A stretch of 64,000 nucleotides of DNA, taken from assembly GCF_008329525.1 (NCBI RefSeq), contig NZ_NPKQ01000013.1, positions 1 through 64,000 of the forward strand, in the 5' to 3' direction. Shown here in pieces: positions 1-64,000 of the stretch. Source of the stretch: Tardiphaga sp. P9-11 (GTDB lineage: Bacteria; Pseudomonadota; Alphaproteobacteria; Rhizobiales; Xanthobacteraceae). A program made the translations under genes and the position numbers. Under the pieces are notes generated by a model, which ran no database searches, was not told where the DNA came from, and worked only from the letters and a program-made list of their open reading frames with translations. Numbering within the stretch: position 1 is the first letter of the stretch; the number at the start of each line of letters is the position of its first letter.

Positions 1-14
1 TCCACGATCAGCAT
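1..14 (-). CDS. IstA-like transposase, first codons only
   Basis: On the minus strand an ATG at 14-12 opens the reading frame MLIV, running off the window start. A purine-rich GGTCGGAG lies just upstream as a likely ribosome binding site. IS21 IstA proteins of rhizobia often start MLxVE, which is the only reason for the name. Four codons cannot prove it, and the call depends on the neighbouring IS21-like terminal repeats. Confidence 0.3.
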
Positions 15-127
15 CTCCGACCACCTGCTCTGTTACGAAGCAGGCAGCGCAACAGGCCAATGGTAGGGGGTCAATTTTGGACGCCGATCCCCCGGCTTAC
101 GGGGTCAATATTGCAGGCCGAATGACA
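1..127 (-). mobile_element. Left end of an IS21-family insertion sequence (partial)
   Basis: Read on the minus strand, the segment begins TGTCATT at 127 and contains two spaced copies of an A(A/T)ATTGACCCC motif (about 62-78 and 95-115), the arrangement of repeated transposase-binding sites at the ends of IS21-type elements. A possible istA start codon follows at 14. The rest of the element lies outside the window. The outer edge at 127 rests on the expected terminal TG dinucleotide and is an inference. The right part of the window then starts with decayed cargo, so the IS probably marks an old rearrangement point. Confidence 0.5.
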
Positions 128-191
128 GATTTGCTCCGCGACAGCCTCGACCCCGCGCCTCTGGTCATCACCACGTACATCAACGTGCATC

Positions 192-1058
192 CTGCGCAGA
201 CCCGTTGGAGCGGCTCTTCTTGTCGCTGTCGGCTGCTCCGATCCCACCCTAGCTGCTCAGTCGGCTGAAACTCCTTCCGGCAAGACAGGTGGGTCAAGCG
301 GCTTCGTCTTCGACGCGAAATCAATCAGGCATTCAGCAAAACCCGCGCTGCTTATCCGCATTGGCGAGAAGCTTTCAAGACAGGCGCTCAAACGTCGCTT
401 TGCGGGCACCGATGTCTATTACGCCAAGGGCGAGGGGTGCCTTACCTGCGCGGTCATCTCCGGGTCAGACGGACTATTCGACGTCGACTTCGACCAGGAT
501 GGCCAGACCGTCACCCGTCTTCAATCCATCGACAATCGCATCCGCGACGCCAATGGCAACGCGATCGGGTTATCACTCAAGAACGCCCTGGGTGCCGATA
601 CCGCGACCTGCGACGCCGGCGAGAGCACGACATGCGCATCCACCGCGATCAAGGGGCTATCCTACATCGTCACCGAAGGTAACCATTGCCCGATCACCGT
701 TCAAGAAAGACAACCCACCGGAATCCCCGCCTGCGCCCGCATCGCTGGCTTCCAGCTCCTCTCTGCGGCGTCCACCTCTGAGGCACCGGGCGTCTACAAC
801 TACATCTGCAAATACCAAGGACAAGCTTGGCCGCTCAAGATCAATGCCGCGAAGAACATCCTGGAGTGGCGAAATATTGTCTATCGCATCAAGGAAGCGG
901 AGGGCTGCGCCAAGTATGGTTGGCGCGCTGAGATGGATGGCATCGCGTTCAATTTCTGCACGGCAACTCAAGGCTACGCGGACTTCCAGCACAATGGCAA
1001 TACGGTCCAATGCAATCTGCAGCGGCGCAAATTAAATATGCCATCGAGCGAAAAATAA
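192..1058 (+). pseudogene. Secreted or lipoprotein-like protein, start codon lost
   Basis: An open frame (frame 3) runs from 126 to the TAA at 1056-1058 with good protein character but no ATG, GTG or TTG near its beginning. It encodes LRRPVGAALLVAVGCSDP, a signal peptide with a lipobox-like AVGC, then two domains. The first (about 340-700) contains DVDFDQDGQTVTRL. The second (about 790-1040) contains the pattern YICKYQGQAWPLK and ends FCTATQGYADFQ. A GTG at 185 would give MHLRRPVG... if one C of the CC at 191-192 were removed, so a one-base insertion may have broken the start; CTG at 192 is another option. I do not recognise the family. Function unknown, probably envelope or periplasmic. Confidence 0.5.
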
Positions 1059-1133
1059 CCGGCTCGCTCTGTTGCCGCAAACTTTACGAAGTTTCCATCG
1101 AAGCCCGGACAGATTTATCTCTCGGAGGCATCG

Positions 1134-1440
1134 ATGAAGCGAAGCATAAACAGCCCGTCTACCTGGACCGGGAAAGATCTAGCAGGCGAATGGCAGGTCA
1201 CCCTCAAAATCGACGGTGTTCGCGCAATTTGGCATGAAGAGCTCGGCTGGCAGAGTCGTGCGAACAAGCCGCTCTACAACATTCCACCCTGGCAACCAGG
1301 ACAGGCCCGCGACTGCGAACTCTACGTCCATTCCTTCCGCGACACCATCATCGCCAGCCGCACGCGTCTCCCGCACAGTAACACTCCGTCTATTCGTCAG
1401 CAGCATTTGTATGGGCTCGATCGACTAGACCCTCGACTCC
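1134..1440 (+). pseudogene. ATP-dependent DNA ligase, N-terminal fragment
   Basis: The frame starting ATG at 1134 encodes the adenylyltransferase nucleotide-binding motif I, KIDGVRA (the lysine is adenylated in ligases), followed by SRANKPLYNIPPW and the acidic motif DCELY. This is the N-terminal third of a covalent nucleotidyltransferase of the ATP-dependent ligase type. Recognisable sequence stops near LDPRL (about 1437); the frame continues to 1544 with unrelated residues that overlap the opposite-strand protease gene. Motifs IV and V and the OB domain are missing, so it cannot be a full ligase. It is best read as a gene cut when the next module was inserted. Confidence 0.6.
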
Positions 1441-1441
1441 A

Positions 1442-2239
1442 CTACGCCCACGTGGTCATCATCGAGGCGAGGACGGGCACCGGGCAGGCGAACACAAGTC
1501 GCCGGTCGCGCAACCAGGTGCTTTGTAATGCCACGACCCAGTAGCGCATTGGTGGGTCGAAATTAAATCCGAAGATGGGACCACCGCTCATGCCCTTCAC
1601 ACTGCTAAGCGACAAATTCCCGCTAATTTGCCCCACAAAACGCGGATGCCTGGTCGCTACGACCCCATCAGGCAGCGTTTTCAACTGCTTAACCGCTAAC
1701 ATCGTAGCTGAGACTCGTCCCTCTCCAGCAGCATCTACACGATCGGACGTGTATTCCACTGGCAGGCCAAGCATTAGATGCGCGTCGAACTCAATCGTAT
1801 GCTGATGACTCCAATTTTTCTCTTCTAACGCCACCAAACCGTTAGCCGCCAGCAAGCGAACGTAATATGGCCTCAACGCCACAACGCCAAAATCCAAGCC
1901 TTCTTCATCATCATCGATGAAGAACATGGGCGCATTCTTCAGATCAAAAGGAATTGGCAGATTGCTAATACGCCCCGCCCCAAAATTATCGCTCAGGACA
2001 GCATTGAGGATTTCGACCTCGTTACTCTTTAGTGCGTCGTGCAGCTCACTAAGGATGTGACCAGCGGTCAGAAAGAAGATCGCGCCCTCTATCGAGATGA
2101 GAGTGCCAGCATAGGCCCTGAAACTGGGGGCCTCGTTGGGCTTGTCACTCTCACGGAACGTGACGCACAGGGCGACCAAATGACGGCCGAAAAACTGAAG
2201 GAATTCAGATTCTCGTCTTTGCTCATCGGGTGTTTTCAT
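1442..2239 (-). CDS. Trypsin-like serine peptidase
   Basis: This 265-aa protein has the signature of a chymotrypsin-fold protease: His in FFLTAGHIL (about residue 58), Asp in GLDFGVVAL (about 117) and Ser in GMSGGPIFGF (about 217). There is no signal peptide, so it should act in the cytoplasm. Cytoplasmic trypsin-like proteases are frequent in bacterial antiviral and conflict systems, where they cut a partner or host protein after activation. It is divergent from the small membrane protein and HNH-STAND genes, with about 50 bp between them that must carry both promoters. Whether it works with the STAND protein is inference; AVAST type I systems do combine a protease with a STAND ATPase. Confidence 0.7.
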   Translation of the reverse strand: MKTPDEQRRESEFLQFFGRHLVALCVTFRESDKPNEAPSFRAYAGTLISIEGAIFFLTAGHILSELHDALKSNEVEILNAVLSDNFGAGRISNLPIPFDLKNAPMFFIDDDEEGLDFGVVALRPYYVRLLAANGLVALEEKNWSHQHTIEFDAHLMLGLPVEYTSDRVDAAGEGRVSATMLAVKQLKTLPDGVVATRHPRFVGQISGNLSLSSVKGMSGGPIFGFNFDPPMRYWVVALQSTWLRDRRLVFACPVPVLASMMTTWA

Positions 2240-2291
2240 GGCGAATCATATTAGCATCTGTCAGCAATGCTGTATCCACTAGAGACTGACC

Positions 2292-2579
2292 ATGTCTTGG
2301 GCTCTAACGAGCATTCAAAATGGCATTCCATTCGTCGCAGCAGCCTGCGGATTGATATCCGCCGGATATTGGTATCTCGCGAGCCGCGTCGAGATCGCGC
2401 CACTTTGGCAAAAGCTCGGCACTCCTGAACCCGTGGTTCAGGAGTTGAGAGAAAGCGGTTGGATACACGGAATTATCGAAGCCGGAACGGAGTCCGCGCG
2501 CCTCAACAAGATTGCTGCAATTTGGACAGCAGTTGCAGTATTTCTCGGCTCCGTTTCGGCATTTTTGCCGAAACCGTAG
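2292..2579 (+). CDS. Small two-helix membrane protein
   Basis: The 95-aa product has a hydrophobic segment at about residues 11-30 (PFVAAACGLISAGYWYLA) and a second at about 73-91 (IAAIWTAVAVFLGSVSAF), linked by a soluble stretch of about 40 residues. That fits an inner-membrane protein with both ends on the same side. No family is recognised. It lies 80 bp upstream of the HNH-STAND gene on the same strand and may be its membrane-associated partner, but nothing in the sequence proves this. Confidence 0.55.
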   Translation: MSWALTSIQNGIPFVAAACGLISAGYWYLASRVEIAPLWQKLGTPEPVVQELRESGWIHGIIEAGTESARLNKIAAIWTAVAVFLGSVSAFLPKP

Positions 2580-2659
2580 CGCGGCAGATGCCTCCTATCG
2601 TCTCGCGAATCATCGCAGCCTGTTAGAAATCCAACGACAATTGTGCGAGACTCCTTTCT

Positions 2660-4141
2660 ATGAGGGACAACTTTAGCCAGCAGACGAAGGAGATTATCGC
2701 CAAACAGGCTGGGTATCTTTGCTCCAATCCTGATTGCCGCGCACCGACTGTAGGTGCGGCGTTCGGAACCGACGGAATCCAAATTGTAGGTGTCGCATCA
2801 CATATCGCGGCAGCATCGGTAGGTGGGCCCCGTTACGACGCTTCGATGACCCCCACAGAAAGGCGCCATCATAGTAACGGCATCTGGCTCTGTCAGACGC
2901 ATAGCAAGCTGGTTGATGGTGACGATAAGACGTTCCCGGTGGACTTGCTGCGAAAATGGAAGCAAGACGCGAAAGAACAGTCCTTCGAAGCCCTGCTCAA
3001 GCCCAATGCCCCTCGGGCAGTTCGCATCCAAGGCGTTGACGCAGCCATTGAAAAACTGGTCGGCGCACTTGGTCTTCCAGCACAGGATGATTTGGAGAGC
3101 GTTGCCGGGCAACTGCACGCCAGTGCCGACACGGATCTCGCGGCCTTCATGCGCATGGCGGGCTGGCCACAGCACCCCATAGCATTGAACTTAAAACTGA
3201 TTGAGGATGGAAAACAACGGCCGTTCCAGGCGTCTGGGCTCGCAGCAGCGATTAATAGTTTTAATGAGCTTGCCGTTATTTCCCCTCCTGGAACAGGTAA
3301 GACGACAACGCTCCTCCAGGTAACGCAGGCGATTCAATCCACGACCGATTCCGTCGCCGTATTCGTGCCCTTGGGCGAATGGTCGTCGCGTTCGGAATCT
3401 CTGCTGGGAACGATCGTGAGACGTGCGGCCTTCACGCAGGTTCGCGAACAGCACCTCATGTTGCTTGCTTACCACGGTCGCTTGGTTCTGGCGCTGGACG
3501 GGTGGAATGAGCTCGACACCACCGCGCGGAAGAGAGCGACGAGCGAGATTCGCCAACTTCAAAGGGAGTTTCCGCAACTCGGGATTATCATCAGCACCCG
3601 GCGTCGGGCGCTCGATATCCCGATTGGCGGCCCTATCGTCGAAATCGACCTCCTTTCACTTGACCAACAAATCGAGATCGCGCGGGCTTTGCGGGGCGCG
3701 CCGGGTGAGGCAATGATCGAAGAGGCCCGGCGGATAGCCGGAGTTCGCGAACTCATTGCAATCCCCCTTTATCTGACTGCCCTGCTCTCGCGGGCGCCCG
3801 GCGGGGCCATGCCGACCACCAAGGAGGAGGTGCTAAGGCTTTTTGCCATTCAACACGAGGAGTCTCCGGAGAAGGCCACTACACTGCGGGAAAGCCTTTT
3901 CGACTGCCAGCGCGCCTTTCTTACCGCGATTGCATCGGATGCGACCCGCTCGGCGAATACCGCTCTAACCGAAATCCGGGCCAAATCCGTTGTTAAGGCG
4001 ATCGAGGACGAGTTGTCAGCAGCGGGCCATTTCACGGTCGCTCCGCAACCAACAGCTGTTCTGGATCTCCTGGTTGATCACCATACTTTGGTGCGCTCAA
4101 ATGACGTCCTGTCCTTTCAGCACCAGCAGTTTCAGGAATGA
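2660..4141 (+). CDS. HNH nuclease-STAND (NACHT) ATPase, N-terminal part
   Basis: Residues 1-105 form an HNH-type module: paired cysteines CSNPDC (about 21), VASHIAAASVGGPRYD (about 46), RRHHSNGIWLCQTH (about 73) and a final LVDGDD. Residues about 205-300 form a STAND/NACHT NTPase with Walker A PPGTGKTTT (about 210) and Walker B LVLALDGWNE (about 276), then a sensor region with STRRRALD. The frame ends with TGA at 4139-4141 inside FQHQQFQE-stop-YASFEVE, where Trp (TGG) would be natural, and continues in the same frame to 7018. The intact gene would encode about 1450 aa: HNH effector, STAND switch, helical sensor. As it stands this piece has effector and switch but no sensor. Confidence 0.75.
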   Translation: MRDNFSQQTKEIIAKQAGYLCSNPDCRAPTVGAAFGTDGIQIVGVASHIAAASVGGPRYDASMTPTERRHHSNGIWLCQTHSKLVDGDDKTFPVDLLRKWKQDAKEQSFEALLKPNAPRAVRIQGVDAAIEKLVGALGLPAQDDLESVAGQLHASADTDLAAFMRMAGWPQHPIALNLKLIEDGKQRPFQASGLAAAINSFNELAVISPPGTGKTTTLLQVTQAIQSTTDSVAVFVPLGEWSSRSESLLGTIVRRAAFTQVREQHLMLLAYHGRLVLALDGWNELDTTARKRATSEIRQLQREFPQLGIIISTRRRALDIPIGGPIVEIDLLSLDQQIEIARALRGAPGEAMIEEARRIAGVRELIAIPLYLTALLSRAPGGAMPTTKEEVLRLFAIQHEESPEKATTLRESLFDCQRAFLTAIASDATRSANTALTEIRAKSVVKAIEDELSAAGHFTVAPQPTAVLDLLVDHHTLVRSNDVLSFQHQQFQE

Positions 4142-4168
4142 TATGCCTCGTTCGAGGTCGAGCGAACG

Positions 4169-7018
4169 ATGCGAGCCGCCGCAACGGGCGATGCAGCTGC
4201 GTTAAGAACGCTTCGCGTTGAGATGTTGAACCGACCGGCTTGGGAAGAAGCCATTCTTTTTGCATGCGAGCGCCTGTCCCGACAGGACACCGCAGGAAAC
4301 TCAACGATCGCCGCCGCCGTCATGGTGGCGCTCAAAATCGACCCTATTCTTGCGGCTGATATGATCTTCCGATCGTCTCCAGACGTTTGGGAGGCGGTTA
4401 AGGGCCGCATTGTCGCCTTCGCAAACCGTTGGCATAAGCCGGGCCAAGTCGATCGAGCTGTGAGATTCATGCTCACAACGGGCAGACCAGAATTCTCCGA
4501 AATTATCTGGCCCCTCATGCTCAATAAGGACGTCCATGCCCATCCTGGAGTGGTCCGGGCTGCTCGACGCTTCCGCCCGACAGTGCTTGGCGCTGAAATT
4601 ACAAAGCGCATGGCTGCCGCGCCTGAGGTCGTACGTAAGAGCGTGATTTCCGAGATCGCCAGTCGGAGCGGTCTCGATGGCATTGATTTGGCCACACAGT
4701 TGGCCAAGGAGGACAATAGCGCAGACGTAAAATTCGAGGTCGTCCAGTCGCTAATCTTCCGTGGCGCAGATCGACATGCCCTTGAAGTACTGCAAACGGC
4801 GCCGCCAGAAGTCTGGTCGGAGCTGGCGAGAAAAGGCTACGCGCAGGAAGTTACCGAACCCACCGCAGCCGCGCGAATCGAGCAGGAGCGGCAACGACTC
4901 ATCGCAGGCGAGCCCGATCCGTTGGTCCGCTTGGGTCTGATTTTGGAAGCACAGCCCCCCTCCCCTTCAGACATCGATCAGATTTCTAAGATTATAGCGG
5001 CGCCGGACTTTCCATTAAAATCCGACGGCGCCCTTTATAGTATCCGCCGACTCGCTGAAAGTTTTCCGGTGGACATCGCGAACGCCTTTAAAGCGCGGCT
5101 GTCCGCTGGTCTCGAATTGCCGTTCCACGCCGAGGAACTGCTGGCTGAGCTGGCCCCGGTCGACGACGGACCTATTGCGGCATTGGCCAAAAATTTGGAT
5201 GGCTCGGACGTGATTGGAAACATCGCGGCCACCCTTGTTGGCCCCGAGACTGTAGGTGAACTGATAGACGCTGTACTCGACGCTAATTCGTGCGTCGACC
5301 GGGCGAGTCCCGATTTTCAGTCGATGATAGAACAGCGGAATAAAATCGAAACACGCGTTGCTTCATCACGCGCCCGGTCGTTCATTGAAGCCCTGCTAAA
5401 CCGCAATATCACAACCGAGCCTGTGGAAATTAGCCTGCTGGCAGATCTGATGATGCGGCACGGAAGACGTGGATCTTCCGGCGACCTCATCGGCATCGAC
5501 GGGGATAAAGAGGAAAGGATCGTCGCGCTTCTTCGACAATGGGGAAAGACGCTTGTGGAATCTAGGCTCTCCACGCGTTCTCAGATGGCATACGTCGCCG
5601 CAGCCATGGGCCGCACGGGTCTGCCGTGTTTAGCGGTCGACCTGAAGCGCCTTCTTCAAGAAGACCAGCGACGCCTGCGAGAGGGGTCTGACCCAAGTAC
5701 ATGTTGGACAACCTGGTATAGGACCGTCTTTCAGAAAATTGGTGGTGACGAGGCGGCGCGCATTCTCAAGGAACGTCTTGAGGATATCTCGTTCGGATTC
5801 GACGCCGCCTGCGCATTGATGGAGATATGGAAAAAAGCCAACGGCATTCCGGAACCTCAACCCCTGTGGAGGTCATGGCCTGACTTCTCAACCGTAAAGG
5901 CACGGCGGGTCGAACGAAAATTCCCTTCCGATGTCGAAACGCCCTTCGCTACAGCGATCTTCACTGCGGTCGAGCATCTGGTCGCCACTGAAAAATCCAA
6001 GGAGGAGCATGAGCTGGCAATCAAACTGACCCGGATTGCGTTGAGCATGCCCCATACAGAGCGAACATCGCTTGTTCAGAAGGTTTTGGAACTGCCAGAA
6101 CCCATCAGAACGAAGCGTGAGCTTCTAGCCGCACTGGTGTTGGATGGAGAAACCATCGCGGCGGATCTTGTCCTAGAGGGGATCAAGACTTGGCTTGATG
6201 ACGCGGCGGTGAATACCTGGCGATATGAACAGGGTATTTGGGAATTGGTTGGCTGGCTTGAACTGATGCCTTTCAGCGATCGGCCAGCAGAGCTCGTTGG
6301 CATCATTGAGACGGTCAGTAAGGTGCTTCCGTACACACATGAGCTGGAGCGCGTGGTCACCGCGTTGGTAAATTCGCCAGCGGTCGGAATAGAAGACGTC
6401 ATCCTGCAATTGATCCGGAGATTTCCAAAGTTCGCAAATCATCATACGTGGGCGCAGGCCGTTCTCAGTCAGGGGAGCGCATCCTTTTTGCTGGACCTAG
6501 TGGAAGACGGCAGTCTGAATGGCCCCGGTCAAACTGACAGTTGGTGGTTGTCCGAACAAATAGCTGAACGATGCCGACTGAATCCGGACTTCAAGGCCGT
6601 AGTCGTCCAACGTTATCCGTTGTCGAGCCCGGGCAAGAGCCGTGAACTTATCGAGCTCGCCGCCTCGAAAATCGGAGACCCGACACTATTCATGGACATG
6701 GTCAGGAATTATGCGTCGAGTGGCAGACCCTTTGATGGCATTTTGGATATGGCCATTCGAGAAATGGGACTCACCAAGGAACCGACCGACGGCTGGAAGG
6801 GCGCTTATGATGTCCACCCCGTGCCACTGACAACCGTTCGAAAGGAGCTCTTCTCCATGCTGCTCGCCTCCCCACAAGAGGCCAACCTGGCAGAAGCTTG
6901 CCTTGTACAAATCGATCGGCTTCGTGACGACTACGGACAGGCAGAATTTGAACCGCGTCATCCGGACGTGGAAACAGATCGCGCTTGGCCGACTGCCGCC
7001 GAAGAGCCAACAGTCTAG
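4169..7018 (+). CDS. C-terminal helical-repeat sensor of the HNH-STAND protein
   Basis: This is the same frame as the gene ending at 4141, re-opening nine codons after the TGA. The 949 aa are almost wholly alpha-helical, with recurring leucine/alanine-rich helix pairs (for example VIGNIAATLVGPETVGELIDAV and ELAIKLTRIALSMPH), as in HEAT or TPR-like sensor regions of STAND ATPases. There is no good ribosome binding site before the ATG at 4169, so independent translation is doubtful. I treat 2660-7018 as one gene broken by a single nonsense codon; a sequencing error or read-through are alternatives. The product alone has no recognisable catalytic motif. Confidence 0.6.
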   Translation: MRAAATGDAAALRTLRVEMLNRPAWEEAILFACERLSRQDTAGNSTIAAAVMVALKIDPILAADMIFRSSPDVWEAVKGRIVAFANRWHKPGQVDRAVRFMLTTGRPEFSEIIWPLMLNKDVHAHPGVVRAARRFRPTVLGAEITKRMAAAPEVVRKSVISEIASRSGLDGIDLATQLAKEDNSADVKFEVVQSLIFRGADRHALEVLQTAPPEVWSELARKGYAQEVTEPTAAARIEQERQRLIAGEPDPLVRLGLILEAQPPSPSDIDQISKIIAAPDFPLKSDGALYSIRRLAESFPVDIANAFKARLSAGLELPFHAEELLAELAPVDDGPIAALAKNLDGSDVIGNIAATLVGPETVGELIDAVLDANSCVDRASPDFQSMIEQRNKIETRVASSRARSFIEALLNRNITTEPVEISLLADLMMRHGRRGSSGDLIGIDGDKEERIVALLRQWGKTLVESRLSTRSQMAYVAAAMGRTGLPCLAVDLKRLLQEDQRRLREGSDPSTCWTTWYRTVFQKIGGDEAARILKERLEDISFGFDAACALMEIWKKANGIPEPQPLWRSWPDFSTVKARRVERKFPSDVETPFATAIFTAVEHLVATEKSKEEHELAIKLTRIALSMPHTERTSLVQKVLELPEPIRTKRELLAALVLDGETIAADLVLEGIKTWLDDAAVNTWRYEQGIWELVGWLELMPFSDRPAELVGIIETVSKVLPYTHELERVVTALVNSPAVGIEDVILQLIRRFPKFANHHTWAQAVLSQGSASFLLDLVEDGSLNGPGQTDSWWLSEQIAERCRLNPDFKAVVVQRYPLSSPGKSRELIELAASKIGDPTLFMDMVRNYASSGRPFDGILDMAIREMGLTKEPTDGWKGAYDVHPVPLTTVRKELFSMLLASPQEANLAEACLVQIDRLRDDYGQAEFEPRHPDVETDRAWPTAAEEPTV

Positions 7019-7073
7019 TCACGTCGGAAGCTTTATAACGTTGGGACCAGCTCCATCTCATTGCGGTTTATTG

Positions 7074-7406
7074 TTACGCTGCCCGTTTCCTACTGCCGCT
7101 GGCGACCGCAAGATGAACGCCGGACACCCGCTGGAGCTTGCCGATAACGGCAAACAGGTTGTTCGCACGCGGATTTCCCTTGGGCCCAAACATGCGCATC
7201 AAGCTCTTTGAGGGCGTGCCGGTCGCTTTCGCCAGCTTCTCAAACCCAACGGTTGCATTGATGTAGTCACGGAGAACCGCTTTACCGACTTCGACCTCGC
7301 CAGCAATGAGCTGCTCCACGGCTTCAGTCAAAAGCGCTTCACGGAACGTTACATCACGCTCAGCGCGAGCCTTTACGGTCTCCTTGAAGTCTCGGGTTAG
7401 TGCCAT
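7074..7406 (-). CDS. Antitoxin of a HigB/HigA-type addiction module
   Basis: The 110-aa protein starting MALTRDF is a helix-turn-helix antitoxin of the COG3636 type (putative addiction module antidote): VGKAVLRDYINATVGFEKLAKATGTPSKSLMRMF spans the DNA-binding helices. The start at 7406 is chosen because AGGAGAG lies 5-6 bases upstream; a longer frame to 7493 would overlap the toxin gene. It follows the toxin by 53 bp in the same operon, the toxin-first order typical of this family. It should neutralise the toxin and repress the shared promoter. Confidence 0.8.
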   Translation of the reverse strand: MALTRDFKETVKARAERDVTFREALLTEAVEQLIAGEVEVGKAVLRDYINATVGFEKLAKATGTPSKSLMRMFGPKGNPRANNLFAVIGKLQRVSGVHLAVASGSRKRAA

Positions 7407-7459
7407 TGGTTCTCTCCTGTTCGCTATTCGGGCTTTTGCCACAGGCCTGCGTTGCCCTC

Positions 7460-7780
7460 TCAACCTTTTTTGCGCTTCTTGTAGTCGGCCCATCGCTTCT
7501 GCGCTGTTACGATGTCCTTCTGCTGGCGGCTCTTCGTGCCTCCCGCCAACAAAATCACGAGACGGTCGCCATCCTTACCGAAGTAGACCCTATAACCTGG
7601 CCCGAAATCGATCCGGAATTCCTGGACCCCTGCCCCGACTCCCTTCACGTTGGAAAGGTTGCCAAGCTCTATGCGAGTCAGCGCAACCGTAACCTTGGCG
7701 GCGGCCTGGGCATTGAGATGCTCAAACCAGTCCCGGTACGGACTGTCTCCAGCTGCATCGAGGTATTCAAGGATCTGCAC
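7460..7780 (-). CDS. RelE/HigB-type toxin (COG3657 addiction module killer)
   Basis: This 106-aa protein matches the RelE/ParE-fold toxins of the COG3657 type: MQILEYLDAAGDSPYRDWFEHL at the N-terminus, FGPGYRVYFGKDGDRLVILLAGG in the core and a basic tail with KRWADYKKRKKG. Members cleave ribosome-bound mRNA. The start is GTG at 7780. A 16-bp near-perfect palindrome lies 10 bp upstream and is the likely autoregulatory operator. With the downstream antitoxin it would stabilise the surrounding island. Confidence 0.82.
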   Translation of the reverse strand: MQILEYLDAAGDSPYRDWFEHLNAQAAAKVTVALTRIELGNLSNVKGVGAGVQEFRIDFGPGYRVYFGKDGDRLVILLAGGTKSRQQKDIVTAQKRWADYKKRKKG

Positions 7781-7789
7781 CCGTAGATA

Positions 7790-7805
7790 GTAACATATAC
7801 GTTAC
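7790..7805. promoter_or_regulatory. Palindromic operator of the toxin-antitoxin operon
   Basis: GTAACATATACGTTAC is a near-perfect inverted repeat (GTAAC, six bases, GTTAC) ending 10 bp upstream of the toxin start. Its place and symmetry fit binding by the antitoxin dimer or toxin-antitoxin complex for autorepression. Binding itself is inferred. Confidence 0.55.
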
Positions 7806-7891
7806 CATACAAGCAAGCGGCATTTCATCCCTGACAGGGCGTCACCATCTTGTTCAAATTCAAACACTTAATCAGAGGAGGTGCGTGAACC

Positions 7892-8401
7892 TCACGTCGG
7901 GGATACGTCGGTGAGCTTGCGGAGCAGGTCTGTACACAGAGCCAGATCTTCCTCACTCCAAGATGCGATCCGCTCCTGAAATATTGCCCCTTTGGCCCGC
8001 ATCGCGACATAGATCCGTCGGCGCCCCTCAGCGGTGAGTGACAGGACGACACCTCGCCCATCGGAAGGATCGGTTGAGGTCTTAACCAGCTTCAGGCGCA
8101 CCAGCTCACGGGTCAGGCGACTCGCCGCGCTGCGGTCCATGGCAACGGCCTGCGCCACCGCGCTCGGCTTGGCCGGGCCAAACGTGTTGAGCCAGAGTGC
8201 GATATGGAAGGCGGCGGGCTGCAGTTCAGGATGAAATGTCGCCGCTGCCTGTGCGGTCAAAGCTCGGGCCTGACTCACCAGCGCGTTCAGCGCCCCGCCC
8301 AACGCAAGAATGCGCTGTTCGCGATGCGCACCACTTCCCTGCACCTTACCCAATCCCAATCCCTTTATTGCCGCCTGACTTATTGGCATTATAATTGACA
8401 T
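7892..8401 (-). CDS. MarR-family transcriptional regulator
   Basis: The 169-aa protein has the MarR winged-helix layout: LWLNTFGPAKPSAVAQAVAMDRSAASRLTRELVRLKLVKTSTDPSDGRGVVLSLTAEGRR covers helices 2-5 and the wing, with the DxSDxRG motif of the wing (about residue 111). It is divergent from an SDR oxidoreductase with only 35 bp between them, so it most likely represses both genes through the inverted repeat there and responds to a small hydrophobic or aromatic ligand. The start at 8401 is the longest; an ATG at 8389 is possible. Confidence 0.8.
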   Translation of the reverse strand: MSIIMPISQAAIKGLGLGKVQGSGAHREQRILALGGALNALVSQARALTAQAAATFHPELQPAAFHIALWLNTFGPAKPSAVAQAVAMDRSAASRLTRELVRLKLVKTSTDPSDGRGVVLSLTAEGRRRIYVAMRAKGAIFQERIASWSEEDLALCTDLLRKLTDVSPT

Positions 8402-8404
8402 AAG

Positions 8405-8424
8405 TCCACTATCTATCTAATGGA
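8405..8424. promoter_or_regulatory. MarR operator candidate between marR and SDR genes
   Basis: TCCACTATCTATCTAATGGA is an imperfect inverted repeat with half-sites TCCAyTA and TArTGGA. It lies in the 35-bp gap between divergent genes, right after a TTGACA hexamer (8395-8400), so bound MarR would block both promoters. Confidence 0.5.
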
Positions 8425-8436
8425 TAAATCTCCATT

Positions 8437-9336
8437 ATGAAAGACGTACTCATGCCGCAGCCTGTTCCGACCATCGTGATTACCGGAGCCACCAGCGGCA
8501 TTGGTCAACGCGCGGCGCTTGCGCTGGCCCGCGAGGGCGCCCGCCTCGTCCTCACCGCGCGGAATCAAGCCAAGGCCGAGGCTACGCTGAAGATGATCGA
8601 GGCCGCCGCGCCGGGCACGCGGGTTGACGTCTACTATGGCGATTTCACCAGCCTCGCCTCGGTCGCGGCACTCGGACGCGAGATCATCGCGCACCACCCA
8701 CGTATTGATGTGCTGATCAATAATGTCGGGATTCACGCCTTCACCCAGCGTATCACCGCTGATGGATATGCCGAGATGGTCGCGGTCAACTATCTGGCGC
8801 CGTGGCTCTTCACCAACATCCTGCGCGAAACCATGGTCCGCTCAGCGCCATCCCGCATCGTCACGGTCGCATCGGAAGCCTCGCGGCAGGGCGCCGGATT
8901 TGATCCGCTTGCTGCGCTCATAAACAAACGCCCCTTCACTGCACGGGGTTCTTCAGCGGTCTACGGCCAGACCAAATTGATGGATATCATGTTCTCGCAA
9001 GAGCTTTCACGGCATCTGAAAGGCACCGGCGTAGCGGTGAACTGCCTCTGTCCCGGGTTCAACGTGACAGGACTCGGACGCGAGCTGTGGTTTGCTGCCC
9101 CCCTCCAGCGGTTTCTGGCCTGGTTAAAAATCGGAAATCCCGAGCGCGGCGCTGGCATCATCGTGCGCCTGGCCACTGATCCCGCATTCGCGGAAGTGAC
9201 CGGCGGCTATTTTTCCGTCAAGGACGCACGTCCGCTCACACCCGTGGCACCCGGCAACAATGAAAAAGCCCAGCAGGCGCTATGGAATGCAACAGTCAAA
9301 CGGTTGAGTAACTTCAAACTTAGCCATATAGCTTAG
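8437..9336 (+). CDS. Short-chain dehydrogenase/reductase
   Basis: A 299-aa classical-type SDR with the nucleotide-binding motif TGATSGIG (about residue 17), NNVG (about 98, usually NNAG), a catalytic Ser in VASEAS and YGQTK as the catalytic Tyr-Lys pair. The family uses NAD(P)H to reduce carbonyls or oxidise alcohols; the overall layout resembles retinol-dehydrogenase-like SDRs. It is divergent from the MarR gene and probably under its control, suggesting a role in handling a toxic aldehyde or ketone. The natural substrate cannot be read from sequence. Confidence 0.8.
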   Translation: MKDVLMPQPVPTIVITGATSGIGQRAALALAREGARLVLTARNQAKAEATLKMIEAAAPGTRVDVYYGDFTSLASVAALGREIIAHHPRIDVLINNVGIHAFTQRITADGYAEMVAVNYLAPWLFTNILRETMVRSAPSRIVTVASEASRQGAGFDPLAALINKRPFTARGSSAVYGQTKLMDIMFSQELSRHLKGTGVAVNCLCPGFNVTGLGRELWFAAPLQRFLAWLKIGNPERGAGIIVRLATDPAFAEVTGGYFSVKDARPLTPVAPGNNEKAQQALWNATVKRLSNFKLSHIA

Positions 9337-9700
9337 TGGCTTGACACAGCGGCTTCTCAGCAAGCGCGCGTAGCATTGCTTCCGCGCCAAGCGACTGGCC
9401 GAAGCTATCGGTCGTAAGGGGGCTTTCCGGCCGCACTGCGGTTTAAGCCACGCCTAGCCTCTTGCTCCGCGAAAGCTTGCGGAGCCCCGTCGAAGCGGAT
9501 TATCACATGGGATGTCTTGGTATAAGTAATCGCTCGACGGGGCGGCCTGGCTTATGTTCACACTCCGCAGTAATTGTCTTACGCGAGCGATTGGATCAGA
9601 TATGGTCGGCTTGGCCGGTTTCGGGAAAATCGATAACGTTCCCCGCTACAAGCCACCACTTATTTTTATTATGAATTCCCGAGAAGATTGAGCTCACGGA
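9337..9700. other. Gene-free stretch with two hairpins
   Basis: No credible gene. It holds a small hairpin CTCCGC(9465-9470)/GCGGAG(9479-9484) and a larger one with arms GCCCCGTCGA (9484-9493) and TCGACGGGGC (9534-9543), extended inward by GCG/CGC and ATTA/TAAT with single-base bulges. The last part (9640-9700) is AT-rich and may carry the promoter of the next gene. Confidence 0.4.
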
Positions 9701-10459
9701 ATGAAAGAAATTCTAATCGCGATCTTGGGAGTAGCTTCCGCGATCTTCGGAGCAAAATGGTTCAATCCCGATTTCGATCACTTTCCTTACTTTTGGAAAA
9801 ACAGCGACATCATAATTTCTAGCGATTTAGTATATGTACATTTCGATTTTTTCGCCGACCAGAAGAAGGACCAAGCCGTCGAAACCACCGCCAAAGGCGT
9901 ACCGGTCTTTGACAAAGTGACGTATGTCGAGAATGTCGATATGCATCGCACGAGCGCCACATACACCATCCGACTTTCCAGCAGCGGCATTGAGCCTGAA
10001 ATAAAAGCGATCGCACCAAAAGTTCGACCCACGTTAAAGCGTGCGCCAGGCGAAGACAAAACCGCGATCGAGTATACGGTGGAAGCTGAACTGGACCTTG
10101 ATCAGAACAAAGAATATGCGCTGACCGGCGTGTCACCAAGCCCGCGCATGATTTATGTGTTTAGGAACGGTTTCCAAGGCAGGAACTCCCTGGGTGGCAA
10201 GGATGTGAAATACCCGACCGACAAGCTGACCTTAGTCTACAACTTTACTTCCATTCGATGGTCAGACTATGCCGAAACCCCTACGCCCTCGGCCTGCCTC
10301 AAACGCGCGAATGAGAACGATCCACGCCCCGTCGATGTTGAATGGCAGAATGGGATTGCTATCGTTGAAGCCGTCAAATTAAAAGCAGGTGACAAAGTTC
10401 GGGTCTACTGGACGTGGCGCGGCCAGAGCCCGCCTGTTTCCTGCATTGACGCCCTATGA
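9701..10459 (+). CDS. Membrane-anchored protein of unknown function
   Basis: The 252-aa product starts with a hydrophobic helix (ILIAILGVASAIFGAKWF, residues 4-21), then a soluble region rich in beta-strand patterns (TYTIRLSSSGIEPEIKAI, AIEYTVEAELDL). It ends with two late cysteines (SACLKR, VSCIDAL). The topology is one N-terminal membrane anchor with a beta-rich domain outside or inside. I do not recognise the family. It stands alone on the plus strand in a relatively AT-rich stretch, consistent with recent transfer. Confidence 0.55.
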   Translation: MKEILIAILGVASAIFGAKWFNPDFDHFPYFWKNSDIIISSDLVYVHFDFFADQKKDQAVETTAKGVPVFDKVTYVENVDMHRTSATYTIRLSSSGIEPEIKAIAPKVRPTLKRAPGEDKTAIEYTVEAELDLDQNKEYALTGVSPSPRMIYVFRNGFQGRNSLGGKDVKYPTDKLTLVYNFTSIRWSDYAETPTPSACLKRANENDPRPVDVEWQNGIAIVEAVKLKAGDKVRVYWTWRGQSPPVSCIDAL

Positions 10460-10793
10460 ACCGATTGCAAAGCGCAGGTAGCTTCAAGATAACCTACGAC
10501 AGCAACCAGCCGTGAAAGCGTAACGACTACATAGCCCCCTGTTGTCGGTTGGACACGGGCCACGCGGCCGTAACGCCGCTTAAGCGATGCCAAGCCCCTT
10601 GCCGCGCCAGCACAGCCGGGTCAAGGCCGCGAAGCGCCCGCAGGGCTCGGCCTTGATGCCGTTGGGGTGGAGTGGCCCTTGCGTGAGGGATTGTCACCGG
10701 CAGGCGAAGACGCTCGTATGAAGTCGAGCGGCTTCGGGCAAAGCCTAAAGCCCGACTGCAGGTCACGCCATGCGCGAGTACTGACGACTGCTG
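10460..10793. other. Gene-free stretch with a perfect inverted repeat
   Basis: I see no convincing gene. TCAAGGCCG (10621-10629) and CGGCCTTGA (10648-10656) form a 9-bp stem with an 18-base loop. It looks like a plasmid or ICE fragment left in the island, but this is an impression only. Confidence 0.3.
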
Positions 10794-11543
10794 TCAGGCG
10801 CCACCGCTGAATGACTGCTGGACAATCATCTGGCTCGCAATATTCAGGAAGCCCGTGCCGCTTGGCACGCGCGCGGTCACCGACTCGATGCGGTACGCGC
10901 GGTTCTTCTCGATAAACCTCGGAATCCAGTCGAGCTGGTCGCGATAGAACACACCGTCCTCCGCACTCCTGACCGGAAGCCGATTGATCGTCATGGCTTC
11001 TGTTCGCCCAATGCGCCGGTCGCGGAACGTAAATCGACGGAAAGAGAGATCTGGAGCCATCCCCCTCAGTCGCTCATCGGGCATGATGCGAACAGCCAGG
11101 TCGGGAGCCAGGGGAACTATCCAGTTGACCTGGCCGGTGTTGCCATGGGTCTCCAGCGCCACCGGATAATCGCTCGTAAAAAACGGGCTATCTGTTACCT
11201 GATTGCGCAGAACTTCCCACTGGGAGTTACCGAACACCGACACCCGCGCTATGATTGTCGAGATGCCAAGCGCCTGCGGATACTTCCCGTCGATGTCGAC
11301 AACGAGCGTACCGTCAGCCAGCAACTCGGTCAGCAGCTTGTTTCCAAGAATATCAGGTGACCGTGGAATCTGGCCACTTCTCTCCAGCAGGGCGGCCTCG
11401 GATTCCACCACCGCCCGTAACGGGCCCGCGTGTATCCTCATCGCCGCAGGCGCGCAACACGTCACATAAGCCACAAACCCGGCGACAACATATACAGCCT
11501 CATGCTCAAACTCCCCTGCCCTTAACTGCGCCAAGGGAGACAT
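10794..11543 (-). pseudogene. DUF4238 protein, C-terminal part after a frameshift
   Basis: This frame continues the DUF4238 gene that starts at 11757. Removing one C from the CCC run (plus-strand GGG 11535-11537) joins KYNVSL to AQLRAGEFEHEAVYV without a break, followed by VAYVTCCAPAAMRIH, a typical DUF4238 middle. Later parts are SPFFTSDYPVAL and the proline-rich WIVPLAPDLAVRI. The function of DUF4238 is unknown; members are often seen in defence-rich islands. The ATG at 11543 is probably not a real start. The gene is third in the minus-strand operon with the VPA1262-like gene. Confidence 0.6.
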
Positions 11544-11757
11544 TGTACTTGGGCTCGATCTCTTTCAAAAACTCCTCGATTGCGCGCTCGTCCTGCAAGT
11601 AAGCGTTCCTATTCCCCTCATCGATCCGGCAAATATCCTGAGAGCGCGGCGTAAACGCCTTCAGGTCGGACTTACGCACGGCATAAAGCCGCTCCCCTAA
11701 TACAGGAGAGTAGAAATTCCGCAGGTGTAGCTGCGATACATAATGGTCAAGCGCCAT
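11506..11757 (-). pseudogene. DUF4238 protein, N-terminal part before a frameshift
   Basis: MALDHYVSQLHLRNFYSP is the hallmark opening of DUF4238 proteins (DHYVxQxxLRxF). The frame reads 83 codons to RAIEEFLKEIEPKYNVSL and then runs out of frame to a stop at 11506. One extra base in a three-base C run (plus-strand 11535-11537) explains the break; a homopolymer sequencing error would give the same picture. It starts 30 bp after the stop of the 482-aa gene, on the same strand. Confidence 0.65.
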
Positions 11758-11787
11758 GCCCTAAAAACGTCCAGTGGACGAACAAAA

Positions 11788-13236
11788 TCATGCCATGCGA
11801 TATTTCAACTTGAGATAATCGGTCTGCGTATCGGTGGGGAGATACATTCCGGCTTTGCACAACCAGTCCTCGTTACTGTTTGCCAGAACATACTCGGCGT
11901 GTGCGAAAGGCTGCAACCATGACAGAGAGCGATTCCAGTCCGCGACCATATCTGATGACGAGAGGTACCAGTTCTGATGTAGGGTAAGGGCCTTCGACAC
12001 GATGTCTATGCGCACCTGCATCGCTGCATTCGGCCCAAGGCATTCAATGGCATACCCGACGATTGCGTAATCAAGAATCGACGCGCGTATTCCCAGCAGA
12101 TGAGGCTGGGGGTCGAGTCGTCCAAAGTCCCATGTAAACCAGCGATCATAGGCCAGCTTCCACATCGCCTCACGTTGACTGCGGCTTGCACACGCTTGAA
12201 ATGCACGCAAGCAAGTTGCCACATTCTCCCTGCCAGTGTCATCCAACGCCACATCATGCAATTGGACCGCAGCTATATATGCCTCAATCGCTGGTAACGG
12301 GACGCCCGCAAGCGCCGTACCAAGAGCTTCTTGAAGCCGAGGATACCGGACAGGATACCGATTAAAAATATCCATGAGCGTGCGCCAACGATCAGGGTCA
12401 GCGGACATTTTCGTTATCAATACGTCCAACCCAAGGACGGAAGGCGTTGGGTGGCCGCGTCCATAAACAGCGCTTCTGAGGGCAGCAAACTCGAAGTAAG
12501 GGCTAGAACACGCAACTGCCAGCGCGAGACAGGCCTCCTCATCACCGACAGCGCCTACAAACGAGACCGCAAGAAGAGCCTCATCAATTCCCGAGAGAAC
12601 AACCAGCAGCTCATTTGGCCCGCATCGCGAAAGAATGCGCGTAGCCTGCGCTTGGAGAAGCGACGCAGAAACAAAGTCGCCGGAACGATCCAGACATTCG
12701 TTGATCTCCTTCCAATCCTTGGACGTATTAGCAGCTGCAAAACGTTCAACGGCGGCCTTTGTGGAGATCGGAGACTGGGTACGTAGCGGAGCATCGATGG
12801 TTACTCTGCAGGCTCGCAACATGGCCTGCAGTATTGCGACGAGTTGCTGGTTCGCCGCGAAGGGATTTGACAAAAGTCCCCACAACTCGTGGCCGATATC
12901 GCTCATGGTGCCAGCTACAAAAACCGCCGCAAGTGTCCGCTGCTGCGGATCGTTGACGGGATTCCATCCAGTAAGTTGTTCAACCATCCAGCGAAAAAGA
13001 GCGCTCCACCTTTCCATATCAGCCGGACTGGGGCGCACACCTGCGACACGGGCCAATTGAATAAAGCCATACTCACGACTAAACGCGTCACATAGCGCGT
13101 GACATTGATCCCAGTTGGTCAGCAGTTCCATCGGACGATCGATGGCTGCAAGAGCTGACAACACGCTAGCGGGGCCGCAAGCCGGGCCCGGATTACGCGC
13201 GCTAACCAGAACATCCGCCAGAACAGGATGCGTCAT
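11788..13236 (-). CDS. Unknown 482-aa helical protein in VPA1262-like operon
   Basis: No family recognised. The protein is soluble, helix-rich and leucine/alanine-rich throughout, with many cysteines and tryptophans and no membrane segment, NTPase motif or nuclease motif that I can see. Repeated helix pairs (for example RAFQACASRSQREAMWKLAYDRW and LLQAQATRILSRCGPNELLVVLSGI) suggest a scaffold or sensor fold. Its ATG overlaps the stop of the upstream VPA1262-like gene by 4 bp (13233-13236), so the two are translationally coupled and very likely act together. A role in phage defence is inference from the partner and the island. Confidence 0.65.
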   Translation of the reverse strand: MTHPVLADVLVSARNPGPACGPASVLSALAAIDRPMELLTNWDQCHALCDAFSREYGFIQLARVAGVRPSPADMERWSALFRWMVEQLTGWNPVNDPQQRTLAAVFVAGTMSDIGHELWGLLSNPFAANQQLVAILQAMLRACRVTIDAPLRTQSPISTKAAVERFAAANTSKDWKEINECLDRSGDFVSASLLQAQATRILSRCGPNELLVVLSGIDEALLAVSFVGAVGDEEACLALAVACSSPYFEFAALRSAVYGRGHPTPSVLGLDVLITKMSADPDRWRTLMDIFNRYPVRYPRLQEALGTALAGVPLPAIEAYIAAVQLHDVALDDTGRENVATCLRAFQACASRSQREAMWKLAYDRWFTWDFGRLDPQPHLLGIRASILDYAIVGYAIECLGPNAAMQVRIDIVSKALTLHQNWYLSSSDMVADWNRSLSWLQPFAHAEYVLANSNEDWLCKAGMYLPTDTQTDYLKLKYRMA

Positions 13237-14981
13237 GGCGTTTTCCAGATGAGATGTTCGGGCTTTGCCAATTCATCCCATAGGTCGAGGAAGGCATCCA
13301 TGATGCGACGCCCATCATCGACACGTTGCAGGATGTGGTGTGAGCGCCCGATCTGGTTGACGGAGATGCCGAGCGACCATGCAAGCGCACTGCCGTCTTC
13401 CTGTGGAAAGATAAGGAATCGGTCGTGAAACGGCCAACCGTCCTGGCCTGCCTTCATTCGATATTCAAAGCGAAGCCCAATGTTATTGGATTCCGCAGCC
13501 GTGAGTTCTTGCTGTTGAAGTTCAGCGAAGCTTGGTGGGGTCGGAGGCCGCAGATAGGGGATTGTAGCGCGAAGGACCGCAAGGGCATGGACCAGGAGCG
13601 ATGTGAAAGTCGGCTTCGTGCGAACAGACTGGTGCGGGGGCTCGTTTGCGGCCGTCAAAGCACGCAAATCCGCACCACTGTGGATGCAATAAAACAGCGT
13701 CTTTAAAACGTCGTGCGCGGAAAGATATGGGTCCCACAACCAAGCGCCATATCGGCCGTGGCGGTTGATCAATCGGCGTATGTCATCCAGGGCTGATTCA
13801 TGCATCTGGGAGGACGGTGCATCGCCCGGAGTATACTGCTTGAACAAGCTCTGTTCGACCAGGCGGTCATTCTCCTCGCGGTAGATCCGCGCACGCGCCC
13901 AATCAAAGGCACGTTGATCGGTGAGCGGGCCAACCGTAGAATTCATCGCACTCGAAACGCCAATCTGTACGCTCTGGTATTTTCCCTTACCATCCCTGAC
14001 CTTAAAGGCCCGGGGCTCCGCATTACCCCCAAGGGCATGAATGCCAAAGTTGATCTGCCTTATGAATCCTGTGCGACCCTGGGCCGCGAGAAGGACGCCT
14101 TCCTGGTCGTCCCAGAGATAATTCTCCATCTGTCCATCACCTGCCGCCGTTGGCAAAGTCGCTTGAGGCGCAGCAATCGCTTGCGATGCATATCCATCGA
14201 TGGCGTTATCGAACTCCGTCGCACTCACTGCCCTCAATGGACGCGGCGTCGCACTCGGGTGCCAAGCGAGGGTGATATGTGTGTCTCCCGACGCCCGTAA
14301 CTGGGAAAATCGCGCCAAGACGACGGTCACAGGTATCTGAACAACGATATTGCCTAGCTTATCGGACATGCTGCCGATGCGTATTGGCACCCGCTCCATG
14401 ACTTTGGCAGAGAGGTCTAACAACAACCGAGGTGTATCGAAAAAGGGACGGAAGCTGTGCTTCGTCTGGTCGATCAACTCAAATACATGCGCTCCGTTGT
14501 CGAAGTTGTTTTTAAGCAGCCTGTTCCAGGGGACCTCGAATGAACTGTCCGGTGCCACGAATACAGGTGTACCGGATGCCATCTCTCCAAGATCAAAGGT
14601 GCCGCTTGAGGATCGCCAAATGCCATCAAGGATATCGTTGAGGCAGGGCAGTATGGCTGCAATCGGCCGTACCGTGCGACGAATCCCAAAGAAGGAATCT
14701 CTAAAGTGAGGCAGGCGTATGCGTTCGCCAAGCCAAACCGGTTTCTCACTAACTCCGGCACTATGTTCTTCCGCCACCAGGAGAGTGAAGACGTTGGTCG
14801 TCTTACGCGTTGTGTTAGAAAATTCGAATATCTCGGTTATTTCAAAGTGCGTGTGAAACCCCACCACGCCCGGCACCGCAATTTTTGTAATCCGCGCTAT
14901 CGCTCTCGCAAACGATAACTCGCGCTCTTTTGCCAACTCTTCCTTCGTAGGTCGTAGCGCTCGGGTCATCTTGTTCGACAA
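13233..14981 (-). CDS. VPA1262-like protein with PLD-like C-terminal region
   Basis: The 582-aa protein resembles the VPA1262 family (named from a Vibrio gene) by my recall of its long N-terminal domain and C-terminal motifs. The last 200 residues contain WDPYLSAHDVLKTLFYC and FHDRFLIFPQEDGSALAWSLG, an arrangement like the phospholipase D superfamily in which HDR takes the place of the usual HxK. Such domains act as nucleases in several defence proteins. It is first gene of an operon with a 482-aa unknown (4-bp overlap) and a DUF4238 gene. The family name is moderately sure; the enzymatic activity is inference. Confidence 0.6.
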   Translation of the reverse strand: MSNKMTRALRPTKEELAKERELSFARAIARITKIAVPGVVGFHTHFEITEIFEFSNTTRKTTNVFTLLVAEEHSAGVSEKPVWLGERIRLPHFRDSFFGIRRTVRPIAAILPCLNDILDGIWRSSSGTFDLGEMASGTPVFVAPDSSFEVPWNRLLKNNFDNGAHVFELIDQTKHSFRPFFDTPRLLLDLSAKVMERVPIRIGSMSDKLGNIVVQIPVTVVLARFSQLRASGDTHITLAWHPSATPRPLRAVSATEFDNAIDGYASQAIAAPQATLPTAAGDGQMENYLWDDQEGVLLAAQGRTGFIRQINFGIHALGGNAEPRAFKVRDGKGKYQSVQIGVSSAMNSTVGPLTDQRAFDWARARIYREENDRLVEQSLFKQYTPGDAPSSQMHESALDDIRRLINRHGRYGAWLWDPYLSAHDVLKTLFYCIHSGADLRALTAANEPPHQSVRTKPTFTSLLVHALAVLRATIPYLRPPTPPSFAELQQQELTAAESNNIGLRFEYRMKAGQDGWPFHDRFLIFPQEDGSALAWSLGISVNQIGRSHHILQRVDDGRRIMDAFLDLWDELAKPEHLIWKTP

Positions 14982-15204
14982 TCGGTTTCGGTGAAAGTGA
15001 CAGCGGGGGCCTCAAAACTAGAGGCTCCATGGCGATGATCACAGGTTTTTCGACTTAGCGCATCACTTCTGGCTAAAGCTTATAGCTTTCTCCCCAGTCT
15101 ACGAGAGCAAGCCCACACCAATGTCGTGGCAAAAGCGCTACGCCACTGCCACGCATTTCACCAAGGTAGCTGTTGTGTACCATTAGTCGAGCTAGCATGG
15201 GGTC

Positions 15205-15390
15205 ATGTCGCGCCCCCTCGCCCGCTTGCTGCTCGCATCATTGCTGATGGCAGTCGCGGCGTCAGGCACCAATGCCTTGCCCGTGATATCGTCTACTACC
15301 CCAGCCGCACGGCCTGCAAAGCAATCCGAGTGCAAGCCAGGCACTGAGCAGGTCAACCCGCGAACCGGCCGGAAGCAACTCTGCCGGTGA
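15205..15390 (+). CDS. Small secreted protein
   Basis: The 61-aa product has a clear signal peptide (LARLLLASLLMAVAASGTNA, residues 4-23) and a short mature part with PGTEQVNPRTGRKQLC. Its stop overlaps the GTG start of the next gene by 4 bp, so they form a pair. Function unknown; the setting next to a mobilisation gene suggests mobile-element cargo. Confidence 0.5.
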   Translation: MSRPLARLLLASLLMAVAASGTNALPVISSTTPAARPAKQSECKPGTEQVNPRTGRKQLCR

Positions 15391-15716
15391 GAACCCTCGC
15401 CTTCCTCCTCGCTGCGTTCATGGCCCTGGCCATCCAGACGCATGCCCAGGACTGGTCAGATTTCGCGACCGTCAGCATGACCAACCCGAGCACACCGAAA
15501 CTTACAGCCAACCGCCTCTGCTATACCGACGGGCGCGACCTCCTGTGCGACGGCGCCGCAGGCCTGCTGGTTACCAGCGGCACCATCGCCATCACCGGTA
15601 TCCTCCGCCATCCGGTGCTGGCATCGAAGGTCAACTATCGCTCGTGGCGCAACTGGCGCTGGCGCGGCAAATACGACACTTGGCCTATTCCGGCATCCAG
15701 ACACGCGACCGTGTGA
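15387..15716 (+). CDS. Secreted protein, possibly a truncated pilus or fibre protein
   Basis: Starting with GTG, the 109-aa product has a signal peptide (TLAFLLAAFMALAIQTHA) and then FATVSMTNPSTPKLTANRLCYTDGRDLLCDG, which is reminiscent of PilV/tail-fibre-like modules in mobile elements. After about residue 75 it becomes basic and low in structure (RSWRNWRWRGKYDTW), as if truncated. Its end overlaps by 32 bp the end of the convergent relaxase gene. Confidence 0.4.
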   Translation: MRTLAFLLAAFMALAIQTHAQDWSDFATVSMTNPSTPKLTANRLCYTDGRDLLCDGAAGLLVTSGTIAITGILRHPVLASKVNYRSWRNWRWRGKYDTWPIPASRHATV

Positions 15717-16839
15717 TGCCCCGCGTCCGCGAACCTAGCCTGTTGGCCCAGACGGTGCGCCGGACCAATTGACTCTCGCGCAGCCTCAGCAGCGCGAAGA
15801 AAAGAAGGTCAAGCTCGCTGAGCCAATAGGCGATCTCCGCCAGGCGCTTTTGCGCGTGCGCACGCGACGCCGCTCGCTGCTGTGCTGCCTCGGCTTTCGG
15901 CGTCTGCACCGCCTTCGCATAATAAACCTGCCGCTGGCGCAACCGCGCCATCTGCTTCTCCGCCTTGGCGGCAACCACCGCATACGTGCGCGCATTGCGC
16001 GCAAGCCGTTGCATGGTCCACTGGGCGCGGCTGCCGCGATCAAACTCGGGATATCGCACCTCGCGGCGCTCTACGGGAAACTTGGGCTCCCGCTTCCTTG
16101 GAGGACCCGCCTTTCGCGCAACGCTCTTCGGCGGTCGCTCCTTCCACGCCTTCCTCGCCTTCGGGCCGACGTGGATTTCAGGAACGCGCGACAACAGCAC
16201 GGCCTCTCTCGCGTTTCCCTGTGACGCGGCGTCCTGCCGCCGCGCGGTGAAACTGCGATGGTCCACCCGGTCCCGATGACCGCCGCTCTCCAATGCGCGG
16301 TTCTGGTGCGCAGCCCATGCACTACGCCACGCAATCAGCATGGCGTCACTATTCCATTCGCGGGTCTTGACCCGCCGCAGGCCCCCTGCCCCGGCCTGCC
16401 GCAAGGTCAGCAGCACATGCGCATGGTGGTTGCGCGGATCGTCGCCCTTTTCCACCACGGGTGCATGGATGGCGATATCCGCCACCATGCCCAGCCCGAC
16501 AAACTGCTCGCGGACAAAGGCGCGAACGAGCGCCAACCGCTCCTCGTCACTCAGCTCATGCGGCAAGGCCATGTTGATTTCGCGGGCAAGCTGGGCGTCG
16601 CGGCGCACCTCCATCGCTTCCACCCGATTCCATAATGTCTCGCGGTCCAGCAACCAGGACGCGCACCCTTCCGGTGCGACGATCTCGGCATGTACCACGC
16701 CGCGCCGCTTGCTGTAGTCCGCCACGGTGGTGTGGCGCTCATCTTTCAATCGCTCACCGGCCCGGTAAGCCGCCATCGCCACCACCGACCGGCCTTCTGA
16801 CCGTTTCACCGGCTGTGCTGAAAGATGATATGAAGCCAT
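15685..16839 (-). CDS. MobA/MobL-family relaxase
   Basis: The N-terminus ASYHLSAQPVKRSEGRSVVAMAAYRAGE is the conserved opening of MobA/MobL (MOBQ) relaxases, and NHHAHVLLTLR (about residue 137) is the histidine-rich HUH metal site. The enzyme nicks plasmid or element DNA at oriT to begin mobilisation. At 384 aa it is much shorter than TraA-like fusions and lacks a helicase; the C-terminal third is a basic coiled-coil-like region. No type IV secretion genes are visible, so the element would need a helper. The oriT, normally just upstream, may lie at 16,840-16,960. Confidence 0.82.
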   Translation of the reverse strand: MASYHLSAQPVKRSEGRSVVAMAAYRAGERLKDERHTTVADYSKRRGVVHAEIVAPEGCASWLLDRETLWNRVEAMEVRRDAQLAREINMALPHELSDEERLALVRAFVREQFVGLGMVADIAIHAPVVEKGDDPRNHHAHVLLTLRQAGAGGLRRVKTREWNSDAMLIAWRSAWAAHQNRALESGGHRDRVDHRSFTARRQDAASQGNAREAVLLSRVPEIHVGPKARKAWKERPPKSVARKAGPPRKREPKFPVERREVRYPEFDRGSRAQWTMQRLARNARTYAVVAAKAEKQMARLRQRQVYYAKAVQTPKAEAAQQRAASRAHAQKRLAEIAYWLSELDLLFFALLRLRESQLVRRTVWANRLGSRTRGITRSRVWMPE

Positions 16840-16961
16840 TCCCCTCCCAAACCTTGTCGCGGGAACGACGCGCTACGGCCATTAGACACATCCCTGTGTC
16901 GGCCGTGCACCTATGTCGCGCAGCGATGTATAAGTGCGCCATTCCCTTCCCTTAGCATTCC

Positions 16962-17144
16962 TCAATCCGCTTTTGACGGCAATTGAGCAACAGGGGTTCG
17001 GGGAATATTTGCGCCACCAAAAGAATCAGGTAGGCGCATCAACTGCTCCGACGTGAACCCCAGCAAAGCGCTCCACAGTTCTTGCACATCGCCGGGAAAC
17101 GCCGTCGCCAGCTCGGCCTGCAGATGCAAAAGCCTCGCGTCCAA
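16962..17144 (-). pseudogene. ParB-like C-terminal fragment
   Basis: The 60-aa frame contains DARLLHLQAELATAFPGDVQELWSALLGF, similar in pattern to the C-terminal part of plasmid ParB/RepB-type partition proteins (LxxxLPxDPxxLWxxLL). The N-terminal ParB nuclease and HTH parts are absent, so it would be a remnant. The assignment comes from pattern memory on a short stretch and is weak. Confidence 0.25.
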
Positions 17145-17220
17145 GACTCGGGACTTTTCAAAGTAATTAGACAGATCGTTAGCCTCTCTGATCGTTCTGG
17201 TGACGCACTACGCAATCGTC

Positions 17221-18060
17221 TTATGGCTTCGGGTGCTTTGCTAGCCTATCGAGTACATCAATTGCCTTTTCGAATGGCTTGTAACGCTGCTCGATTTCTA
17301 GATCCAAATGCTTTGTCATGGCTTCTTCGGCCTTTTGCCTAGCGATCGGCTGGCATTTGGCGTCATTTGGCCAGCAGGGCCACACCGGACCGAAATCCCC
17401 TTTGTACGTGAAGCCATACTCAGCCATCTCGCCATGGCCTGGATACTTTATCGTAGGGCCCGAGTAGTACCCCTTTATGAGGGTTAGTCTCCGTGACGCA
17501 GCTTCGGTCAAGTCGACTTTAAATTCTAAGGCCTGTCGTCGGATGTTCGCAGACTCGTCCCTGATCTTCTCTTTCATATAGGTTTGGTAGATCACCATCT
17601 TGAGCAATTCGGCGGATGCTAACAAGTCGGCCGTTACGTCGCCGTAGGATTTGAAACCAACGATGAGTTCGTTCACCTGTAGGTCCGCATCGTCCAAGCG
17701 ATGCACGCCCCCGCTTGCTTTATACTCTAGCATAGTCTCGACGACGGCCTGGTAGCGTCGGCTCAAGAGTTGGACGTCATACTCACTTAGCGCTTCGCGC
17801 ATGACCTTTTGGAATAGCTCGTAGAGTTGTTGTGGGGTGATCCCTCCCGATCCGCTTGGGCCCGCAAATAGTGAGTCCAAGGCGGACTTTGCCAACCAAG
17901 ATAGCACCGCGCCTGCCAATACCTCGACGACCCATGCCACTGTCAGGAATGCAAACACTTCCATCGGACGCATGTCGCCTTCTGAAGGCAGAAATTCCTT
18001 AGGGCGGTCAGCGACAGCTACGGGTAAATAAATGACAGGTCCGGACGGATTCAAAGGCAT
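17221..18060 (-). CDS. Unknown protein with one membrane helix
   Basis: The 279-aa protein has one hydrophobic segment (VFAFLTVAWVVEVLAGAVLSWLA, residues 34-56) followed by a long amphipathic helical region (YELFQKVMREALSEYDVQLL) and a short domain with two cysteines (WPCWPNDAKCQP, about 230). Helical membrane-inserting toxins can look like this, but I cannot assign a family. The start at 18060 may be too long; an ATG at residue 30 (17973) would place the hydrophobic segment at the N-terminus. It lies next to a lipoprotein gene on the same strand. Confidence 0.5.
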   Translation of the reverse strand: MPLNPSGPVIYLPVAVADRPKEFLPSEGDMRPMEVFAFLTVAWVVEVLAGAVLSWLAKSALDSLFAGPSGSGGITPQQLYELFQKVMREALSEYDVQLLSRRYQAVVETMLEYKASGGVHRLDDADLQVNELIVGFKSYGDVTADLLASAELLKMVIYQTYMKEKIRDESANIRRQALEFKVDLTEAASRRLTLIKGYYSGPTIKYPGHGEMAEYGFTYKGDFGPVWPCWPNDAKCQPIARQKAEEAMTKHLDLEIEQRYKPFEKAIDVLDRLAKHPKP

Positions 18061-18148
18061 GCCTCTTCTCCAGAAATATCTGAATGAATAGAGTCTTCGG
18101 TAAGTCTAAAATTCAAAGCAAACGGTCGCTCTCGAAGACCGAATTCAG

Positions 18149-18967
18149 TTATCTTGTTTGGTTCCGTATTCCATTGAGTTGCGTGCCCAGATTATTCAGG
18201 ATGACACGCTCCAATGCGCGGTTCGCTTTGGAGAAATCTGGCCGATAGGCAATTCGAGAGTCGAAGGACGTTCCTGCGCGCTTGCCGCTGGCGAAGCCAA
18301 AGCTCAATTTGTCATTATTCACTCGCGAGAGTGAAGCCATATTACCCGGTCCAACGAAATGAGTGAGTGTCCAGGTTGGTCCAGCTGAGTTGATACTTTT
18401 GGTCAGAGTAAAATTGACGATACCGCTAAACTCGCCGCCCGTCACGGACACGTCAGTTGTTTTAATCATGTCCGGCGTATCAAGCGCAGCTTCCACAATG
18501 CGCCTTAAACCGAGATTGCCAGCCAAGTTGGTGTCCGTTTCAGGACAGATGCCCAAGTCTCTATCTTTCTGCCACCAACGGAACAGCTCACGCATGGAAT
18601 AGGTGAGATTGACGTTGAAGGTATCTTCCCTTGATTGGCTGAGGTTGGCCCCGACGTTGAAGGCGAAGTTGGGATAAGGCAAGTTGAACGACGGCGCCAA
18701 ACCTCCGGTGTCGTTCACGTCCAGTGTCAAAAGCATCGCAACTTCATAGTCAAGGGTGAGCAACATTTGCTGATGCTTGAACGGCCGTTCAACGTCGGTT
18801 CGTACCATCCCAATTAGTTCGCACCTGATCCTTGCAACGATTGAGCTCGTATTCGGAACGCTCTCGCCGTAATTGGGAACGTCAAACTGGGGGAGGATGT
18901 TAGCACACCCGGAAAGCGCCACCATGAGCACGCATAGTGCAAGACATGGCCGCCATTTCGTGTACAT
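18149..18967 (-). CDS. Lipoprotein of unknown function
   Basis: With the start at 18967 the 272-aa product begins MYTKWRPCLALCVLMVALSGCANI, a lipoprotein signal with lipobox LSGC; the upstream frame to 19075 would bury it, so the shorter start is chosen. The mature part is beta-rich and describes itself poorly: IRCELIGMVRTDVERPF, then NVGANLSQSREDTFNVNLTYSM and FTLTKSINSAGPTWTLTHFVGPGNM. This resembles outer-membrane-associated proteins that adopt beta strands. It is probably sorted to the outer membrane. It is followed by the single-helix protein gene and may work with it. Confidence 0.6.
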   Translation of the reverse strand: MYTKWRPCLALCVLMVALSGCANILPQFDVPNYGESVPNTSSIVARIRCELIGMVRTDVERPFKHQQMLLTLDYEVAMLLTLDVNDTGGLAPSFNLPYPNFAFNVGANLSQSREDTFNVNLTYSMRELFRWWQKDRDLGICPETDTNLAGNLGLRRIVEAALDTPDMIKTTDVSVTGGEFSGIVNFTLTKSINSAGPTWTLTHFVGPGNMASLSRVNNDKLSFGFASGKRAGTSFDSRIAYRPDFSKANRALERVILNNLGTQLNGIRNQTR

Positions 18968-19002
18968 CTTGGATACCGGTTGTCGGGATGAGCTCGCGTG
19001 TG

Positions 19003-19365
19003 TCACGTGGAGCACTCGCCTGGCGTCACCGGCAGATGAGGAAAACCTCCAGCTGCTTTCGCCAAATCCCGACATTCGTCATCAGTCTTTGCATTCTTGC
19101 ATATGTCGGATTTTTCGGTGCCCGGAAACGAAATGAAGCACACACCTCTGACAGCCGTCGGGCTGACCAGCCGACTCAGTTGCTCTGCGTCTATTCGCTC
19201 CATTTCGTCCAGCGAAGGCAGCGTTCTAAAGAAACGATTTTGTACCCACGCGGAATACCATTGCATTTTTTGCGAAAGCGTAAGTACGTCAGGCATTGCA
19301 AGCTTCCCCACAAGCTCAATGGCCGGCAATTTGAAGCAGTAGATACTAGAATCTCGAAATTGCAA
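19003..19365 (-). CDS. Small hypothetical protein upstream of the lipoprotein gene
   Basis: A 120-aa frame ending 35 bp before the lipoprotein start, on the same strand. It contains a cysteine cluster near its end (SDICKNAKTDDECRDLAKAAGG, then PGECST). No known domain and no strong ribosome binding site. It could be the first gene of the lipoprotein operon or a chance frame. Confidence 0.35.
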   Translation of the reverse strand: MQFRDSSIYCFKLPAIELVGKLAMPDVLTLSQKMQWYSAWVQNRFFRTLPSLDEMERIDAEQLSRLVSPTAVRGVCFISFPGTEKSDICKNAKTDDECRDLAKAAGGFPHLPVTPGECST

Positions 19366-19457
19366 CCAGAACGTTTGTCCATCGAAAAAACAATAGGGGC
19401 AAAAGATCCGCTATCCCCATTTGGGGGCGTCTCGGGCCACCGCGCGCCGTACGACTA

Positions 19458-20126
19458 CTATTTTGAACCTTCCAGCGCGGACGCGTTCAAGCGGAGGCCT
19501 GCCGTGAAGTGATGCTTGGCATCCAACTCAATACCGACGTAACTGAATCCGGCGTTTTTTGCAGCCATCAGGCTGGACCCGGAGCCGCAGAACGGGTCCA
19601 GCACCACGCCATTTGATGAGCTGAAGCTCTCGGCCAAAGGGGTCAGGAGACTGATGGGTTTCTGCGTCGGATGAAAACGGTTGCCCGTATATTCCCAATC
19701 GCGGACATCCGAGAGCGGAGCTTCCGGCAACACGGCATCGCCCTTCACGAGCAAGTAAGCCTGTTCATGGCGGTGTTCGAAGAAGCGCTTTGAAGAAGCG
19801 TATTTCTTCTGAAAGACGACATGCCCGACAATCCTGAACCCTGCCTTGCGCCAAGCCAGGATGAACTTGTCGGCGGCATTCCAGCCGTAGAAACTCAGGC
19901 AGAATGAGCCGGGCTTGAGTACGCGGTACATCTCAGCAAATGCTGGTTCGAGCCATTCGTCGCGGTCATCATTGGCGATGGTCTGCCCATCGCGCGAACG
20001 ATAGCGCACCAGATAAGGAGGGTCCGTCAGCACCATATCCACACTGGTGGATGGCATGCGCCGCATGACCTCGACGCAATCTCCGTGGATGACGGTATTG
20101 CGCACGCTGGCAAGAGGAAGGCTCAT
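19458..20126 (-). CDS. Site-specific DNA methyltransferase (N4/N6 type)
   Basis: The 222-aa enzyme has the catalytic motif DPPY (about residue 36) before the AdoMet motif VLDPFCGSGSSLMAAKNAG (about 178), the order of class-beta amino-methyltransferases, which methylate adenine N6 or cytosine N4. The HPTQKP motif (about 151) is typical too. No restriction enzyme gene is next to it, so it is an orphan. It is third in a minus-strand operon with two small genes joined by 4-bp overlaps. Such plasmid methyltransferases often protect incoming DNA from host restriction. Confidence 0.85.
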   Translation of the reverse strand: MSLPLASVRNTVIHGDCVEVMRRMPSTSVDMVLTDPPYLVRYRSRDGQTIANDDRDEWLEPAFAEMYRVLKPGSFCLSFYGWNAADKFILAWRKAGFRIVGHVVFQKKYASSKRFFEHRHEQAYLLVKGDAVLPEAPLSDVRDWEYTGNRFHPTQKPISLLTPLAESFSSSNGVVLDPFCGSGSSLMAAKNAGFSYVGIELDAKHHFTAGLRLNASALEGSK

Positions 20127-20329
20127 GATTGAACCTCCGTGTCGAGATACTCGGCGTGCCAGCCGTCTTCACCGCAATGGTTGGTGGTGAAGTGCAGAAG
20201 TCCGTCGGCGTTATACAGGGCTATCGCCTTGGCAAGCGCTTCCCGCTCGTTGTTCGCGAGAACGACAGCCTCGTATACGGTCCAGTCGGTGAACCTGACG
20301 ACGTAGCGCGGCGAAGCGGCGGGGCTCAT
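20123..20329 (-). CDS. Small protein in methyltransferase operon
   Basis: The 68-aa product (YVVRFTDWTVYEAVVLANNEREALAKAIALY) looks like a compact alpha-beta domain with cysteine and histidine near HFTTNHCGEDGWHAEYLD. It overlaps both neighbours by 4 bp, so translation is coupled with the methyltransferase. I cannot name a family; such genes are common in plasmid and ICE backbones. Confidence 0.6.
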   Translation of the reverse strand: MSPAASPRYVVRFTDWTVYEAVVLANNEREALAKAIALYNADGLLHFTTNHCGEDGWHAEYLDTEVQS

Positions 20330-20526
20330 CGCCCCGCCTCCTGGTCGGCCTTCGGCTCGCGGATGACCAGTCGGCCATCAACGGGCACGCAGCTGAGCTT
20401 GATGTTGAAGCGCTTGCCGTCCTCGTGCGGCCACGCGGCCCCCACTTTGGTCCAGTAAGCCTTGTCGCCTTCGCCTTCGACCACGTAGACCGCGTAAGGT
20501 TTCTGGCTCTTTTGGTTTGTCTTCAT
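20326..20526 (-). CDS. Small DUF736-like/plasmid-backbone protein
   Basis: The start at 20526 gives MKTNQKSQKPYAVYVVEGEGDKAYWTKVGAAWPHEDGKRFNIKL, the pattern of short beta-rich proteins (around 65-100 aa) in conjugative plasmids and ICEs with AWxHxDGKGxxxxL. The GGGAGATAATCCG upstream is a good ribosome binding site, so the longer frame to 20613 is rejected. First gene of the methyltransferase operon. Function unknown. Confidence 0.6.
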   Translation of the reverse strand: MKTNQKSQKPYAVYVVEGEGDKAYWTKVGAAWPHEDGKRFNIKLSCVPVDGRLVIREPKADQEAGR

Positions 20527-20916
20527 CGGATTATCTCCCGTTTGTTTTGCCAGCTGCGCCAATCGCGGCCGGACGGGAGTGCTCAAGGACAAGAGGTTCA
20601 AGCAGCGGCGCAAGGAGGCTCCGATCGAGGGACCCTCCGGGATACGGTTGGATGCCTTGCGCCGGGGCGCCTCGGTCCTAACTTCCCGTCGTCACTGGCC
20701 GTGTATTGGAGATAGCCCTACAACGGGATGAGTCCCCAAGACGAAGCAGGAGCCCGATAAAGCAGGTTTCGCGGACGCAAACGAAGAGACCTCCCATCTG
20801 GATCGAGGTAGGGCCATTGCCCGGCTGGGAGGAAAGCTGTGGCTTTAATCCCGAGTGGGTCGACCCGGACCGCCAGTCAACTACGCTAGTCACATGCGCC
20901 AAGCGCCGGACCCGAG
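20527..20916. other. Gene-free stretch between divergent small operons
   Basis: No credible gene. It should hold the promoters of the minus-strand methyltransferase operon and of the plus-strand XRE regulator. I see no clear operator repeat. Confidence 0.3.
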
Positions 20917-20925
20917 GTGACCAGG

Positions 20926-21186
20926 ATGAAGAAAGCCAAGCCAGCGTCACCACGGAATGCCAACTCCATCGATGTGCATATTGCTGGGCAGATTCGCAGG
21001 ATACGGCTTGAGCGGAACATGAGTCAGGACGAGCTTGGCGAAGCCATCGTCGTCAGCTTCCAGCAGATTCAGAAGTATGAGCGCGCCGCAAACCGGGTCA
21101 GTGCAGGCCGCCTGTACGAAATTTGCGTAGCACTCGATTTCTCGATCAGCCAAATCTTTGAGGGTATGACGCCCAAGCCGCGCTGA
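20926..21186 (+). CDS. XRE-family transcriptional regulator
   Basis: The 86-aa protein is a single lambda-repressor-like helix-turn-helix domain: IAGQIRRIRLERNMSQDELGEAIVVSFQQIQKYERAANRVSAGRLYEICVAL is the canonical five-helix pattern, with the recognition helix around SFQQIQKYE. The ATG at 20926 has GAGG 8 bases upstream; the GTG at 20917 overlaps that site and is less likely. It precedes the giant nuclease-STAND gene by 327 bp on the same strand and could control it or the mobile element. Confidence 0.8.
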   Translation: MKKAKPASPRNANSIDVHIAGQIRRIRLERNMSQDELGEAIVVSFQQIQKYERAANRVSAGRLYEICVALDFSISQIFEGMTPKPR

Positions 21187-21270
21187 ACCTCTGCCCGTCG
21201 GCGAGACCAGGGGCGGCAACTGCAAGGGCGGACACAGCCGAGGGGTATCACCCGGTCTGCACAAGCGCTG

Positions 21271-21362
21271 CGCGGAAGACTGAGGATACGGCAGTGGCCG
21301 AGCGCTCTTACGCGAACCCTTGCAGGCGCCAGGGGCGACGCCCCCTTAGCTCTTCTTCCGCG
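21271..21362 (+). ncRNA. Candidate structured RNA upstream of the nuclease-STAND gene
   Basis: CGCGGAAGA (21271-21279) pairs with TCTTCCGCG (21354-21362), and CTGAGG (21280-21285) pairs with CCTTAG (21344-21349) across a 4-base bulge, giving a 92-nt hairpin with about 15 bp. An inner GGGGCG/CGCCCC hairpin competes with part of it. It is in the 326-bp gap between the XRE gene and the giant gene. It could be a regulator RNA, a leader or an old recombination site; no known RNA family is recognised. Confidence 0.3.
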
Positions 21363-21512
21363 AGGGATCGGATCGCAAACAGAAGGAGAAGCTACATGAA
21401 TGACAGCGAATCGGCTTAGCTGTAAGCTGCAACTCTGACAACGAGAAGGAGCGATAGTGCTGAACATTGTGGGGAACGTATCGCCAGGACCCCACTTAGG
21501 GCAGGTGCGGTA

Positions 21513-24500
21513 ATGACTAGCGTCGAATCCCCGCGCTCTGACTCGTTGGGCGCTCGCGCGTCAAATGCAGGCGACCAATTTCATGAGCTTTGGGCACTGC
21601 AGCAGGCGCTCGAACTTCTAAACCCGTCCTTAGGCTTGAGCGCCCTCACAGTTGAAGGCGTGGCGACCGAGGCGGAAGAAAGCGACCGCTCAGTTTGGGA
21701 CGGCGTCGATTGCGCGCTTTACTTTGGCGGACAGTCCTTGGAAAGCGCTGCCCACATCGACATCGCACAACACAAATACTCGTCGACCGACCCGGATCAA
21801 GATTGGACGGTCGCACGCCTCTCATACAACAAGAAGAAAGACGGCAACAATTCGGCGCTTCGGCGCTTAGCGGACGCCTTCAGTGGCGCGAGGAAGGTGA
21901 TGCAGGCTGATGCTGGGCTGCGCGTCCGCTTTATCAGCAATCAGAACATCTCCAGCGCAGTGTCCGATGCGATCAGCGCAATAATTACGCCCTCTCCCTC
22001 GAAGCTCGATCCAAAGCTCACAAGCGATATTCAGAAAATCCAGGCGGCCACAGGACTTGACGGTGAAGACCTGAATGCCTTCCTTCGATGCTTGGATTTC
22101 TCGGAGTGCGGCAAGTCGTCAAGGTCCTCCCTTCGCCGGTCTATCACCCAGCATGTATCCCAGATTCTCGGCGAGGATGAGAGTGCGACCGTCCGTGAGC
22201 TGATGTCCCAAATCCGCGAACTGATGATGCCGGGGTATTCCCGCGCAATTGTCACCCGACAAATGGTCTTGTCGTGGTTTGGCGTGACGACCGAGACCGG
22301 GCTCTTTCCAGCACAAAGCGATTTCAAATCGATAACTAGTGCCATTCAGCGCGAACCCACAACCAGATTGTTTGAAGCGATCAGCCGTGGCGCTAAGGTA
22401 ACGTGTCTGCACGGCGGGGCTGGATGTGGGAAGACCACGACCCTTATACAACTAGGTTCGGCCTTACCTCCGTCGTCCGTTCTATTGCTTTTCGATTGTT
22501 ACGGCGGCGGACGTTATCTCTTTTCTAATGATCGCAGGCACCTGCCCGAACATGCGTTCACGCAAATCGCAAACGAGCTTGCCCTAACGCTTGGAATTCC
22601 GTTCCTACTCGCGCGCGGATCTAAAGCGCCACTACTTATCAGGCGGTTTCTCGAACATGTGAAACTTGCAGCCGGACTTCTGGCCAAAGCACATCCTGAA
22701 GCCTTGCTAGTTCTTGGAGTAGACGCCGCAGACAACTCGGTAACGGCCGCCGCAAAATCTGACCCGAAAGATTCCTGCTTCGTTACCGAGCTCGCAAATG
22801 CCGATCTATCGATACTTCCCAACAACGTGCGGTTGGTTTTCAGTGCGCGCACCGTCAGAAAAGGTACACTAAAGCTTCCCGCTAATGTCTCAGAAGTCCC
22901 CTGCCCGCCGTTCAGCCTTGAGGAAACAAAGCAGTTCGTAGCCCTTAAGTTCGCAACACCCTCCAAGGATTGGATAGAGCAGTTTTATGCTTTGTCGGGA
23001 GGCGTGCCGCGCGTTCAGGACTATGCAATGAGCGCAGGCAACGGCGATCTAGAGTCTACGCTGAACGCTCTGCGTCCTGGCGGCAAGAACGTGGCTGACG
23101 TCCTGCGAAAGCTCTTCCACGACGCTACAAAGCGGTCCGGAAATGATGGGCTGTATCCTACATACATGTCCAGTATTGCGGCCTTGCCCGCTCCCATTCC
23201 GCCGGCACATCTTGCCGCTGTCTGTGGAGTTCAGGAATCGGAGATTCTGGATTTCGTTCAAGACACAAGACCCAGCCTTCGCGTCGAAGAAGATGGAATT
23301 TCGATAGCGGATGAGGATGTTGAGGACTTCATCCGCACCGAGGGACAAGCAGAAATAGCAAAGGCGCGGCAGACCATTTGCGATCACTTTGCTACGGTCT
23401 ATACCTCAGACACCTACGCCGCCGTGAACTATGCAGACCTCCTCGCCTCCGCCGGGAGAGCGGATGCCATCCTCCCCATTATTGAGACGGATCTCGCGCC
23501 AGCAGCTATCGCTGATCCCATCATTAGAAGAGAAGTCCAACTGCGCAGATTGCGACTTGCCCAGTCTGCTTGTCGGACTGCAGGTAACTCGGTCGCCAGC
23601 ATGAAGGTCGTGCTGTTGAGTGCGGAAGCCTCAAAAGATGAAGCCTTCCTGGCGGATATCCTCAATCAGCACCCGGATCTTTCGACGCGATTTGCTCGAT
23701 CGTCGCTGGTTAGGCTTGTATTATCGGATTCCGACAGAACCAAGAGCCAGGGGCGGGTTCTCATTCAGGATGCGGCGCGAGCTGCGCAAGCTGGAAACGT
23801 CATCCAAGCACGCGAACAGCTATACTATTACGATGAGTGGTTGGAACGTCGAAAGCGCGTGCCAGAGGAAGATCGAGGGGATTGGAAAGTCGAAACGGAC
23901 GACCTGGTCGCCCGCATAGAAACCATAGCGCTTCTAGAGGGTCCTGCCAGCGCATATCAAGACATGATGCGTTGGAAGCCACCGCACGCCCGGATTCAGG
24001 TTGCGCTAAAACTCATTCCTCAGCTTATCGCGCGCGGCAACACAGGTATAGTGCAGAAGGCGGTGGATGACGGCCTCTTACCGTCGGCATGGAAAATCCT
24101 ACTCCTCGTACCGCTGGCCCTATCGGGAGCAACGATTCAAGCTGAAGACCTAGAGCGGGCATTGCTCGGATTGCGTCGGGCATTGATCGCACCACTAAAC
24201 GGAATTGGCTATGTATCGTCCCAGGATAGATGGACCCCTGAACTCCATGGGCTGGTAGTCACCGCATGCGAGATTGGTTTTTCCATTGGCGTCTCCGAAC
24301 TATCAATTCGCAAAGCGCTGAAACTCATTGCCGATTTCGACCGGAAGTTTGACAAACAGTCCTCGTCCTTTGACGCCGACATCCTCGACATACTGCTGAG
24401 GGCTTGGCTCCTTCGACGGACGCTCGACAAATTGCCAACAACAGCCGACGAATTTCTAAAGTTCATCGATCCCGAAGGGAAGAAGCCAAAGGCGACGAAT

Positions 24501-27500
24501 CCCCGAAAGAAGCGTCGTAGCGCGAAGGCAAAGCCGCAAGAGCGGTCGTCCTCGCCTCCACTCGACAGCGAACAACGGCAGATCGTCTCAACCGCGTTCA
24601 AGGTCTATGTGAGCCGCATCCCTTTGTTGCAACATCACGCCAAGAACGGAAGCATTGATGACACCCTCGTCGAGGAAATCACAGGCTTTGGTTATGAGGA
24701 CTATCTATTCAAACGCCATGCAGGCATCGGCATCAAGCCGAGAGCAGCCCTCAGCGTTCTTAGTTTGATGCATCTTAGGGGAGCCTCCTGGAAAGCTCTT
24801 TTTACAAAAGCCGCCGGTTTGGCATCGTTCGATTATAACGACCCGTTTGCGCATCGCCTTGTCCCACTTTGGCGCTTCTTACTCTTGCGCGATGAAAGCC
24901 GTGATTTCGTCCTGCAGTCGCTTGCAGAGAGAAGAGACGGGATTCGGTTGGCGAGAGAGCCAGCTTCGGACAAGGTCAATGCTGCAATTGAGTTTAGTCG
25001 CCTTTCGCTGAATTTCAGCGAACCCGACGCGCGCGCTTTCTTTGAAGAAGCCGTCGTTCTGGCCCAGCAGATTGACCGGGAGGCAATGAATCAAATCGAG
25101 GTGCTTCATGCCCTCACCGTTCATTCCACGAAATGGAACCAGAATGCGAGGACGGCCGCGGTTCCTATCTCAGTAAACGTGTTCACTGAAATAGCAGAAC
25201 GCCTTCGCAACGAAGAACATTTCCCATGGGAAGGAAGCATAAACTGCCTTGTACGGCTTCATGCGCCAACGGCCCTCGCGGCGGTTTCCCGCTGGTCGGA
25301 CCAAGGCACGCACGGCCTCTCTGAATCCCTGCGATTGTTTCTGGCAGAGGTCACCCGACTTGGAGGCCTCTCTCCATCTGCTGCGACTTCGCTGTTGACC
25401 CTTATAGATTATGCTCCAGATCAGCTTAAGGCAGACATCGTCAATGGGCTGCGAAGCGTTGAGGAGGTGCCTGCCAACCTCGTCCTGGAAGAGTTGGCAG
25501 TGGAGTGCTTGCTGTTAGAGCAACCGGGCCTTATAGCCGCCCAAGCAGGGGTCTTGCTGGATGCTGCCAAACCCCTGAAGGGAGATCGCCTCCCCGCATT
25601 TCGACGGCTTGCTGAGACGTTTCAATATCTAGATGCCAGAAGAACAAGGCCACCAAAGGTGAAGGCCGAGAAGCGCACTGTCCCAAGTCTTGTCGGGCAA
25701 CGCTTCGTTACCCAAGCAGCAATCGAGGCAGAATATGACGCCGCCCGCAAGACGGGCGGTTACTTCGACACCGTATCATTCCTGAGCCAGATGATCAGCG
25801 TCACCTCATCGCCGGGCGATCGTGTGCTCTTTCTTGATGCCTTGGCGATAAGCAATATTAACGCATTTAGCGAATCAACACGCGCATCCGTTATCCTGGC
25901 CGCTTTATCGGCATGGGAATCGATACCATCAGTCCAGCAGTGGTGCTCAAGGTCGCTACCATCCGTTATCGTGCATTGTTTCTCCGGCCTCACGGGCCGG
26001 TATTATGGCAGGCATCATTCTACTGGTTTGAAGGAATTGCTTGCGGCCACTCACCTTCCAGATTCCGATAAACTCAACATCATAACCGAAGCTCTAGAGG
26101 GCATCGGTCTTTCTCTAGGCGGCGAATCACTGTTCGGTATTGCCGAGCTCATGGCCATCCTCTTAACGTCTCAAGAGGCCCATGAAGTATTTGACTGGTA
26201 TCTTTTTCGTCTGAACGAGCGCGTCCTACATGATGAGAAAGATCTGAAACCGGATGATTTGCCAGAAGATCTAAACGCTGCGGTCGGTCGCTTTCTCTTT
26301 GCGCTTATGAGCGACGTCGACACACGCATTAGATGGCGTGCAGCCCACGCCGCGCGACGACTAGCGAGAATGGATGACACCGCCTCTTTGAATGCAATCT
26401 ACGCCAACTTCGACCGTGTATCAGATGACGTCTTTCGAGCGCCGTCCGCGCCATTTTATTTCTTGGCCGCGCGGCTTTGGGCCGCAATGGCCGCCGCGAG
26501 GATTGCGAACGAGGCGCCAACAGCTCTAATGGGCATTCATGCCAAACTCATTACAATTGCGCTCGATGAGACACAGCCTCATCTGCTCATTCGTGAACAT
26601 GCCAAAGCCGCGCTCCAAGCACTGGATGACACGAAGCATGCCAAGCTTGATTCCGACCTAAAGAACAAAATTCGTAAGATCAATATCTCGCCGTTTAAGC
26701 CCAAGCAGCGCAAGGAAAACAAGTATCCCGGCATTGATCGAGGCGAAAGGAAGGATGAACGGCACCACTTCGGCTACGACACCGTGGAGCATATGCTATT
26801 GCCCGTTCTTAGGATGTTTGTTGGCCTTACGAAGGAAGAACTATTCGAGCGCCTGGAGTATTGGCTAATCGACCAATGGCACACACCCGACAAGGTCCAC
26901 TATTGGGATCTTGAACCCCGCAAAAGCCGTTACAGCGACCGCGATCAGAGTCTCTCACATTCACATAAGGGCGGGCGGCCGCTCATTGAACGGTATGGAT
27001 ACTACCTTGAATGGAATGCCATACTCTGCGTGGTGTCCGAGTTTCTGCAGAAGTATCCATTGTGGAAGACGGACGATAGGTGGGGCTCATTTAGCTATTG
27101 GCTTTCTGAACTATCGCTCACGGAGTCGCCAGCATGGCTCTCGGACCTACGCGACCCGAAGCCGCTAGAAGATCAATTTTGGCTCCCCGGCAAGGAGGAT
27201 GAAAGCAGATGGGTAAGCCGCACATCACATCAAGATTTCCTGGCCGCGCTGTTTCCCTCAGAGGGAAAGAATCGGAGCATTATCCGTGTGGATGGCTCCT
27301 GGGTCTCAGCGTTTCCGACGCGCGAAATGCGCACCGACATTTCCAGCGCTCTGATTAATCCAGCTACAGCATCATCACTCGCACGCGCCCTGCAGATGCG
27401 GAACGACCATCGATGGGGGTATCACTTCCCAGATGAGCGGGAAAACGAAGACGAATTTGATCGAGGGTTTAGTGTCATGCCATTCAAACTTACGGGATGG

Positions 27501-27977
27501 TTGATTGACATCAGAAATGATGGAGGACTCGACAAGAAAGACCCTTTCACAAACGCAATTGGTTCAGGTCGGCGCTCACTTGGTAAGGTCATTGAAGCAC
27601 AGCTGAACTTGAAAGCAGCACCCCTGCCCGCGAAAGCCTGGAAAATGGAGGGGCTAACGTCAGTGGCAGCGGAGCAGATCATTTGGTCGGACCTACCTGA
27701 AAGATACGACGATGGTTCATGGAGATCGCGAGAAACGAAATCGCACGGCCATCTACTCCAGATTCAAGCAGACGTGCTATCGTCCTTCCTCAAATCAGAG
27801 AAGATGGATCTGATCGTTGGCGTTCACATCGAACGGAGGCTGGAGCAAGAGTATAGGGGCAGGCATGGCGGCGAAACAAAGAAAACCAAGTCGTTCGAGA
27901 AATTCTTCATCTTCCGTGCCGACGGAACGATCGAAGATTACCAAAGAAGTATTGGCACTTGGCGAAGCGCTCGTTGA
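21513..27977 (+). CDS. Giant Avs-like protein: N-terminal nuclease plus STAND ATPase
   Basis: The 2154-aa protein begins with a Cap4/DUF4297-like PD-(D/E)xK nuclease region: DQFHELWALQQALEL, GVDCALYF (about 62) and IDIAQHKYSS (about 83), matching the D...QxK core. A STAND NTPase follows, with Walker A GGAGCGKTTTLIQL (about 302) and Walker B ALLVLGVDAADN (about 398). A long helical repeat region then runs to the end, interrupted by a basic linker (about 990-1015). This layout is that of antiviral STAND (Avs) proteins, which bind a conserved phage protein, assemble, and degrade DNA. It is longer than most, and AT-richer than the core genes nearby. A 281-aa gene overlaps its end. Confidence 0.72.
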   Translation: MTSVESPRSDSLGARASNAGDQFHELWALQQALELLNPSLGLSALTVEGVATEAEESDRSVWDGVDCALYFGGQSLESAAHIDIAQHKYSSTDPDQDWTVARLSYNKKKDGNNSALRRLADAFSGARKVMQADAGLRVRFISNQNISSAVSDAISAIITPSPSKLDPKLTSDIQKIQAATGLDGEDLNAFLRCLDFSECGKSSRSSLRRSITQHVSQILGEDESATVRELMSQIRELMMPGYSRAIVTRQMVLSWFGVTTETGLFPAQSDFKSITSAIQREPTTRLFEAISRGAKVTCLHGGAGCGKTTTLIQLGSALPPSSVLLLFDCYGGGRYLFSNDRRHLPEHAFTQIANELALTLGIPFLLARGSKAPLLIRRFLEHVKLAAGLLAKAHPEALLVLGVDAADNSVTAAAKSDPKDSCFVTELANADLSILPNNVRLVFSARTVRKGTLKLPANVSEVPCPPFSLEETKQFVALKFATPSKDWIEQFYALSGGVPRVQDYAMSAGNGDLESTLNALRPGGKNVADVLRKLFHDATKRSGNDGLYPTYMSSIAALPAPIPPAHLAAVCGVQESEILDFVQDTRPSLRVEEDGISIADEDVEDFIRTEGQAEIAKARQTICDHFATVYTSDTYAAVNYADLLASAGRADAILPIIETDLAPAAIADPIIRREVQLRRLRLAQSACRTAGNSVASMKVVLLSAEASKDEAFLADILNQHPDLSTRFARSSLVRLVLSDSDRTKSQGRVLIQDAARAAQAGNVIQAREQLYYYDEWLERRKRVPEEDRGDWKVETDDLVARIETIALLEGPASAYQDMMRWKPPHARIQVALKLIPQLIARGNTGIVQKAVDDGLLPSAWKILLLVPLALSGATIQAEDLERALLGLRRALIAPLNGIGYVSSQDRWTPELHGLVVTACEIGFSIGVSELSIRKALKLIADFDRKFDKQSSSFDADILDILLRAWLLRRTLDKLPTTADEFLKFIDPEGKKPKATNPRKKRRSAKAKPQERSSSPPLDSEQRQIVSTAFKVYVSRIPLLQHHAKNGSIDDTLVEEITGFGYEDYLFKRHAGIGIKPRAALSVLSLMHLRGASWKALFTKAAGLASFDYNDPFAHRLVPLWRFLLLRDESRDFVLQSLAERRDGIRLAREPASDKVNAAIEFSRLSLNFSEPDARAFFEEAVVLAQQIDREAMNQIEVLHALTVHSTKWNQNARTAAVPISVNVFTEIAERLRNEEHFPWEGSINCLVRLHAPTALAAVSRWSDQGTHGLSESLRLFLAEVTRLGGLSPSAATSLLTLIDYAPDQLKADIVNGLRSVEEVPANLVLEELAVECLLLEQPGLIAAQAGVLLDAAKPLKGDRLPAFRRLAETFQYLDARRTRPPKVKAEKRTVPSLVGQRFVTQAAIEAEYDAARKTGGYFDTVSFLSQMISVTSSPGDRVLFLDALAISNINAFSESTRASVILAALSAWESIPSVQQWCSRSLPSVIVHCFSGLTGRYYGRHHSTGLKELLAATHLPDSDKLNIITEALEGIGLSLGGESLFGIAELMAILLTSQEAHEVFDWYLFRLNERVLHDEKDLKPDDLPEDLNAAVGRFLFALMSDVDTRIRWRAAHAARRLARMDDTASLNAIYANFDRVSDDVFRAPSAPFYFLAARLWAAMAAARIANEAPTALMGIHAKLITIALDETQPHLLIREHAKAALQALDDTKHAKLDSDLKNKIRKINISPFKPKQRKENKYPGIDRGERKDERHHFGYDTVEHMLLPVLRMFVGLTKEELFERLEYWLIDQWHTPDKVHYWDLEPRKSRYSDRDQSLSHSHKGGRPLIERYGYYLEWNAILCVVSEFLQKYPLWKTDDRWGSFSYWLSELSLTESPAWLSDLRDPKPLEDQFWLPGKEDESRWVSRTSHQDFLAALFPSEGKNRSIIRVDGSWVSAFPTREMRTDISSALINPATASSLARALQMRNDHRWGYHFPDERENEDEFDRGFSVMPFKLTGWLIDIRNDGGLDKKDPFTNAIGSGRRSLGKVIEAQLNLKAAPLPAKAWKMEGLTSVAAEQIIWSDLPERYDDGSWRSRETKSHGHLLQIQADVLSSFLKSEKMDLIVGVHIERRLEQEYRGRHGGETKKTKSFEKFFIFRADGTIEDYQRSIGTWRSAR

Positions 27978-28710
27978 GCAATTCAAGCTTAAGCCGGATG
28001 ACGACATCTTGGGTCAGTGGATCACGCATCATCTCGCGGAGAAGTTTACCGAACACAAGAACGCCAAAGGTGCGGCAAAGGATGTTCTTGGTGCCGAGCT
28101 AGTCGACACTATTATGAAATTCTGGAAGCATCGTGCGGTTTTCCCACGTGGCGATGCACCTTTTGAGAACTACGATGCGATCATTCGGGCTCTGGAAAGC
28201 TTCGATCCGGATCGTGAGCGATACTTCAGCTATAGAGCCGCCAATGAAGCCATCGATGGCGCTACCCCTGCGTCGCGGCAGCTCATCGACCTTGCAAAAA
28301 GTTTGGACCGCGGAACGCGTGCCCTAGTCAACTTTTGCTTCACCTATGCCGCGTACGCCTCCGGAAAGCCGCCCAAGGCTTGGCTCGATGCAGCAAGGGT
28401 GCTGGAAGCAGACACCGACGTGAGGATTGTGAGGCGCTTTGTTGACGCAAGTGAAGCGCTTGACGCCTCCGAAAAGAGAGAACCAACCGCTACTGAACTT
28501 GAAATTGAAAGTCTTGTGGATGTGCAAGCCGACTTGGCCGCTCTTTTGGAGTCCGCAAAGATAATTGGAGAAGTCATTGATGCCCGTTTGAAAGGCTTAA
28601 CAAGCAAGGTTGCTGATGGCAGGCCAGTCCACGTTGCTAAGAAGAGGTCTTCACAAACAGCCCCCAAAAACAGGAAAGCTACGTCGAAAAAGCGGCTGTC
28701 CGGGCGATAG
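27865..28710 (+). CDS. Partner protein of the giant nuclease-STAND system
   Basis: The start at 27865 follows AGGGGCAGGC and overlaps the end of the giant gene by 113 bp in another frame, so the two are translated together. The 281-aa product has a basic Ser/Lys-rich N-terminus, a helical core with LKPDDDILGQWITHHLAEKF and LDRGTRALVNFCFTYAAYASGKPPKAWLDAARVLE, and a Lys/Arg-rich tail (KKRSSQTAPKNRKATSKKR). No motif of a known enzyme is seen. AVAST type III systems are reported to have a second small gene beside the nuclease-STAND gene; this may be the analogue, which is an inference. Confidence 0.65.
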   Translation: MAAKQRKPSRSRNSSSSVPTERSKITKEVLALGEALVEQFKLKPDDDILGQWITHHLAEKFTEHKNAKGAAKDVLGAELVDTIMKFWKHRAVFPRGDAPFENYDAIIRALESFDPDRERYFSYRAANEAIDGATPASRQLIDLAKSLDRGTRALVNFCFTYAAYASGKPPKAWLDAARVLEADTDVRIVRRFVDASEALDASEKREPTATELEIESLVDVQADLAALLESAKIIGEVIDARLKGLTSKVADGRPVHVAKKRSSQTAPKNRKATSKKRLSGR

Positions 28711-28806
28711 GCCATTCGGCTCCAGCCAGTGACCACCTCGGTCTGACCAAGATTAGTAAGAGCGCCTATGCGCAAAAAGCGAACCGCTACCGGTTCGTAA
28801 AAGAGA

Positions 28807-28822
28807 AGGGCCCCTCGGCCCT
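28807..28822 (-). terminator. Terminator of the first integrase gene
   Basis: AGGGCC, four-base loop, GGCCCT, followed on the minus strand by TCTCTTTTAC. It begins 17 bp after the integrase stop codon and also lies between the convergent partner gene and the integrase. Confidence 0.5.
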
Positions 28823-28838
28823 CTAAGAAGCAGGCTGA

Positions 28839-30155
28839 CTAGGCCTGCTCATAGAGTTCAGTATCGTCTTTGGGTCGCACTACGGGCTTCCGCCGCACCT
28901 TCGGCTTTGCTCGAACCACATTGATCGCCGCTGCATCCAGCCGATTCTTAATGTGAGCGGCATAGAACCTCTCAATCATCTCCACGCTGGTCCGGCAGTT
29001 CTTGGCAATCTGATAAATATCAGCTCCCTCCATCAACCGCATGCAGATGTAGGTATGTCGCAAACTGTACGCAGTCCGGCGATTGCCATCCCTATCAAGT
29101 TTGAGTTCGCTCCGATCAAGCACCCCGTTGAATAATTTGATGTGGTTGCCTGGAAACACGTGGTCCGTCGGCTTTGGCAATTGCGGCGCCTCGGTTGACG
29201 GCGGTGCCTTGGCCCTTGCCCGTGCTTTGCCCTGCTTGGTGTATTTGGGACGGGCCAGCAGCCGCTCGTATGGGCTCACCGCCATGGGCGTGCTCTTGCA
29301 GTAACCGATGCCCCGCTTGCCCCGCACCTCGATCTCCAGGATGCGCTCACCGCTGTGGGCATCTTCAACAATGGTCACGTCCCGATGCTGGAGGTTCTTG
29401 GCCTCATCCGGCCGCAGGCCGGTGTTTGCGAGGAACAGGACGTAATCGTGGACCTGCTCCGCCCTCCAGCGATGATGGATCTGGCTAGCCTTGGCATGGG
29501 CGCGGGTGGCACCGTAGAGCTGCTTGTATTCATCCGGGCTGAACCAGGGCCGGTGTACGACCTTGCCCGATGTCTTGTAGGCCGGTGAGAAATCCGGAAG
29601 GTGCGCGAGCCATTCGTGACGGATGGCCGTCTTCAACACCTGCCGGATGGTCACGATTTCATCGTGGATGGTGCTGCGGGCGGGCGCCTTGCCGGTCGTT
29701 GAAGTCGATATCCGGTGAACCCGGTACTCTTGGACCTTGCCTGGCGTGATTCGAGAAAGAGCTAGGTCTCCGAAGAAGGGCAAGAGGTGCAGACGCAGCC
29801 GAATGGCGTAGCCCTCAATCCACCGGGGACTGCGTTGCCCCTCGGTGATGACCTCATATTCCTTCTGGAACTGCTCCGCGGCTTGCCGGAAGGTTTTTTC
29901 GTTGATGAGCAAACCGGCCCGGGATTTTCCCCGCAGCTCCAAATACCAGTCCTCGGCGAACTGCTTGGCGTGGGCGAGGCTCTCTTCCTTCGTACTGATT
30001 CGCCGGTTCCGGCCTTTCAGGTAGGTGGAGCACTGCCAGTAATTGCTGTTCTCACGTTTATAAACGTGGAGCTTACCGCCCATCAATTCATGGGTGATCA
30101 TCCTGACCTCCTTCCACGGTGTTTTGTGTAACACCTGTGTAAGGGGGTTTTTCAC
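28839..30155 (-). CDS. Tyrosine recombinase (integrase) of the inner element
   Basis: The 438-aa protein has an N-terminal arm and SAM-like core-binding domain and a catalytic domain with TGLRPDEAKNL (first Arg), SLRHTYICMRLM (HxxR region, here R-H-T-Y) and IERFYAAHI (nucleophile Tyr about 412). It catalyses integration and excision of the element. It starts 42 bp from a 52-bp tRNA-Met 3' fragment, so that tRNA gene is its likely attachment target. The downstream genes (giant STAND pair, regulator, methyltransferase, relaxase) are probable cargo and backbone of its element. Confidence 0.85.
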   Translation of the reverse strand: MKNPLTQVLHKTPWKEVRMITHELMGGKLHVYKRENSNYWQCSTYLKGRNRRISTKEESLAHAKQFAEDWYLELRGKSRAGLLINEKTFRQAAEQFQKEYEVITEGQRSPRWIEGYAIRLRLHLLPFFGDLALSRITPGKVQEYRVHRISTSTTGKAPARSTIHDEIVTIRQVLKTAIRHEWLAHLPDFSPAYKTSGKVVHRPWFSPDEYKQLYGATRAHAKASQIHHRWRAEQVHDYVLFLANTGLRPDEAKNLQHRDVTIVEDAHSGERILEIEVRGKRGIGYCKSTPMAVSPYERLLARPKYTKQGKARARAKAPPSTEAPQLPKPTDHVFPGNHIKLFNGVLDRSELKLDRDGNRRTAYSLRHTYICMRLMEGADIYQIAKNCRTSVEMIERFYAAHIKNRLDAAAINVVRAKPKVRRKPVVRPKDDTELYEQA

Positions 30156-30196
30156 AAAAAATGGGCTATGGAATCACCATAACCCATTGGAATGTT

Positions 30197-30248
30197 TGGT
30201 TGCGGGGATAGGATTTGAACCTATGACCTTCAGGTTATGAGCCTGACG
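30197..30248 (-). repeat. tRNA-Met 3' fragment, attachment site between two integrases
   Basis: On the minus strand this reads CGTCAGGCTCATAACC..., continuing through an anticodon arm with loop CTCATAA (anticodon CAT), a T-arm GGTTCAAATCC and an acceptor end CCCCGCAACCA. It matches the 3' two-thirds of an alphaproteobacterial tRNA-Met, most likely the initiator. The D-arm and 5' acceptor strand are missing. It is therefore a recombination remnant (attP- or attR-like) of the element whose integrase starts 42 bp away. The stop codon of the second integrase (30235-30237) lies inside the anticodon loop. Confidence 0.75.
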
Positions 30249-31803
30249 GTCCTTTAGTCGGATCAATGTTCAAGTGAGGGATCTTACAGATTTCACGATA
30301 CAATGCTTCGACCGGAAATTCCCCGTACGCGTCAGCCACCGATTTTGAACCATGACCGGTCATGGCCTCCAGAATATCTTTCGCGAGGCTGTAGCGACGT
30401 CCTAGCGTCTTCATGCGGTGGCGCCAAGAGTGGCTCGGAGAGATGCGAGGATCCGTGATGCCAAGTTGCCTAACAAAGCGCCCGATCACCTTTGTCCCGT
30501 TGCCACCGCGCTTCCCGAATTTGTCTGGCGGTAGCTCGGAGAATATGGGGCCGGCTTTTTTCTGAAGGGCAAATTTCAGAAAACCACTTTCCTCAAGAGC
30601 CGGATGCACCGGAATAATTCGCTCGGATCCTGCCGTCTTCACCGAGCCAGCTTCCGGCATGATTTTCATGCACCAGATGCCGTCGATCTCGACCACGTCC
30701 TCGCGACGCAATTGGCAGATCTCAGATACGCGAGCTCCGGAATAAGCCCCGATCCATGGCACCCAACGTTTCACCGGATCCGAAGACGCCGTTGCGGCGA
30801 CCAGAACAATTTTAGCCTCCTCGTCGGTGAAGCTTCGCTTCTTCTCACTCTGCTTGCTTCGAGTGTCGAGCGAAATTCCATCCGCAACATTCGAGCTCAG
30901 CTTCTTATTGGCGACGCCCCACTGAAGGATCGCCCGAACTGGTGCGAGTTTGGCATCCTGGATCGTCTTGGGCCGAAGACCCTCGGTCAACATCGCTTCT
31001 TTCCAGCGAACCATGTCGTCGCCAGTAAGGGCCCGAGCATTGTCATGCTTTAAGAACGCGACCAGCTGTTTCACGACGCGTGACCATTCATACAACGTCT
31101 TCTCAACAGGACGGCGCTCTTTAGCCCAACCGTCAACCAGATCGTTGAATGCGAATGGCTCCTGAGAGGGCATTGAAGGTAAGATAGGCGAGCTGCTCGC
31201 AGCGATAGGCGCCGCCGCGCCGACGCCTTGCGACAGCTGCTGCAAAGCGACACTGGCACGCTGAACCGCAGCTCCGATCGCGCGAGCCAATATCCTGTTG
31301 TCGCTTCCGGCCAGTCGAAGGCCGACATTTGAGGCGCAGCTATCGGCCCATTCCAGGCACCACCGCTCCATTTCTCGGACCCGTAGCTCATCCCTATCTA
31401 CGACGATCGCAGCGGCGTCGTAGAGGAACTCGTAATTCGCCGAGATCGGGCTGGGCTGAAAAAGCCGCGGACCTAGATCCACGCGCCAATCAGTCTGCTG
31501 GCTCGGATTTTCCAGGTATCGCTGTAACCATCTGTCGTAGAATGCCGCGGCAAGATGATGCGCCTCACGCTCACTCAGGCTCTTCTGGCCGGATCTGAGA
31601 TTGGCCCATTTCGCCTCGATTTCAGCCAGGGCGGCGGAATGCTTCACTTTCGCCAGCGCGGGATCCTTGGTCCCGAGCGTGCGAAGTTCCTCACGCTTTC
31701 CCACGAGCGTAATGAGCTCGTCCGGAACGCGTTTTCGCAGCCAATAGATCCCCGTTTTGGGGTGCTTCCAAGGACGTGACATTGCAAGGGGCATGTGTAT
31801 CAC
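30235..31803 (-). CDS. Tyrosine recombinase (integrase) next to tRNA-Phe
   Basis: A 522-aa integrase whose N-terminus (SRPWKHPKTGIYWLRKRVPDELI) matches the DUF6538-type phage/island integrases. The catalytic part has YSGARVSEICQLRREDV (first Arg), PSHSWRHRMKTLGRR (HxxR), TGHGSKS (second His) and ADAYGEFP (Tyr about 505). It starts 78-99 bp from the 3' end of tRNA-Phe; the ATG at 31782 giving MSRPWK is an alternative start. It most likely inserted the whole island at tRNA-Phe. Its last three codons and stop fall inside the tRNA-Met fragment, so its natural 3' end may have been replaced by another element. Confidence 0.85.
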   Translation of the reverse strand: MIHMPLAMSRPWKHPKTGIYWLRKRVPDELITLVGKREELRTLGTKDPALAKVKHSAALAEIEAKWANLRSGQKSLSEREAHHLAAAFYDRWLQRYLENPSQQTDWRVDLGPRLFQPSPISANYEFLYDAAAIVVDRDELRVREMERWCLEWADSCASNVGLRLAGSDNRILARAIGAAVQRASVALQQLSQGVGAAAPIAASSSPILPSMPSQEPFAFNDLVDGWAKERRPVEKTLYEWSRVVKQLVAFLKHDNARALTGDDMVRWKEAMLTEGLRPKTIQDAKLAPVRAILQWGVANKKLSSNVADGISLDTRSKQSEKKRSFTDEEAKIVLVAATASSDPVKRWVPWIGAYSGARVSEICQLRREDVVEIDGIWCMKIMPEAGSVKTAGSERIIPVHPALEESGFLKFALQKKAGPIFSELPPDKFGKRGGNGTKVIGRFVRQLGITDPRISPSHSWRHRMKTLGRRYSLAKDILEAMTGHGSKSVADAYGEFPVEALYREICKIPHLNIDPTKGPSGS

Positions 31804-31880
31804 CCGTGTGTATTACCGGGTAGCCCTCAAGTCATTGTTTTCACTGAATTGTCTTTGGGGACAAAGGCTTAGTAAGCCTA

Positions 31881-31956
31881 TGGTGCCCAGGGGCGGGATC
31901 GAACCACCGACACTGCGATTTTCAGTCGCATGCTCTACCAACTGAGCTACCTGGGC
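31881..31956 (-). tRNA. tRNA-Phe(GAA)
   Basis: A full 76-nt cloverleaf with encoded CCA: acceptor GCCCAGG/CCTGGGC, D-arm AGCTCAGTTGGTAGAGC, anticodon loop CTGAAAA (GAA), T-arm GGTTCGATCCC. A small hairpin AGGCTT-ACT-AAGCCT followed by TTGT (31865-31879) is a likely terminator. Its 3' end borders the integrase of the accessory island, making it the island's anchor point. Confidence 0.95.
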
Positions 31957-32114
31957 GCCGCCCCGGATCAGGTCCAGGGAGCGCCGGTTTATAGTCAGCC
32001 AAATCGGCCCTGTCCACCCGCCCGATGGCAATTCTGTGAACGAAGATTTTGCCGTCAAAACAATGGGAAATGGCCGCTTCGGATTGACTGGCGCAGCGCG
32101 ATCGCCCGTCGCGC

Positions 32115-32291
32115 CTATTCGGCATCCTCGTCATCCGTCGGTTTGCCGGGAATCGCATAGGAGCCCGACAGCCAGCGATTGAGATCGACATCACGGCAGC
32201 GCTCGGAGCAGAACGGCTTGGACGCCTCGACAACGGGCTTGCCGCAGATGGGGCACGGCTTTTCGCCGGATTTGGACGCTTTAGCTTGCAT
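32115..32291 (-). CDS. yacG: DNA gyrase inhibitor YacG
   Basis: A 58-aa zinc-binding protein: [10 protein letters not shown] at residue 13 and [23 protein letters not shown] carry the four zinc cysteines and the conserved RxxDLxxWL motif of YacG, which binds DNA gyrase and limits its activity. The ATG overlaps the stop of maf by 11 bp (32281-32291), the usual coupled maf-yacG order in alphaproteobacteria. The short acidic tail DDEDAE ends the protein. Confidence 0.9.
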
Positions 32292-32904
32292 TCAACCAAC
32301 CGAAACGGATCGGGAAGCCTTCGCCTCCGAGCAGTGACACGGTTTCGTAAAGCGGCAGGCCGACAATATTGGTGTAGGAGCCAACCATCTTGACCACAAA
32401 GGAGCCGGCGATGCCCTGCACGGCATAGCCACCGGCTTTGCCGCGCCATTCGCCGGAGCCGATATAGGTCGAGATGTCTTCCTCGTTGAGCCGCTTGAAG
32501 CGTACCTTGGTCTCGATCAGCCGCTGCCGGAAGCTTTCCTTGGGGGTCACGATACAGACCGCCGTGTAGACGCGGTGGTTGCGGCCCGACAGCAGGCGCA
32601 GGCACTGCGAGGCCTCATCGACCAGCTCCGCCTTGGGCAGGATACGGCGGCCGACAGCGACCACGGTATCGGCTGCAAGAATGAACGAGCCGCGCAGTTC
32701 GTCATCGAGCTGGACGGATTTGAGCGCAGCTTCCGCCTTGGCGCGGGCCAGACGATTGGCGCAGGCGCGCGGCAACTCGCCCCGCTTCGGGGTCTCGTCG
32801 ACATCGGCGGGACGCAGTGCATCGGGTTCGATCCCGGCCTGATTGAGCAGGCTCAGACGGCGGGGCGAACCGGAGGCGAGAACGAATTTGGGACGGCCGA
32901 GCAT
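32281..32904 (-). CDS. maf: Maf-like nucleoside triphosphate pyrophosphatase
   Basis: The 207-aa protein starts with the Maf signature [14 protein letters not shown] (residues 7-20) and contains [21 protein letters not shown] and [17 protein letters not shown]. Maf proteins hydrolyse non-canonical or modified nucleotides (dTTP/UTP or 7-methyl-GTP types) and are linked to septum control. Located between the low-Mr phosphatase and yacG genes, as in other rhizobia. Confidence 0.92.
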
Positions 32905-32978
32905 GCGGGCTGATGATCCTGGAAATGCGGCCGGAACCTATCGGAAGGGGGATGGTGAGACAACTGCCTCCACATACT

Positions 32979-33025
32979 CGTCATTCCGGGTTCGCTCGCC
33001 AAGGGGCGAGCGCCCCGGAATGACG
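32979..33025. repeat. Dispersed palindromic repeat, long perfect hairpin
   Basis: CGTCATTCCGGG (32979-32990) pairs with CCCGGAATGACG (33014-33025), and CGCTCGCC (32993-33000) pairs with GGCGAGCG (33005-33012) around a 4-base loop. Elements with a CGTCATTCCGGGGCGCTCGC core are scattered through Bradyrhizobium and relatives between genes. It lies in the 136-bp gap between the phosphatase and maf genes. Confidence 0.7.
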
Positions 33026-33040
33026 AATGTGCTTTAGCAT

Positions 33041-33508
33041 TTACCCGCTGGCAGCGCCGCCTTTGGCGAAACGTTTGCGGATACGCAGTAACAGGCCATC
33101 GCAGACCTCGCGATAGGCGGCCAGTTTCTGTTCGCGGTTACCTTCGGTTCCCGTGGGATCCACAGTCGGCCAGTATTCGACCTCAGCGGCATCGGTGCGC
33201 GTCAGGTCCAGCGCCTTGTGATGCGCCTCCGGCGAGAGCGTGATGATGAGATCGAAATTGAGCCCTTCCCAATCCTCGAGTTCCGCGAAGGTCATGGGCT
33301 TGTGCCTGGAGATGTCCTGGCCGAGCTCGGCCATCACGGCCACCGCGAAGGGATCGAGCTCCCCCTTTTTCACCCCGGCGGATTTCACATACAGCGCCTG
33401 CGGGAACATCTGCTGCAACAGGCTGGCGGCCATGGGCGAACGCACGCTGTTCTGGCCACAGGCAAACAACACCGCCTGCGGCGTGCGCGCGCGTGGCGGC
33501 GCGGCCAT
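33041..33508 (-). CDS. Low-molecular-weight phosphatase family protein
   Basis: The 155-aa protein has a low-Mr phosphotyrosine phosphatase P-loop near its N-terminus, FACGQNSVRSPMA (C-x5-R-S), with the general acid region in EVEYWPTVDPTGTEG (Asp in the DPTG loop). The ArsC-like family includes both tyrosine phosphatases and arsenate reductases; the context (hisD-UPF0262 operon) does not suggest arsenic. The start at 33508 gives MAAPPRARTPQ; the longer frame begins with basic out-of-character residues. Confidence 0.8.
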   Translation of the reverse strand: MAAPPRARTPQAVLFACGQNSVRSPMAASLLQQMFPQALYVKSAGVKKGELDPFAVAVMAELGQDISRHKPMTFAELEDWEGLNFDLIITLSPEAHHKALDLTRTDAAEVEYWPTVDPTGTEGNREQKLAAYREVCDGLLLRIRKRFAKGGAASG

Positions 33509-33582
33509 CCGCTTACGCTCGCTTTTTCTGGCGCATGACCTGGTCCGAAAACCGGAATCCACTTTTCGGGATCATGCGTTGC

Positions 33583-34080
33583 TCAGCCCTTCCAGTGAAG
33601 GACAGAGATCAACGTAAAAAGTCGCCGCGATGTCTCGAAGTCGACCCGCACCTTGCCGGCCAGGCGTTCCTGCAGCGTCCGCGAGCCTTCATCATGGATA
33701 CCGCGGCGGCCCATGTCGATGGCTTCGATCTTGTCCGGCGTGGCCGTACGGATCGCCTGATAGTAGCTGTCGCAGATCATGAAGTAGTCCTTCACAATGC
33801 GGCGGAACGGCCCGAGCGACAGAAGGTGCGCGACGACAGGGGTGCCGTCCTCGCGGCGGATGTCGAACATCAGCCGGCTGCCGGTGATGCCGATATGCAG
33901 CGTAAACGGGCCGACATGCGCACCTTCCGGCGCGAACAGATTCTGCTCGATCAGGTCGTAGATCGCGATCGCGCGCTCATGCTCGATATCCGGCCCGGAA
34001 CGGCCGATCGATTCCTCATCGAGCGTCACCGCCACGATGCGGTTGTTGCTGTCATCCTCTGGTGGAGGGGCGTTACTCAT
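33583..34080 (-). CDS. UPF0262 family protein
   Basis: The 165-aa protein from [47 protein letters not shown] matches the UPF0262 family that follows hisD in many alphaproteobacteria. Conserved stretches include [15 protein letters not shown] and [22 protein letters not shown]. Its start overlaps the hisD stop by 4 bp, so translation is coupled. Biochemical role unknown. Confidence 0.88.
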
Positions 34081-35372
34081 CGCAAATTGAGGCGCAATCC
34101 GACTGAACGTGCGTGGGCATCGAGACCTTCGGCCTTGCCCAGCGTCATCGCAGCCGGTCCCAGCGCCCGTAGCTGATCCGGCCCGCACTTCAGGATCGAT
34201 GTTCGCTTCATGAAGTCAAGTACGCCTAGGCCCGACGAGAATCGCGCCGAGCGCGCCGTCGGCAAAACGTGGTTCGAGCCGCCGACATAATCGCCGATAG
34301 CTTCCGGCGTATGATTGCCCAGGAAGATCGCGCCGGCATTGCGGACCTTCAACGACAGGGCATCGGCATCTCTAGTCATGATCTCAAGATGCTCGGCGGC
34401 GATGGCATTGGCCAGCTTCACGGCCTCGTCCATTGTCTGTACCAGAATGACAGCGCCATAGTCGTCCCATGACGCCTGCGCGATGGCCGCGCGCGGGAGC
34501 GTGGTAAGCTGCGCCTCGACCGCGCGGATGACGTCATCGGCCAGCGCCTTGCTGTCCGTGATCAGGATCGACTGCGCATTGACGTCGTGCTCAGCCTGCG
34601 CGAGGAGATCCGCCGCAATCCAGTCGGCATTGGCGGTATCGTCGGCAATGACCAGCACTTCTGAGGGGCCGGCGATCATGTCGATGCCGACCTTGCCGAA
34701 CACCTGGCGCTTGGCTGCGGCCACATAGGCATTGCCGGGACCAACGATCTTGGCCACCGGCGCAATGGTCGCGGTGCCATAGGCCAAAGCGGCCACGGCC
34801 TGTGCGCCACCGACGCGATAGATCTCGGACACGCCACCAAGCTTCGCCGCGGCCAGCACCAGCGGGTTGAGCTTGCCGTCCGGCGACGGCACCACCATCA
34901 CCACGCGCTCCACACCGGCGACTTTGGCCGGCACGGCATTCATCAGGACCGACGATGGATAGGCAGCAGTCCCCCCGGGCACATAGAGGCCAACAGCGTC
35001 AATGGCGCTCCAGCGCCAGCCGAGCTCAACGCCCAGCGCATCGGTGAAGCGGTCGTCCTTGGGCAGCTGGCGCTTGTGAAACAGCTCGATCCGGTCGCGG
35101 GCGAATTTGAGAGCGTCGACGGTCTCGACATCGCAAGCGGCGACGGCGGCATCGACTTCGGCCGGGCTCACGCGCAAGCCGGAGGCGCTGAGGTCCAGCC
35201 GATCGAACTTGCGGGTGGCCTCCAGCAGCGCTGCGTCGCCACGGGCGGCGACGTCATCGACAATGGCGCGGGTGGCAGCCTCGATATCAGCAGCGACTTC
35301 ACGCTTCATGGTCAGGAAAGCATTGAAGCGCTGGGTGAAATCGGCGCTGGCGGTATCAATACGAATTGGCAT
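34077..35372 (-). CDS. hisD: Histidinol dehydrogenase
   Basis: The 431-aa enzyme does the last two steps of histidine synthesis, histidinol to histidine with NAD. Signatures: [64 protein letters not shown] and the zinc-ligand region [14 protein letters not shown]. Starts at [12 protein letters not shown]; the ORF frame upstream is not hisD-like. The C-terminus [12 protein letters not shown] is complete. Confidence 0.95.
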
Positions 35373-35475
35373 TCTGGTGTTCCGGCGGGGCCTTGCCGGC
35401 CAAGGCCCCCTGCTCAATGGCGCGGCGGCTAAGGGCCGTCAACCCTGTGCTGCCATGGAAAGGATGAATAGCGGA

Positions 35476-35922
35476 TCAGGCGTCCAGGCCGGAGGCCTCG
35501 GTGCCGGCATCGCTGGTCAGATCGTCCGGGCCGAGATCGGCCAGTTCGACCTCAAGGCACTCAACGTCGAGCCGCAGGGCACCGCCGCCGGCAAACATTA
35601 GGACCGCGCTGCCGCTCGGCGCCTCGCCATGATGGAATTCAATGCCAAGCAGTTCCAGAGCGACATCGGGCGTGTCGAGATCGATATCCCTGGACTTGCA
35701 GGCCAGCACGCGGTCGAACCGCAGCGCCGAGACCAGCCGGCGCGGCGTGACTTCCCCTGAAATCGTCTGATCCCAGTCGAGCCGGCTCATGCCGACCACG
35801 AGCCGCTTCTCGCTTTGCCGCCAGATGATGTCGCCGACATTGACAGCCGCATCCTGCACATGCGCGGAAATCACCGCGAGGTCGTCGGCATCCAGTGCAA
35901 TCAGCTTGCGTTGACCCGTCAC
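35476..35922 (-). CDS. DUF2948 family protein
   Basis: This 148-aa protein opens with KLIALDADDLAVISAHVQDAAVNVGDIIWR, the DUF2948 pattern, and sits between murA and hisD as in other rhizobia. ALRLDVECLEVELADLG is the conserved end. Function unknown; the steady position suggests a cell-envelope or housekeeping link, which is inference. Confidence 0.85.
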   Translation of the reverse strand: MTGQRKLIALDADDLAVISAHVQDAAVNVGDIIWRQSEKRLVVGMSRLDWDQTISGEVTPRRLVSALRFDRVLACKSRDIDLDTPDVALELLGIEFHHGEAPSGSAVLMFAGGGALRLDVECLEVELADLGPDDLTSDAGTEASGLDA

Positions 35923-35940
35923 GACGCCCCCTAGAGAACC

Positions 35941-37230
35941 CTATCCGCTGATGCGCTCGATGGTTGCGCCGCAGGCGGACAGCTTTTCCTCGAGCCGCTC
36001 GAAACCGCGATCGAGATGATAGATGCGGTTGACCATGGTCTCGCCTTCCGCGACGAGGCCGGCAATCACCAGAGAGACCGAGGCGCGCAGGTCGGTCGCC
36101 ATCACGGGCGCGCCGCGCAGCTTGGCCGTACCGTCGATGGTCGCGGTTTCACCGTCGAGGTGAATTCGCGCGCCGAAGCGTGCCAGCTCCTGCACATGCA
36201 TGAAGCGGTTCTCGAAAATCGTCTCGGTGATATGCGAGGAGCCCGAGGCCGTGGTCATCAGCGCCATCAACTGCGCCTGCAGATCGGTCGGGAAGCCCGG
36301 GAATGGCGCCGTCGACACGTTCACCGGCTTGATGCCGGAGCCGTTGCGCGAGATGCGGATGCCGTCATTGTTCGGCGTCACCGTCGCGCCAGCCTCGACC
36401 AGTACGTCGAGCGCCGACTGTAGCAATTCAGGCCGAGCGCCTGAGAGCTGCACGTCGCCCCCGGTCATCGCCACGGCCATGGCATAGGTGCCGGTCTCGA
36501 TGCGATCCGGCAGTACGGTGTGGCGTGTGCCATTCAGCTTGGCCACGCCCTCGATGGTGATCGTCGTGGTGCCGGCGCCGGTGATGCGCGCGCCCATCTT
36601 GTTCAGGCAGTCGGCGACGTCCACGATCTCCGGTTCACACGCCGCATTCTTGATGACGGTCGTGCCCTTGGCCAGCGTCGCGGCCATCAACGCGACATGG
36701 GTGCCGGACACGGTGACCTTGGCGAAATCTATCTCGGCGCCCTTGAGGCCGCCGGGAGCCTTGGCGATGACGTAGCCGCCGTCGATGGTGAGCTCGGCGC
36801 CGAGCTTCTCCAGCGCCATGATCAGCAGATCCACCGGACGAGTGCCGATGGCGCAGCCGCCTGGCAGTGACACCTTGGCTTCATGCATGCGCGCCAGCAG
36901 CGGCGCGATCACCCAGAACGAGGCGCGCATCTTCGAGACCAGCTCATAGGGCGCAGTGGTGTCGATGATATTGGCGGCGGAGATGTGCAGGGTCTGGCCC
37001 TGATATTCATGGTCGCCGGGACGCTTGCCCGCCGACATGATATCCACGCCGTGATTACCGAGAATACGCTGCAATTGCGCGACGTCGGCCAGACGCGGCA
37101 CATTGTCGAGAATCAGCGTCTCGTCGGTCAGCAGACCGGCGATCATCAATGGCAGCGCCGCGTTCTTGGCGCCCGAAATCGGGATTGTGCCATTGAGTTT
37201 GCTGCCGCCGACGATGCGAATGCGATCCAT
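35941..37230 (-). CDS. murA: UDP-N-acetylglucosamine 1-carboxyvinyltransferase
   Basis: A 429-aa MurA, first committed enzyme of peptidoglycan synthesis (PEP transfer to UDP-GlcNAc). The start at [29 protein letters not shown] is chosen because the longer frame adds an unrelated basic N-terminus. The PEP-binding cysteine is in [15 protein letters not shown] (about 120), and [13 protein letters not shown] and [15 protein letters not shown] complete the two-domain fold. First gene of the murA-DUF2948-hisD block. Confidence 0.95.
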
Positions 37231-37356
37231 ACCGATTCCCGCTGATTGCTGTGCCCCGACTATAGGGCGGATGGCCTCTTTAAAGCAAAAGCGTCGAAAT
37301 TTGCGGTTTTTCGATGAGGCCGGCCGCAAATCTGTAAAAGGGCCGAATCGGCCGGT

Positions 37357-38022
37357 TTAGGCACCGACCAGGTTGATATCATCCGTCTCAAGAATGGGCT
37401 TGGAATAGCCGTTGCGAACCACCCGTATCATGGCGCGACCGAGTTTTTCGGTCGTCGTGACGTATTTCGGCGCGATCCGGTTCAACAACGACCATAGCGG
37501 CCCGGTGCCCGTATAGATCGCCTGCACCCAGCCGGTCTTGGACCTCACACCGTGCAGCGGCTGGATGCCCCCGGGGCGAAACATGTAGGCCGCCCTGAAC
37601 GGCAGCTTGAGCAGATCGTTCTCGGTCTTGCCCTTGACCCGCGCCCACATCACGCCGCCTTGCTCGGTGCTGTCGGTGCTCTGGCCGGTGACGTAAACGA
37701 AAGTCATCGCCGGATTGAGCCGCACCAACGTATTCGCCACCACGAGGGTGATGTCGTAGGTAATCCGGCGATAGTCCGGCTCGCTCATGCCCAGCGAAGA
37801 AACCCCGAGGCAAAACAGGCAGGCGTCATAGCCCGTCAGGTCAGGCGCGATGGCCGACAGGTCGAAAAGATCACTATGCGTGATCTCACGCAGTTTGGCA
37901 TTGCTCTGGCCCGTCGGGCTCCGCCCGACGACGAGAACCGCTTCAACTCCGGGATCCAGCAGGCATTCGCGTAGCACGCCCTGCCCGACCATGCCGGTTG
38001 CGCCGAAGAGGATGACTTTCAT
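37357..38022 (-). CDS. NAD(P)-binding Rossmann-fold protein (atypical SDR)
   Basis: Starts MKVILFGATGMVGQGVLREC, a glycine-rich GATGMVGQG dinucleotide-binding loop. Then follow ACLFCLGVSSLGMSEPDYRRITYDIT, VYVTGQSTDS and MFRPGGIQPLHG. This 221-aa protein belongs to the short NAD-dependent epimerase-like or NmrA-like group. It directly follows an SDR gene (38 bp), and both lie divergent from a TetR regulator, so it is likely part of the same regulated unit. Substrate not apparent. Confidence 0.75.
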   Translation of the reverse strand: MKVILFGATGMVGQGVLRECLLDPGVEAVLVVGRSPTGQSNAKLREITHSDLFDLSAIAPDLTGYDACLFCLGVSSLGMSEPDYRRITYDITLVVANTLVRLNPAMTFVYVTGQSTDSTEQGGVMWARVKGKTENDLLKLPFRAAYMFRPGGIQPLHGVRSKTGWVQAIYTGTGPLWSLLNRIAPKYVTTTEKLGRAMIRVVRNGYSKPILETDDINLVGA

Positions 38023-38060
38023 CTGATTTCCCGTCGCCTCGTCATTGCTGCATTCCGAAT

Positions 38061-38999
38061 TCATGCAGCGGCCGCGACCTGATCGAACGATACGCTGGTC
38101 AGTTCAGCCGAGACATCCCACAGGCGTGCCGCCACGGCGGCGTCTTTGGCCTGTGGCATAATTTTCGCGGGGACCGGCGGACCCTTCATTTCGTAAAAGC
38201 CACTGGGTCCATAATACCCGGCCTTCTGAGCGTGCGGAGAAGTCGCAGCAAACAAGGTCGGCAATGCGCCGCTGGCTGCAGAATGGCTGAAAAGCGGGCC
38301 AAGCACCGCGCCGGCCAATGCCATCCATCCGGAATTTCCAGGCCCCTTGGCGATCAGATCGGTGCGCGCGAAGCCCGGATGTGCGGCATTGCTCATCAGC
38401 CCCCACCCGTTGGCATCGCTTCTGCGCTGCAACTCGATGGCAAAAATCAGCATAGCAAGTTTCGACTGGGTATAGGCCTTCCCGGGCGAATAGGAGACCA
38501 TACCCTGCAGGTCGTCGAAATCGATCTTGCCGGAGCGGTGTGCGAGGCTGGAGAGGTTCACCACGCGCGGCCCATTGGCCCGGCGCAGAAACGGAAGCAG
38601 TCGCGCGGTGAGCGCGTAGTGGCCGAGATAGTTGGTGCCGAACTGCATCTCGAAATCATCAGCCGTCGTCTGCCGCACCGGCAGCGCCATCACGCCGGCA
38701 TTGTTGATTAACAGATCGAGCGACGAGTACATCGCGCCGAAACGGCGCGTAAATGATGCGACTGAGGCGAGGCTGGCCAGATCAAGGGTCTCATAACTGA
38801 CAATGGCATGAGGACATCGCTCGCAGATTCGATCAATCGCCTCACTACCCTTGGTGTCATTGCGCCCGGTCAGCACGACCTCGGCGCCGGCCCCAGCAAG
38901 CGCCAAAGCCGTTTCGAAACCGAGGCCTCCAGTCGCGCCGGTTACAACGGCAAGTTTGCCTGCCATAGGCGGAATGTCCCTGGTGGTCCAATCGCTCAT
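38061..38999 (-). CDS. Short-chain dehydrogenase (retinol dehydrogenase-like)
   Basis: The 312-aa enzyme from MSDWTTRDIPPMAGKLAVVTGATGGLG has the SDR TGATGGLG loop, NNAGV (about 108), a catalytic Ser (NLSSLAHRSG) and the YTQSK Tyr-Lys pair (about 180). Its length and HPGFARTDL match WWOX/retinol-dehydrogenase-like SDRs. It is divergent from a TetR regulator with a pair of palindromes between them, so TetR probably represses it. The longer frame to 39074 begins with an unlikely basic/cysteine stretch. Confidence 0.85.
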   Translation of the reverse strand: MSDWTTRDIPPMAGKLAVVTGATGGLGFETALALAGAGAEVVLTGRNDTKGSEAIDRICERCPHAIVSYETLDLASLASVASFTRRFGAMYSSLDLLINNAGVMALPVRQTTADDFEMQFGTNYLGHYALTARLLPFLRRANGPRVVNLSSLAHRSGKIDFDDLQGMVSYSPGKAYTQSKLAMLIFAIELQRRSDANGWGLMSNAAHPGFARTDLIAKGPGNSGWMALAGAVLGPLFSHSAASGALPTLFAATSPHAQKAGYYGPSGFYEMKGPPVPAKIMPQAKDAAVAARLWDVSAELTSVSFDQVAAAA

Positions 39000-39052
39000 C
39001 TCTGTCTCCCCACATCCGATCAGCGGCGCGAACGCCTGCGCAAGGCTAAATG

Positions 39053-39073
39053 TGCACTCAGTGCAAATTTGCA
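39053..39073. promoter_or_regulatory. Palindromic operator between SDR and TetR genes
   Basis: TGCACTCAGTGCA (39053-39065) is a perfect inverted repeat, overlapping TGCAAATTTGCA (39062-39073), a second perfect palindrome. They lie in the 105-bp gap between the divergent SDR and TetR genes and probably bind TetR dimers. Confidence 0.6.
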
Positions 39074-39104
39074 ATAGGTGCAGGCAGGTCTTATCTTGAG
39101 GTCG

Positions 39105-39767
39105 ATGAACACCGCCAAGCCCCTGAAATCAAAACCGAAAAGCAATGCTGCCGGCAGCACCGCAACCGCGGGGCTGCGCGAACGCAAGCGTGAACAGACC
39201 CTGCAGCGGCTGACGGAAGCGGCCATGAAGCTGTTTCTGGCCAAAGGCTACGAGGCCACCACGCTGGACGACATCGCAACCGCCGCGGAGATTTCGCGCC
39301 GCAGCTTCTTCCATTATTTCGCATCCAAGGAAGACGTCGTGGTGGCTTGGCAGGACCGTAGTGCCGATGCCATGACCACCGCGATCGCTGAACGCCCTGC
39401 GGAGGAATCGATGATCACCGCGGCCGAAAACGCGATCCTGACGATGACCCGGCATCTCAATCCCGAGGACGCCATCGCCATTGCGCGATTGAAAAAAGAG
39501 ACACCCGCGCTGCAGGCGCGCGAACAGGTCAAATACGAGAAGATGGAGCGCGCAATGGCTGAGGCGCTTGCGGCGCGCGCCAGCGACAAGGCCGGTCGGA
39601 CGAGGGCGCGGCTGGTAGCGATGATCACCACCGGCGCTATCCGGATTGCGAGCGAGAACTGGCTGACCCAGGGCGCACGCGAGAAACCGGACTTGCTGGT
39701 CAGGCGCATGTTTGCGGATATCCGGGCGGCCCTCGACGAGCCGCCCACACGGAAGGCGAAGACCTAG
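39105..39767 (+). CDS. TetR-family transcriptional regulator
   Basis: The 220-aa protein has the TetR HTH near its N-terminus: LTEAAMKLFLAKGYEATTLDDIATAAEISRRSFFHYFASKEDVV. The rest is the helical ligand domain. The start at MNTAKPLK is taken because the first ATG at 39078 would place the operator palindromes close to coding sequence. It probably represses itself and the adjacent SDR. Confidence 0.85.
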   Translation: MNTAKPLKSKPKSNAAGSTATAGLRERKREQTLQRLTEAAMKLFLAKGYEATTLDDIATAAEISRRSFFHYFASKEDVVVAWQDRSADAMTTAIAERPAEESMITAAENAILTMTRHLNPEDAIAIARLKKETPALQAREQVKYEKMERAMAEALAARASDKAGRTRARLVAMITTGAIRIASENWLTQGAREKPDLLVRRMFADIRAALDEPPTRKAKT

Positions 39768-39788
39768 CCGCCCGACGCTTTCTTGCGA

Positions 39789-40295
39789 TCAGGCAAACCC
39801 GCCAGACAGCGGGCGAAACTTCCTGATAGCAAGAAAGGTCGTGACGACGAAGAACACCAGTACGATGCCCTGAACGATCGCAAAAGGCGGCTCGCTCGGC
39901 GGCACGCTCGGCGCCAGCGCGTGCAGCGGCGGCACCTTCAGGAAGCTCTGGATCACCAGGACGAACACGTTGAGATAAAGCGAGATCATTGCGGTCAGCA
40001 CGTAAATCCAGCGCCATGGCCCCGCCAGCTTCTGGCCGTACAGCGCTAGACAGGCGATCGCCAACAGCACCAGCGAAATGATGCCGATGACATGCGACGG
40101 CAGCAACTTTTCGACCGGGAAAAAGAAGCCGGTCACGCTGGTCAGGATCGTCGTCAGCAGAAACAGACCGGTCCAGCCGCGCATCGTAGTGGACTTCAAG
40201 AGACCGACCATCGCAATCAGGCCGGCAACGATGCCGACCAGGCTAAGTACAACGTGAACCAGCGTGAATGTCGCCAAACTCATCCCTAAGACCAT
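39789..40295 (-). CDS. Four-helix membrane protein
   Basis: The 168-aa protein has hydrophobic segments at about residues 9-30, 41-58, 67-86, 97-116 and 139-158, with little charge. No enzyme motif is seen. It stands alone between a TetR gene and an alpha/beta hydrolase. Likely an inner-membrane protein of a small hypothetical family. Confidence 0.7.
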   Translation of the reverse strand: MVLGMSLATFTLVHVVLSLVGIVAGLIAMVGLLKSTTMRGWTGLFLLTTILTSVTGFFFPVEKLLPSHVIGIISLVLLAIACLALYGQKLAGPWRWIYVLTAMISLYLNVFVLVIQSFLKVPPLHALAPSVPPSEPPFAIVQGIVLVFFVVTTFLAIRKFRPLSGGFA

Positions 40296-40444
40296 GATGC
40301 ACCCCTGCTTTAGAACTCCTCAAATCTTAGGGTGCAGCACGGGAACTTGCCAATGATTTTTGGCTGACACTCATCATATACATTTGCGTGCAGGGCGCCG
40401 TTTCGTTCAAGACTTTCGCGTTCGATCAATAGAACCGCGCAATC

Positions 40445-41368
40445 CTACTTGTTGAGAAATTCAACCAGTTTCGGGATCACCTGATCGGGGGCCTCTTCCA
40501 TCAGCCAATGACCGGCGCCCTTGACGATGACCCCATCGACATTGGTGGCGACCAGACGCCCCTGCTCGATCAGGAATGCCCCACCAGCCTTCTCGCCGGA
40601 AAGAACCAGCATTGGCATCGGCAGCTTGGTCTTGGAGAGCTCTGAGAATTCTGCAGCATCCTTCTCGAAGGCGCGGAAGACCTCGAAGCCCGCCGCCATG
40701 TGGCCGGGTTTCGCATAGGCCTTGGCGTAGAACACGCGATCCTTCTCCGGCACCGACTTCTTCGGATCGGCGGCAAAATCATTCCAGAAGTGCTCGAGGT
40801 AAATCCGCTCGCGGCCCGCAACCAGTGCCAGCGGCGTCTTACCGTAGAAATGAAAGTGCCAGAGATCGCGCAGCAGCCAGACATGCGTCCAATCGCCGAC
40901 ACCAGGCAAAAAGGCATCCATCAGCGCGATGCGATCGACTTCGCTCGGATATTGCGCAGCATAGGCATAGGCGACCATCAGGCCGATGTCGTGGCCGACA
41001 ATTTTCACCTTGGGATATTTCAGGCTAACCACCAGCGCATGGATATCGCGCGCCATCGCCGCCTTGTTGTAGCCATCAGCCGGCGCGTCGGAATCGCCGA
41101 AGCCGCGCAGATCCGGTGCGATCACCGTATGACTGGCCGCAAGTTTCGCAATCAGTGGGCGCCACATATGGCTGGTCTCGGCATAGCCGTGCAGCAGCAC
41201 GATCGGATCGCCCTTGCCCGCAATGAGATAATGCAGCTTAACGCCGTTGACGGTGGCGAAGTGGCTTTGCGGAGCTTGCGCCGATGCGGATACGGGGAGA
41301 AACGGTGCTGCCAGGACGGCCAGCAGCATACCGAGCAAAGCCCGACGTCCGATCGTAAAAATGTACAT
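40445..41368 (-). CDS. Alpha/beta hydrolase with signal peptide, epoxide hydrolase-like
   Basis: Starting at 41368, the 307-aa product has a signal peptide (ALLGMLLAVLAAPFLPVSASA) and the alpha/beta hydrolase fold: HGYAETSHMW (oxyanion region), VGHDIGLMVAYAYAA with Asp as nucleophile, and a late GAGHWLMEE with the catalytic His. An Asp nucleophile is typical of epoxide hydrolases and dehalogenases. The export signal would put it in the periplasm. Substrate unknown. Confidence 0.75.
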   Translation of the reverse strand: MYIFTIGRRALLGMLLAVLAAPFLPVSASAQAPQSHFATVNGVKLHYLIAGKGDPIVLLHGYAETSHMWRPLIAKLAASHTVIAPDLRGFGDSDAPADGYNKAAMARDIHALVVSLKYPKVKIVGHDIGLMVAYAYAAQYPSEVDRIALMDAFLPGVGDWTHVWLLRDLWHFHFYGKTPLALVAGRERIYLEHFWNDFAADPKKSVPEKDRVFYAKAYAKPGHMAAGFEVFRAFEKDAAEFSELSKTKLPMPMLVLSGEKAGGAFLIEQGRLVATNVDGVIVKGAGHWLMEEAPDQVIPKLVEFLNK

Positions 41369-41408
41369 GATGTCCCCACTGAAACATCGCCCGAGTCGGG
41401 CGATCATC

Positions 41409-41717
41409 TCAGTAGTAGCGCGGAATCGGCCCGTTGTGCGGAGTCTTTCGATCCGACAAATCGAACATGACTTCGTCGACATAGCACCAACCCCAACCTT
41501 CGGGCGGATCATAGCCTTCGATGATCGGATGCTTCGTGGCGTGGAAATGTTTGGTCGCGTGCTTGTTCGGGGAGTCGTCGCAGCACCCGACGTGACCGCA
41601 GGTCCGGCAGATCCGCAAGTGCACCCACATACTGCCCGTCTTCAGGCATTCCTCGCAGCCGAGTGCGCTCGGCGTAACGTCGCGAATGCCGGAGATATGG
41701 GTGCAACCTTTGGACAT
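41409..41717 (-). CDS. UBP-type zinc-finger protein
   Basis: This 102-aa protein consists of one ZnF-UBP domain: CTHISGI, CEECLKTGSMW, CRTCGHVGCCDDSP and three late His (HATKHFHATKHPII). In eukaryotes this domain binds the ubiquitin C-terminus; bacteria have no ubiquitin, so the ligand here is unknown. It follows the large flavoprotein gene by 20 bp on the same strand and probably works with it. The longer frame to 41969 overlaps that gene and is rejected. Confidence 0.8.
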   Translation of the reverse strand: MSKGCTHISGIRDVTPSALGCEECLKTGSMWVHLRICRTCGHVGCCDDSPNKHATKHFHATKHPIIEGYDPPEGWGWCYVDEVMFDLSDRKTPHNGPIPRYY

Positions 41718-41737
41718 GAGGATCTCCCGTTGCTGGC

Positions 41738-43447
41738 CTAAAGGGTCGGAGTGGCCGCATCGCCGAGAAAACCATGCAGCGCTGCCACCACCTGGGCGCC
41801 CTCGCCAATCGCGCCGCCGACGCGTTTGACCGAGCCCGAGCGTACATCGCCGACCGCAAAGACGCCGGACACCGACGTCTCCAGCGCCTGCACGCTGCGG
41901 CCATTGGAGGGGATCCCCGTGATGATGAAACCATGACGATCGAGCGTGACGCCGCAATCCGCCAGCCATTCGGTGGCCGGATCGGCGCCGACGAACAGGA
42001 ACAGATTGCGGATGTCAGCGCAGGACTCCTCGCCGGACAGCCGACTACGGGTGCAGATCCGTTCGAGCCCCGCTTCATGCGTGCCTTCGAGCGCGACGAC
42101 TTCGGTGTTGAACACCAGCTCGATATTTGGTGTCGCCTCGATGCGCTCGATCAGATAGCGCGACATGCTGGCACCGAGGCCGCCGCCGCGGATCACCATA
42201 TGCACCTTGTTGGCCTGACTCGCGAGAAACACCGCCGCCTGACCTGCAGAATTGCCACCGCCGACCAGGTAGATTTCCTGCTCCCTGCACAGCCGGGCCT
42301 CGATCGGAGATGCCCAGTACCAGACGCCGCGACCTTCGAAATCGGCGAGCCTCTCGATGTCCGGCCGGCGATAGCGTGCGCCCGATGCCACCACGATGGC
42401 CTTGGCACGCATTACATCGCCGTCGTCGAGTTCAAGAGCGAACAATCCGTCCTTGCGTGAACAGTCCAGCGACTTCACGGCCGCCGGGATCATGATATCG
42501 GCGCCGAACTTCTGTGCCTGATTGAAGGCCCGTGCCGTGAGCGCCATGCCGGAGATGCCGGTGGGAAAGCCGAGATAATTCTCGATCCGCGCGCTGGCGC
42601 CGGCCTGCCCTCCGAATGACTTGGCATCGCATACCGCAATCGACAAACCTTCCGACGCGCCATACACCGCGGTGGACAGGCCCGCAGGTCCGCTGCCGAC
42701 GATGGCGACGTCGTAGGTCTTGCCCTTGGCGATATGGCTGATCATGCCCATCGCGCGGGCGAGTTCGGAGAATGACGGATTGCGCAGCACCGTGCCGTCG
42801 GCGACCACCACCAGCGGCAGATCCTCCGGCGACGGCGTATAGCGCGCGATCAGATCGGCGGCGTCCTTGTCCGTTGCGGGATCGAGCAGATGATGCGGAT
42901 AGCCGTTGCGGCTGAGAAAGCCCTGCAGGCGGATGACATCGCTGGAATTGGCCGCGCCGATGAAAGCCGGACCGCCGGCGCTGCCCTGCAGGAGGTTCAC
43001 CCGACGCAGGATCAGCGCACGCATGATGCGCTCGCCCAGATCCGCTTCCGCGATCAGCAGCGCGCGCAGCCGTTCCGGCGGAATCAGCAGCGTCTCGACA
43101 TCGCCTTCAGCGTGACCGTCAACCAGCGCGACGCGGCCCGACAGTTGCGCTATCTCGGCCACGAACTGTCCGGTGCACTGATCGGCCACCGGCGTAATGC
43201 GGCCGAAACCGTCGCGCTGGGTGATCGCCACATGTCCGGACAGCACCACGAACATGCCAGGACCGGGCTTGCCGGTCTCGAACAGGCAATCGCCATGCTT
43301 GTAATGCCGGATCTCACCGAAGCGGCGCATCCGCTCGATCTCCGCCGCCGTCAGCACGGGGAAAGTCTGATCGTGACGCGGCAGCGCTGCCCGCGGCGCA
43401 TAGACCGGCAGCTCGGCGCTGGATGATGCCTGGGATTCTGATGACAT
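41738..43447 (-). CDS. Cyclic-nucleotide-domain flavoprotein, thioredoxin reductase-like
   Basis: The 569-aa protein has an N-terminal cNMP-binding domain (HYKHGDCLFETGKPGPGMFVVLSGHV, about 45-75) and a thioredoxin reductase-like part with FAD loop VAIVGSGPAGLSTA (about 224) and NADPH loop YLVGGGNSAGQAAVF (about 365), ending GDVRSGSVKRV. The CxxC redox pair of TrxB is not present: WYWASPIEA occupies its place. So it cannot reduce thioredoxin the usual way. It is paired with the UBP zinc-finger gene (20 bp). Likely an NAD(P)H oxidase-type or regulator protein. Confidence 0.82.
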   Translation of the reverse strand: MSSESQASSSAELPVYAPRAALPRHDQTFPVLTAAEIERMRRFGEIRHYKHGDCLFETGKPGPGMFVVLSGHVAITQRDGFGRITPVADQCTGQFVAEIAQLSGRVALVDGHAEGDVETLLIPPERLRALLIAEADLGERIMRALILRRVNLLQGSAGGPAFIGAANSSDVIRLQGFLSRNGYPHHLLDPATDKDAADLIARYTPSPEDLPLVVVADGTVLRNPSFSELARAMGMISHIAKGKTYDVAIVGSGPAGLSTAVYGASEGLSIAVCDAKSFGGQAGASARIENYLGFPTGISGMALTARAFNQAQKFGADIMIPAAVKSLDCSRKDGLFALELDDGDVMRAKAIVVASGARYRRPDIERLADFEGRGVWYWASPIEARLCREQEIYLVGGGNSAGQAAVFLASQANKVHMVIRGGGLGASMSRYLIERIEATPNIELVFNTEVVALEGTHEAGLERICTRSRLSGEESCADIRNLFLFVGADPATEWLADCGVTLDRHGFIITGIPSNGRSVQALETSVSGVFAVGDVRSGSVKRVGGAIGEGAQVVAALHGFLGDAATPTL

Positions 43448-43482
43448 TTAAACTCGCATGCTCACGCGGAGGATAGGTGCCA

Positions 43483-43695
43483 TCAATCCCGATCTGGATC
43501 GACGGGTCTTGAACAGAAGTCCTGTATCTTATCGGCATCCGATGACGCCTCGACTGCGACGGCATCGCCAGCCTGGCTGGCGCGCCCGCGCATTTGCACC
43601 TTCCGGCGCTTGAGATTTTCACGCAGCGCCTGGCGCAGCCTGTCCTGACGGGCAGTTGCACTTTCCTTGACGGGTTTGCTCGGCGTATCAGTCAT
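43483..43695 (-). CDS. Small conserved hypothetical protein
   Basis: A 70-aa basic protein (ARQDRLRQALRENLKRRKVQMRGRASQAGD) with a strong amphipathic helix, 35 bp before the flavoprotein gene on the same strand. Similar short Arg/Lys-rich proteins are common in Nitrobacteraceae. Function unknown. Confidence 0.6.
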   Translation of the reverse strand: MTDTPSKPVKESATARQDRLRQALRENLKRRKVQMRGRASQAGDAVAVEASSDADKIQDFCSRPVDPDRD

Positions 43696-44025
43696 CGGCT
43701 GTCACGGTCGATCGAATGGCGTGCAGAGCGCCGAATTGGATCCTGTGACTCCATACATAACCACCTTCAACGGATCACGCGAGATATCGACTTCGAGATG
43801 ATGATCCGGCCAAAGAAGGCTCTGCCGGCGGTTGTCGAGGCCATGGGGAACCGGATCGACCCGCCAATGGCGAAGCGCAAGGCGGCTGCAACCGCAACAG
43901 GCCGACCACACCCCTGTTATAATGATGCATTCGAAGTGCCAGCCGCGCTTGCGCCGCCCGCGACCTTGTGGCAAGGATCGCCCCGCTTGGTAGGCGCCCT
44001 TGAGGCTGATTCCTGTACCCAGCAT
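43696..44025. other. Gene-free stretch upstream of tRNA-Thr
   Basis: I see no gene supported here. The last part must hold the promoter of tRNA-Thr. Confidence 0.4.
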
Positions 44026-44100
44026 GCTGCCGTAGCTCAGTGGTAGAGCACTCCATTGGTAATGGAGAGGTCGACAGTTCAATCCTGTCTGGCAGCACCA
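44026..44100 (+). tRNA. tRNA-Thr(GGT)
   Basis: Complete 75-nt cloverleaf with encoded CCA: acceptor GCTGCCG/TGGCAGC, D-arm AGCTCAGTGGTAGAGC, anticodon stem CTCCA/TGGAG with loop TTGGTAA (anticodon GGT), T-arm CAGTTCAATCCTG. No island genes flank it. Confidence 0.95.
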
Positions 44101-44535
44101 TCATTTTCCCTGATGAATCAATAGATTATCCTAACTGAGCCACCTGACAGTCAGGCATCTGACGGCAGAACAGAACGGGAAATCGCGCTTGAATACGGGG
44201 AATATCCGGAGACTCTGTTCCCGGCCCGTTCCAATCGCCCAGCATAAGCAGCCATATCACCGGACTCAAACGAACTGGAAACAGCCTCCCTTCGCGGGGG
44301 CGGTACGCTTGTGGCTTTGAATGATGGACCAAAATCGAGATGATCGCTGAATCCCGCCCTAACCCGCGGGTTTTTCGTTTGGCGCACATAATGCCTCTGC
44401 CGACCCCCGTCGAACCGTGGAAGACGCAGATGCGATCGGCCGGCACGTACTGCTCTAGCCGGAAATTGTGGAACGGTGCTGCCCGCAGCACACGCACGAT
44501 TACACTCCATACGGCAGCTTCGGAGCCGCGGCATC
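44101..44535. other. Gene-free stretch after tRNA-Thr
   Basis: No credible gene. An AACCCGCGGGTT palindrome followed by TTTCG (about 44,357-44,374) could be a weak terminator. Nothing else is recognisable. Confidence 0.35.
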
Positions 44536-45051
44536 TCAATGCGACAGGGAATGCGCCGCCGAAGATATATCGCCCCTGCCCTGCTTCACCGAAGCATTCA
44601 TGAGCGGCAATTCGGTCGTCGACTTGATCTGCTCCATCGTGAACATTGACGACACATCATGCAGATCAATCTTGGCGATCAGCCGCTGATAAAGATCGTC
44701 GTAGGCCCGGATATCCGAGACCACAGCCCGGATCAGATAATCCACGTCCCCGCTCAAGCGATAGAAATCGACCACTTCGGGGAAACTTACGACGATTTTC
44801 CGGAAGCGCTGAACCCACTCGGCGTTATGCTGGTTCGTTCGCACGGCGATGAAAACGCTGACACCCAGATTCAGCTTATCTGCATCCAGCAACGCGACGC
44901 GTCGCTTGATGTAGCCAGAGCTTTCGAGCTTCTGGATGCGACGCCAGCACGGCGTGGAACTCAGACCGACGCGATCGGCGAGGTCCTGCATGGAAAGGCT
45001 ACTGTCTACCTGGAGTGCCGCGAGAATTTTGCGGTCGAGCTCGTCGAGCAT
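44536..45051 (-). CDS. Lrp/AsnC-family regulator
   Basis: Starting MLDELDRKILAALQ, the 171-aa protein has the Lrp HTH (SMQDLADRVGLSSTPCWRRIQKLESSGYIKRRVALLD) and the RAM effector domain (VFIAVRTNQ, FPEVVDFYRLSGDVDYLIRAVV). Such proteins sense amino acids or related metabolites and control nearby catabolic genes. It is downstream of the ABC/oxidative cluster on the same strand, after a 224-bp gap, and is a reasonable regulator for it. Confidence 0.88.
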   Translation of the reverse strand: MLDELDRKILAALQVDSSLSMQDLADRVGLSSTPCWRRIQKLESSGYIKRRVALLDADKLNLGVSVFIAVRTNQHNAEWVQRFRKIVVSFPEVVDFYRLSGDVDYLIRAVVSDIRAYDDLYQRLIAKIDLHDVSSMFTMEQIKSTTELPLMNASVKQGRGDISSAAHSLSH

Positions 45052-45275
45052 GTTGGCCTCCGATGAAGGGTGCACGCAGAATATTTCTGCCGTTCATTAC
45101 CATCGTGACGCAATGCTATTGCGAGATCTGGAAGTTCGCGAGCATAAACAATTGTCACCGCTGCGCATTCGAGCAGCAGGCTGGCGTCAAAAGCGACGCC
45201 TCCGCTAACGCAGCGCCAAGAGGAATTCGCCAGCACGTATCGTTATATCGGCTCGTTGAATGAACTTGCGGCTCG

Positions 45276-46037
45276 CTAAAGTCGCTGCCCACCGCTGGCG
45301 TCGATCTGCTGGCCAGTAACCCAACCCGCCTCGTCCGACGCGAGAAAGGCGACGATCCTGGCGATATCGTCGGGCTGCCCGACCCGACCAAGCGCGATTG
45401 TCTCAGCCACGGCGCGGCTGGCCACCGGATCGCGCGCGACGATGTTCATATCGGTCGCGGTTGCACCGGGCATCACGGAATTCACCGTGATCTGTCGACC
45501 ACCGAGATGAACGGCCAACAAGCGACTCAACGCTTCCAGGCCCGCTTTGGCCGGCGCATAGGCGGCCATTGTCGGATAGGCAGAACGCGTCCCCATCGAC
45601 GAGATGTTGATGATACGGCCGCCATTGCGAAGATGCGGCATCAACGCCTTGATGAGAAAGAATGGCGATTTCAGATTGGTCTGCAGCAGAAGGTCGAAGT
45701 CGTCCTCAGAAATGTCCTCGATGGTCGCGCGTTTTCCTACGCCCGCGTTGTTGACCAGAATATCGAATGCAGGGCTGCCATAACGCTTGGTCAGTTCGGC
45801 ACCTAGATCAGCGGCCAGCGAAGTTGCGCCACGGCGTTCCGAAAGATCGGCCTTGGTGGCAAAGGCATTACCCCCAGCGGCGGCGATGGCCGCCACAGTC
45901 GCATGCGCCGCATCGACCGAGGCATTGTAATGGATCGCGACGGTTGCGCCGTCCTTCGCCAAGCGTAGCGCGATCGCCCGCCCGATCCCCCGGCTTGCGC
46001 CGGTGACCAGTGCGATTTTTCCCCCGAGTCCGCTCAT
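45276..46037 (-). CDS. SDR-family oxidoreductase (FabG-like)
   Basis: A 253-aa classical SDR: TGASRGIG (about 13), NNAGV (about 98), catalytic NISSMG, YAPAK (Tyr-Lys) and late PGATATDM. The C-terminal GWVTGQQIDASGGQRL is FabG-like. Its start overlaps the stop of the upstream AMP-ligase by 4 bp. Probably oxidises or reduces a hydroxy- or keto-acyl intermediate of the cluster. Confidence 0.88.
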   Translation of the reverse strand: MSGLGGKIALVTGASRGIGRAIALRLAKDGATVAIHYNASVDAAHATVAAIAAAGGNAFATKADLSERRGATSLAADLGAELTKRYGSPAFDILVNNAGVGKRATIEDISEDDFDLLLQTNLKSPFFLIKALMPHLRNGGRIINISSMGTRSAYPTMAAYAPAKAGLEALSRLLAVHLGGRQITVNSVMPGATATDMNIVARDPVASRAVAETIALGRVGQPDDIARIVAFLASDEAGWVTGQQIDASGGQRL

Positions 46038-47548
46038 GCGGACCAGCCGTGACTGGCTTCCAGGCTACGCGCCCGATCGATCAGCGCCTTGCGATCGATC
46101 TTGTTGGTGCCCGCCCAAGGCAGTTCATGGACGAATTCGACCCGCCGGGGGTGCTGATACGCCGGACCATTTGCAATGGCGAACTGACGAATGTCGTCGA
46201 AGCTCGGCGTGGGCTGCTCGCGCGTGACGATAAAGGCGACCGGCACCTGGCTGCGCTCTTCGTCGGGCAACGGCACCACCGCGGCCTGCTGGACCTGCGG
46301 GTGACGTTCCAGAAGCTTCTCGACTTCGCCTGGATAGATGTTCTCGCCGGAGCAGACGAACATGTCGTCGGCACGGCCTACGAAGAAATAGAAGCCGTTG
46401 GCATCGCGGCGCATCACATCGCCACTGTAATACCAGCCGTCGGTCAACACCTTGGCGGTCTGTTGCGGCAGATTGTGATAATGATCCAATACCGCGGGAT
46501 TGCGCATCAACAGCACGCCTTCATTCTCGGTACCATTGACGAGCCGGACGTCTTCCAGACGGATCGGATACCCCAACCCCAAGGGCGGCGTCGGAATCTT
46601 GTCGGGATGCGGACCGAACACAGCCGGCCCTGCCTCCGTAGTACCGTAGCCCATCGTCATTACGACGTTAGGCAGTGCCTGCTTGATCCTGTCCCACAGA
46701 CCCATGGTCATCGGCGCCGATCCAAGCATCAGGCGACGAACCGAGGTGATATCATTCCTCGCCAGCAGTTCCGTTTCCTTGACGACACGGGCCCACATGG
46801 TGGGAACGGCCGTGGCCGCCGTCACCTTGTACTTGGCAATGGCCTCAATATAACTGCGGGTCTCGAACGATGGCAGCACCACCACAGACGCGTTCTGGGC
46901 GAAAATCGTCTTGATGGCGAACAGGCCATTCATGTGAAACAGCGGCTGCGCGATGATGTAGCGATCATCCTGATTGAGCGCACCGCTGGTCCGTGTCGAG
47001 ATCGCCCAGAGTTGTCCGTAATGCGATAGCGGTACGCCTTTGGGCCGGCCGGTGGAGCCGGAGGTGTAGAGCATTTGCCCGACCTCTTCCTGCGTCGTCT
47101 CGACGGCGGTGAACGCTGCGGGCTTGATGGTCGCAGTAAAGCCACTTGAGCCGCTGTCGTCGAAATTGATGATGGGAATGCCGTCGCGCACCATCGGCCG
47201 ATTGGCATTGTCGACGAATGCCAGCGCGATCTTCGCGTCGTCCATCACAAAATCGACCGTGTCGCGCGCAGCCTTGATATTGACCGGAACAGCGATGCAG
47301 CCGGCGCGCATGATGCCGAAATAGCACATGATGTATTCGGCGCGGTTAAACGACAGGATCGCGATATGCGTGCCGCGCTTGTAACCGTTATCGACAAGAT
47401 ACTGGGCGACCCCGTTTGCCATCTCGTCGATCTGACGGTGCGTGTAGCGCCTGGGATGCGCGGGATCGATCAGATCGATGACCGCCTCCCGATCAAGGTT
47501 ACCGCTGCGATCGATCAGGTCACCGAGATTATTCCACCGCATTGGCAA
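46034..47548 (-). CDS. AMP-dependent acyl-CoA synthetase/ligase
   Basis: The 504-aa enzyme has the class I adenylate-forming motifs: MLYTSGSTGRPKGVPLSHY (P-loop, about 165), MGYGTTEAGP (about 305), YYSGDVMRR (about 385) and the late lysine in AGTNKIDRKALI. It activates a carboxylic acid with ATP and CoA. It is in an operon with an SDR (4-bp overlap) and an oligopeptide-type importer, so it probably activates the imported or processed acid. Substrate specificity not visible. Confidence 0.9.
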   Translation of the reverse strand: MPMRWNNLGDLIDRSGNLDREAVIDLIDPAHPRRYTHRQIDEMANGVAQYLVDNGYKRGTHIAILSFNRAEYIMCYFGIMRAGCIAVPVNIKAARDTVDFVMDDAKIALAFVDNANRPMVRDGIPIINFDDSGSSGFTATIKPAAFTAVETTQEEVGQMLYTSGSTGRPKGVPLSHYGQLWAISTRTSGALNQDDRYIIAQPLFHMNGLFAIKTIFAQNASVVVLPSFETRSYIEAIAKYKVTAATAVPTMWARVVKETELLARNDITSVRRLMLGSAPMTMGLWDRIKQALPNVVMTMGYGTTEAGPAVFGPHPDKIPTPPLGLGYPIRLEDVRLVNGTENEGVLLMRNPAVLDHYHNLPQQTAKVLTDGWYYSGDVMRRDANGFYFFVGRADDMFVCSGENIYPGEVEKLLERHPQVQQAAVVPLPDEERSQVPVAFIVTREQPTPSFDDIRQFAIANGPAYQHPRRVEFVHELPWAGTNKIDRKALIDRARSLEASHGWSA

Positions 47549-47566
47549 TGCTCCACTTCTGAGAAC

Positions 47567-48556
47567 TCAATTGGCTACTCGCGCAACCCGCGGCAGCGCC
47601 GCGGGTTGTTCAAGTAGATCGTAGTGACAGGCCACCTTGCGGCCATCGGAGACATCGCGCAGCATCGGTCGCTCCTCGCGGCAAAGCGCCTGAGCGTAGG
47701 GGCAGCGCGTACTGAAGCTGCAGCCTGGCGGCGGATTGAGCGGGCTTGGCAGTTCGCCCTGCAGCACACTGCGAGCGTGGCTCCGTGCAATGCGCGGATC
47801 GGCGATCGGCGCGGCGGCGAGCAAGGCCTCCGTATAAGGATGCGCCGGTCTATCCCAGACGTCCTCGCTGCGGCCTGTTTCGACGATCCGACCGAGATAC
47901 ATCACGATCAGCCGGTCCGAAATATGCTCGACGACCGACAGATCGTGCGAGATGAACAGATACGACACGCCCGTTGCCTGCTGCAGGTCCTCAAGCAGAT
48001 TGATGACCTGCGCGCGCACCGAAACATCCAGCGCGGATACCGGCTCGTCGCAGATGATTACCTTGGGCTTGAGCGCAAGTGCACGCGCAATGCCGAGTCG
48101 CTGGCGCTGGCCGCCGGAGAACTCATGCGGATAGCGCCGCATCGCATCGGCGGGCAGACCCACCTGCCCCAATAACTCAATGACACGATCCTTGATATCG
48201 CGGCGCGTCCAGCCGGCCACGCTAAGCGGTTGACCGACGATGGTGCCGACATCGTGGCGTGGATTGAGAGACCCATAGGGATCCTGGAAGATCATCTGCA
48301 TCGATTTTCGCGAGGCCTTCAACGCGCCGGCCTGCATCCGCGTGACATCATCCCCATCGAGGAAGACGCGTCCATCGGACGTCGGCACCAGACGCATGAT
48401 TGCCTTGCCCAGGGTGGACTTGCCGCAGCCGGATTCACCGACCAGACCCACGGTCTCGCCGGGCTCCAGGTCGAAACTCACATCGTCGACCGCACGCACG
48501 ACGCCCTGTGCGCTCTGGTATTGGACGCAGAGACTAAGCACCGATAGCAGCGGCAT
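47567..48556 (-). CDS. Oligopeptide/dipeptide ABC transporter ATP-binding protein (OppF type)
   Basis: The 329-aa ATPase has Walker [11 protein letters not shown]-loop FQDPYGSLNPR, signature FSGGQRQRLGIARAL, Walker B VIICDEPVSALDVS, and the C-terminal cysteine-rich Fe-S-like region PPGCSFSTRCPYAQALC of OppF/DppF. Energises import with the OppD-type partner. The start at [15 protein letters not shown] is chosen since the 98 residues upstream in the frame are out of character. It overlaps oppD-like by 23 bp. Confidence 0.9.
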   Translation of the reverse strand: MPLLSVLSLCVQYQSAQGVVRAVDDVSFDLEPGETVGLVGESGCGKSTLGKAIMRLVPTSDGRVFLDGDDVTRMQAGALKASRKSMQMIFQDPYGSLNPRHDVGTIVGQPLSVAGWTRRDIKDRVIELLGQVGLPADAMRRYPHEFSGGQRQRLGIARALALKPKVIICDEPVSALDVSVRAQVINLLEDLQQATGVSYLFISHDLSVVEHISDRLIVMYLGRIVETGRSEDVWDRPAHPYTEALLAAAPIADPRIARSHARSVLQGELPSPLNPPPGCSFSTRCPYAQALCREERPMLRDVSDGRKVACHYDLLEQPAALPRVARVAN

Positions 48557-49556
48557 CGCGCGATAACTCCTTCTCGGCAGCAAAACAGGCGGCGGAACGG
48601 TGCGGCAGTAACGGCGCCAGCTGCGGTCGCTCGGCACGGCAGCGATCGAATACATCGGGACAACGGTTCTGGAAGGCACAACCCTGCGGCAAATCAGACA
48701 GCGCCGGCACGTTGCCCGTAATTTCGACGAGACGGCTGCCACGTCGGCGCTGTGCCGATGGCGTCGCCCCCAGCAGCCCCCGCGTGTAGCGATGCAGCGG
48801 CCGCTCGAACAATGCCTCCACCGGCGCTTCCTCGACCTTGCGGCCGGCATACATCACGGCCACCCGGTCGGCGACTTCAGCAACCACGCCAAGATCATGG
48901 GTGATAATGATAAGTCCCATATCGGAGGAGGACTGCAGCTCCTTCATGAGTTCGATGATCTGCGCCTGGATGGTGACGTCGAGCGCCGTGGTCGGTTCGT
49001 CGGCGATCAGGAGCTTCGGCCCACAAGCAATCGCCATGGCGATCATGACGCGCTGGCTCATGCCACCGGACATCTGGTGCGGATAATCGTTGAGGCGGCG
49101 TTCCGCATCCGGGATACGCACCCGGCGCAGCAACTCGACCGCGCGGTCTCTCGCCTCGTGACGCGACACGTCATTGTGGCGCCTGATTGCCTCGATCAGC
49201 TGATCCCCAACCGCGACCACAGGGTTCAGCGATGTCATCGGATCCTGGAAAATCATCGAGATGTCTTTGCCGCGCACTCGCTGCATTTCGCGCTCGGACA
49301 GGGCAGCGAGATCACGCCCCATGAAGCGGACGGCGCCACCGACGATCTTTGCGGGCGGGTTCGGCAACAACCGCATGATCGCCAGCGCCGTCAACGACTT
49401 GCCACAGCCGGATTCACCGACGATGGCCAGGGTCTCGCCGGCCGAGACTGTCAACGACAGTCCATCGACCGCAGGCAATACACCGCGGCGGGTGAACAAC
49501 GATACCTGCAGGTCTTCGATCGAGAGGATTGGCGTTGGACCGGCTTTGCTGCCCAT
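48534..49556 (-). CDS. Oligopeptide/dipeptide ABC transporter ATP-binding protein (OppD type)
   Basis: The 340-aa protein ([21 protein letters not shown]) carries Walker [20 protein letters not shown]-loop [11 protein letters not shown], signature [15 protein letters not shown] and Walker [15 protein letters not shown], ending with [17 protein letters not shown]. It is the companion ATPase to the OppF-type gene downstream. An ATG at 49562 (MIMGSKAG) is an alternative start. Confidence 0.9.
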
Positions 49557-49563
49557 GATCATC

Positions 49564-50409
49564 TCAGCGATCCCGCAGCTTGGGGTTAAGTGCATCGTTG
49601 AGGCCATCGCCCACAAGGTTGAGCGCCAGCACAGTGAGCATGATCGCAAGACCCGGCACCGCGCAGATGTACCAGGACGAGCGAATGAGTGTCCGGCCGT
49701 CCCCAATCAGCTGCCCCCAACTGGTGACATTGGGATCGCCGAGCCCGAGGAATGCCACAGCGGACTCGAACAGGACGGCTCCGGCAACGACCAGTGATGA
49801 CAGTACGATCACCGGCGGCAATGCATTCGGCAGTATCTCGCCGAACATGATCCGCAGACTACCCATCCCCATGGCCCTGCAGGCCTGCACGAATTCGCGA
49901 TCGCGCAGCGACATGAATTCGGCACGCGTCAGCCGTGCGATCGGCGTCCAGGTCACGACACCCACGGCGATGGTGACATATTCGATCTTTTGCCCGAGGA
50001 TCGACACGATGGTCAGCACGAAGATCAGGTTCGGGATGGTCTGGAACAATTCGGTCATGCGCATCAACAGCTCGTCGACCCAGCCGCCGACATAGGCAGC
50101 CGTGGCGCCAACGGTGATGCCGATGATGGTGGCGGTGAGACTGGCGCAGAGGCCGATCAGCAGGGTGGTGCGCGCGCCATAAGCCGTCATCGCCGCGATA
50201 TCACGCCCGAGCGAGTCAGTCCCAAGCGGATAGCGCGGCGACACGAAAGGCCAGATCTCCGGACGCCCGACGATGCGCAGCGGATTGCGCGGGAACCACC
50301 ATGGCGCTGCGATGGCGACACCGATCACAACAAGCACCAGGAACAGCCCCACCAACGCCGCGCGGTTGCGGGCGAAACGCCGGGCGAAATCGATGAAGAG
50401 AGCGATCAT
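49564..50409 (-). CDS. Oligopeptide/dipeptide ABC transporter permease (DppC type)
   Basis: A 281-aa permease of the DppC group: N-terminal helix [21 protein letters not shown], then [26 protein letters not shown], and the EAA loop region [31 protein letters not shown]. It has six membrane segments. Paired with the DppB-type gene (4 bp away). Confidence 0.9.
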
Positions 50410-50412
50410 GGA

Positions 50413-51381
50413 TTACCTCGCCTTGATGCGGGGATCGAGCCGCAGATAAAGCAGGTCAACCGTTGCGTTGCAGACGGCGACCAGCAGCGAGCCGAGGACG
50501 AGCACACCAAGCACCATCGGGAAGTTGCGACTCATCACACTGTCGAACAGCAGGCTACCGATGCCGGGCCAACTAAAGACGGCCTCGATGACGACGCTGC
50601 CGCCGAGCATGGTGCCGAGCTGCAATCCAAGCAGCGTGACGATCGGCAACATCGCGTTGCGCATCACATGCGCCATGACCACGCGACCGCCAGACAGGCC
50701 TTTGGCACGCGCCGTCCGCACGAAATCAAGCCGGGCGACCTCCAACATTGAGGCCCGCATCACGCGCGCGAAGGTCGCTGCGTAGAACAACCCTAGTGCC
50801 GTTGCAGGGAGGACGAGATGATGCATGACGTTCAGCACGGCACCGACGGCGGTCTCGTCCACACCAATGGTGCGCATGCCGCCGACTGGAAACCAGCCGA
50901 GCTTCACCGCAAACATCACCGTCATCATGATGCCGAGCCAGAAGCTTGGCGCGGCGAAGAAGAATACTGCTCCGAGCGAGATCAGGTTGTCCCAGATCGT
51001 GTTGACCTTGATCGATGCCAACACACCGGCCGTGACGCCGACAAGCAACGCGATCCCGATTGCTGCCAGCATCAGGATCAGTGTCGCCGGCAGCTGCTGC
51101 ACAATCACATCGAACACCGGAGCGTTCTGCCGGTACGAATAGCCAAGATCGAGCCGCATCACCGACCAGATATATTTGGCAAGCTGCACCGACACCGGTT
51201 GATCGACGCCGTAGGTATGACGCAGCTGATCCAGCATCTTCGGGTCAGTGATCTGCTGCTCAGACGTCATGACGTCGAACAGGCTCCCCGGCGCCAGATG
51301 GATCAGAACAAAATTCATCACAATGACCGCGAAGATCAGCGGAATAATTTGCGCGAGCCTGCGGATGATGATGCGACGCAC
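50413..51381 (-). CDS. Oligopeptide/dipeptide ABC transporter permease (DppB type)
   Basis: A 322-aa permease of the DppB group: N-terminal IIIRRLAQIIPLIFAVIVMNF, the long loop with GVDQPVSVQLAKYIWSVMRLDLGYSY, and the EAA region RLDFVRTARAKGLSGGRVVMAHVMRNAMLPIVTLLG. Follows the substrate-binding gene by 14 bp. Confidence 0.9.
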   Translation of the reverse strand: MRRIIIRRLAQIIPLIFAVIVMNFVLIHLAPGSLFDVMTSEQQITDPKMLDQLRHTYGVDQPVSVQLAKYIWSVMRLDLGYSYRQNAPVFDVIVQQLPATLILMLAAIGIALLVGVTAGVLASIKVNTIWDNLISLGAVFFFAAPSFWLGIMMTVMFAVKLGWFPVGGMRTIGVDETAVGAVLNVMHHLVLPATALGLFYAATFARVMRASMLEVARLDFVRTARAKGLSGGRVVMAHVMRNAMLPIVTLLGLQLGTMLGGSVVIEAVFSWPGIGSLLFDSVMSRNFPMVLGVLVLGSLLVAVCNATVDLLYLRLDPRIKAR

Positions 51382-51395
51382 GTTTACCTCCGCTC

Positions 51396-53000
51396 TCAGC
51401 GATCCAGCCAGACCTCGGCCCAGCTTTCGCCCATGAAATCCGCCGTCAGCGAATGATCGCGAACATCAGAACGAGCGATCGTCACGGGTTCGAGATCGAC
51501 CATGGGCAGGATCGGCGCATCGATGGCTGCGAGCTTGTCAAACTCGTGCACCAGGGACACGCGCTTCTTCTCGTCGGTTTCGACGGCCATCTTGCCGACG
51601 ATCTCATCCATCTTCGGGTTCGAATATCCGGTCGCGTTGCGGAAAGCGGCGCCCTTCACGATGCCGTCGGTGGTGTAATATTGGGTCGTCTGCGGGATCA
51701 GCTCGATGCTTCCGGAATTGTTGGAGACAGCGACGTCATACTCATAATCGCTATAGATGCGCTTCAGCGAGGTCGCACGATCAGGAATCGCCAGTTCGAC
51801 AGTGATATCCACGTCCTCAAAGGCCTGTTTCAGATACTGGCCGATCTTGACGTTCTCTTCGAACCAACCTGCCGAGACGAGGCTCATCTTGAAGCGAGAG
51901 CCGGATTTTACCGGATAGCCGGCGGCGTCGAGCAGCTTCGCCGCCTTCTTGACGTCGAACGGGTAGTCCTGAACGTCCTTGGTGAAGAAGATGGAGTTCG
52001 ATGACGGGATCGCGCCGATCGACGGATGCGCGCGACCGAAGAAGATCGTGTCGGAGATGAAGCTGCGGTCGATCGCATGCATCAAGGCCTGACGCACCTC
52101 GCGCTTCTTGAAGATCTCGCGACGCTGATTGAACTCGACGCTAGTGATCCACGCCGAGTTGGAATAGCCCTTGGTCTCGGCGATGAATTTCTTGGTACCG
52201 ATCAAGCGCGCGATGTCAGGCGCCGGAATCGGATTGAAGGTTCCGATATCGAGCTGGCCTGCCTCAAACGCGGCCGAACGCGACGCCGGATCGCGCCACC
52301 AGCGGATCACCAGCTTGTCGACATACGGCATGCCCGCATTCCAATACGCGTCGTGCCGGACGAATTCGACGTGGCTGCCGCGCACCCACTCCTTGACCTT
52401 GAACGGACCAGTACCGATTGGCGTGTTGTTGACCGGATTGGTGATGATATTGCTTCCGGCATAGATATGCTTCGGGATCACGAGGCCTGCTTTGCCGGCC
52501 AGCACCGACTTGAGGAAGAATTCCGGCACCGGCACCTTGAACTTGAGCACGACCGTCAGCGGATCGACAGCCTCCGCTCCCTCAAGCGCGTCAAGCGTGA
52601 CGCCTGCCGAAATCGGCTTCCAATACTCCATCGCGTTGAAGACGAGATCGTCAGCAGTCAGCGGCTTGCCGTCATGCCAAGTGACGTTCGGACGAAGCTT
52701 GATCGTATAGCTGCGAAAGTCTTCGGCCGGCTTGATATCGAGGGCAAGGACGGGTTCGAATTTGAGATCCACCGTCAGTCGAAGCAGGCGCTCGAACACC
52801 TTGGTGGAGGTGAAGTAAGGACTCGATCCGCCGCCTGCAGGCACGAACAACGACTGAGGCTCGAAACCGCCCCAGGTGCCAACCAGCGTACCACCGCGTT
52901 TCGGCGCGCTCGCCACGGCGCTCGAAGAACCGGCGAAACCAGAGGCCAAAACGGCACCCGCTGTGGTCATCAGAAAATCACGCCTGGTAAAACCGCTCAT
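51396..53000 (-). CDS. ABC transporter substrate-binding protein (family 5), Tat-exported
   Basis: The 534-aa protein begins MSGFTRRDFLMTTAGAVLASGF, a twin-arginine signal (RRDFLM), then SBP_bac_5 landmarks: VTWHDGKPLTADDLVFNAMEYW, GTGPFKVKEWVRGSH and VRQALMHAIDRSFISDTIFFG. It captures peptides or related solutes in the periplasm. The five-gene order (binding protein, DppB, DppC, OppD, OppF) is complete. Confidence 0.9.
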   Translation of the reverse strand: MSGFTRRDFLMTTAGAVLASGFAGSSSAVASAPKRGGTLVGTWGGFEPQSLFVPAGGGSSPYFTSTKVFERLLRLTVDLKFEPVLALDIKPAEDFRSYTIKLRPNVTWHDGKPLTADDLVFNAMEYWKPISAGVTLDALEGAEAVDPLTVVLKFKVPVPEFFLKSVLAGKAGLVIPKHIYAGSNIITNPVNNTPIGTGPFKVKEWVRGSHVEFVRHDAYWNAGMPYVDKLVIRWWRDPASRSAAFEAGQLDIGTFNPIPAPDIARLIGTKKFIAETKGYSNSAWITSVEFNQRREIFKKREVRQALMHAIDRSFISDTIFFGRAHPSIGAIPSSNSIFFTKDVQDYPFDVKKAAKLLDAAGYPVKSGSRFKMSLVSAGWFEENVKIGQYLKQAFEDVDITVELAIPDRATSLKRIYSDYEYDVAVSNNSGSIELIPQTTQYYTTDGIVKGAAFRNATGYSNPKMDEIVGKMAVETDEKKRVSLVHEFDKLAAIDAPILPMVDLEPVTIARSDVRDHSLTADFMGESWAEVWLDR

Positions 53001-53067
53001 TGTTCTTCCTTTGTTGGAAACAGGAACCGGGCCCGTCGCGCGGGTCCGTCCCCGCTTTCTCTTTGAC

Positions 53068-53493
53068 CTAGAGTGTCGAATAGGTGCCGCGCCCGATCGC
53101 CAGCAACGTCCCTTTCTCGTCGAAAACATCGACGTCGGCGACGCCGACGCTCTTGCCGGCGCGACGTACGCGCGACACCGCGACCAGTGCGGTATCGACA
53201 GCCGGCTTCAGGTAATCGACGCGAAAATTCACCGTCGGCAGACCGCGCCCGACCATCATGCCGACGGCGAAATCGCCGACGGTATCGATGACCGAGGCGA
53301 TGACGCCGCCATGCCACTGCTTGGAGCCAGGCCTGCGCTCGAATTCCGGCCGCATCGGCGAGCGCATCGTCACTTCCTGCGTCTCCGGATCGGCCTTGAT
53401 CACCTCAAGGCCGAGGAACAGGTTGAACGGCGACACATCCAGCATCTGCTGAATCTCGGGGGCCGTCAGGATCTTGACGTCGGGCTTGCTCAC
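53068..53493 (-). CDS. PaaI-family thioesterase
   Basis: A 141-aa hotdog-fold thioesterase: QWHGGVIASVIDTVGDFAVG matches the PaaI active site (Asp in IDT), and PTVNFRVDYLKPA is the second conserved strand. It hydrolyses acyl-CoA esters, and its start overlaps the oxidoreductase stop by 4 bp. It could release CoA from an intermediate of this cluster or relieve CoA trapping. Confidence 0.88.
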   Translation of the reverse strand: MSKPDVKILTAPEIQQMLDVSPFNLFLGLEVIKADPETQEVTMRSPMRPEFERRPGSKQWHGGVIASVIDTVGDFAVGMMVGRGLPTVNFRVDYLKPAVDTALVAVSRVRRAGKSVGVADVDVFDEKGTLLAIGRGTYSTL

Positions 53494-54503
53494 GGCGTCA
53501 CCACGACTTTGCCGAATACCGCACGGTCCTCAATGACGCGTACAGCTTCCTTCGCTTCTTCCAGCGGATAGGTCTTGTCGATCAGCACCTGCAGCTTCTT
53601 GGCCGCGACGAGATCGAACAGCTTGGTGATATCGTCACGTTCCCAGCCGTTGGAGCCCTTGATCTCCAGTTCGAAGGTCCAGATGAAGCGAATATCTTCC
53701 GTGGGTGAGTAGCCGGCGGTCGCGCCACAGGTCAGGATGCGACCACCAAGCTTCAGGCAGCGCAGCGATTTCACCCAGGTATCGCCGCCGGTGAAGTTGA
53801 CGACTACATCGACACCACCACCTTCGACAAAGCGCCGGCGATGCGGCTTGCCGTGGCGCTCATAGATCGTCTTCATGAAGTCGGACTGGGTGTAGAGGAT
53901 GATTTCATCCGCGCCGAGTTCGGTCAGGCGCTTGCCCTTCTCCTCGCTGCCGGCACAGGCGATCACATAAGCACCCGCCAGCTTGGCAAGCTGCACGCAG
54001 CACACACCGACGCCGCCGCTCGCGCCGAGGATCAACACTTTTTCACCGGCCTGAATCTTGCCGATCGAATTCATCATGCGGATCGCGGTGCCATAGGCGA
54101 CCGGGAGCGCCGCTGCTTGCTCGAAGCTCACGGCTTCTGGAATCTTGACGAGCTGATGCGCCTTGGCGCGGCAGAATTCGGCGAGGCCGCCATCCTGGGT
54201 CTCGCCCATCAGGCCACCTTCGACACGGTTGACCGGATCGATCAGCACGCGATCACCGATGTTCCAACCGGTGACGCCCGCGCCAAGTTCGGTGATCTCA
54301 CCGACCACGTCGAGGCCAATAATGACAGGCAGCGGCACCTTGATGCCGGGCATACCGCGGCGGGTGAAAACGTCGTGATAGTTGATCGACGAAGCCCGCA
54401 CGCGGATGACGACGTCGCCCTCGCCGGCCTTCGGCGTCGGATAATCCGCCATGAATTGCAGCTTATCGTTATCGCCGTGTTCGTGAAGGACAACTGCTCG
54501 CAT
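53490..54503 (-). CDS. Zinc-binding-type alcohol dehydrogenase/quinone oxidoreductase
   Basis: A 337-aa MDR protein: N-terminal GroES-like domain with VIIGLDVVGEITELGAGVTGWNIGDRVL and a Rossmann domain with LILGASGGVGVCCVQLAKLAG. Residue patterns RAKAHQLVKIPEAVSFEQAAALPVAYGTAI are usual. The structural-zinc cysteines are few, so it may be a zinc-free quinone oxidoreductase-like or reductase form. Forms an operon with the thioesterase. Confidence 0.85.
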   Translation of the reverse strand: MRAVVLHEHGDNDKLQFMADYPTPKAGEGDVVIRVRASSINYHDVFTRRGMPGIKVPLPVIIGLDVVGEITELGAGVTGWNIGDRVLIDPVNRVEGGLMGETQDGGLAEFCRAKAHQLVKIPEAVSFEQAAALPVAYGTAIRMMNSIGKIQAGEKVLILGASGGVGVCCVQLAKLAGAYVIACAGSEEKGKRLTELGADEIILYTQSDFMKTIYERHGKPHRRRFVEGGGVDVVVNFTGGDTWVKSLRCLKLGGRILTCGATAGYSPTEDIRFIWTFELEIKGSNGWERDDITKLFDLVAAKKLQVLIDKTYPLEEAKEAVRVIEDRAVFGKVVVTP

Positions 54504-54524
54504 GATCTATCTCGCTCCGTTGGT

Positions 54525-55649
54525 TCAGGCTGCGACGGAGAGGGACCAGCTTGCTAGCCCCTCCACCGCCTGTTGAGTGATGGAAATGGCTTGCTCTGTG
54601 GTCTCCTCACGCCAGTGCGATGACACCGGAACGAAGCAATCGTGCAGGTCTGCGCGCAGCATGCGAACGCGCTCGCTGTCTGTCTCGGCCTTGAACTTCA
54701 GCCAGAGATCGAGCTGCAGGGCGCGACGAACCTTGGTGCCACGCGTGCCGAATTCGATCACAGCGCCGACCATCGGTCGCACGCCGAGGAACCTGGTCAT
54801 GCCGTGAAATACGAGTCCCTGATAATTGGGCCGCGTAAAATTGTTCGGCTTCTGGCCGACGATGCGGTCACGCCCCCACCAGCGCACGGCTTCCGCATGA
54901 AGTGCGTCACCTTCAGGGTTGAAGCACAGAAAGAAGGACTCGCCGAAATCACCGATGCCTGTATGCCAATCAATGAAGCCGACGCGCTCGGCCGCACCGA
55001 GATGATCGGTAACCACTGTCTCCAGAGTCAGATTGGACCACTCCCGCCCGGCGCCGCCATAATTGGAGCCATCCGGGAAGTCGTACTGCCCGCGCGCCAG
55101 CGTATCGAACAGACCGTCGTCACCATGCGCCTCCTTGAAGGATTCCACGGCGTCGGCGTAAATCTGCAAGGCTGCTGGCGTCCAGTCCTCGGGAAGCAGA
55201 TGCGGATATAGCTTTGCATAGCCCGGATTGCCCGGACGGGGAGCGGCGAAATCGATGAAGTTGCGATTGAGATCGACATTGTTCTCTGTAGTTCGCGTCC
55301 CCCAGGCAAAGCCGTAGGGGTTGATCGCGTGAACGAAGAGAACCGACACGCCGCGCGGAAGGGCGCGTGCAAAATTGCTCTGCATCCAGCCGATCTGCGC
55401 CGCCGAACCGCTGAGGCCTTCGAGGCCGTGAGTACCGCTGAGGATCACCAGTTGCGAAGCTGCGCGCGGATCACCGAGCCGCGCCACGTCGATGCACAGA
55501 TCCTGGCCATTCGGACCCTTGAGCGCCGGATGGGCATAGGTGCTCAACGCAGCTCCGACGTCATTCGCAGCGTTGCGAAATTTCACGCGCGCGCCGTCAT
55601 AATCGAGCGCAAAGCTCCGGGTAAAATCATTGGGGAGCGGTACCATCAC
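54525..55649 (-). CDS. M14-family metallopeptidase (DUF2817)
   Basis: The 374-aa protein has the carboxypeptidase-like zinc site SGTHGLEG (HxxE, about 72), NPYGFAWGTRTTENNVDLNRNFID and the third histidine in GFIDWHTGIGDFG (about 228). DUF2817 members cluster with M14 peptidases and probably hydrolyse a peptide-like or amide bond. Its start overlaps the stop of the VOC gene by 4 bp. Confidence 0.82.
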   Translation of the reverse strand: MMVPLPNDFTRSFALDYDGARVKFRNAANDVGAALSTYAHPALKGPNGQDLCIDVARLGDPRAASQLVILSGTHGLEGLSGSAAQIGWMQSNFARALPRGVSVLFVHAINPYGFAWGTRTTENNVDLNRNFIDFAAPRPGNPGYAKLYPHLLPEDWTPAALQIYADAVESFKEAHGDDGLFDTLARGQYDFPDGSNYGGAGREWSNLTLETVVTDHLGAAERVGFIDWHTGIGDFGESFFLCFNPEGDALHAEAVRWWGRDRIVGQKPNNFTRPNYQGLVFHGMTRFLGVRPMVGAVIEFGTRGTKVRRALQLDLWLKFKAETDSERVRMLRADLHDCFVPVSSHWREETTEQAISITQQAVEGLASWSLSVAA

Positions 55650-56506
55650 GCCGTGAACCCCAGAGCGACATTGGCAGCGTCTGTATGCGATACGATGATG
55701 CCGCCAGCATAGGGCTTGAACGAGACACCGACCGCATCGAACACGGCGCGTGGCCTGTCGAGCGACGCAACCTTGAACACCAGCGCGACCATGCGGTCAG
55801 TGCTGTCCTCGCTGACCAGCGCCGCGCCGGCATAGCGGTCGGCCACGACCGCAGGATCGAGCACGAAGATCGTCGCAGCACCGGCGTTGAACGAAAATCC
55901 ACCCGCGGTCGGCATTAGCAGCGGCGCACCAAACATGCGCTCATACAGCGCTGCAGTTCGCGCCGGCTGCTGCGAGGCGATGACAAATTCGACGATTTCA
56001 GTCGCACCATTGGCATGCGCCTGCCATTCCGGACGCCACACCAGTTCCGGCGTATCGTGATGACAGAAGAACGTACGTCCGTTCTGCACTTCGTCGCCCG
56101 CCACGCGGATGACCTTGAAATGCGCATCTTGGGTGCCGCCCGGTAATTCGACCGGCCGCGCAAAGCTCATTGGCTCCATCACGGGAACGGCATTGTCCTT
56201 CAACGTCGCATAGACCAGATCGGCATCGACCGACTTGAAAACCAGACCGCTCAATCCCGGCGGATGTGCCCAGAGATCTGCGCGCATCGTTTCACGCCCC
56301 GGCAGATAGCCAAGCAATTCGAGATAGTTCGTGCCGAAGATCGCAAGGTTGTTGCTGGAGCCGAGCGTATGGTGGCCCCGCTCCGTCAACTGGAAGCCGA
56401 GGCGAACATATTGTGCAGCAGCCTCATCAAGCTGGCCCATCACGTTGATGACGACGTGATCGAGAACAGGCGAGATCTTCCGTTGAACAGCACGCATATC
56501 ACTCAT
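55646..56506 (-). CDS. VOC-family (glyoxalase-like) protein
   Basis: The 286-aa product begins with LDHVVINVMGQLDEAAAQYVRLGFQLTERGHHTLGSSNNLAIFGTNYLELLGYLPG, the pattern of the Glyoxalase_3 type VOC proteins; HGHHTLGS and ELLG supply metal-ligand residues. These enzymes do ring opening, lyase or isomerase reactions; which one is not visible. It is coupled to the DUF2817 peptidase gene. Confidence 0.8.
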   Translation of the reverse strand: MSDMRAVQRKISPVLDHVVINVMGQLDEAAAQYVRLGFQLTERGHHTLGSSNNLAIFGTNYLELLGYLPGRETMRADLWAHPPGLSGLVFKSVDADLVYATLKDNAVPVMEPMSFARPVELPGGTQDAHFKVIRVAGDEVQNGRTFFCHHDTPELVWRPEWQAHANGATEIVEFVIASQQPARTAALYERMFGAPLLMPTAGGFSFNAGAATIFVLDPAVVADRYAGAALVSEDSTDRMVALVFKVASLDRPRAVFDAVGVSFKPYAGGIIVSHTDAANVALGFTA

Positions 56507-56581
56507 ACGAAAACCTCATTGCCTTCCAGGTTAGGGAGATCAGCAAGATCGATGCCAATCCAAAGATCAATCACGCCGATG

Positions 56582-57301
56582 TCATGCAGCACGTGGTCGC
56601 GGTTCTTCCTTCGCCATCGAAAAGGCGAGCGCTGCGTCCGCGTGAAGAATTGTTGAATCAAAGACGGGAAGATCGATGTGCTCGGGGCCGATCAGCAGAC
56701 AGATTTCGGTACAACCGAGAATTACGCCGTCAGCGCCACGCTCTCTTCCTCGTGCAATTGCATCGAGATAGAGACGACGCGAATCCTCGCGAACAACGCC
56801 TTGGCATAGTTCATCGAAGATGATGTCGTGAATGAATGTACGATCGGCCTCAGCGGGAATAACGGGATCTAGCCCGAACCCCTGGCGCAATCGCGTCACA
56901 TAGAAATCCTGTTCCATCGTGTAGCGCGTTGCCAGAAGTAGCGGCCGCTGCAGCCCTGCAGCCTTCACGGCGGCGCCGGTAACGTCGGCAATGTGAAGAA
57001 GCGGGATCGACACTGCTTGCTGCACTTCGTCGGCAAGCTTGTGCATTGTATTCGTGCAGATCAGAATGCAACCAGCACCGCCCCCTTCCAGATCGCGGGC
57101 GATGTCAGCGAGAACCTGGCAGGCCTCGTCCCAACGCCCTTGTTTCTGCAAGCTGACAATCGCGTCGAAATTGATCGAGCGCATCAGGATATCCGCGGAG
57201 TGGAGCCCACCGAGTTCGGCGCGGACCTGCTCGTTCAGCCGGCGATAGTAAACAGCAGTACTTTCCCAGCTCATTCCACCAATCAAACCAATCGTCCGCA
57301 T
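56582..57301 (-). CDS. Aspartate/glutamate racemase family protein
   Basis: A 239-aa enzyme starting MRTIGLIGGMSWESTAVYYRRLNEQV. Two active-site cysteines are seen: ILICTNTMHKLAD (about 86) and VILGCTEICLLI (about 196), the two-base cysteine mechanism of Asp/Glu racemases (cofactor-free). It would interconvert L- and D-amino acids or a related substrate such as hydantoin-type compounds. First gene of the long minus-strand operon. Confidence 0.88.
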   Translation of the reverse strand: MRTIGLIGGMSWESTAVYYRRLNEQVRAELGGLHSADILMRSINFDAIVSLQKQGRWDEACQVLADIARDLEGGGAGCILICTNTMHKLADEVQQAVSIPLLHIADVTGAAVKAAGLQRPLLLATRYTMEQDFYVTRLRQGFGLDPVIPAEADRTFIHDIIFDELCQGVVREDSRRLYLDAIARGRERGADGVILGCTEICLLIGPEHIDLPVFDSTILHADAALAFSMAKEEPRPRAA

Positions 57302-57920
57302 TACTATTGCTCGCTCTGTCCAGTCGATGTGCTTGACGGAACGATAGCATCGGTGCCGCGCAATCCGATTGCGGATCGCAGTCATCATACTCAGTTTGCC
57401 TGAGAAGAAACTTCATAGTTCGAGCGATCGGCGGAATAGGATTTCAAATTTTCCGTTCCGTCGCATCAACGTTTCTTCGCTCGGTCCTGACAGACCAGAA
57501 TGATGCAACGACGTGCAGCGCCGGAGTCGCCGTGCGTGCCGCGTGAAATCTCACTGTCTGAGAAGAATGCGGGAGTTCGGTCTGCACCAGAAGTAGAATT
57601 CAGTGCGACTTAACACGCATCCGGATCGGACACGTTCCGCGAACACTCCGCATGAGCCGTTCATCAGAAACAAACGAGGTCGCCTCCTGGAGGGGAAGGC
57701 GACCTCGTGGAGCGCGCGAATGCCCTCGCGCCGGTCCATGTGCTCTGGGGAAGAGCGCCATATCTGACCACGGCGCTCGCGCTAGGGTGTGACGACGACA
57801 TGACACAGCATGTGACAGTTGATCGCATCGGCAGAGTCTTGGGTCGCTCGACCTGATGCCTTCACCACCAACGCGATATTTTATTGTCCCAATGCGTCGT
57901 TCTAGTTCTGGACATCCCGG
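57302..57920. other. Gene-free stretch with a terminator and promoter region
   Basis: No credible gene. The left part should carry the promoter of the racemase-led operon. A terminator for the aromatic operon lies at 57,675-57,707. Nothing else stands out. Confidence 0.5.
57675..57707 (-). terminator. Terminator downstream of the feruloyl-CoA synthase gene
   Basis: CGAGGTCGCC (57675-57684) and GGCGACCTCG (57698-57707) form a perfect 10-bp stem with a 13-base loop, followed on the minus strand by the U-rich TTTGTTTCTG. It is about 210 bp beyond the stop codon of the aromatic operon. Confidence 0.6.
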
Positions 57921-59810
57921 CTAGGCATGACGGGCGTATTGCTCGATGCCCGCGCAGACTATCAAGCGGCTTGAGAAACCTCTGTTCAGATCTTCCACGT
58001 CGGCTGCGCGACGCGCAAGAACGGCGCGCTGATTGACGTAGCCCTTGTCAGTAATCTCGCCGCCATCGACAGATAACGGTTCTGCCAGCAAAAGCGCACA
58101 AGTGGCGTAGGTGGAAGACCCTCCGCCAGCCGCCTTCAGTTTAGCGAGCCCTTCCCCTATGGACGAACGCACATTTTCGCAACCGAGCGCGGCATCGATG
58201 CTCGCTGACTCCGGCAGGCCGGACACAGCACGGCAAGCAGCCAGATTGGGAATAAGCAGGAAGCGTACATCCTCGCCGCCATGCCCGGCCACGACAATAT
58301 CCTGAACCAAGGGTGCCAATGCGGAGATTCCTGCAACGCGCAGCGCTCCGACGTTGACCCATGTGCCCGATGTCAGCTTGAAATCCTCGGCGATGCGCCC
58401 GTCGAACAGTAAACCCCGCTCGGGACGAGCCGGATCTGCAAATGCAACGGCATCGCCGATCAGATAAAAGCCGTCCGCATCAAAAGCTTTCGCGGTAAGG
58501 TCCGGCGCCTTCCAGTAGCCTGGCGTTACATTGGGCCCACGCACCCGCACCTCGAACTTGCCGTCCGATGGCACGAGCTTTAGCTCCGTGCCGGGAATCG
58601 GCACGCCGATGTTGCCAGATCTCGGCTCCTGAAAATGACAATCGGTCGCGAGCGGCGATGTTTCCGTCGATCCCCAGGCGGAGACCATCGGCAACGAACG
58701 CCCGATCGTCTCGATGGAAAGTGTCTCCAGCGCCGACCATGTGCTCTGTGGCAGAGCCGCGCCGGCATAGAAGACGAATTTTACTTCGTTGAAGAAGCGC
58801 TCTCGCAACTCATCGTCTTTCCGCAGGGCTGCAATAAGCATGTCGAAGCCGCGCGGCACGTTGAAATAGACCGTCGGCATGACGCTGCGCAGATTGGCGA
58901 TCGACGTCGCGAACAGTCCGGGTGCGGGCTTGCCGCTGTCGATGTACAGCGTTCCGCCGTTGCGAAGCACCATGTTGAAATTGTGATTTCCGCCGAAGGT
59001 ATGGCTCCAGGGCAGCCAGTCGAGAAGGACAAGCTCGTTCTGCGGAGCTTCGAGAAACGGCCAGGTCTGTGCCTTGGCCTGCTGGCTCGAGGTCAGCATG
59101 CGCTGGGTATTGATGACCGCCTTCGGCGCGCCGGTCGATCCCGACGTGAACAGAAATTTGGCGATCGTATCGGCATCGATCGCCGCAAAGGCACGATAGA
59201 TGGCTGCGCTTACCGGCGTCGTAACCACGTCAGCATATGACCACTCCTCTCCGGCGGTCGCATCACCGCCAATGACGGCAGCGGTGTGAAACGGGGCAAT
59301 CGCAGCAAGTGCCGGGCCGAACTGGTGCAAGTTCGAGACATAGATGGCACCGGGATCGAGAAGTTGAATCGCGCCGCGTAGCTTTTCGAAGTCCTTCGAC
59401 ATTAGCGAATATGCCGGGGAAATCGCCGCGACGGGCACACCGACATGCATCGCTGCCAGGGCCAAAACCGCATGCTCGATGCCGTTGTCCGATAGCACGG
59501 TGAGCGGCCGTTGCGCGCTCATCTCCTGCGAAAGCATCCAGCTACCCGCGCCGCGCACCCGCCGAAGCGTCTCGGCATAGCTCAGCGTCACCCAGGGCGA
59601 ATCCGGGCTGGACCGGTCCGCCAGAAAGATCCGCTCCGGTGCCTGTTGCGCCCAATGTTCGAGCCAGTCCCCGACACAACGCGTATAAGGGCGCAGTGCT
59701 GTATCGGATCGAAGAAGGATCGTCCCATCGGATCGCTGTTCAGCGTGAACCGACGGCGTCAGAAAAAATAAACTGCCTGAGCCAGCCGCATTGTCGCGGT
59801 CCAGAGCCAT
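57921..59810 (-). CDS. Feruloyl-CoA synthase-like AMP-dependent ligase
   Basis: The 629-aa enzyme has the class I ligase motifs FLFTSGSTGAPKAVINTQ (about 212), WGSTETSP (about 370) and FYLIGDAVAF; its length, DWLPWSHTFGGNHNFNMVLRNGGTLYIDSGKPAP and the ending EITDKGYVNQRAVL are typical of feruloyl-CoA synthases, which activate ferulate or related hydroxycinnamates as CoA esters. It lies directly after boxA (93 bp), so its aromatic product would feed towards benzoyl-CoA-type intermediates. Confidence 0.82.
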   Translation of the reverse strand: MALDRDNAAGSGSLFFLTPSVHAEQRSDGTILLRSDTALRPYTRCVGDWLEHWAQQAPERIFLADRSSPDSPWVTLSYAETLRRVRGAGSWMLSQEMSAQRPLTVLSDNGIEHAVLALAAMHVGVPVAAISPAYSLMSKDFEKLRGAIQLLDPGAIYVSNLHQFGPALAAIAPFHTAAVIGGDATAGEEWSYADVVTTPVSAAIYRAFAAIDADTIAKFLFTSGSTGAPKAVINTQRMLTSSQQAKAQTWPFLEAPQNELVLLDWLPWSHTFGGNHNFNMVLRNGGTLYIDSGKPAPGLFATSIANLRSVMPTVYFNVPRGFDMLIAALRKDDELRERFFNEVKFVFYAGAALPQSTWSALETLSIETIGRSLPMVSAWGSTETSPLATDCHFQEPRSGNIGVPIPGTELKLVPSDGKFEVRVRGPNVTPGYWKAPDLTAKAFDADGFYLIGDAVAFADPARPERGLLFDGRIAEDFKLTSGTWVNVGALRVAGISALAPLVQDIVVAGHGGEDVRFLLIPNLAACRAVSGLPESASIDAALGCENVRSSIGEGLAKLKAAGGGSSTYATCALLLAEPLSVDGGEITDKGYVNQRAVLARRAADVEDLNRGFSSRLIVCAGIEQYARHA

Positions 59811-59903
59811 CGCTTCTCTCCCCCATAACGTACCCGTCTTTGTTCTTATTCGGGCTGTTCAATCTAACTGGTCGTTGCCGGCTCGGATCGGATGCAACAT
59901 CGA

Positions 59904-61097
59904 TCAGTAAGTCTCGACGTGATATCTTCCACCGCCGCGCATCGCCGCTTTCAGATCCGACCAATCCATCGACGCGGCGCGGCAAATATCGGCGAAGGCC
60001 TCTTCAACGCCGCTTTCCATGCCTTTCAACCCGCAGATATAGACGTGGGTCTGCGCGTCGCGCAGCAGCGACGTGATCGCAGCAGCTTCGCTGCGGATAC
60101 GATCCTGCACATAGATCCGTGGCTCGCCGGAGACGCGCGAATAGCAGAAATGTTTGCCCAGCAACGCATCCGGGACTTTCTGCAGCGGGCCGAAATAAGG
60201 AAGCTCCTCGGGGCAGCGCGCGCCGAAAAATAGTAACAGGCGCCCGGGCGCGCCGGGCATCGCACGCCGACGACGCTCCGTGAAGCCGCGGAATGGCGCA
60301 GAGCCCGTGCCAGTACAGACCATGAGAACATTCGCCGAAGGATCGTTCGGCAGCAGGAAGGTGGCACCGAACGGCCCAGTGACTTCGACCCTGGCGCCAC
60401 GCGGCAGATCGCACAGGTAATTCGAACACAGTCCGCCGGGCTCACGTTTCACGGTCAGCGCAAGATTGTTGGTGTTCGGCTTCTCGCCGTCCCGCGAGCT
60501 CGCGATGGAATAGAGCCGCACCTGATGTGGCTTTCCGTCCGCGCCCAGGCCCGGCACGACGATGCCGATGCTCTGGCCTTCGAGGATGGGAAACGGCTGC
60601 TCGCCGAAATCCAGGATGATATGGCGCACGTCGGAGTCGGCGGTCGCGTGGGTGAGCCGGAAATTGCCGGTCACCGTGGCCAGTGCGGGCTTGCCGCGGT
60701 TGTAAAGGTTGACCGACGCCTTGCTTGATGACAGCGGCGCGACGGGCTTGCCGCCCAGTCCCTTGCGCGCTTCTTCAAGCAACGCACCGATCTCATCCTC
60801 GAGTGCCTCGATGGCGCCCGCGCCGGCACTATTGTCCGCGATCTCCTCCTGCGCCGGCAGGTCACTCCAGGAGAACTGCTCATCGAGCGAATACGGCGCC
60901 GCGACGACACGCCAGTTGTCGATCGCGCCGGTCGGACACGGCGAGATGCAATCCATGCAGTAATTGCAGATCTCTGCGTTGACGACATAGTTGTTGTCGT
61001 CATGCGTCACCGCATCGACCGGGCAGCTCTCCTCGCAGGTGTTACACCTGATGCAAATTTCCGGATCGATCAGGTGCTGTTTGAAAAGGGCGTTCAT
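59904..61097 (-). CDS. boxA: Benzoyl-CoA 2,3-epoxidase reductase subunit BoxA
   Basis: The 397-aa protein (from MNALFKQHL) begins with two [4Fe-4S] clusters (CIRCNTCEESCP, CNYCMDCISPCP) followed by a ferredoxin-NADP reductase module: RLYSIASSRDG (FAD), GGLCSNYLCDLPRG and MVCTGTGSAPFRGF (NADP). It passes electrons from NADPH to BoxB. Its stop precedes the synthase gene in the same operon; boxB is 77 bp upstream. The longer start at 61118 adds seven residues of unclear value. Confidence 0.93.
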   Translation of the reverse strand: MNALFKQHLIDPEICIRCNTCEESCPVDAVTHDDNNYVVNAEICNYCMDCISPCPTGAIDNWRVVAAPYSLDEQFSWSDLPAQEEIADNSAGAGAIEALEDEIGALLEEARKGLGGKPVAPLSSSKASVNLYNRGKPALATVTGNFRLTHATADSDVRHIILDFGEQPFPILEGQSIGIVVPGLGADGKPHQVRLYSIASSRDGEKPNTNNLALTVKREPGGLCSNYLCDLPRGARVEVTGPFGATFLLPNDPSANVLMVCTGTGSAPFRGFTERRRRAMPGAPGRLLLFFGARCPEELPYFGPLQKVPDALLGKHFCYSRVSGEPRIYVQDRIRSEAAAITSLLRDAQTHVYICGLKGMESGVEEAFADICRAASMDWSDLKAAMRGGGRYHVETY

Positions 61098-61174
61098 GGC
61101 AAATCCCGCGCGTACCATCGAGGACTGACAGCGGCGGAAGGAAGCTGGAAATCCTTCCGCCGCGTATGCTCGTT

Positions 61175-62620
61175 TCAGGCCGCAATCTTCACGTATTCGA
61201 AATCGCCGGGCTTGTTGTCGATGCCGACCTTCGGCGCCGATATCCAGTTGGCGAACTTGCCCGGCTCGCTGACCGCCGTCATCAGCGACGCGATGAAATC
61301 ACCGTCCTCATTGGACGGTAGATAGTCGTTCCTGGCTTTCGCCCAGGCAGCATCACTCATGATGATACCCTTCGGCGAGGCGTTCACATCGCGGAATTCG
61401 CCGATCTGGCGATGGAACGCGGTGTGAGGCAGATCGAAGCGGAAATTGACGCCGGCCTTCTCGATAATTTTATTCCAGCGCTCGACGCCCTTGGCGCAAT
61501 CCACCGTGTAATCGTCGCGCAAGCGCATGTTAAGGGCGGTGAGCGCCGGCTCGTCGACCAACTTGATTTCGCCATCGACGAATTTCAGGACCTGATAGAT
61601 GTCGTTGGTGAGCTGGTGATCATCCTCGATCTTGGTCTCCTGGAAGCGTCCCTTCAGGCCGGAATTGTAGAAATTCGCGGCATTGGTGGATACTTCGGAG
61701 CCGAACAGATCGAGCGATAGCGAGTAATGCAGGTTCATCTTCTTCTGCATGGTCGGCAGATCGATCACGCCGAGCGCGCGGATTTTCTCGATGGCGCTCG
61801 GGTCTTCGATCCCCGCCGCCTTCATCGCTTCGCAGGTTCGCTGCAACACGCGGCCGACGCCGGTCTCGCCGACGAACATATGATGCGCTTCCTCTGTCAG
61901 CATGAAGCGGCAAGTCCGCGACAGCGGATCGAAGCCGGATTGCGCCAGACTCTCCAACTGCATCTTGCCGTCACGATCGGTGAAGAAAGTGAACATGAAG
62001 AAGGACAACCAATCCGGCGTGGCCTCATTGAATGCACCGAGCATGCGCGGCGCATCGGCATCGCCCGAGCGGCGACGGAGAAGATCGTCGGCCTCCTCGC
62101 GGCCGTCGCGGCCGAAATATTTCTGCAGCAGATAGACCATCGCCCAGAGATGGCGCCCCTCCTCCACATTGACCTGAAACAGGTTGCGCAAATCATAGAG
62201 CGACGGCGCGGTCTGACCGAGATGGCGCTGCTGTTCGACCGAGGCCGGCTCAGTGTCGCCCTGGATCACGACGAGGCGGCGAAGCATCGCACGATATTCG
62301 CCGGGGACCTCCTGCCAGGCTGGCTCGCCCATGTGTCGTCCGAAATTCACCTTGCGCTCGGTGTCCTGTGGCGCCAGCAACACGCCCCAGCGATATTCAG
62401 GCATCTTCACGTAGTCGAACTTGGCCCAGCCTTTGGGATCGACGGATATGGCGGTGCGCAAATAGACGAGGGATTCCTGAAAGCCTTCAGGCCCCATGTC
62501 GTTCCACCAATCGAGATAGCCGGGATGCCATCCCTCCAGCGCCTTGAGCACCTGGCGATCCTCGGCCAGATTCACGTTGTTCGGAATCTTGGTGCTGTAG
62601 TCGACATTCATGATGTTCAT
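61175..62620 (-). CDS. boxB: Benzoyl-CoA 2,3-epoxidase oxygenase subunit BoxB
   Basis: A 481-aa di-iron protein: NVEEGRHLWAMVYLL (ExxH, about 150) and MLTEEAHHMFVGETGV (ExxH, about 240) supply the metal ligands, and YVKMPEYRWGVLLAPQD is the BoxB-specific start. It epoxidises benzoyl-CoA at C2-C3 with O2. Position between boxC and boxA matches the usual box operon. Confidence 0.95.
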   Translation of the reverse strand: MNIMNVDYSTKIPNNVNLAEDRQVLKALEGWHPGYLDWWNDMGPEGFQESLVYLRTAISVDPKGWAKFDYVKMPEYRWGVLLAPQDTERKVNFGRHMGEPAWQEVPGEYRAMLRRLVVIQGDTEPASVEQQRHLGQTAPSLYDLRNLFQVNVEEGRHLWAMVYLLQKYFGRDGREEADDLLRRRSGDADAPRMLGAFNEATPDWLSFFMFTFFTDRDGKMQLESLAQSGFDPLSRTCRFMLTEEAHHMFVGETGVGRVLQRTCEAMKAAGIEDPSAIEKIRALGVIDLPTMQKKMNLHYSLSLDLFGSEVSTNAANFYNSGLKGRFQETKIEDDHQLTNDIYQVLKFVDGEIKLVDEPALTALNMRLRDDYTVDCAKGVERWNKIIEKAGVNFRFDLPHTAFHRQIGEFRDVNASPKGIIMSDAAWAKARNDYLPSNEDGDFIASLMTAVSEPGKFANWISAPKVGIDNKPGDFEYVKIAA

Positions 62621-62724
62621 GACTGGAATCTCCCGCTGTATTTCTGATCGTTCGAATTGGGCAAGCCACCGACTTGCATTTATCCAAAGAGTGACACATG
62701 GCCGCGCTGTTCCAGTTGCGGAGG

Positions 62725-64000
62725 CTACACGCGCGTCATGTCGAACTGCGCCTTCTGGCCGGTGCCGTAACGTCCAAGCGCGCCGTTCTCGCCGACCGCA
62801 TTGGGCCGCTGGAAGATCCAGTTCTGCCAGGCCGTCAGCCGCGAAAAGATTTTCGATTCCATCGTCTCCGGCCCGACAAAGCGCAGATTGGCTTCCATGC
62901 CCGTGAGGCTGTCTGGTGAGAAGCTGCAGCGCTCTTCGAAGAACACACGCACCTCGTCATCCCAGTCGATGTCATCGAGCGCGAAGGTGACGAGCCCGAG
63001 CTGCTCGGCGGCTTCCGCATCGAGCGGCTCGCCTATCCGCGCTTTCGCGCGGGTGACATCCTCCGGATCTGCCTGGAAGCGCGACTGCAGCCGCGTCAGC
63101 CCGTGGCTCATCGGGTAAGGCCCGAAATTCATCGCGCTCAATACGATGGCCGGCGGCGCGCGGTTGTCACCCTGCTTCTGGCCGACCAGCATGTAGGAGC
63201 GGTCCGCAGCGAAAACGAGTTCGGCCAGCGTACCGACAAAGCACGAACCCGGCTCAACCAGCGTCACCAGCGTGCGCGACGTCACATCGATGCGCTTCAG
63301 CACCCGCTTCCAGTATTGCCGGATCTCATTGACCAGCCAATGCGCCTTGTGCGCTTCGAGGAAGACGTCATGAGCCAGTACATTGGCGCCGTCACCATGC
63401 GACTTGAACACCAGCATAGCTGTCTCGAGTTCATTGATTCGCAGATGCAGAATGGCGTCGTCCAGCTCGCGTGCCACCTGCAGCGGCCAGAAAGCGGCAC
63501 CCTGCGCCATCATCCCGTCGATATCCGATGGCGCCGCAGCGTCAGGCGCCTTGATCGAGATGGTCGCAATTCGTTCTGCGCGATTGATATCGACATTGAC
63601 CATGCCGTAACGAATACCGCTGTCATCGAAGCTGCGGTTCAGCGGTGGCAGCTTAAGGCCCTCGCCCGTGCCATTGCGCTTTGACGTCGCCAGAAACTCC
63701 TTGGCGCGTTCGGCGACTTTCGCTTCCAGCTTGCTGTTGGCAACGATGTCATCGATCAACCGCCATGCCACTGCGCGCTTGCCTTTGATGCCTTCCTCGA
63801 TGGTGCAGAAGTAATCGGCGTGATCGCGGCGCACCTTGCGCTTGTCGACCACGCGCGTCAGACCGCCGGTGCCGGGCAGCACCGCCAGCAACGGGACTTC
63901 CGGCAGCGCCACCGCCGCCGAGCCATCGTCCGCCATGATGATGTGGTCGGTTGCCAGCGCCAGTTCATAGCCACCGCCCGCAGCGGTACCGTTGATTACC
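62725..64000 (-). CDS. boxC: 2,3-epoxybenzoyl-CoA dihydrolase BoxC (N-terminus outside)
   Basis: The last part of an enoyl-CoA-hydratase-related protein. The window edge reads NGTAAGGGYELALATDHIIMADDGS, a crotonase-fold oxyanion region, then VALPEVPLLAVLPGTGGLTRVVDKRKVRRD. The long second half (SIKAPDAAAPSDIDGM, WDDEVRVFFEERCSF) is characteristic of BoxC. It cleaves the epoxide to the aldehyde semialdehyde and formate. About 425 codons are visible and the start is off the window. Confidence 0.93.
   Translation of the reverse strand, partial: VINGTAAGGGYELALATDHIIMADDGSAAVALPEVPLLAVLPGTGGLTRVVDKRKVRRDHADYFCTIEEGIKGKRAVAWRLIDDIVANSKLEAKVAERAKEFLATSKRNGTGEGLKLPPLNRSFDDSGIRYGMVNVDINRAERIATISIKAPDAAAPSDIDGMMAQGAAFWPLQVARELDDAILHLRINELETAMLVFKSHGDGANVLAHDVFLEAHKAHWLVNEIRQYWKRVLKRIDVTSRTLVTLVEPGSCFVGTLAELVFAADRSYMLVGQKQGDNRAPPAIVLSAMNFGPYPMSHGLTRLQSRFQADPEDVTRAKARIGEPLDAEAAEQLGLVTFALDDIDWDDEVRVFFEERCSFSPDSLTGMEANLRFVGPETMESKIFSRLTAWQNWIFQRPNAVGENGALGRYGTGQKAQFDMTRV

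Follow-up and report, generated by a model that had tools for sequence, protein, structure and literature searches.

A putative nuclease-STAND gene and its overlapping partner in Tardiphaga sp. P9-11 are very probably a distant Avs3 pair

What is the 2154-aa protein encoded next to a small overlapping gene in Tardiphaga sp. P9-11, and what could it sense? The window analysed here is a 64,000-nucleotide stretch (contig NZ_NPKQ01000013.1, positions 1 to 64,000), and all coordinates are positions in it. The first-pass annotation, made from the letters alone, described a 2154-aa gene and a 281-aa partner with an end overlap of 113 bp, and the reading frames confirm all three:

21513..27977, forward strand: avs3a, an intact 2154-aa ATG frame for a putative nuclease-STAND-sensor protein
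27865..28710, forward strand: avs3b, a 281-aa ATG frame, partner gene of avs3a
27865..27977, forward strand: avs3a/avs3b overlap, 113 bp, with avs3b in phase 1 relative to avs3a
27855..27859, forward strand: AGGGG, Shine-Dalgarno-like, 5 nt upstream of the avs3b ATG

The longest mechanical frame of avs3b opens at a TTG at 27817 and has 297 aa. The larger protein had seemed oversized for its kind, but its size is ordinary. Measured from the first Met in each open frame, and therefore upper bounds in some cases, the lengths of the 83 aligned Avs3a rows have a median of 2119 aa. A size anomaly was rejected because 16 of the 83 rows exceed 2154 aa.

Both proteins match Avs3 models. The 2154-aa protein matches PADLOC Avs3a (PDLC02167; E 6.2e-196, 651.7 bits) and NCBIfam Avs3a (NF041816; 694.8 bits, E 2.5e-208), each in two stretches, the best of those printed covering residues 1145-2141 and 15-843. 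The 281-aa protein matches PADLOC Avs3b (PDLC02168; E 1.4e-42) and NCBIfam Avs3b (NF041817; 130.8 bits, or 131.5 in a six-frame search). These E-values lie well outside what chance would produce. No other Avs model in PADLOC or NCBIfam was listed for the pair at E up to 1. For all 21 representatives chosen from the relatives, Avs3a is the sole NCBIfam family (E up to 0.001). All 21 also match PADLOC Avs3a, and four other PADLOC families are matched weakly by one or two members each. The structurally solved SeAvs3 (PDB 8dgc_A) aligns with the window protein at E 7.2e-123, with phmmer stretches in the sensor at 1150-1313 and 1522-2142. No other solved structure gave a strong match. SeAvs3 is also the only Avs protein among 60 of the 69 PDB rows listed in a profile search, which is partly circular as the profile includes SeAvs3-side rows. 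A profile of nine near-clade rows, containing no SeAvs3-side member, aligns in one stretch with the SeAvs3-like protein L003 over residues 3-2083 (E 4.8e-234). Based on these matches, the pair is very probably Avs3a/Avs3b, a distant member of Avs3. The earlier description, a layout fitting AVAST type III-like systems, holds and can be worded more strongly, as every Avs match listed for the pair is to one of these two models. Both scores miss the NCBI cut-offs (2800 bits for NF041816, 200 bits for NF041817). By the NCBI rule the larger protein is, on its score, a distant family member and not an equivalog.

The phylogeny was built from Avs3 rows only with FastTree (SH-like support values only; unrooted, with a midpoint root for drawing). 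Of the 244 relatives that the genome scan yielded, the best 80 were retained. An Avs3a match was present in 98 sources; the tree includes 83 of these and omits 15, namely a duplicate of the window (L001) and 14 short, broken or cut sequences. L093 duplicates L046. The group clade1, counted as 39 rows, includes L093 wrongly and properly has 38. The branch to L005 is long, and the letter composition of 54 rows departs from that of the alignment. The window Avs3a falls in a nine-row clade, and a supported branch separates this clade from the SeAvs3-like proteins. The other members (L017, L013, L015, L016, L018, L019, L020 and L002) include a Sphingobacteriales MAG (L017; 43% identity to the window Avs3a) and a Rhizobium sp. 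BT03 plasmid (L002; 35%), where the gene is annotated as a hypothetical protein; L013 reaches 35% and L020 32%, these four being the members for which identity was compared. All nine rows carry avs3b. Among the matches listed, the closest is an incomplete gene from an Edaphobacter MAG (L014), 60% identical in its best segment (residues 1-1058), at the end of which its contig stops. A placement outside the Avs proteins, which would have told against the first reading, was found neither with the profiles nor in this tree of Avs3 rows. A search of phage records returned no Avs3a homologues at E up to 1e-5.

The domains and motifs of Avs3a are as follows:

21654..21776, forward strand: PD-(D/E)xK-type active-site residues E48, D66 and Q86-x-K88, from the alignment with SeAvs3
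22413..22436, forward strand: Walker A, GGAGCGKT, residues 301-308, with G304, G306 and K307 in 83/83 rows
22710..22733, forward strand: Walker B and DAAD, residues 400-407, with D404, A405 and D407 in 83/83 rows
23430..27974, forward strand: C-terminal sensor region from about residue 640 onward (approximate boundary), drawn from alignments and named for its homology to SeAvs3
24465..24617, forward strand: K/R-rich linker, residues 985-1035, shared by the nine near-clade rows; the two SeAvs3-side rows printed have a shorter one, and 16 of the 83 rows have at least 45 residues here

E48, D66, Q86 and K88, the putative catalytic residues of this motif, are kept in 81, 82, 82 and 82 of the 83 rows (window included). 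The PD-(D/E)xK-like N-terminus and the intact Walker A and B noticed in the first pass are thus upheld, the former by the alignment with SeAvs3 and the latter by K307 and D404, present in every row. The same holds for the remark that the conserved core motifs look intact, since the nuclease and Walker residues are nearly invariant across the rows. Pfam matches of the window Avs3a to nSTAND_NTPase5 (E 0.0016) and AAA_16 (E 0.0038) are weak and below the cut-offs. It has no Pfam match to NACHT, which 18 of the 21 representatives match at E up to 0.01. Cap4_nuclease (PF14130) is matched weakly by one of the 21 (E 0.0076), and the window Avs3a has no match to it. Judged by its conserved residues, Avs3a is a putative nuclease and STAND NTPase.

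Does the sensor recognise the same phage protein as in other members of the family? In characterised Avs3 the trigger is the large terminase subunit. The trigger here may differ, because identity to L003 is 22% and the NCBIfam score is a quarter of the cut-off. The protein could be an Avs3 by descent that senses another phage protein (e.g. the portal or an unrelated early protein), a tentative reading that we consider possible but rather less probable than not. The supported branch between the window Avs3a and the SeAvs3-like rows is consistent with it, and so is the middle of the sensor (residues 881-1120), which is 10-15% identical to 20 SeAvs3-side rows. However, in the C-terminal third R1607, W1608, H1690, F1769, W1875, D1878, D2007 and D2010 are invariant in the 21 representatives, L003 included, which makes a shared ligand no less likely; a conserved RWRAAH lies at 1607-1612 within the sensor region. 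Moreover, distance between lineages is by itself no proof of a new ligand. Avs5 bears on both sides: passages of PMC12931631 suggest that it can be triggered by several phage ligands, but also describe one activator (JADA) that triggered all three tested Avs5 clades.

The partner protein was compared across 63 rows, the window and 62 loci picked for length and score, with plasmid loci omitted. All 63 match PADLOC Avs3b, having been preselected with an Avs3b profile, from which the protein downstream of L009 was dropped as unrelated (14% identity). Two regions are marked:

27958..28209, forward strand: Avs3b conserved core, residues 32-115, across 63 rows, with L32, G33, W52, H55, A58, E59, W87, R90 and P99
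28597..28707, forward strand: Avs3b basic C-terminal tail, net +11 in the last 37 residues, not conserved in the family

Avs3b is predicted to be all-helical, with nine helices in the AlphaFold2 model (mean pLDDT 78.5, pTM 0.61). Relatives were sought in Pfam and among solved structures, with no convincing match. The tail had been read in the first pass as a sign of nucleic-acid binding. The window tail is indeed strongly basic, but this does not extend to the family. In the columns beyond window residue 245, where many tails have fewer than 5 residues, net charge is at least +3 in 6 of 63 rows and -3 or lower in 23 of 63. The basic tail was rejected as a family feature on these counts. One reading makes Avs3b a nucleic-acid-binding subunit by which the nuclease would receive its DNA; the window tail speaks for it, as do the tail of the near-clade L015 (net +12 in 53 residues) and the K/R-rich linker of the near-clade Avs3a proteins. 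We regard this reading as improbable, given the tail charges across the family and the mostly acidic cores; matches to restriction-enzyme families are weak and come each from single members of the 63 rows.

avs3b starts inside avs3a in 73 of the 74 rows with a full-length Avs3a and an Avs3b match, and the overlap is a family trait. (Avs3b is cut by contig ends or broken in L021, L025, L034, L055, L060 and L066.) As avs3b is in phase 1 in 72 of the 73 overlapping pairs, we considered a programmed frameshift that would fuse Avs3a to Avs3b. We set it aside: nothing observed points to it directly, and common descent of the overlapping arrangement suffices as an explanation. Shine-Dalgarno-like sites are mildly enriched before avs3b (15 of 59 ATG-start rows vs 7.3 expected), taking as start the ATG nearest the profile start, our own choice, and omitting the 4 of 63 rows without an ATG. 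The Avs3a and Avs3b distance matrices correlate at r = 0.784 (n = 62; largest of 1000 permutations 0.164), which shows, at the level of sequence distances, that avs3a and avs3b are co-inherited. One could go further and propose that the rows on the same side of the tree as the window Avs3a form a separate Avs3 lineage with a function of its own, whose phage trigger protein differs from the terminase sensed by SeAvs3. The long overlapping avs3b would then encode a subunit that joins the Avs3a sensor during translation and determines recognition; this we consider quite unlikely.

Some homologues do without the partner, a finding that the first-pass annotation had named in advance as evidence against its reading. 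They comprise a five-row clade (L008, L009, L010, L094 and L095), L005, a long branch that groups on the same side as the window Avs3a, and L046/L093, one sequence found twice on that side too (29% identity). The broken genes L023 and L033 also lack avs3b. No Avs3b was detected in the 1.4-2.9 kb downstream of the five-row clade members and L005. Yet 74 of the 83 tree rows carry the partner, and we therefore do not take the partnerless homologues as a refutation. They indicate, from the sequences compared, that Avs3b is not strictly needed in every relative.

Integrase-like genes and a tRNA-Phe are found close to the pair, and homology with three genomes of the same genus stops at the tRNA-Phe beside it. 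We propose that the pair sits on a genomic island. A search for the island's left end reached the start of the contig at the first base of the window, and the 25-base tRNA-Phe end does not recur in the genome at up to 3 mismatches. Among 41 related genomes, source included, avs3a occurs in the source alone and the other 40 lack it; in the order the gene is found in 5 of 397 genomes, again with the source counted. Such a rare and patchy gene beside a tRNA-Phe fits the expectation for mobile defence. Elsewhere in the window a NACHT-type gene has an in-frame stop, and a Bradyrhizobium plasmid carries what is left of a relative (L012), a short piece. These two observations could favour a decaying island passenger without function, but the pair has two unbroken frames across 7.2 kb, and the residues checked in the active site and the ATPase are conserved; we hold this reading to be highly improbable.

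SeAvs3 is activated by the large terminase, forms a tetramer and cleaves double-stranded DNA. By homology, the pair is most likely an Avs3 immune system that senses a phage protein and cuts DNA to kill or arrest the cell. Given its resemblance to SeAvs3, the C-terminal region of Avs3a would bind a conserved protein that the phage makes while infecting, perhaps the large terminase. On binding, the STAND domains would come together with ATP into an oligomer, and the oligomer would activate the N-terminal PD-(D/E)xK domains. The resulting DNA cutting would kill or arrest the cell ahead of phage release. Avs3b, presumably made from its overlapping frame and inherited with Avs3a, most likely binds Avs3a and may tune or stabilise it. 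The passages of PMC12931631 cited here state that the nuclease effectors of Avs1-4 bring about cell death once a phage protein is recognised, be it the large terminase, the portal or a different one.

For annotation, this would be an ordinary phage-defence locus of a known kind. The pair extends Avs3 to a deep branch that the strict NCBI model misses; the Rhizobium homologue is annotated as a hypothetical protein because that model leaves the branch unnamed. The homologue set also lets the function of Avs3b and the sharing of triggers among Avs3 lineages be tested.

Compared with known systems, the pair is closest in design to SeAvs3. Homology to SeAvs3 runs along the length of Avs3a, with putative nuclease, STAND and sensor parts in the same order and the active-site and Walker residues shared. 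It differs from SeAvs3 in its position in the unrooted tree, where a supported branch lies between them, in the K/R-rich linker of Avs3a and in the basic tail of Avs3b. The SeAvs3-like L003 also has an overlapping avs3b, but is 22% identical to Avs3a. Relative to the NCBIfam Avs3a and Avs3b families, both proteins score under the cut-offs of NF041816 and NF041817. The partnerless proteins (L008, L009, L010, L094, L095 and L005) match the Avs3a model and are 18-24% identical to the window Avs3a, with no Avs3b detected in the downstream stretches searched. The nearest relatives with complete genes are the other members of the nine-row clade, which come from other hosts.

The large open frame and the overlapping partner frame described in the first-pass annotation are both present, on the forward strand:

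21513-27977, + strand: avs3a, open frame of 2154 codons (frame reading)
27865-28710, + strand: avs3b, 281 codons with the ATG at 27865 as start (frame reading)

The end of avs3a overlaps the start of avs3b by 113 bp, and an AGGGG at 27855-27859 lies 5 bases before the avs3b ATG. The PADLOC profiles identify the large protein as Avs3a (E 6.2e-196) and the small protein as Avs3b (E 1.4e-42). The NCBIfam names agree, with scores below the cut-offs (694.8 bits against 2800 for Avs3a; 130.8 against 200 for Avs3b), and no other Avs family was among the PADLOC and NCBIfam matches listed for the large protein. Among solved structures, this protein matches the characterised Avs3a protein SeAvs3 (8dgc_A, E 7.2e-123) over three stretches, residues 9-842, 1150-1313 and 1522-2142. 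Thus, the protein is an Avs3. The profiles bear out the AVAST type III assignment suggested from the gene layout, and it is well supported that the pair belongs, as a divergent member, to a defence family already known. For 21 representatives of the wider family, which we chose ourselves, NCBIfam (E up to 0.001) returned Avs3a as the sole family in every case; PADLOC also found Avs3a in 21/21, along with four further families that match weakly in 1 or 2 members each. The alternative of a new nuclease-STAND class is ruled out by the Avs3a profile matches of the window protein and of all these representatives. The literature searched contained no paper on avs3a or avs3b by name, and journals outside that search may cover Avs3b. 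PMC10884400 was rejected as an Avs3 source; its match, in one passage, arises only from a citation number after 'Avs'. PMC13236601 and PMC12198126 may be spurious in a similar way.

Genome contigs were scanned with an alignment of six homologues, and the best 80 of 244 relatives were kept. Together with plasmid homologues and those found in genomes of this order, the scan loci yielded 83 sequences 1900 aa or longer; these were aligned, and an unrooted FastTree tree was built from the alignment. Window Avs3a pairs with L017 (42% identity) in a nine-row clade on the 40-row side of the tree, and all nine members have avs3b. The SeAvs3-like L003 lies on the opposite, 43-row side, within a 38-row group in which avs3b is also universal (38/38). 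A profile built from the nine near-clade rows alone aligns to L003 residues 3-2083 (E 4.8e-234), so the two sides of the tree are homologous end to end. Among the matches listed, L014 is the closest relative, a partial gene from an Edaphobacter MAG (60% in the best segment, residues 1-1058). A Bradyrhizobium quebecense plasmid (L012) carries a short stretch at ~4001-4153 that is 68.6% identical to window Avs3a residues 1996-2046; the 8.2 kb examined there held no full avs3a gene and no avs3b.

An Avs3b match was found for 74 of the 83 full-length rows. The avs3b frame begins within avs3a in 73 of these 74, in phase 1 in 72; the single phase 2 overlap is a broken case (L066), and the sole non-overlapping pair, L047, has avs3b 832 bp downstream. 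This constant phase (72/73 pairs) spans several phyla, and the overlap is old. Distances among Avs3a and among Avs3b proteins correlate (r = 0.784, n = 62, permutation maximum 0.164); therefore, the pair has been inherited together. The first-pass annotation had held that homologues without the partner gene would count against its reading, and such homologues exist, but with the partner found in 74 of the 83 rows we do not regard the reading as refuted: no avs3b was detected in the five-row clade L008, L009, L010, L094 and L095, in L005 (a long branch on the window's side of the tree), or in L046 and L093, which are identical in sequence and have a transposase-like frame (identified by eye) 433 bp after avs3a. 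The remaining row lacking avs3b, L027, is uninformative on the partner since its sequence stops 108 bp past avs3a. An unrelated 227-aa gene lies some distance after the avs3a-like gene of L009. Outside the tree, no Avs3b was found in 10 kb downstream of L023 (broken, two frames) or in 3.1 kb downstream of L033 (broken, 899 residues), and the remaining partial avs3a genes reach a contig end or are remnants.

The predicted Avs3b model is all-helical, with nine helices (mean pLDDT 78.5, pTM 0.61), and family and structure searches gave no convincing match of an enzyme type. Conserved residues (G33, W52, H55, A58, E59, W87 and P99) concentrate in the first part of the protein, which we infer to contain an interaction surface. 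A basic tail is a peculiarity of a few members: the net charge of the tail is +3 or more in 6/63 (the window, L015, L045, L047, L051 and L072) and -3 or less in 23/63. The window pair would be of use in asking what Avs3b does.

Avs3a is present in 5 of 397 genomes of the same order, the present one included, and had no match in 40 other relatives searched. The NCBIfam Avs3b model matched 1/21 relatives (this genome, below the cut-off) and 0/14 control genomes. The surroundings of the pair include:

2660-7018, + strand: NACHT-type defence gene with one in-frame stop at 4139-4141 (profile matches)
11788-13236: 482-aa gene adjoining the VPA1262-family gene (no match above cut-off)
13233-14981, - strand: VPA1262-family N-terminal domain protein (NCBIfam 240.6 bits, above cut-off 80)
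15685-16839, - strand: 384-aa protein with a MobQ relaxase domain (NCBIfam 247.7 bits, above cut-off 200)
19458-20126, - strand: N6/N4 DNA methylase (PF01555, E 2.1e-30)
20917-21186, + strand: XRE-type regulator just upstream of avs3a (domain match, HTH_3 E 1.2e-11)
28839-30155: integrase-like gene on the right of avs3b (SAM-like matches, weak and under cut-off)
30235-31803: integrase-like gene with DUF6538 (domain match), a domain that we take to be associated with integrases
31881-31956: tRNA-Phe, after the integrase-like genes

DNA homology with three same-genus relatives stops at 31881, 31877 and 31718. In each of the three, the roughly 12-14 kb of flank past this position shows no match to the window, and two of the relatives have nothing in common with the third past the tRNA end. 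Because homology ends at or near the tRNA, with unmatched flanks beyond, we read the avs3 pair as carried on a genomic island, with the tRNA-Phe as the hot spot. No left end was found in the contig; it lies outside or was missed. The MobQ relaxase-domain protein is a sign of past mobilisation. The XRE-type regulator may control the avs3a/avs3b operon; an Acinetobacter homologue (L007) likewise has an HTH gene immediately upstream. In the split NACHT-type gene, the first part matches PDC-M68A, endonuclease-effector models and NACHT, and the rest matches NACHT C-terminal Alpha/Beta 2; this gene is possibly what the first-pass annotation called an HNH-STAND gene.

For characterised Avs3, the trigger is the large terminase subunit, and the protein forms tetramers. 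By homology to SeAvs3, the C-terminal part of window Avs3a would sense a phage protein, ATP-dependent assembly would follow, the nuclease would then cut DNA, and the infected cell would die or be arrested. For Avs1-4 generally, passages of PMC12931631 describe phage-protein recognition leading through nuclease effectors to cell death. Residues E48, D66, Q86 and K88 align with SeAvs3 and are conserved in 81, 82, 82 and 82 of the 83 rows, respectively; Walker A K307 and Walker B D404 occur in 83/83. The N-terminal domain is presumably a Cap4-like PD-(D/E)xK nuclease, with which a weak Cap4 match in 1/21 representatives (E 0.0076) is consistent. The window pair would also be of use in asking whether both sides of Avs3 have one trigger. 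Measured in 80-residue bins against 20 chosen SeAvs3-side rows, window Avs3a shows 38% identity in the first bin, then 28-35% at residues 241-480, 10-15% at 881-1120 and 18-29% at 1601-2154. A K/R-rich linker (residues 985-1035) is common to the nine near-clade rows; in the two SeAvs3-side rows shown, this linker has fewer residues.
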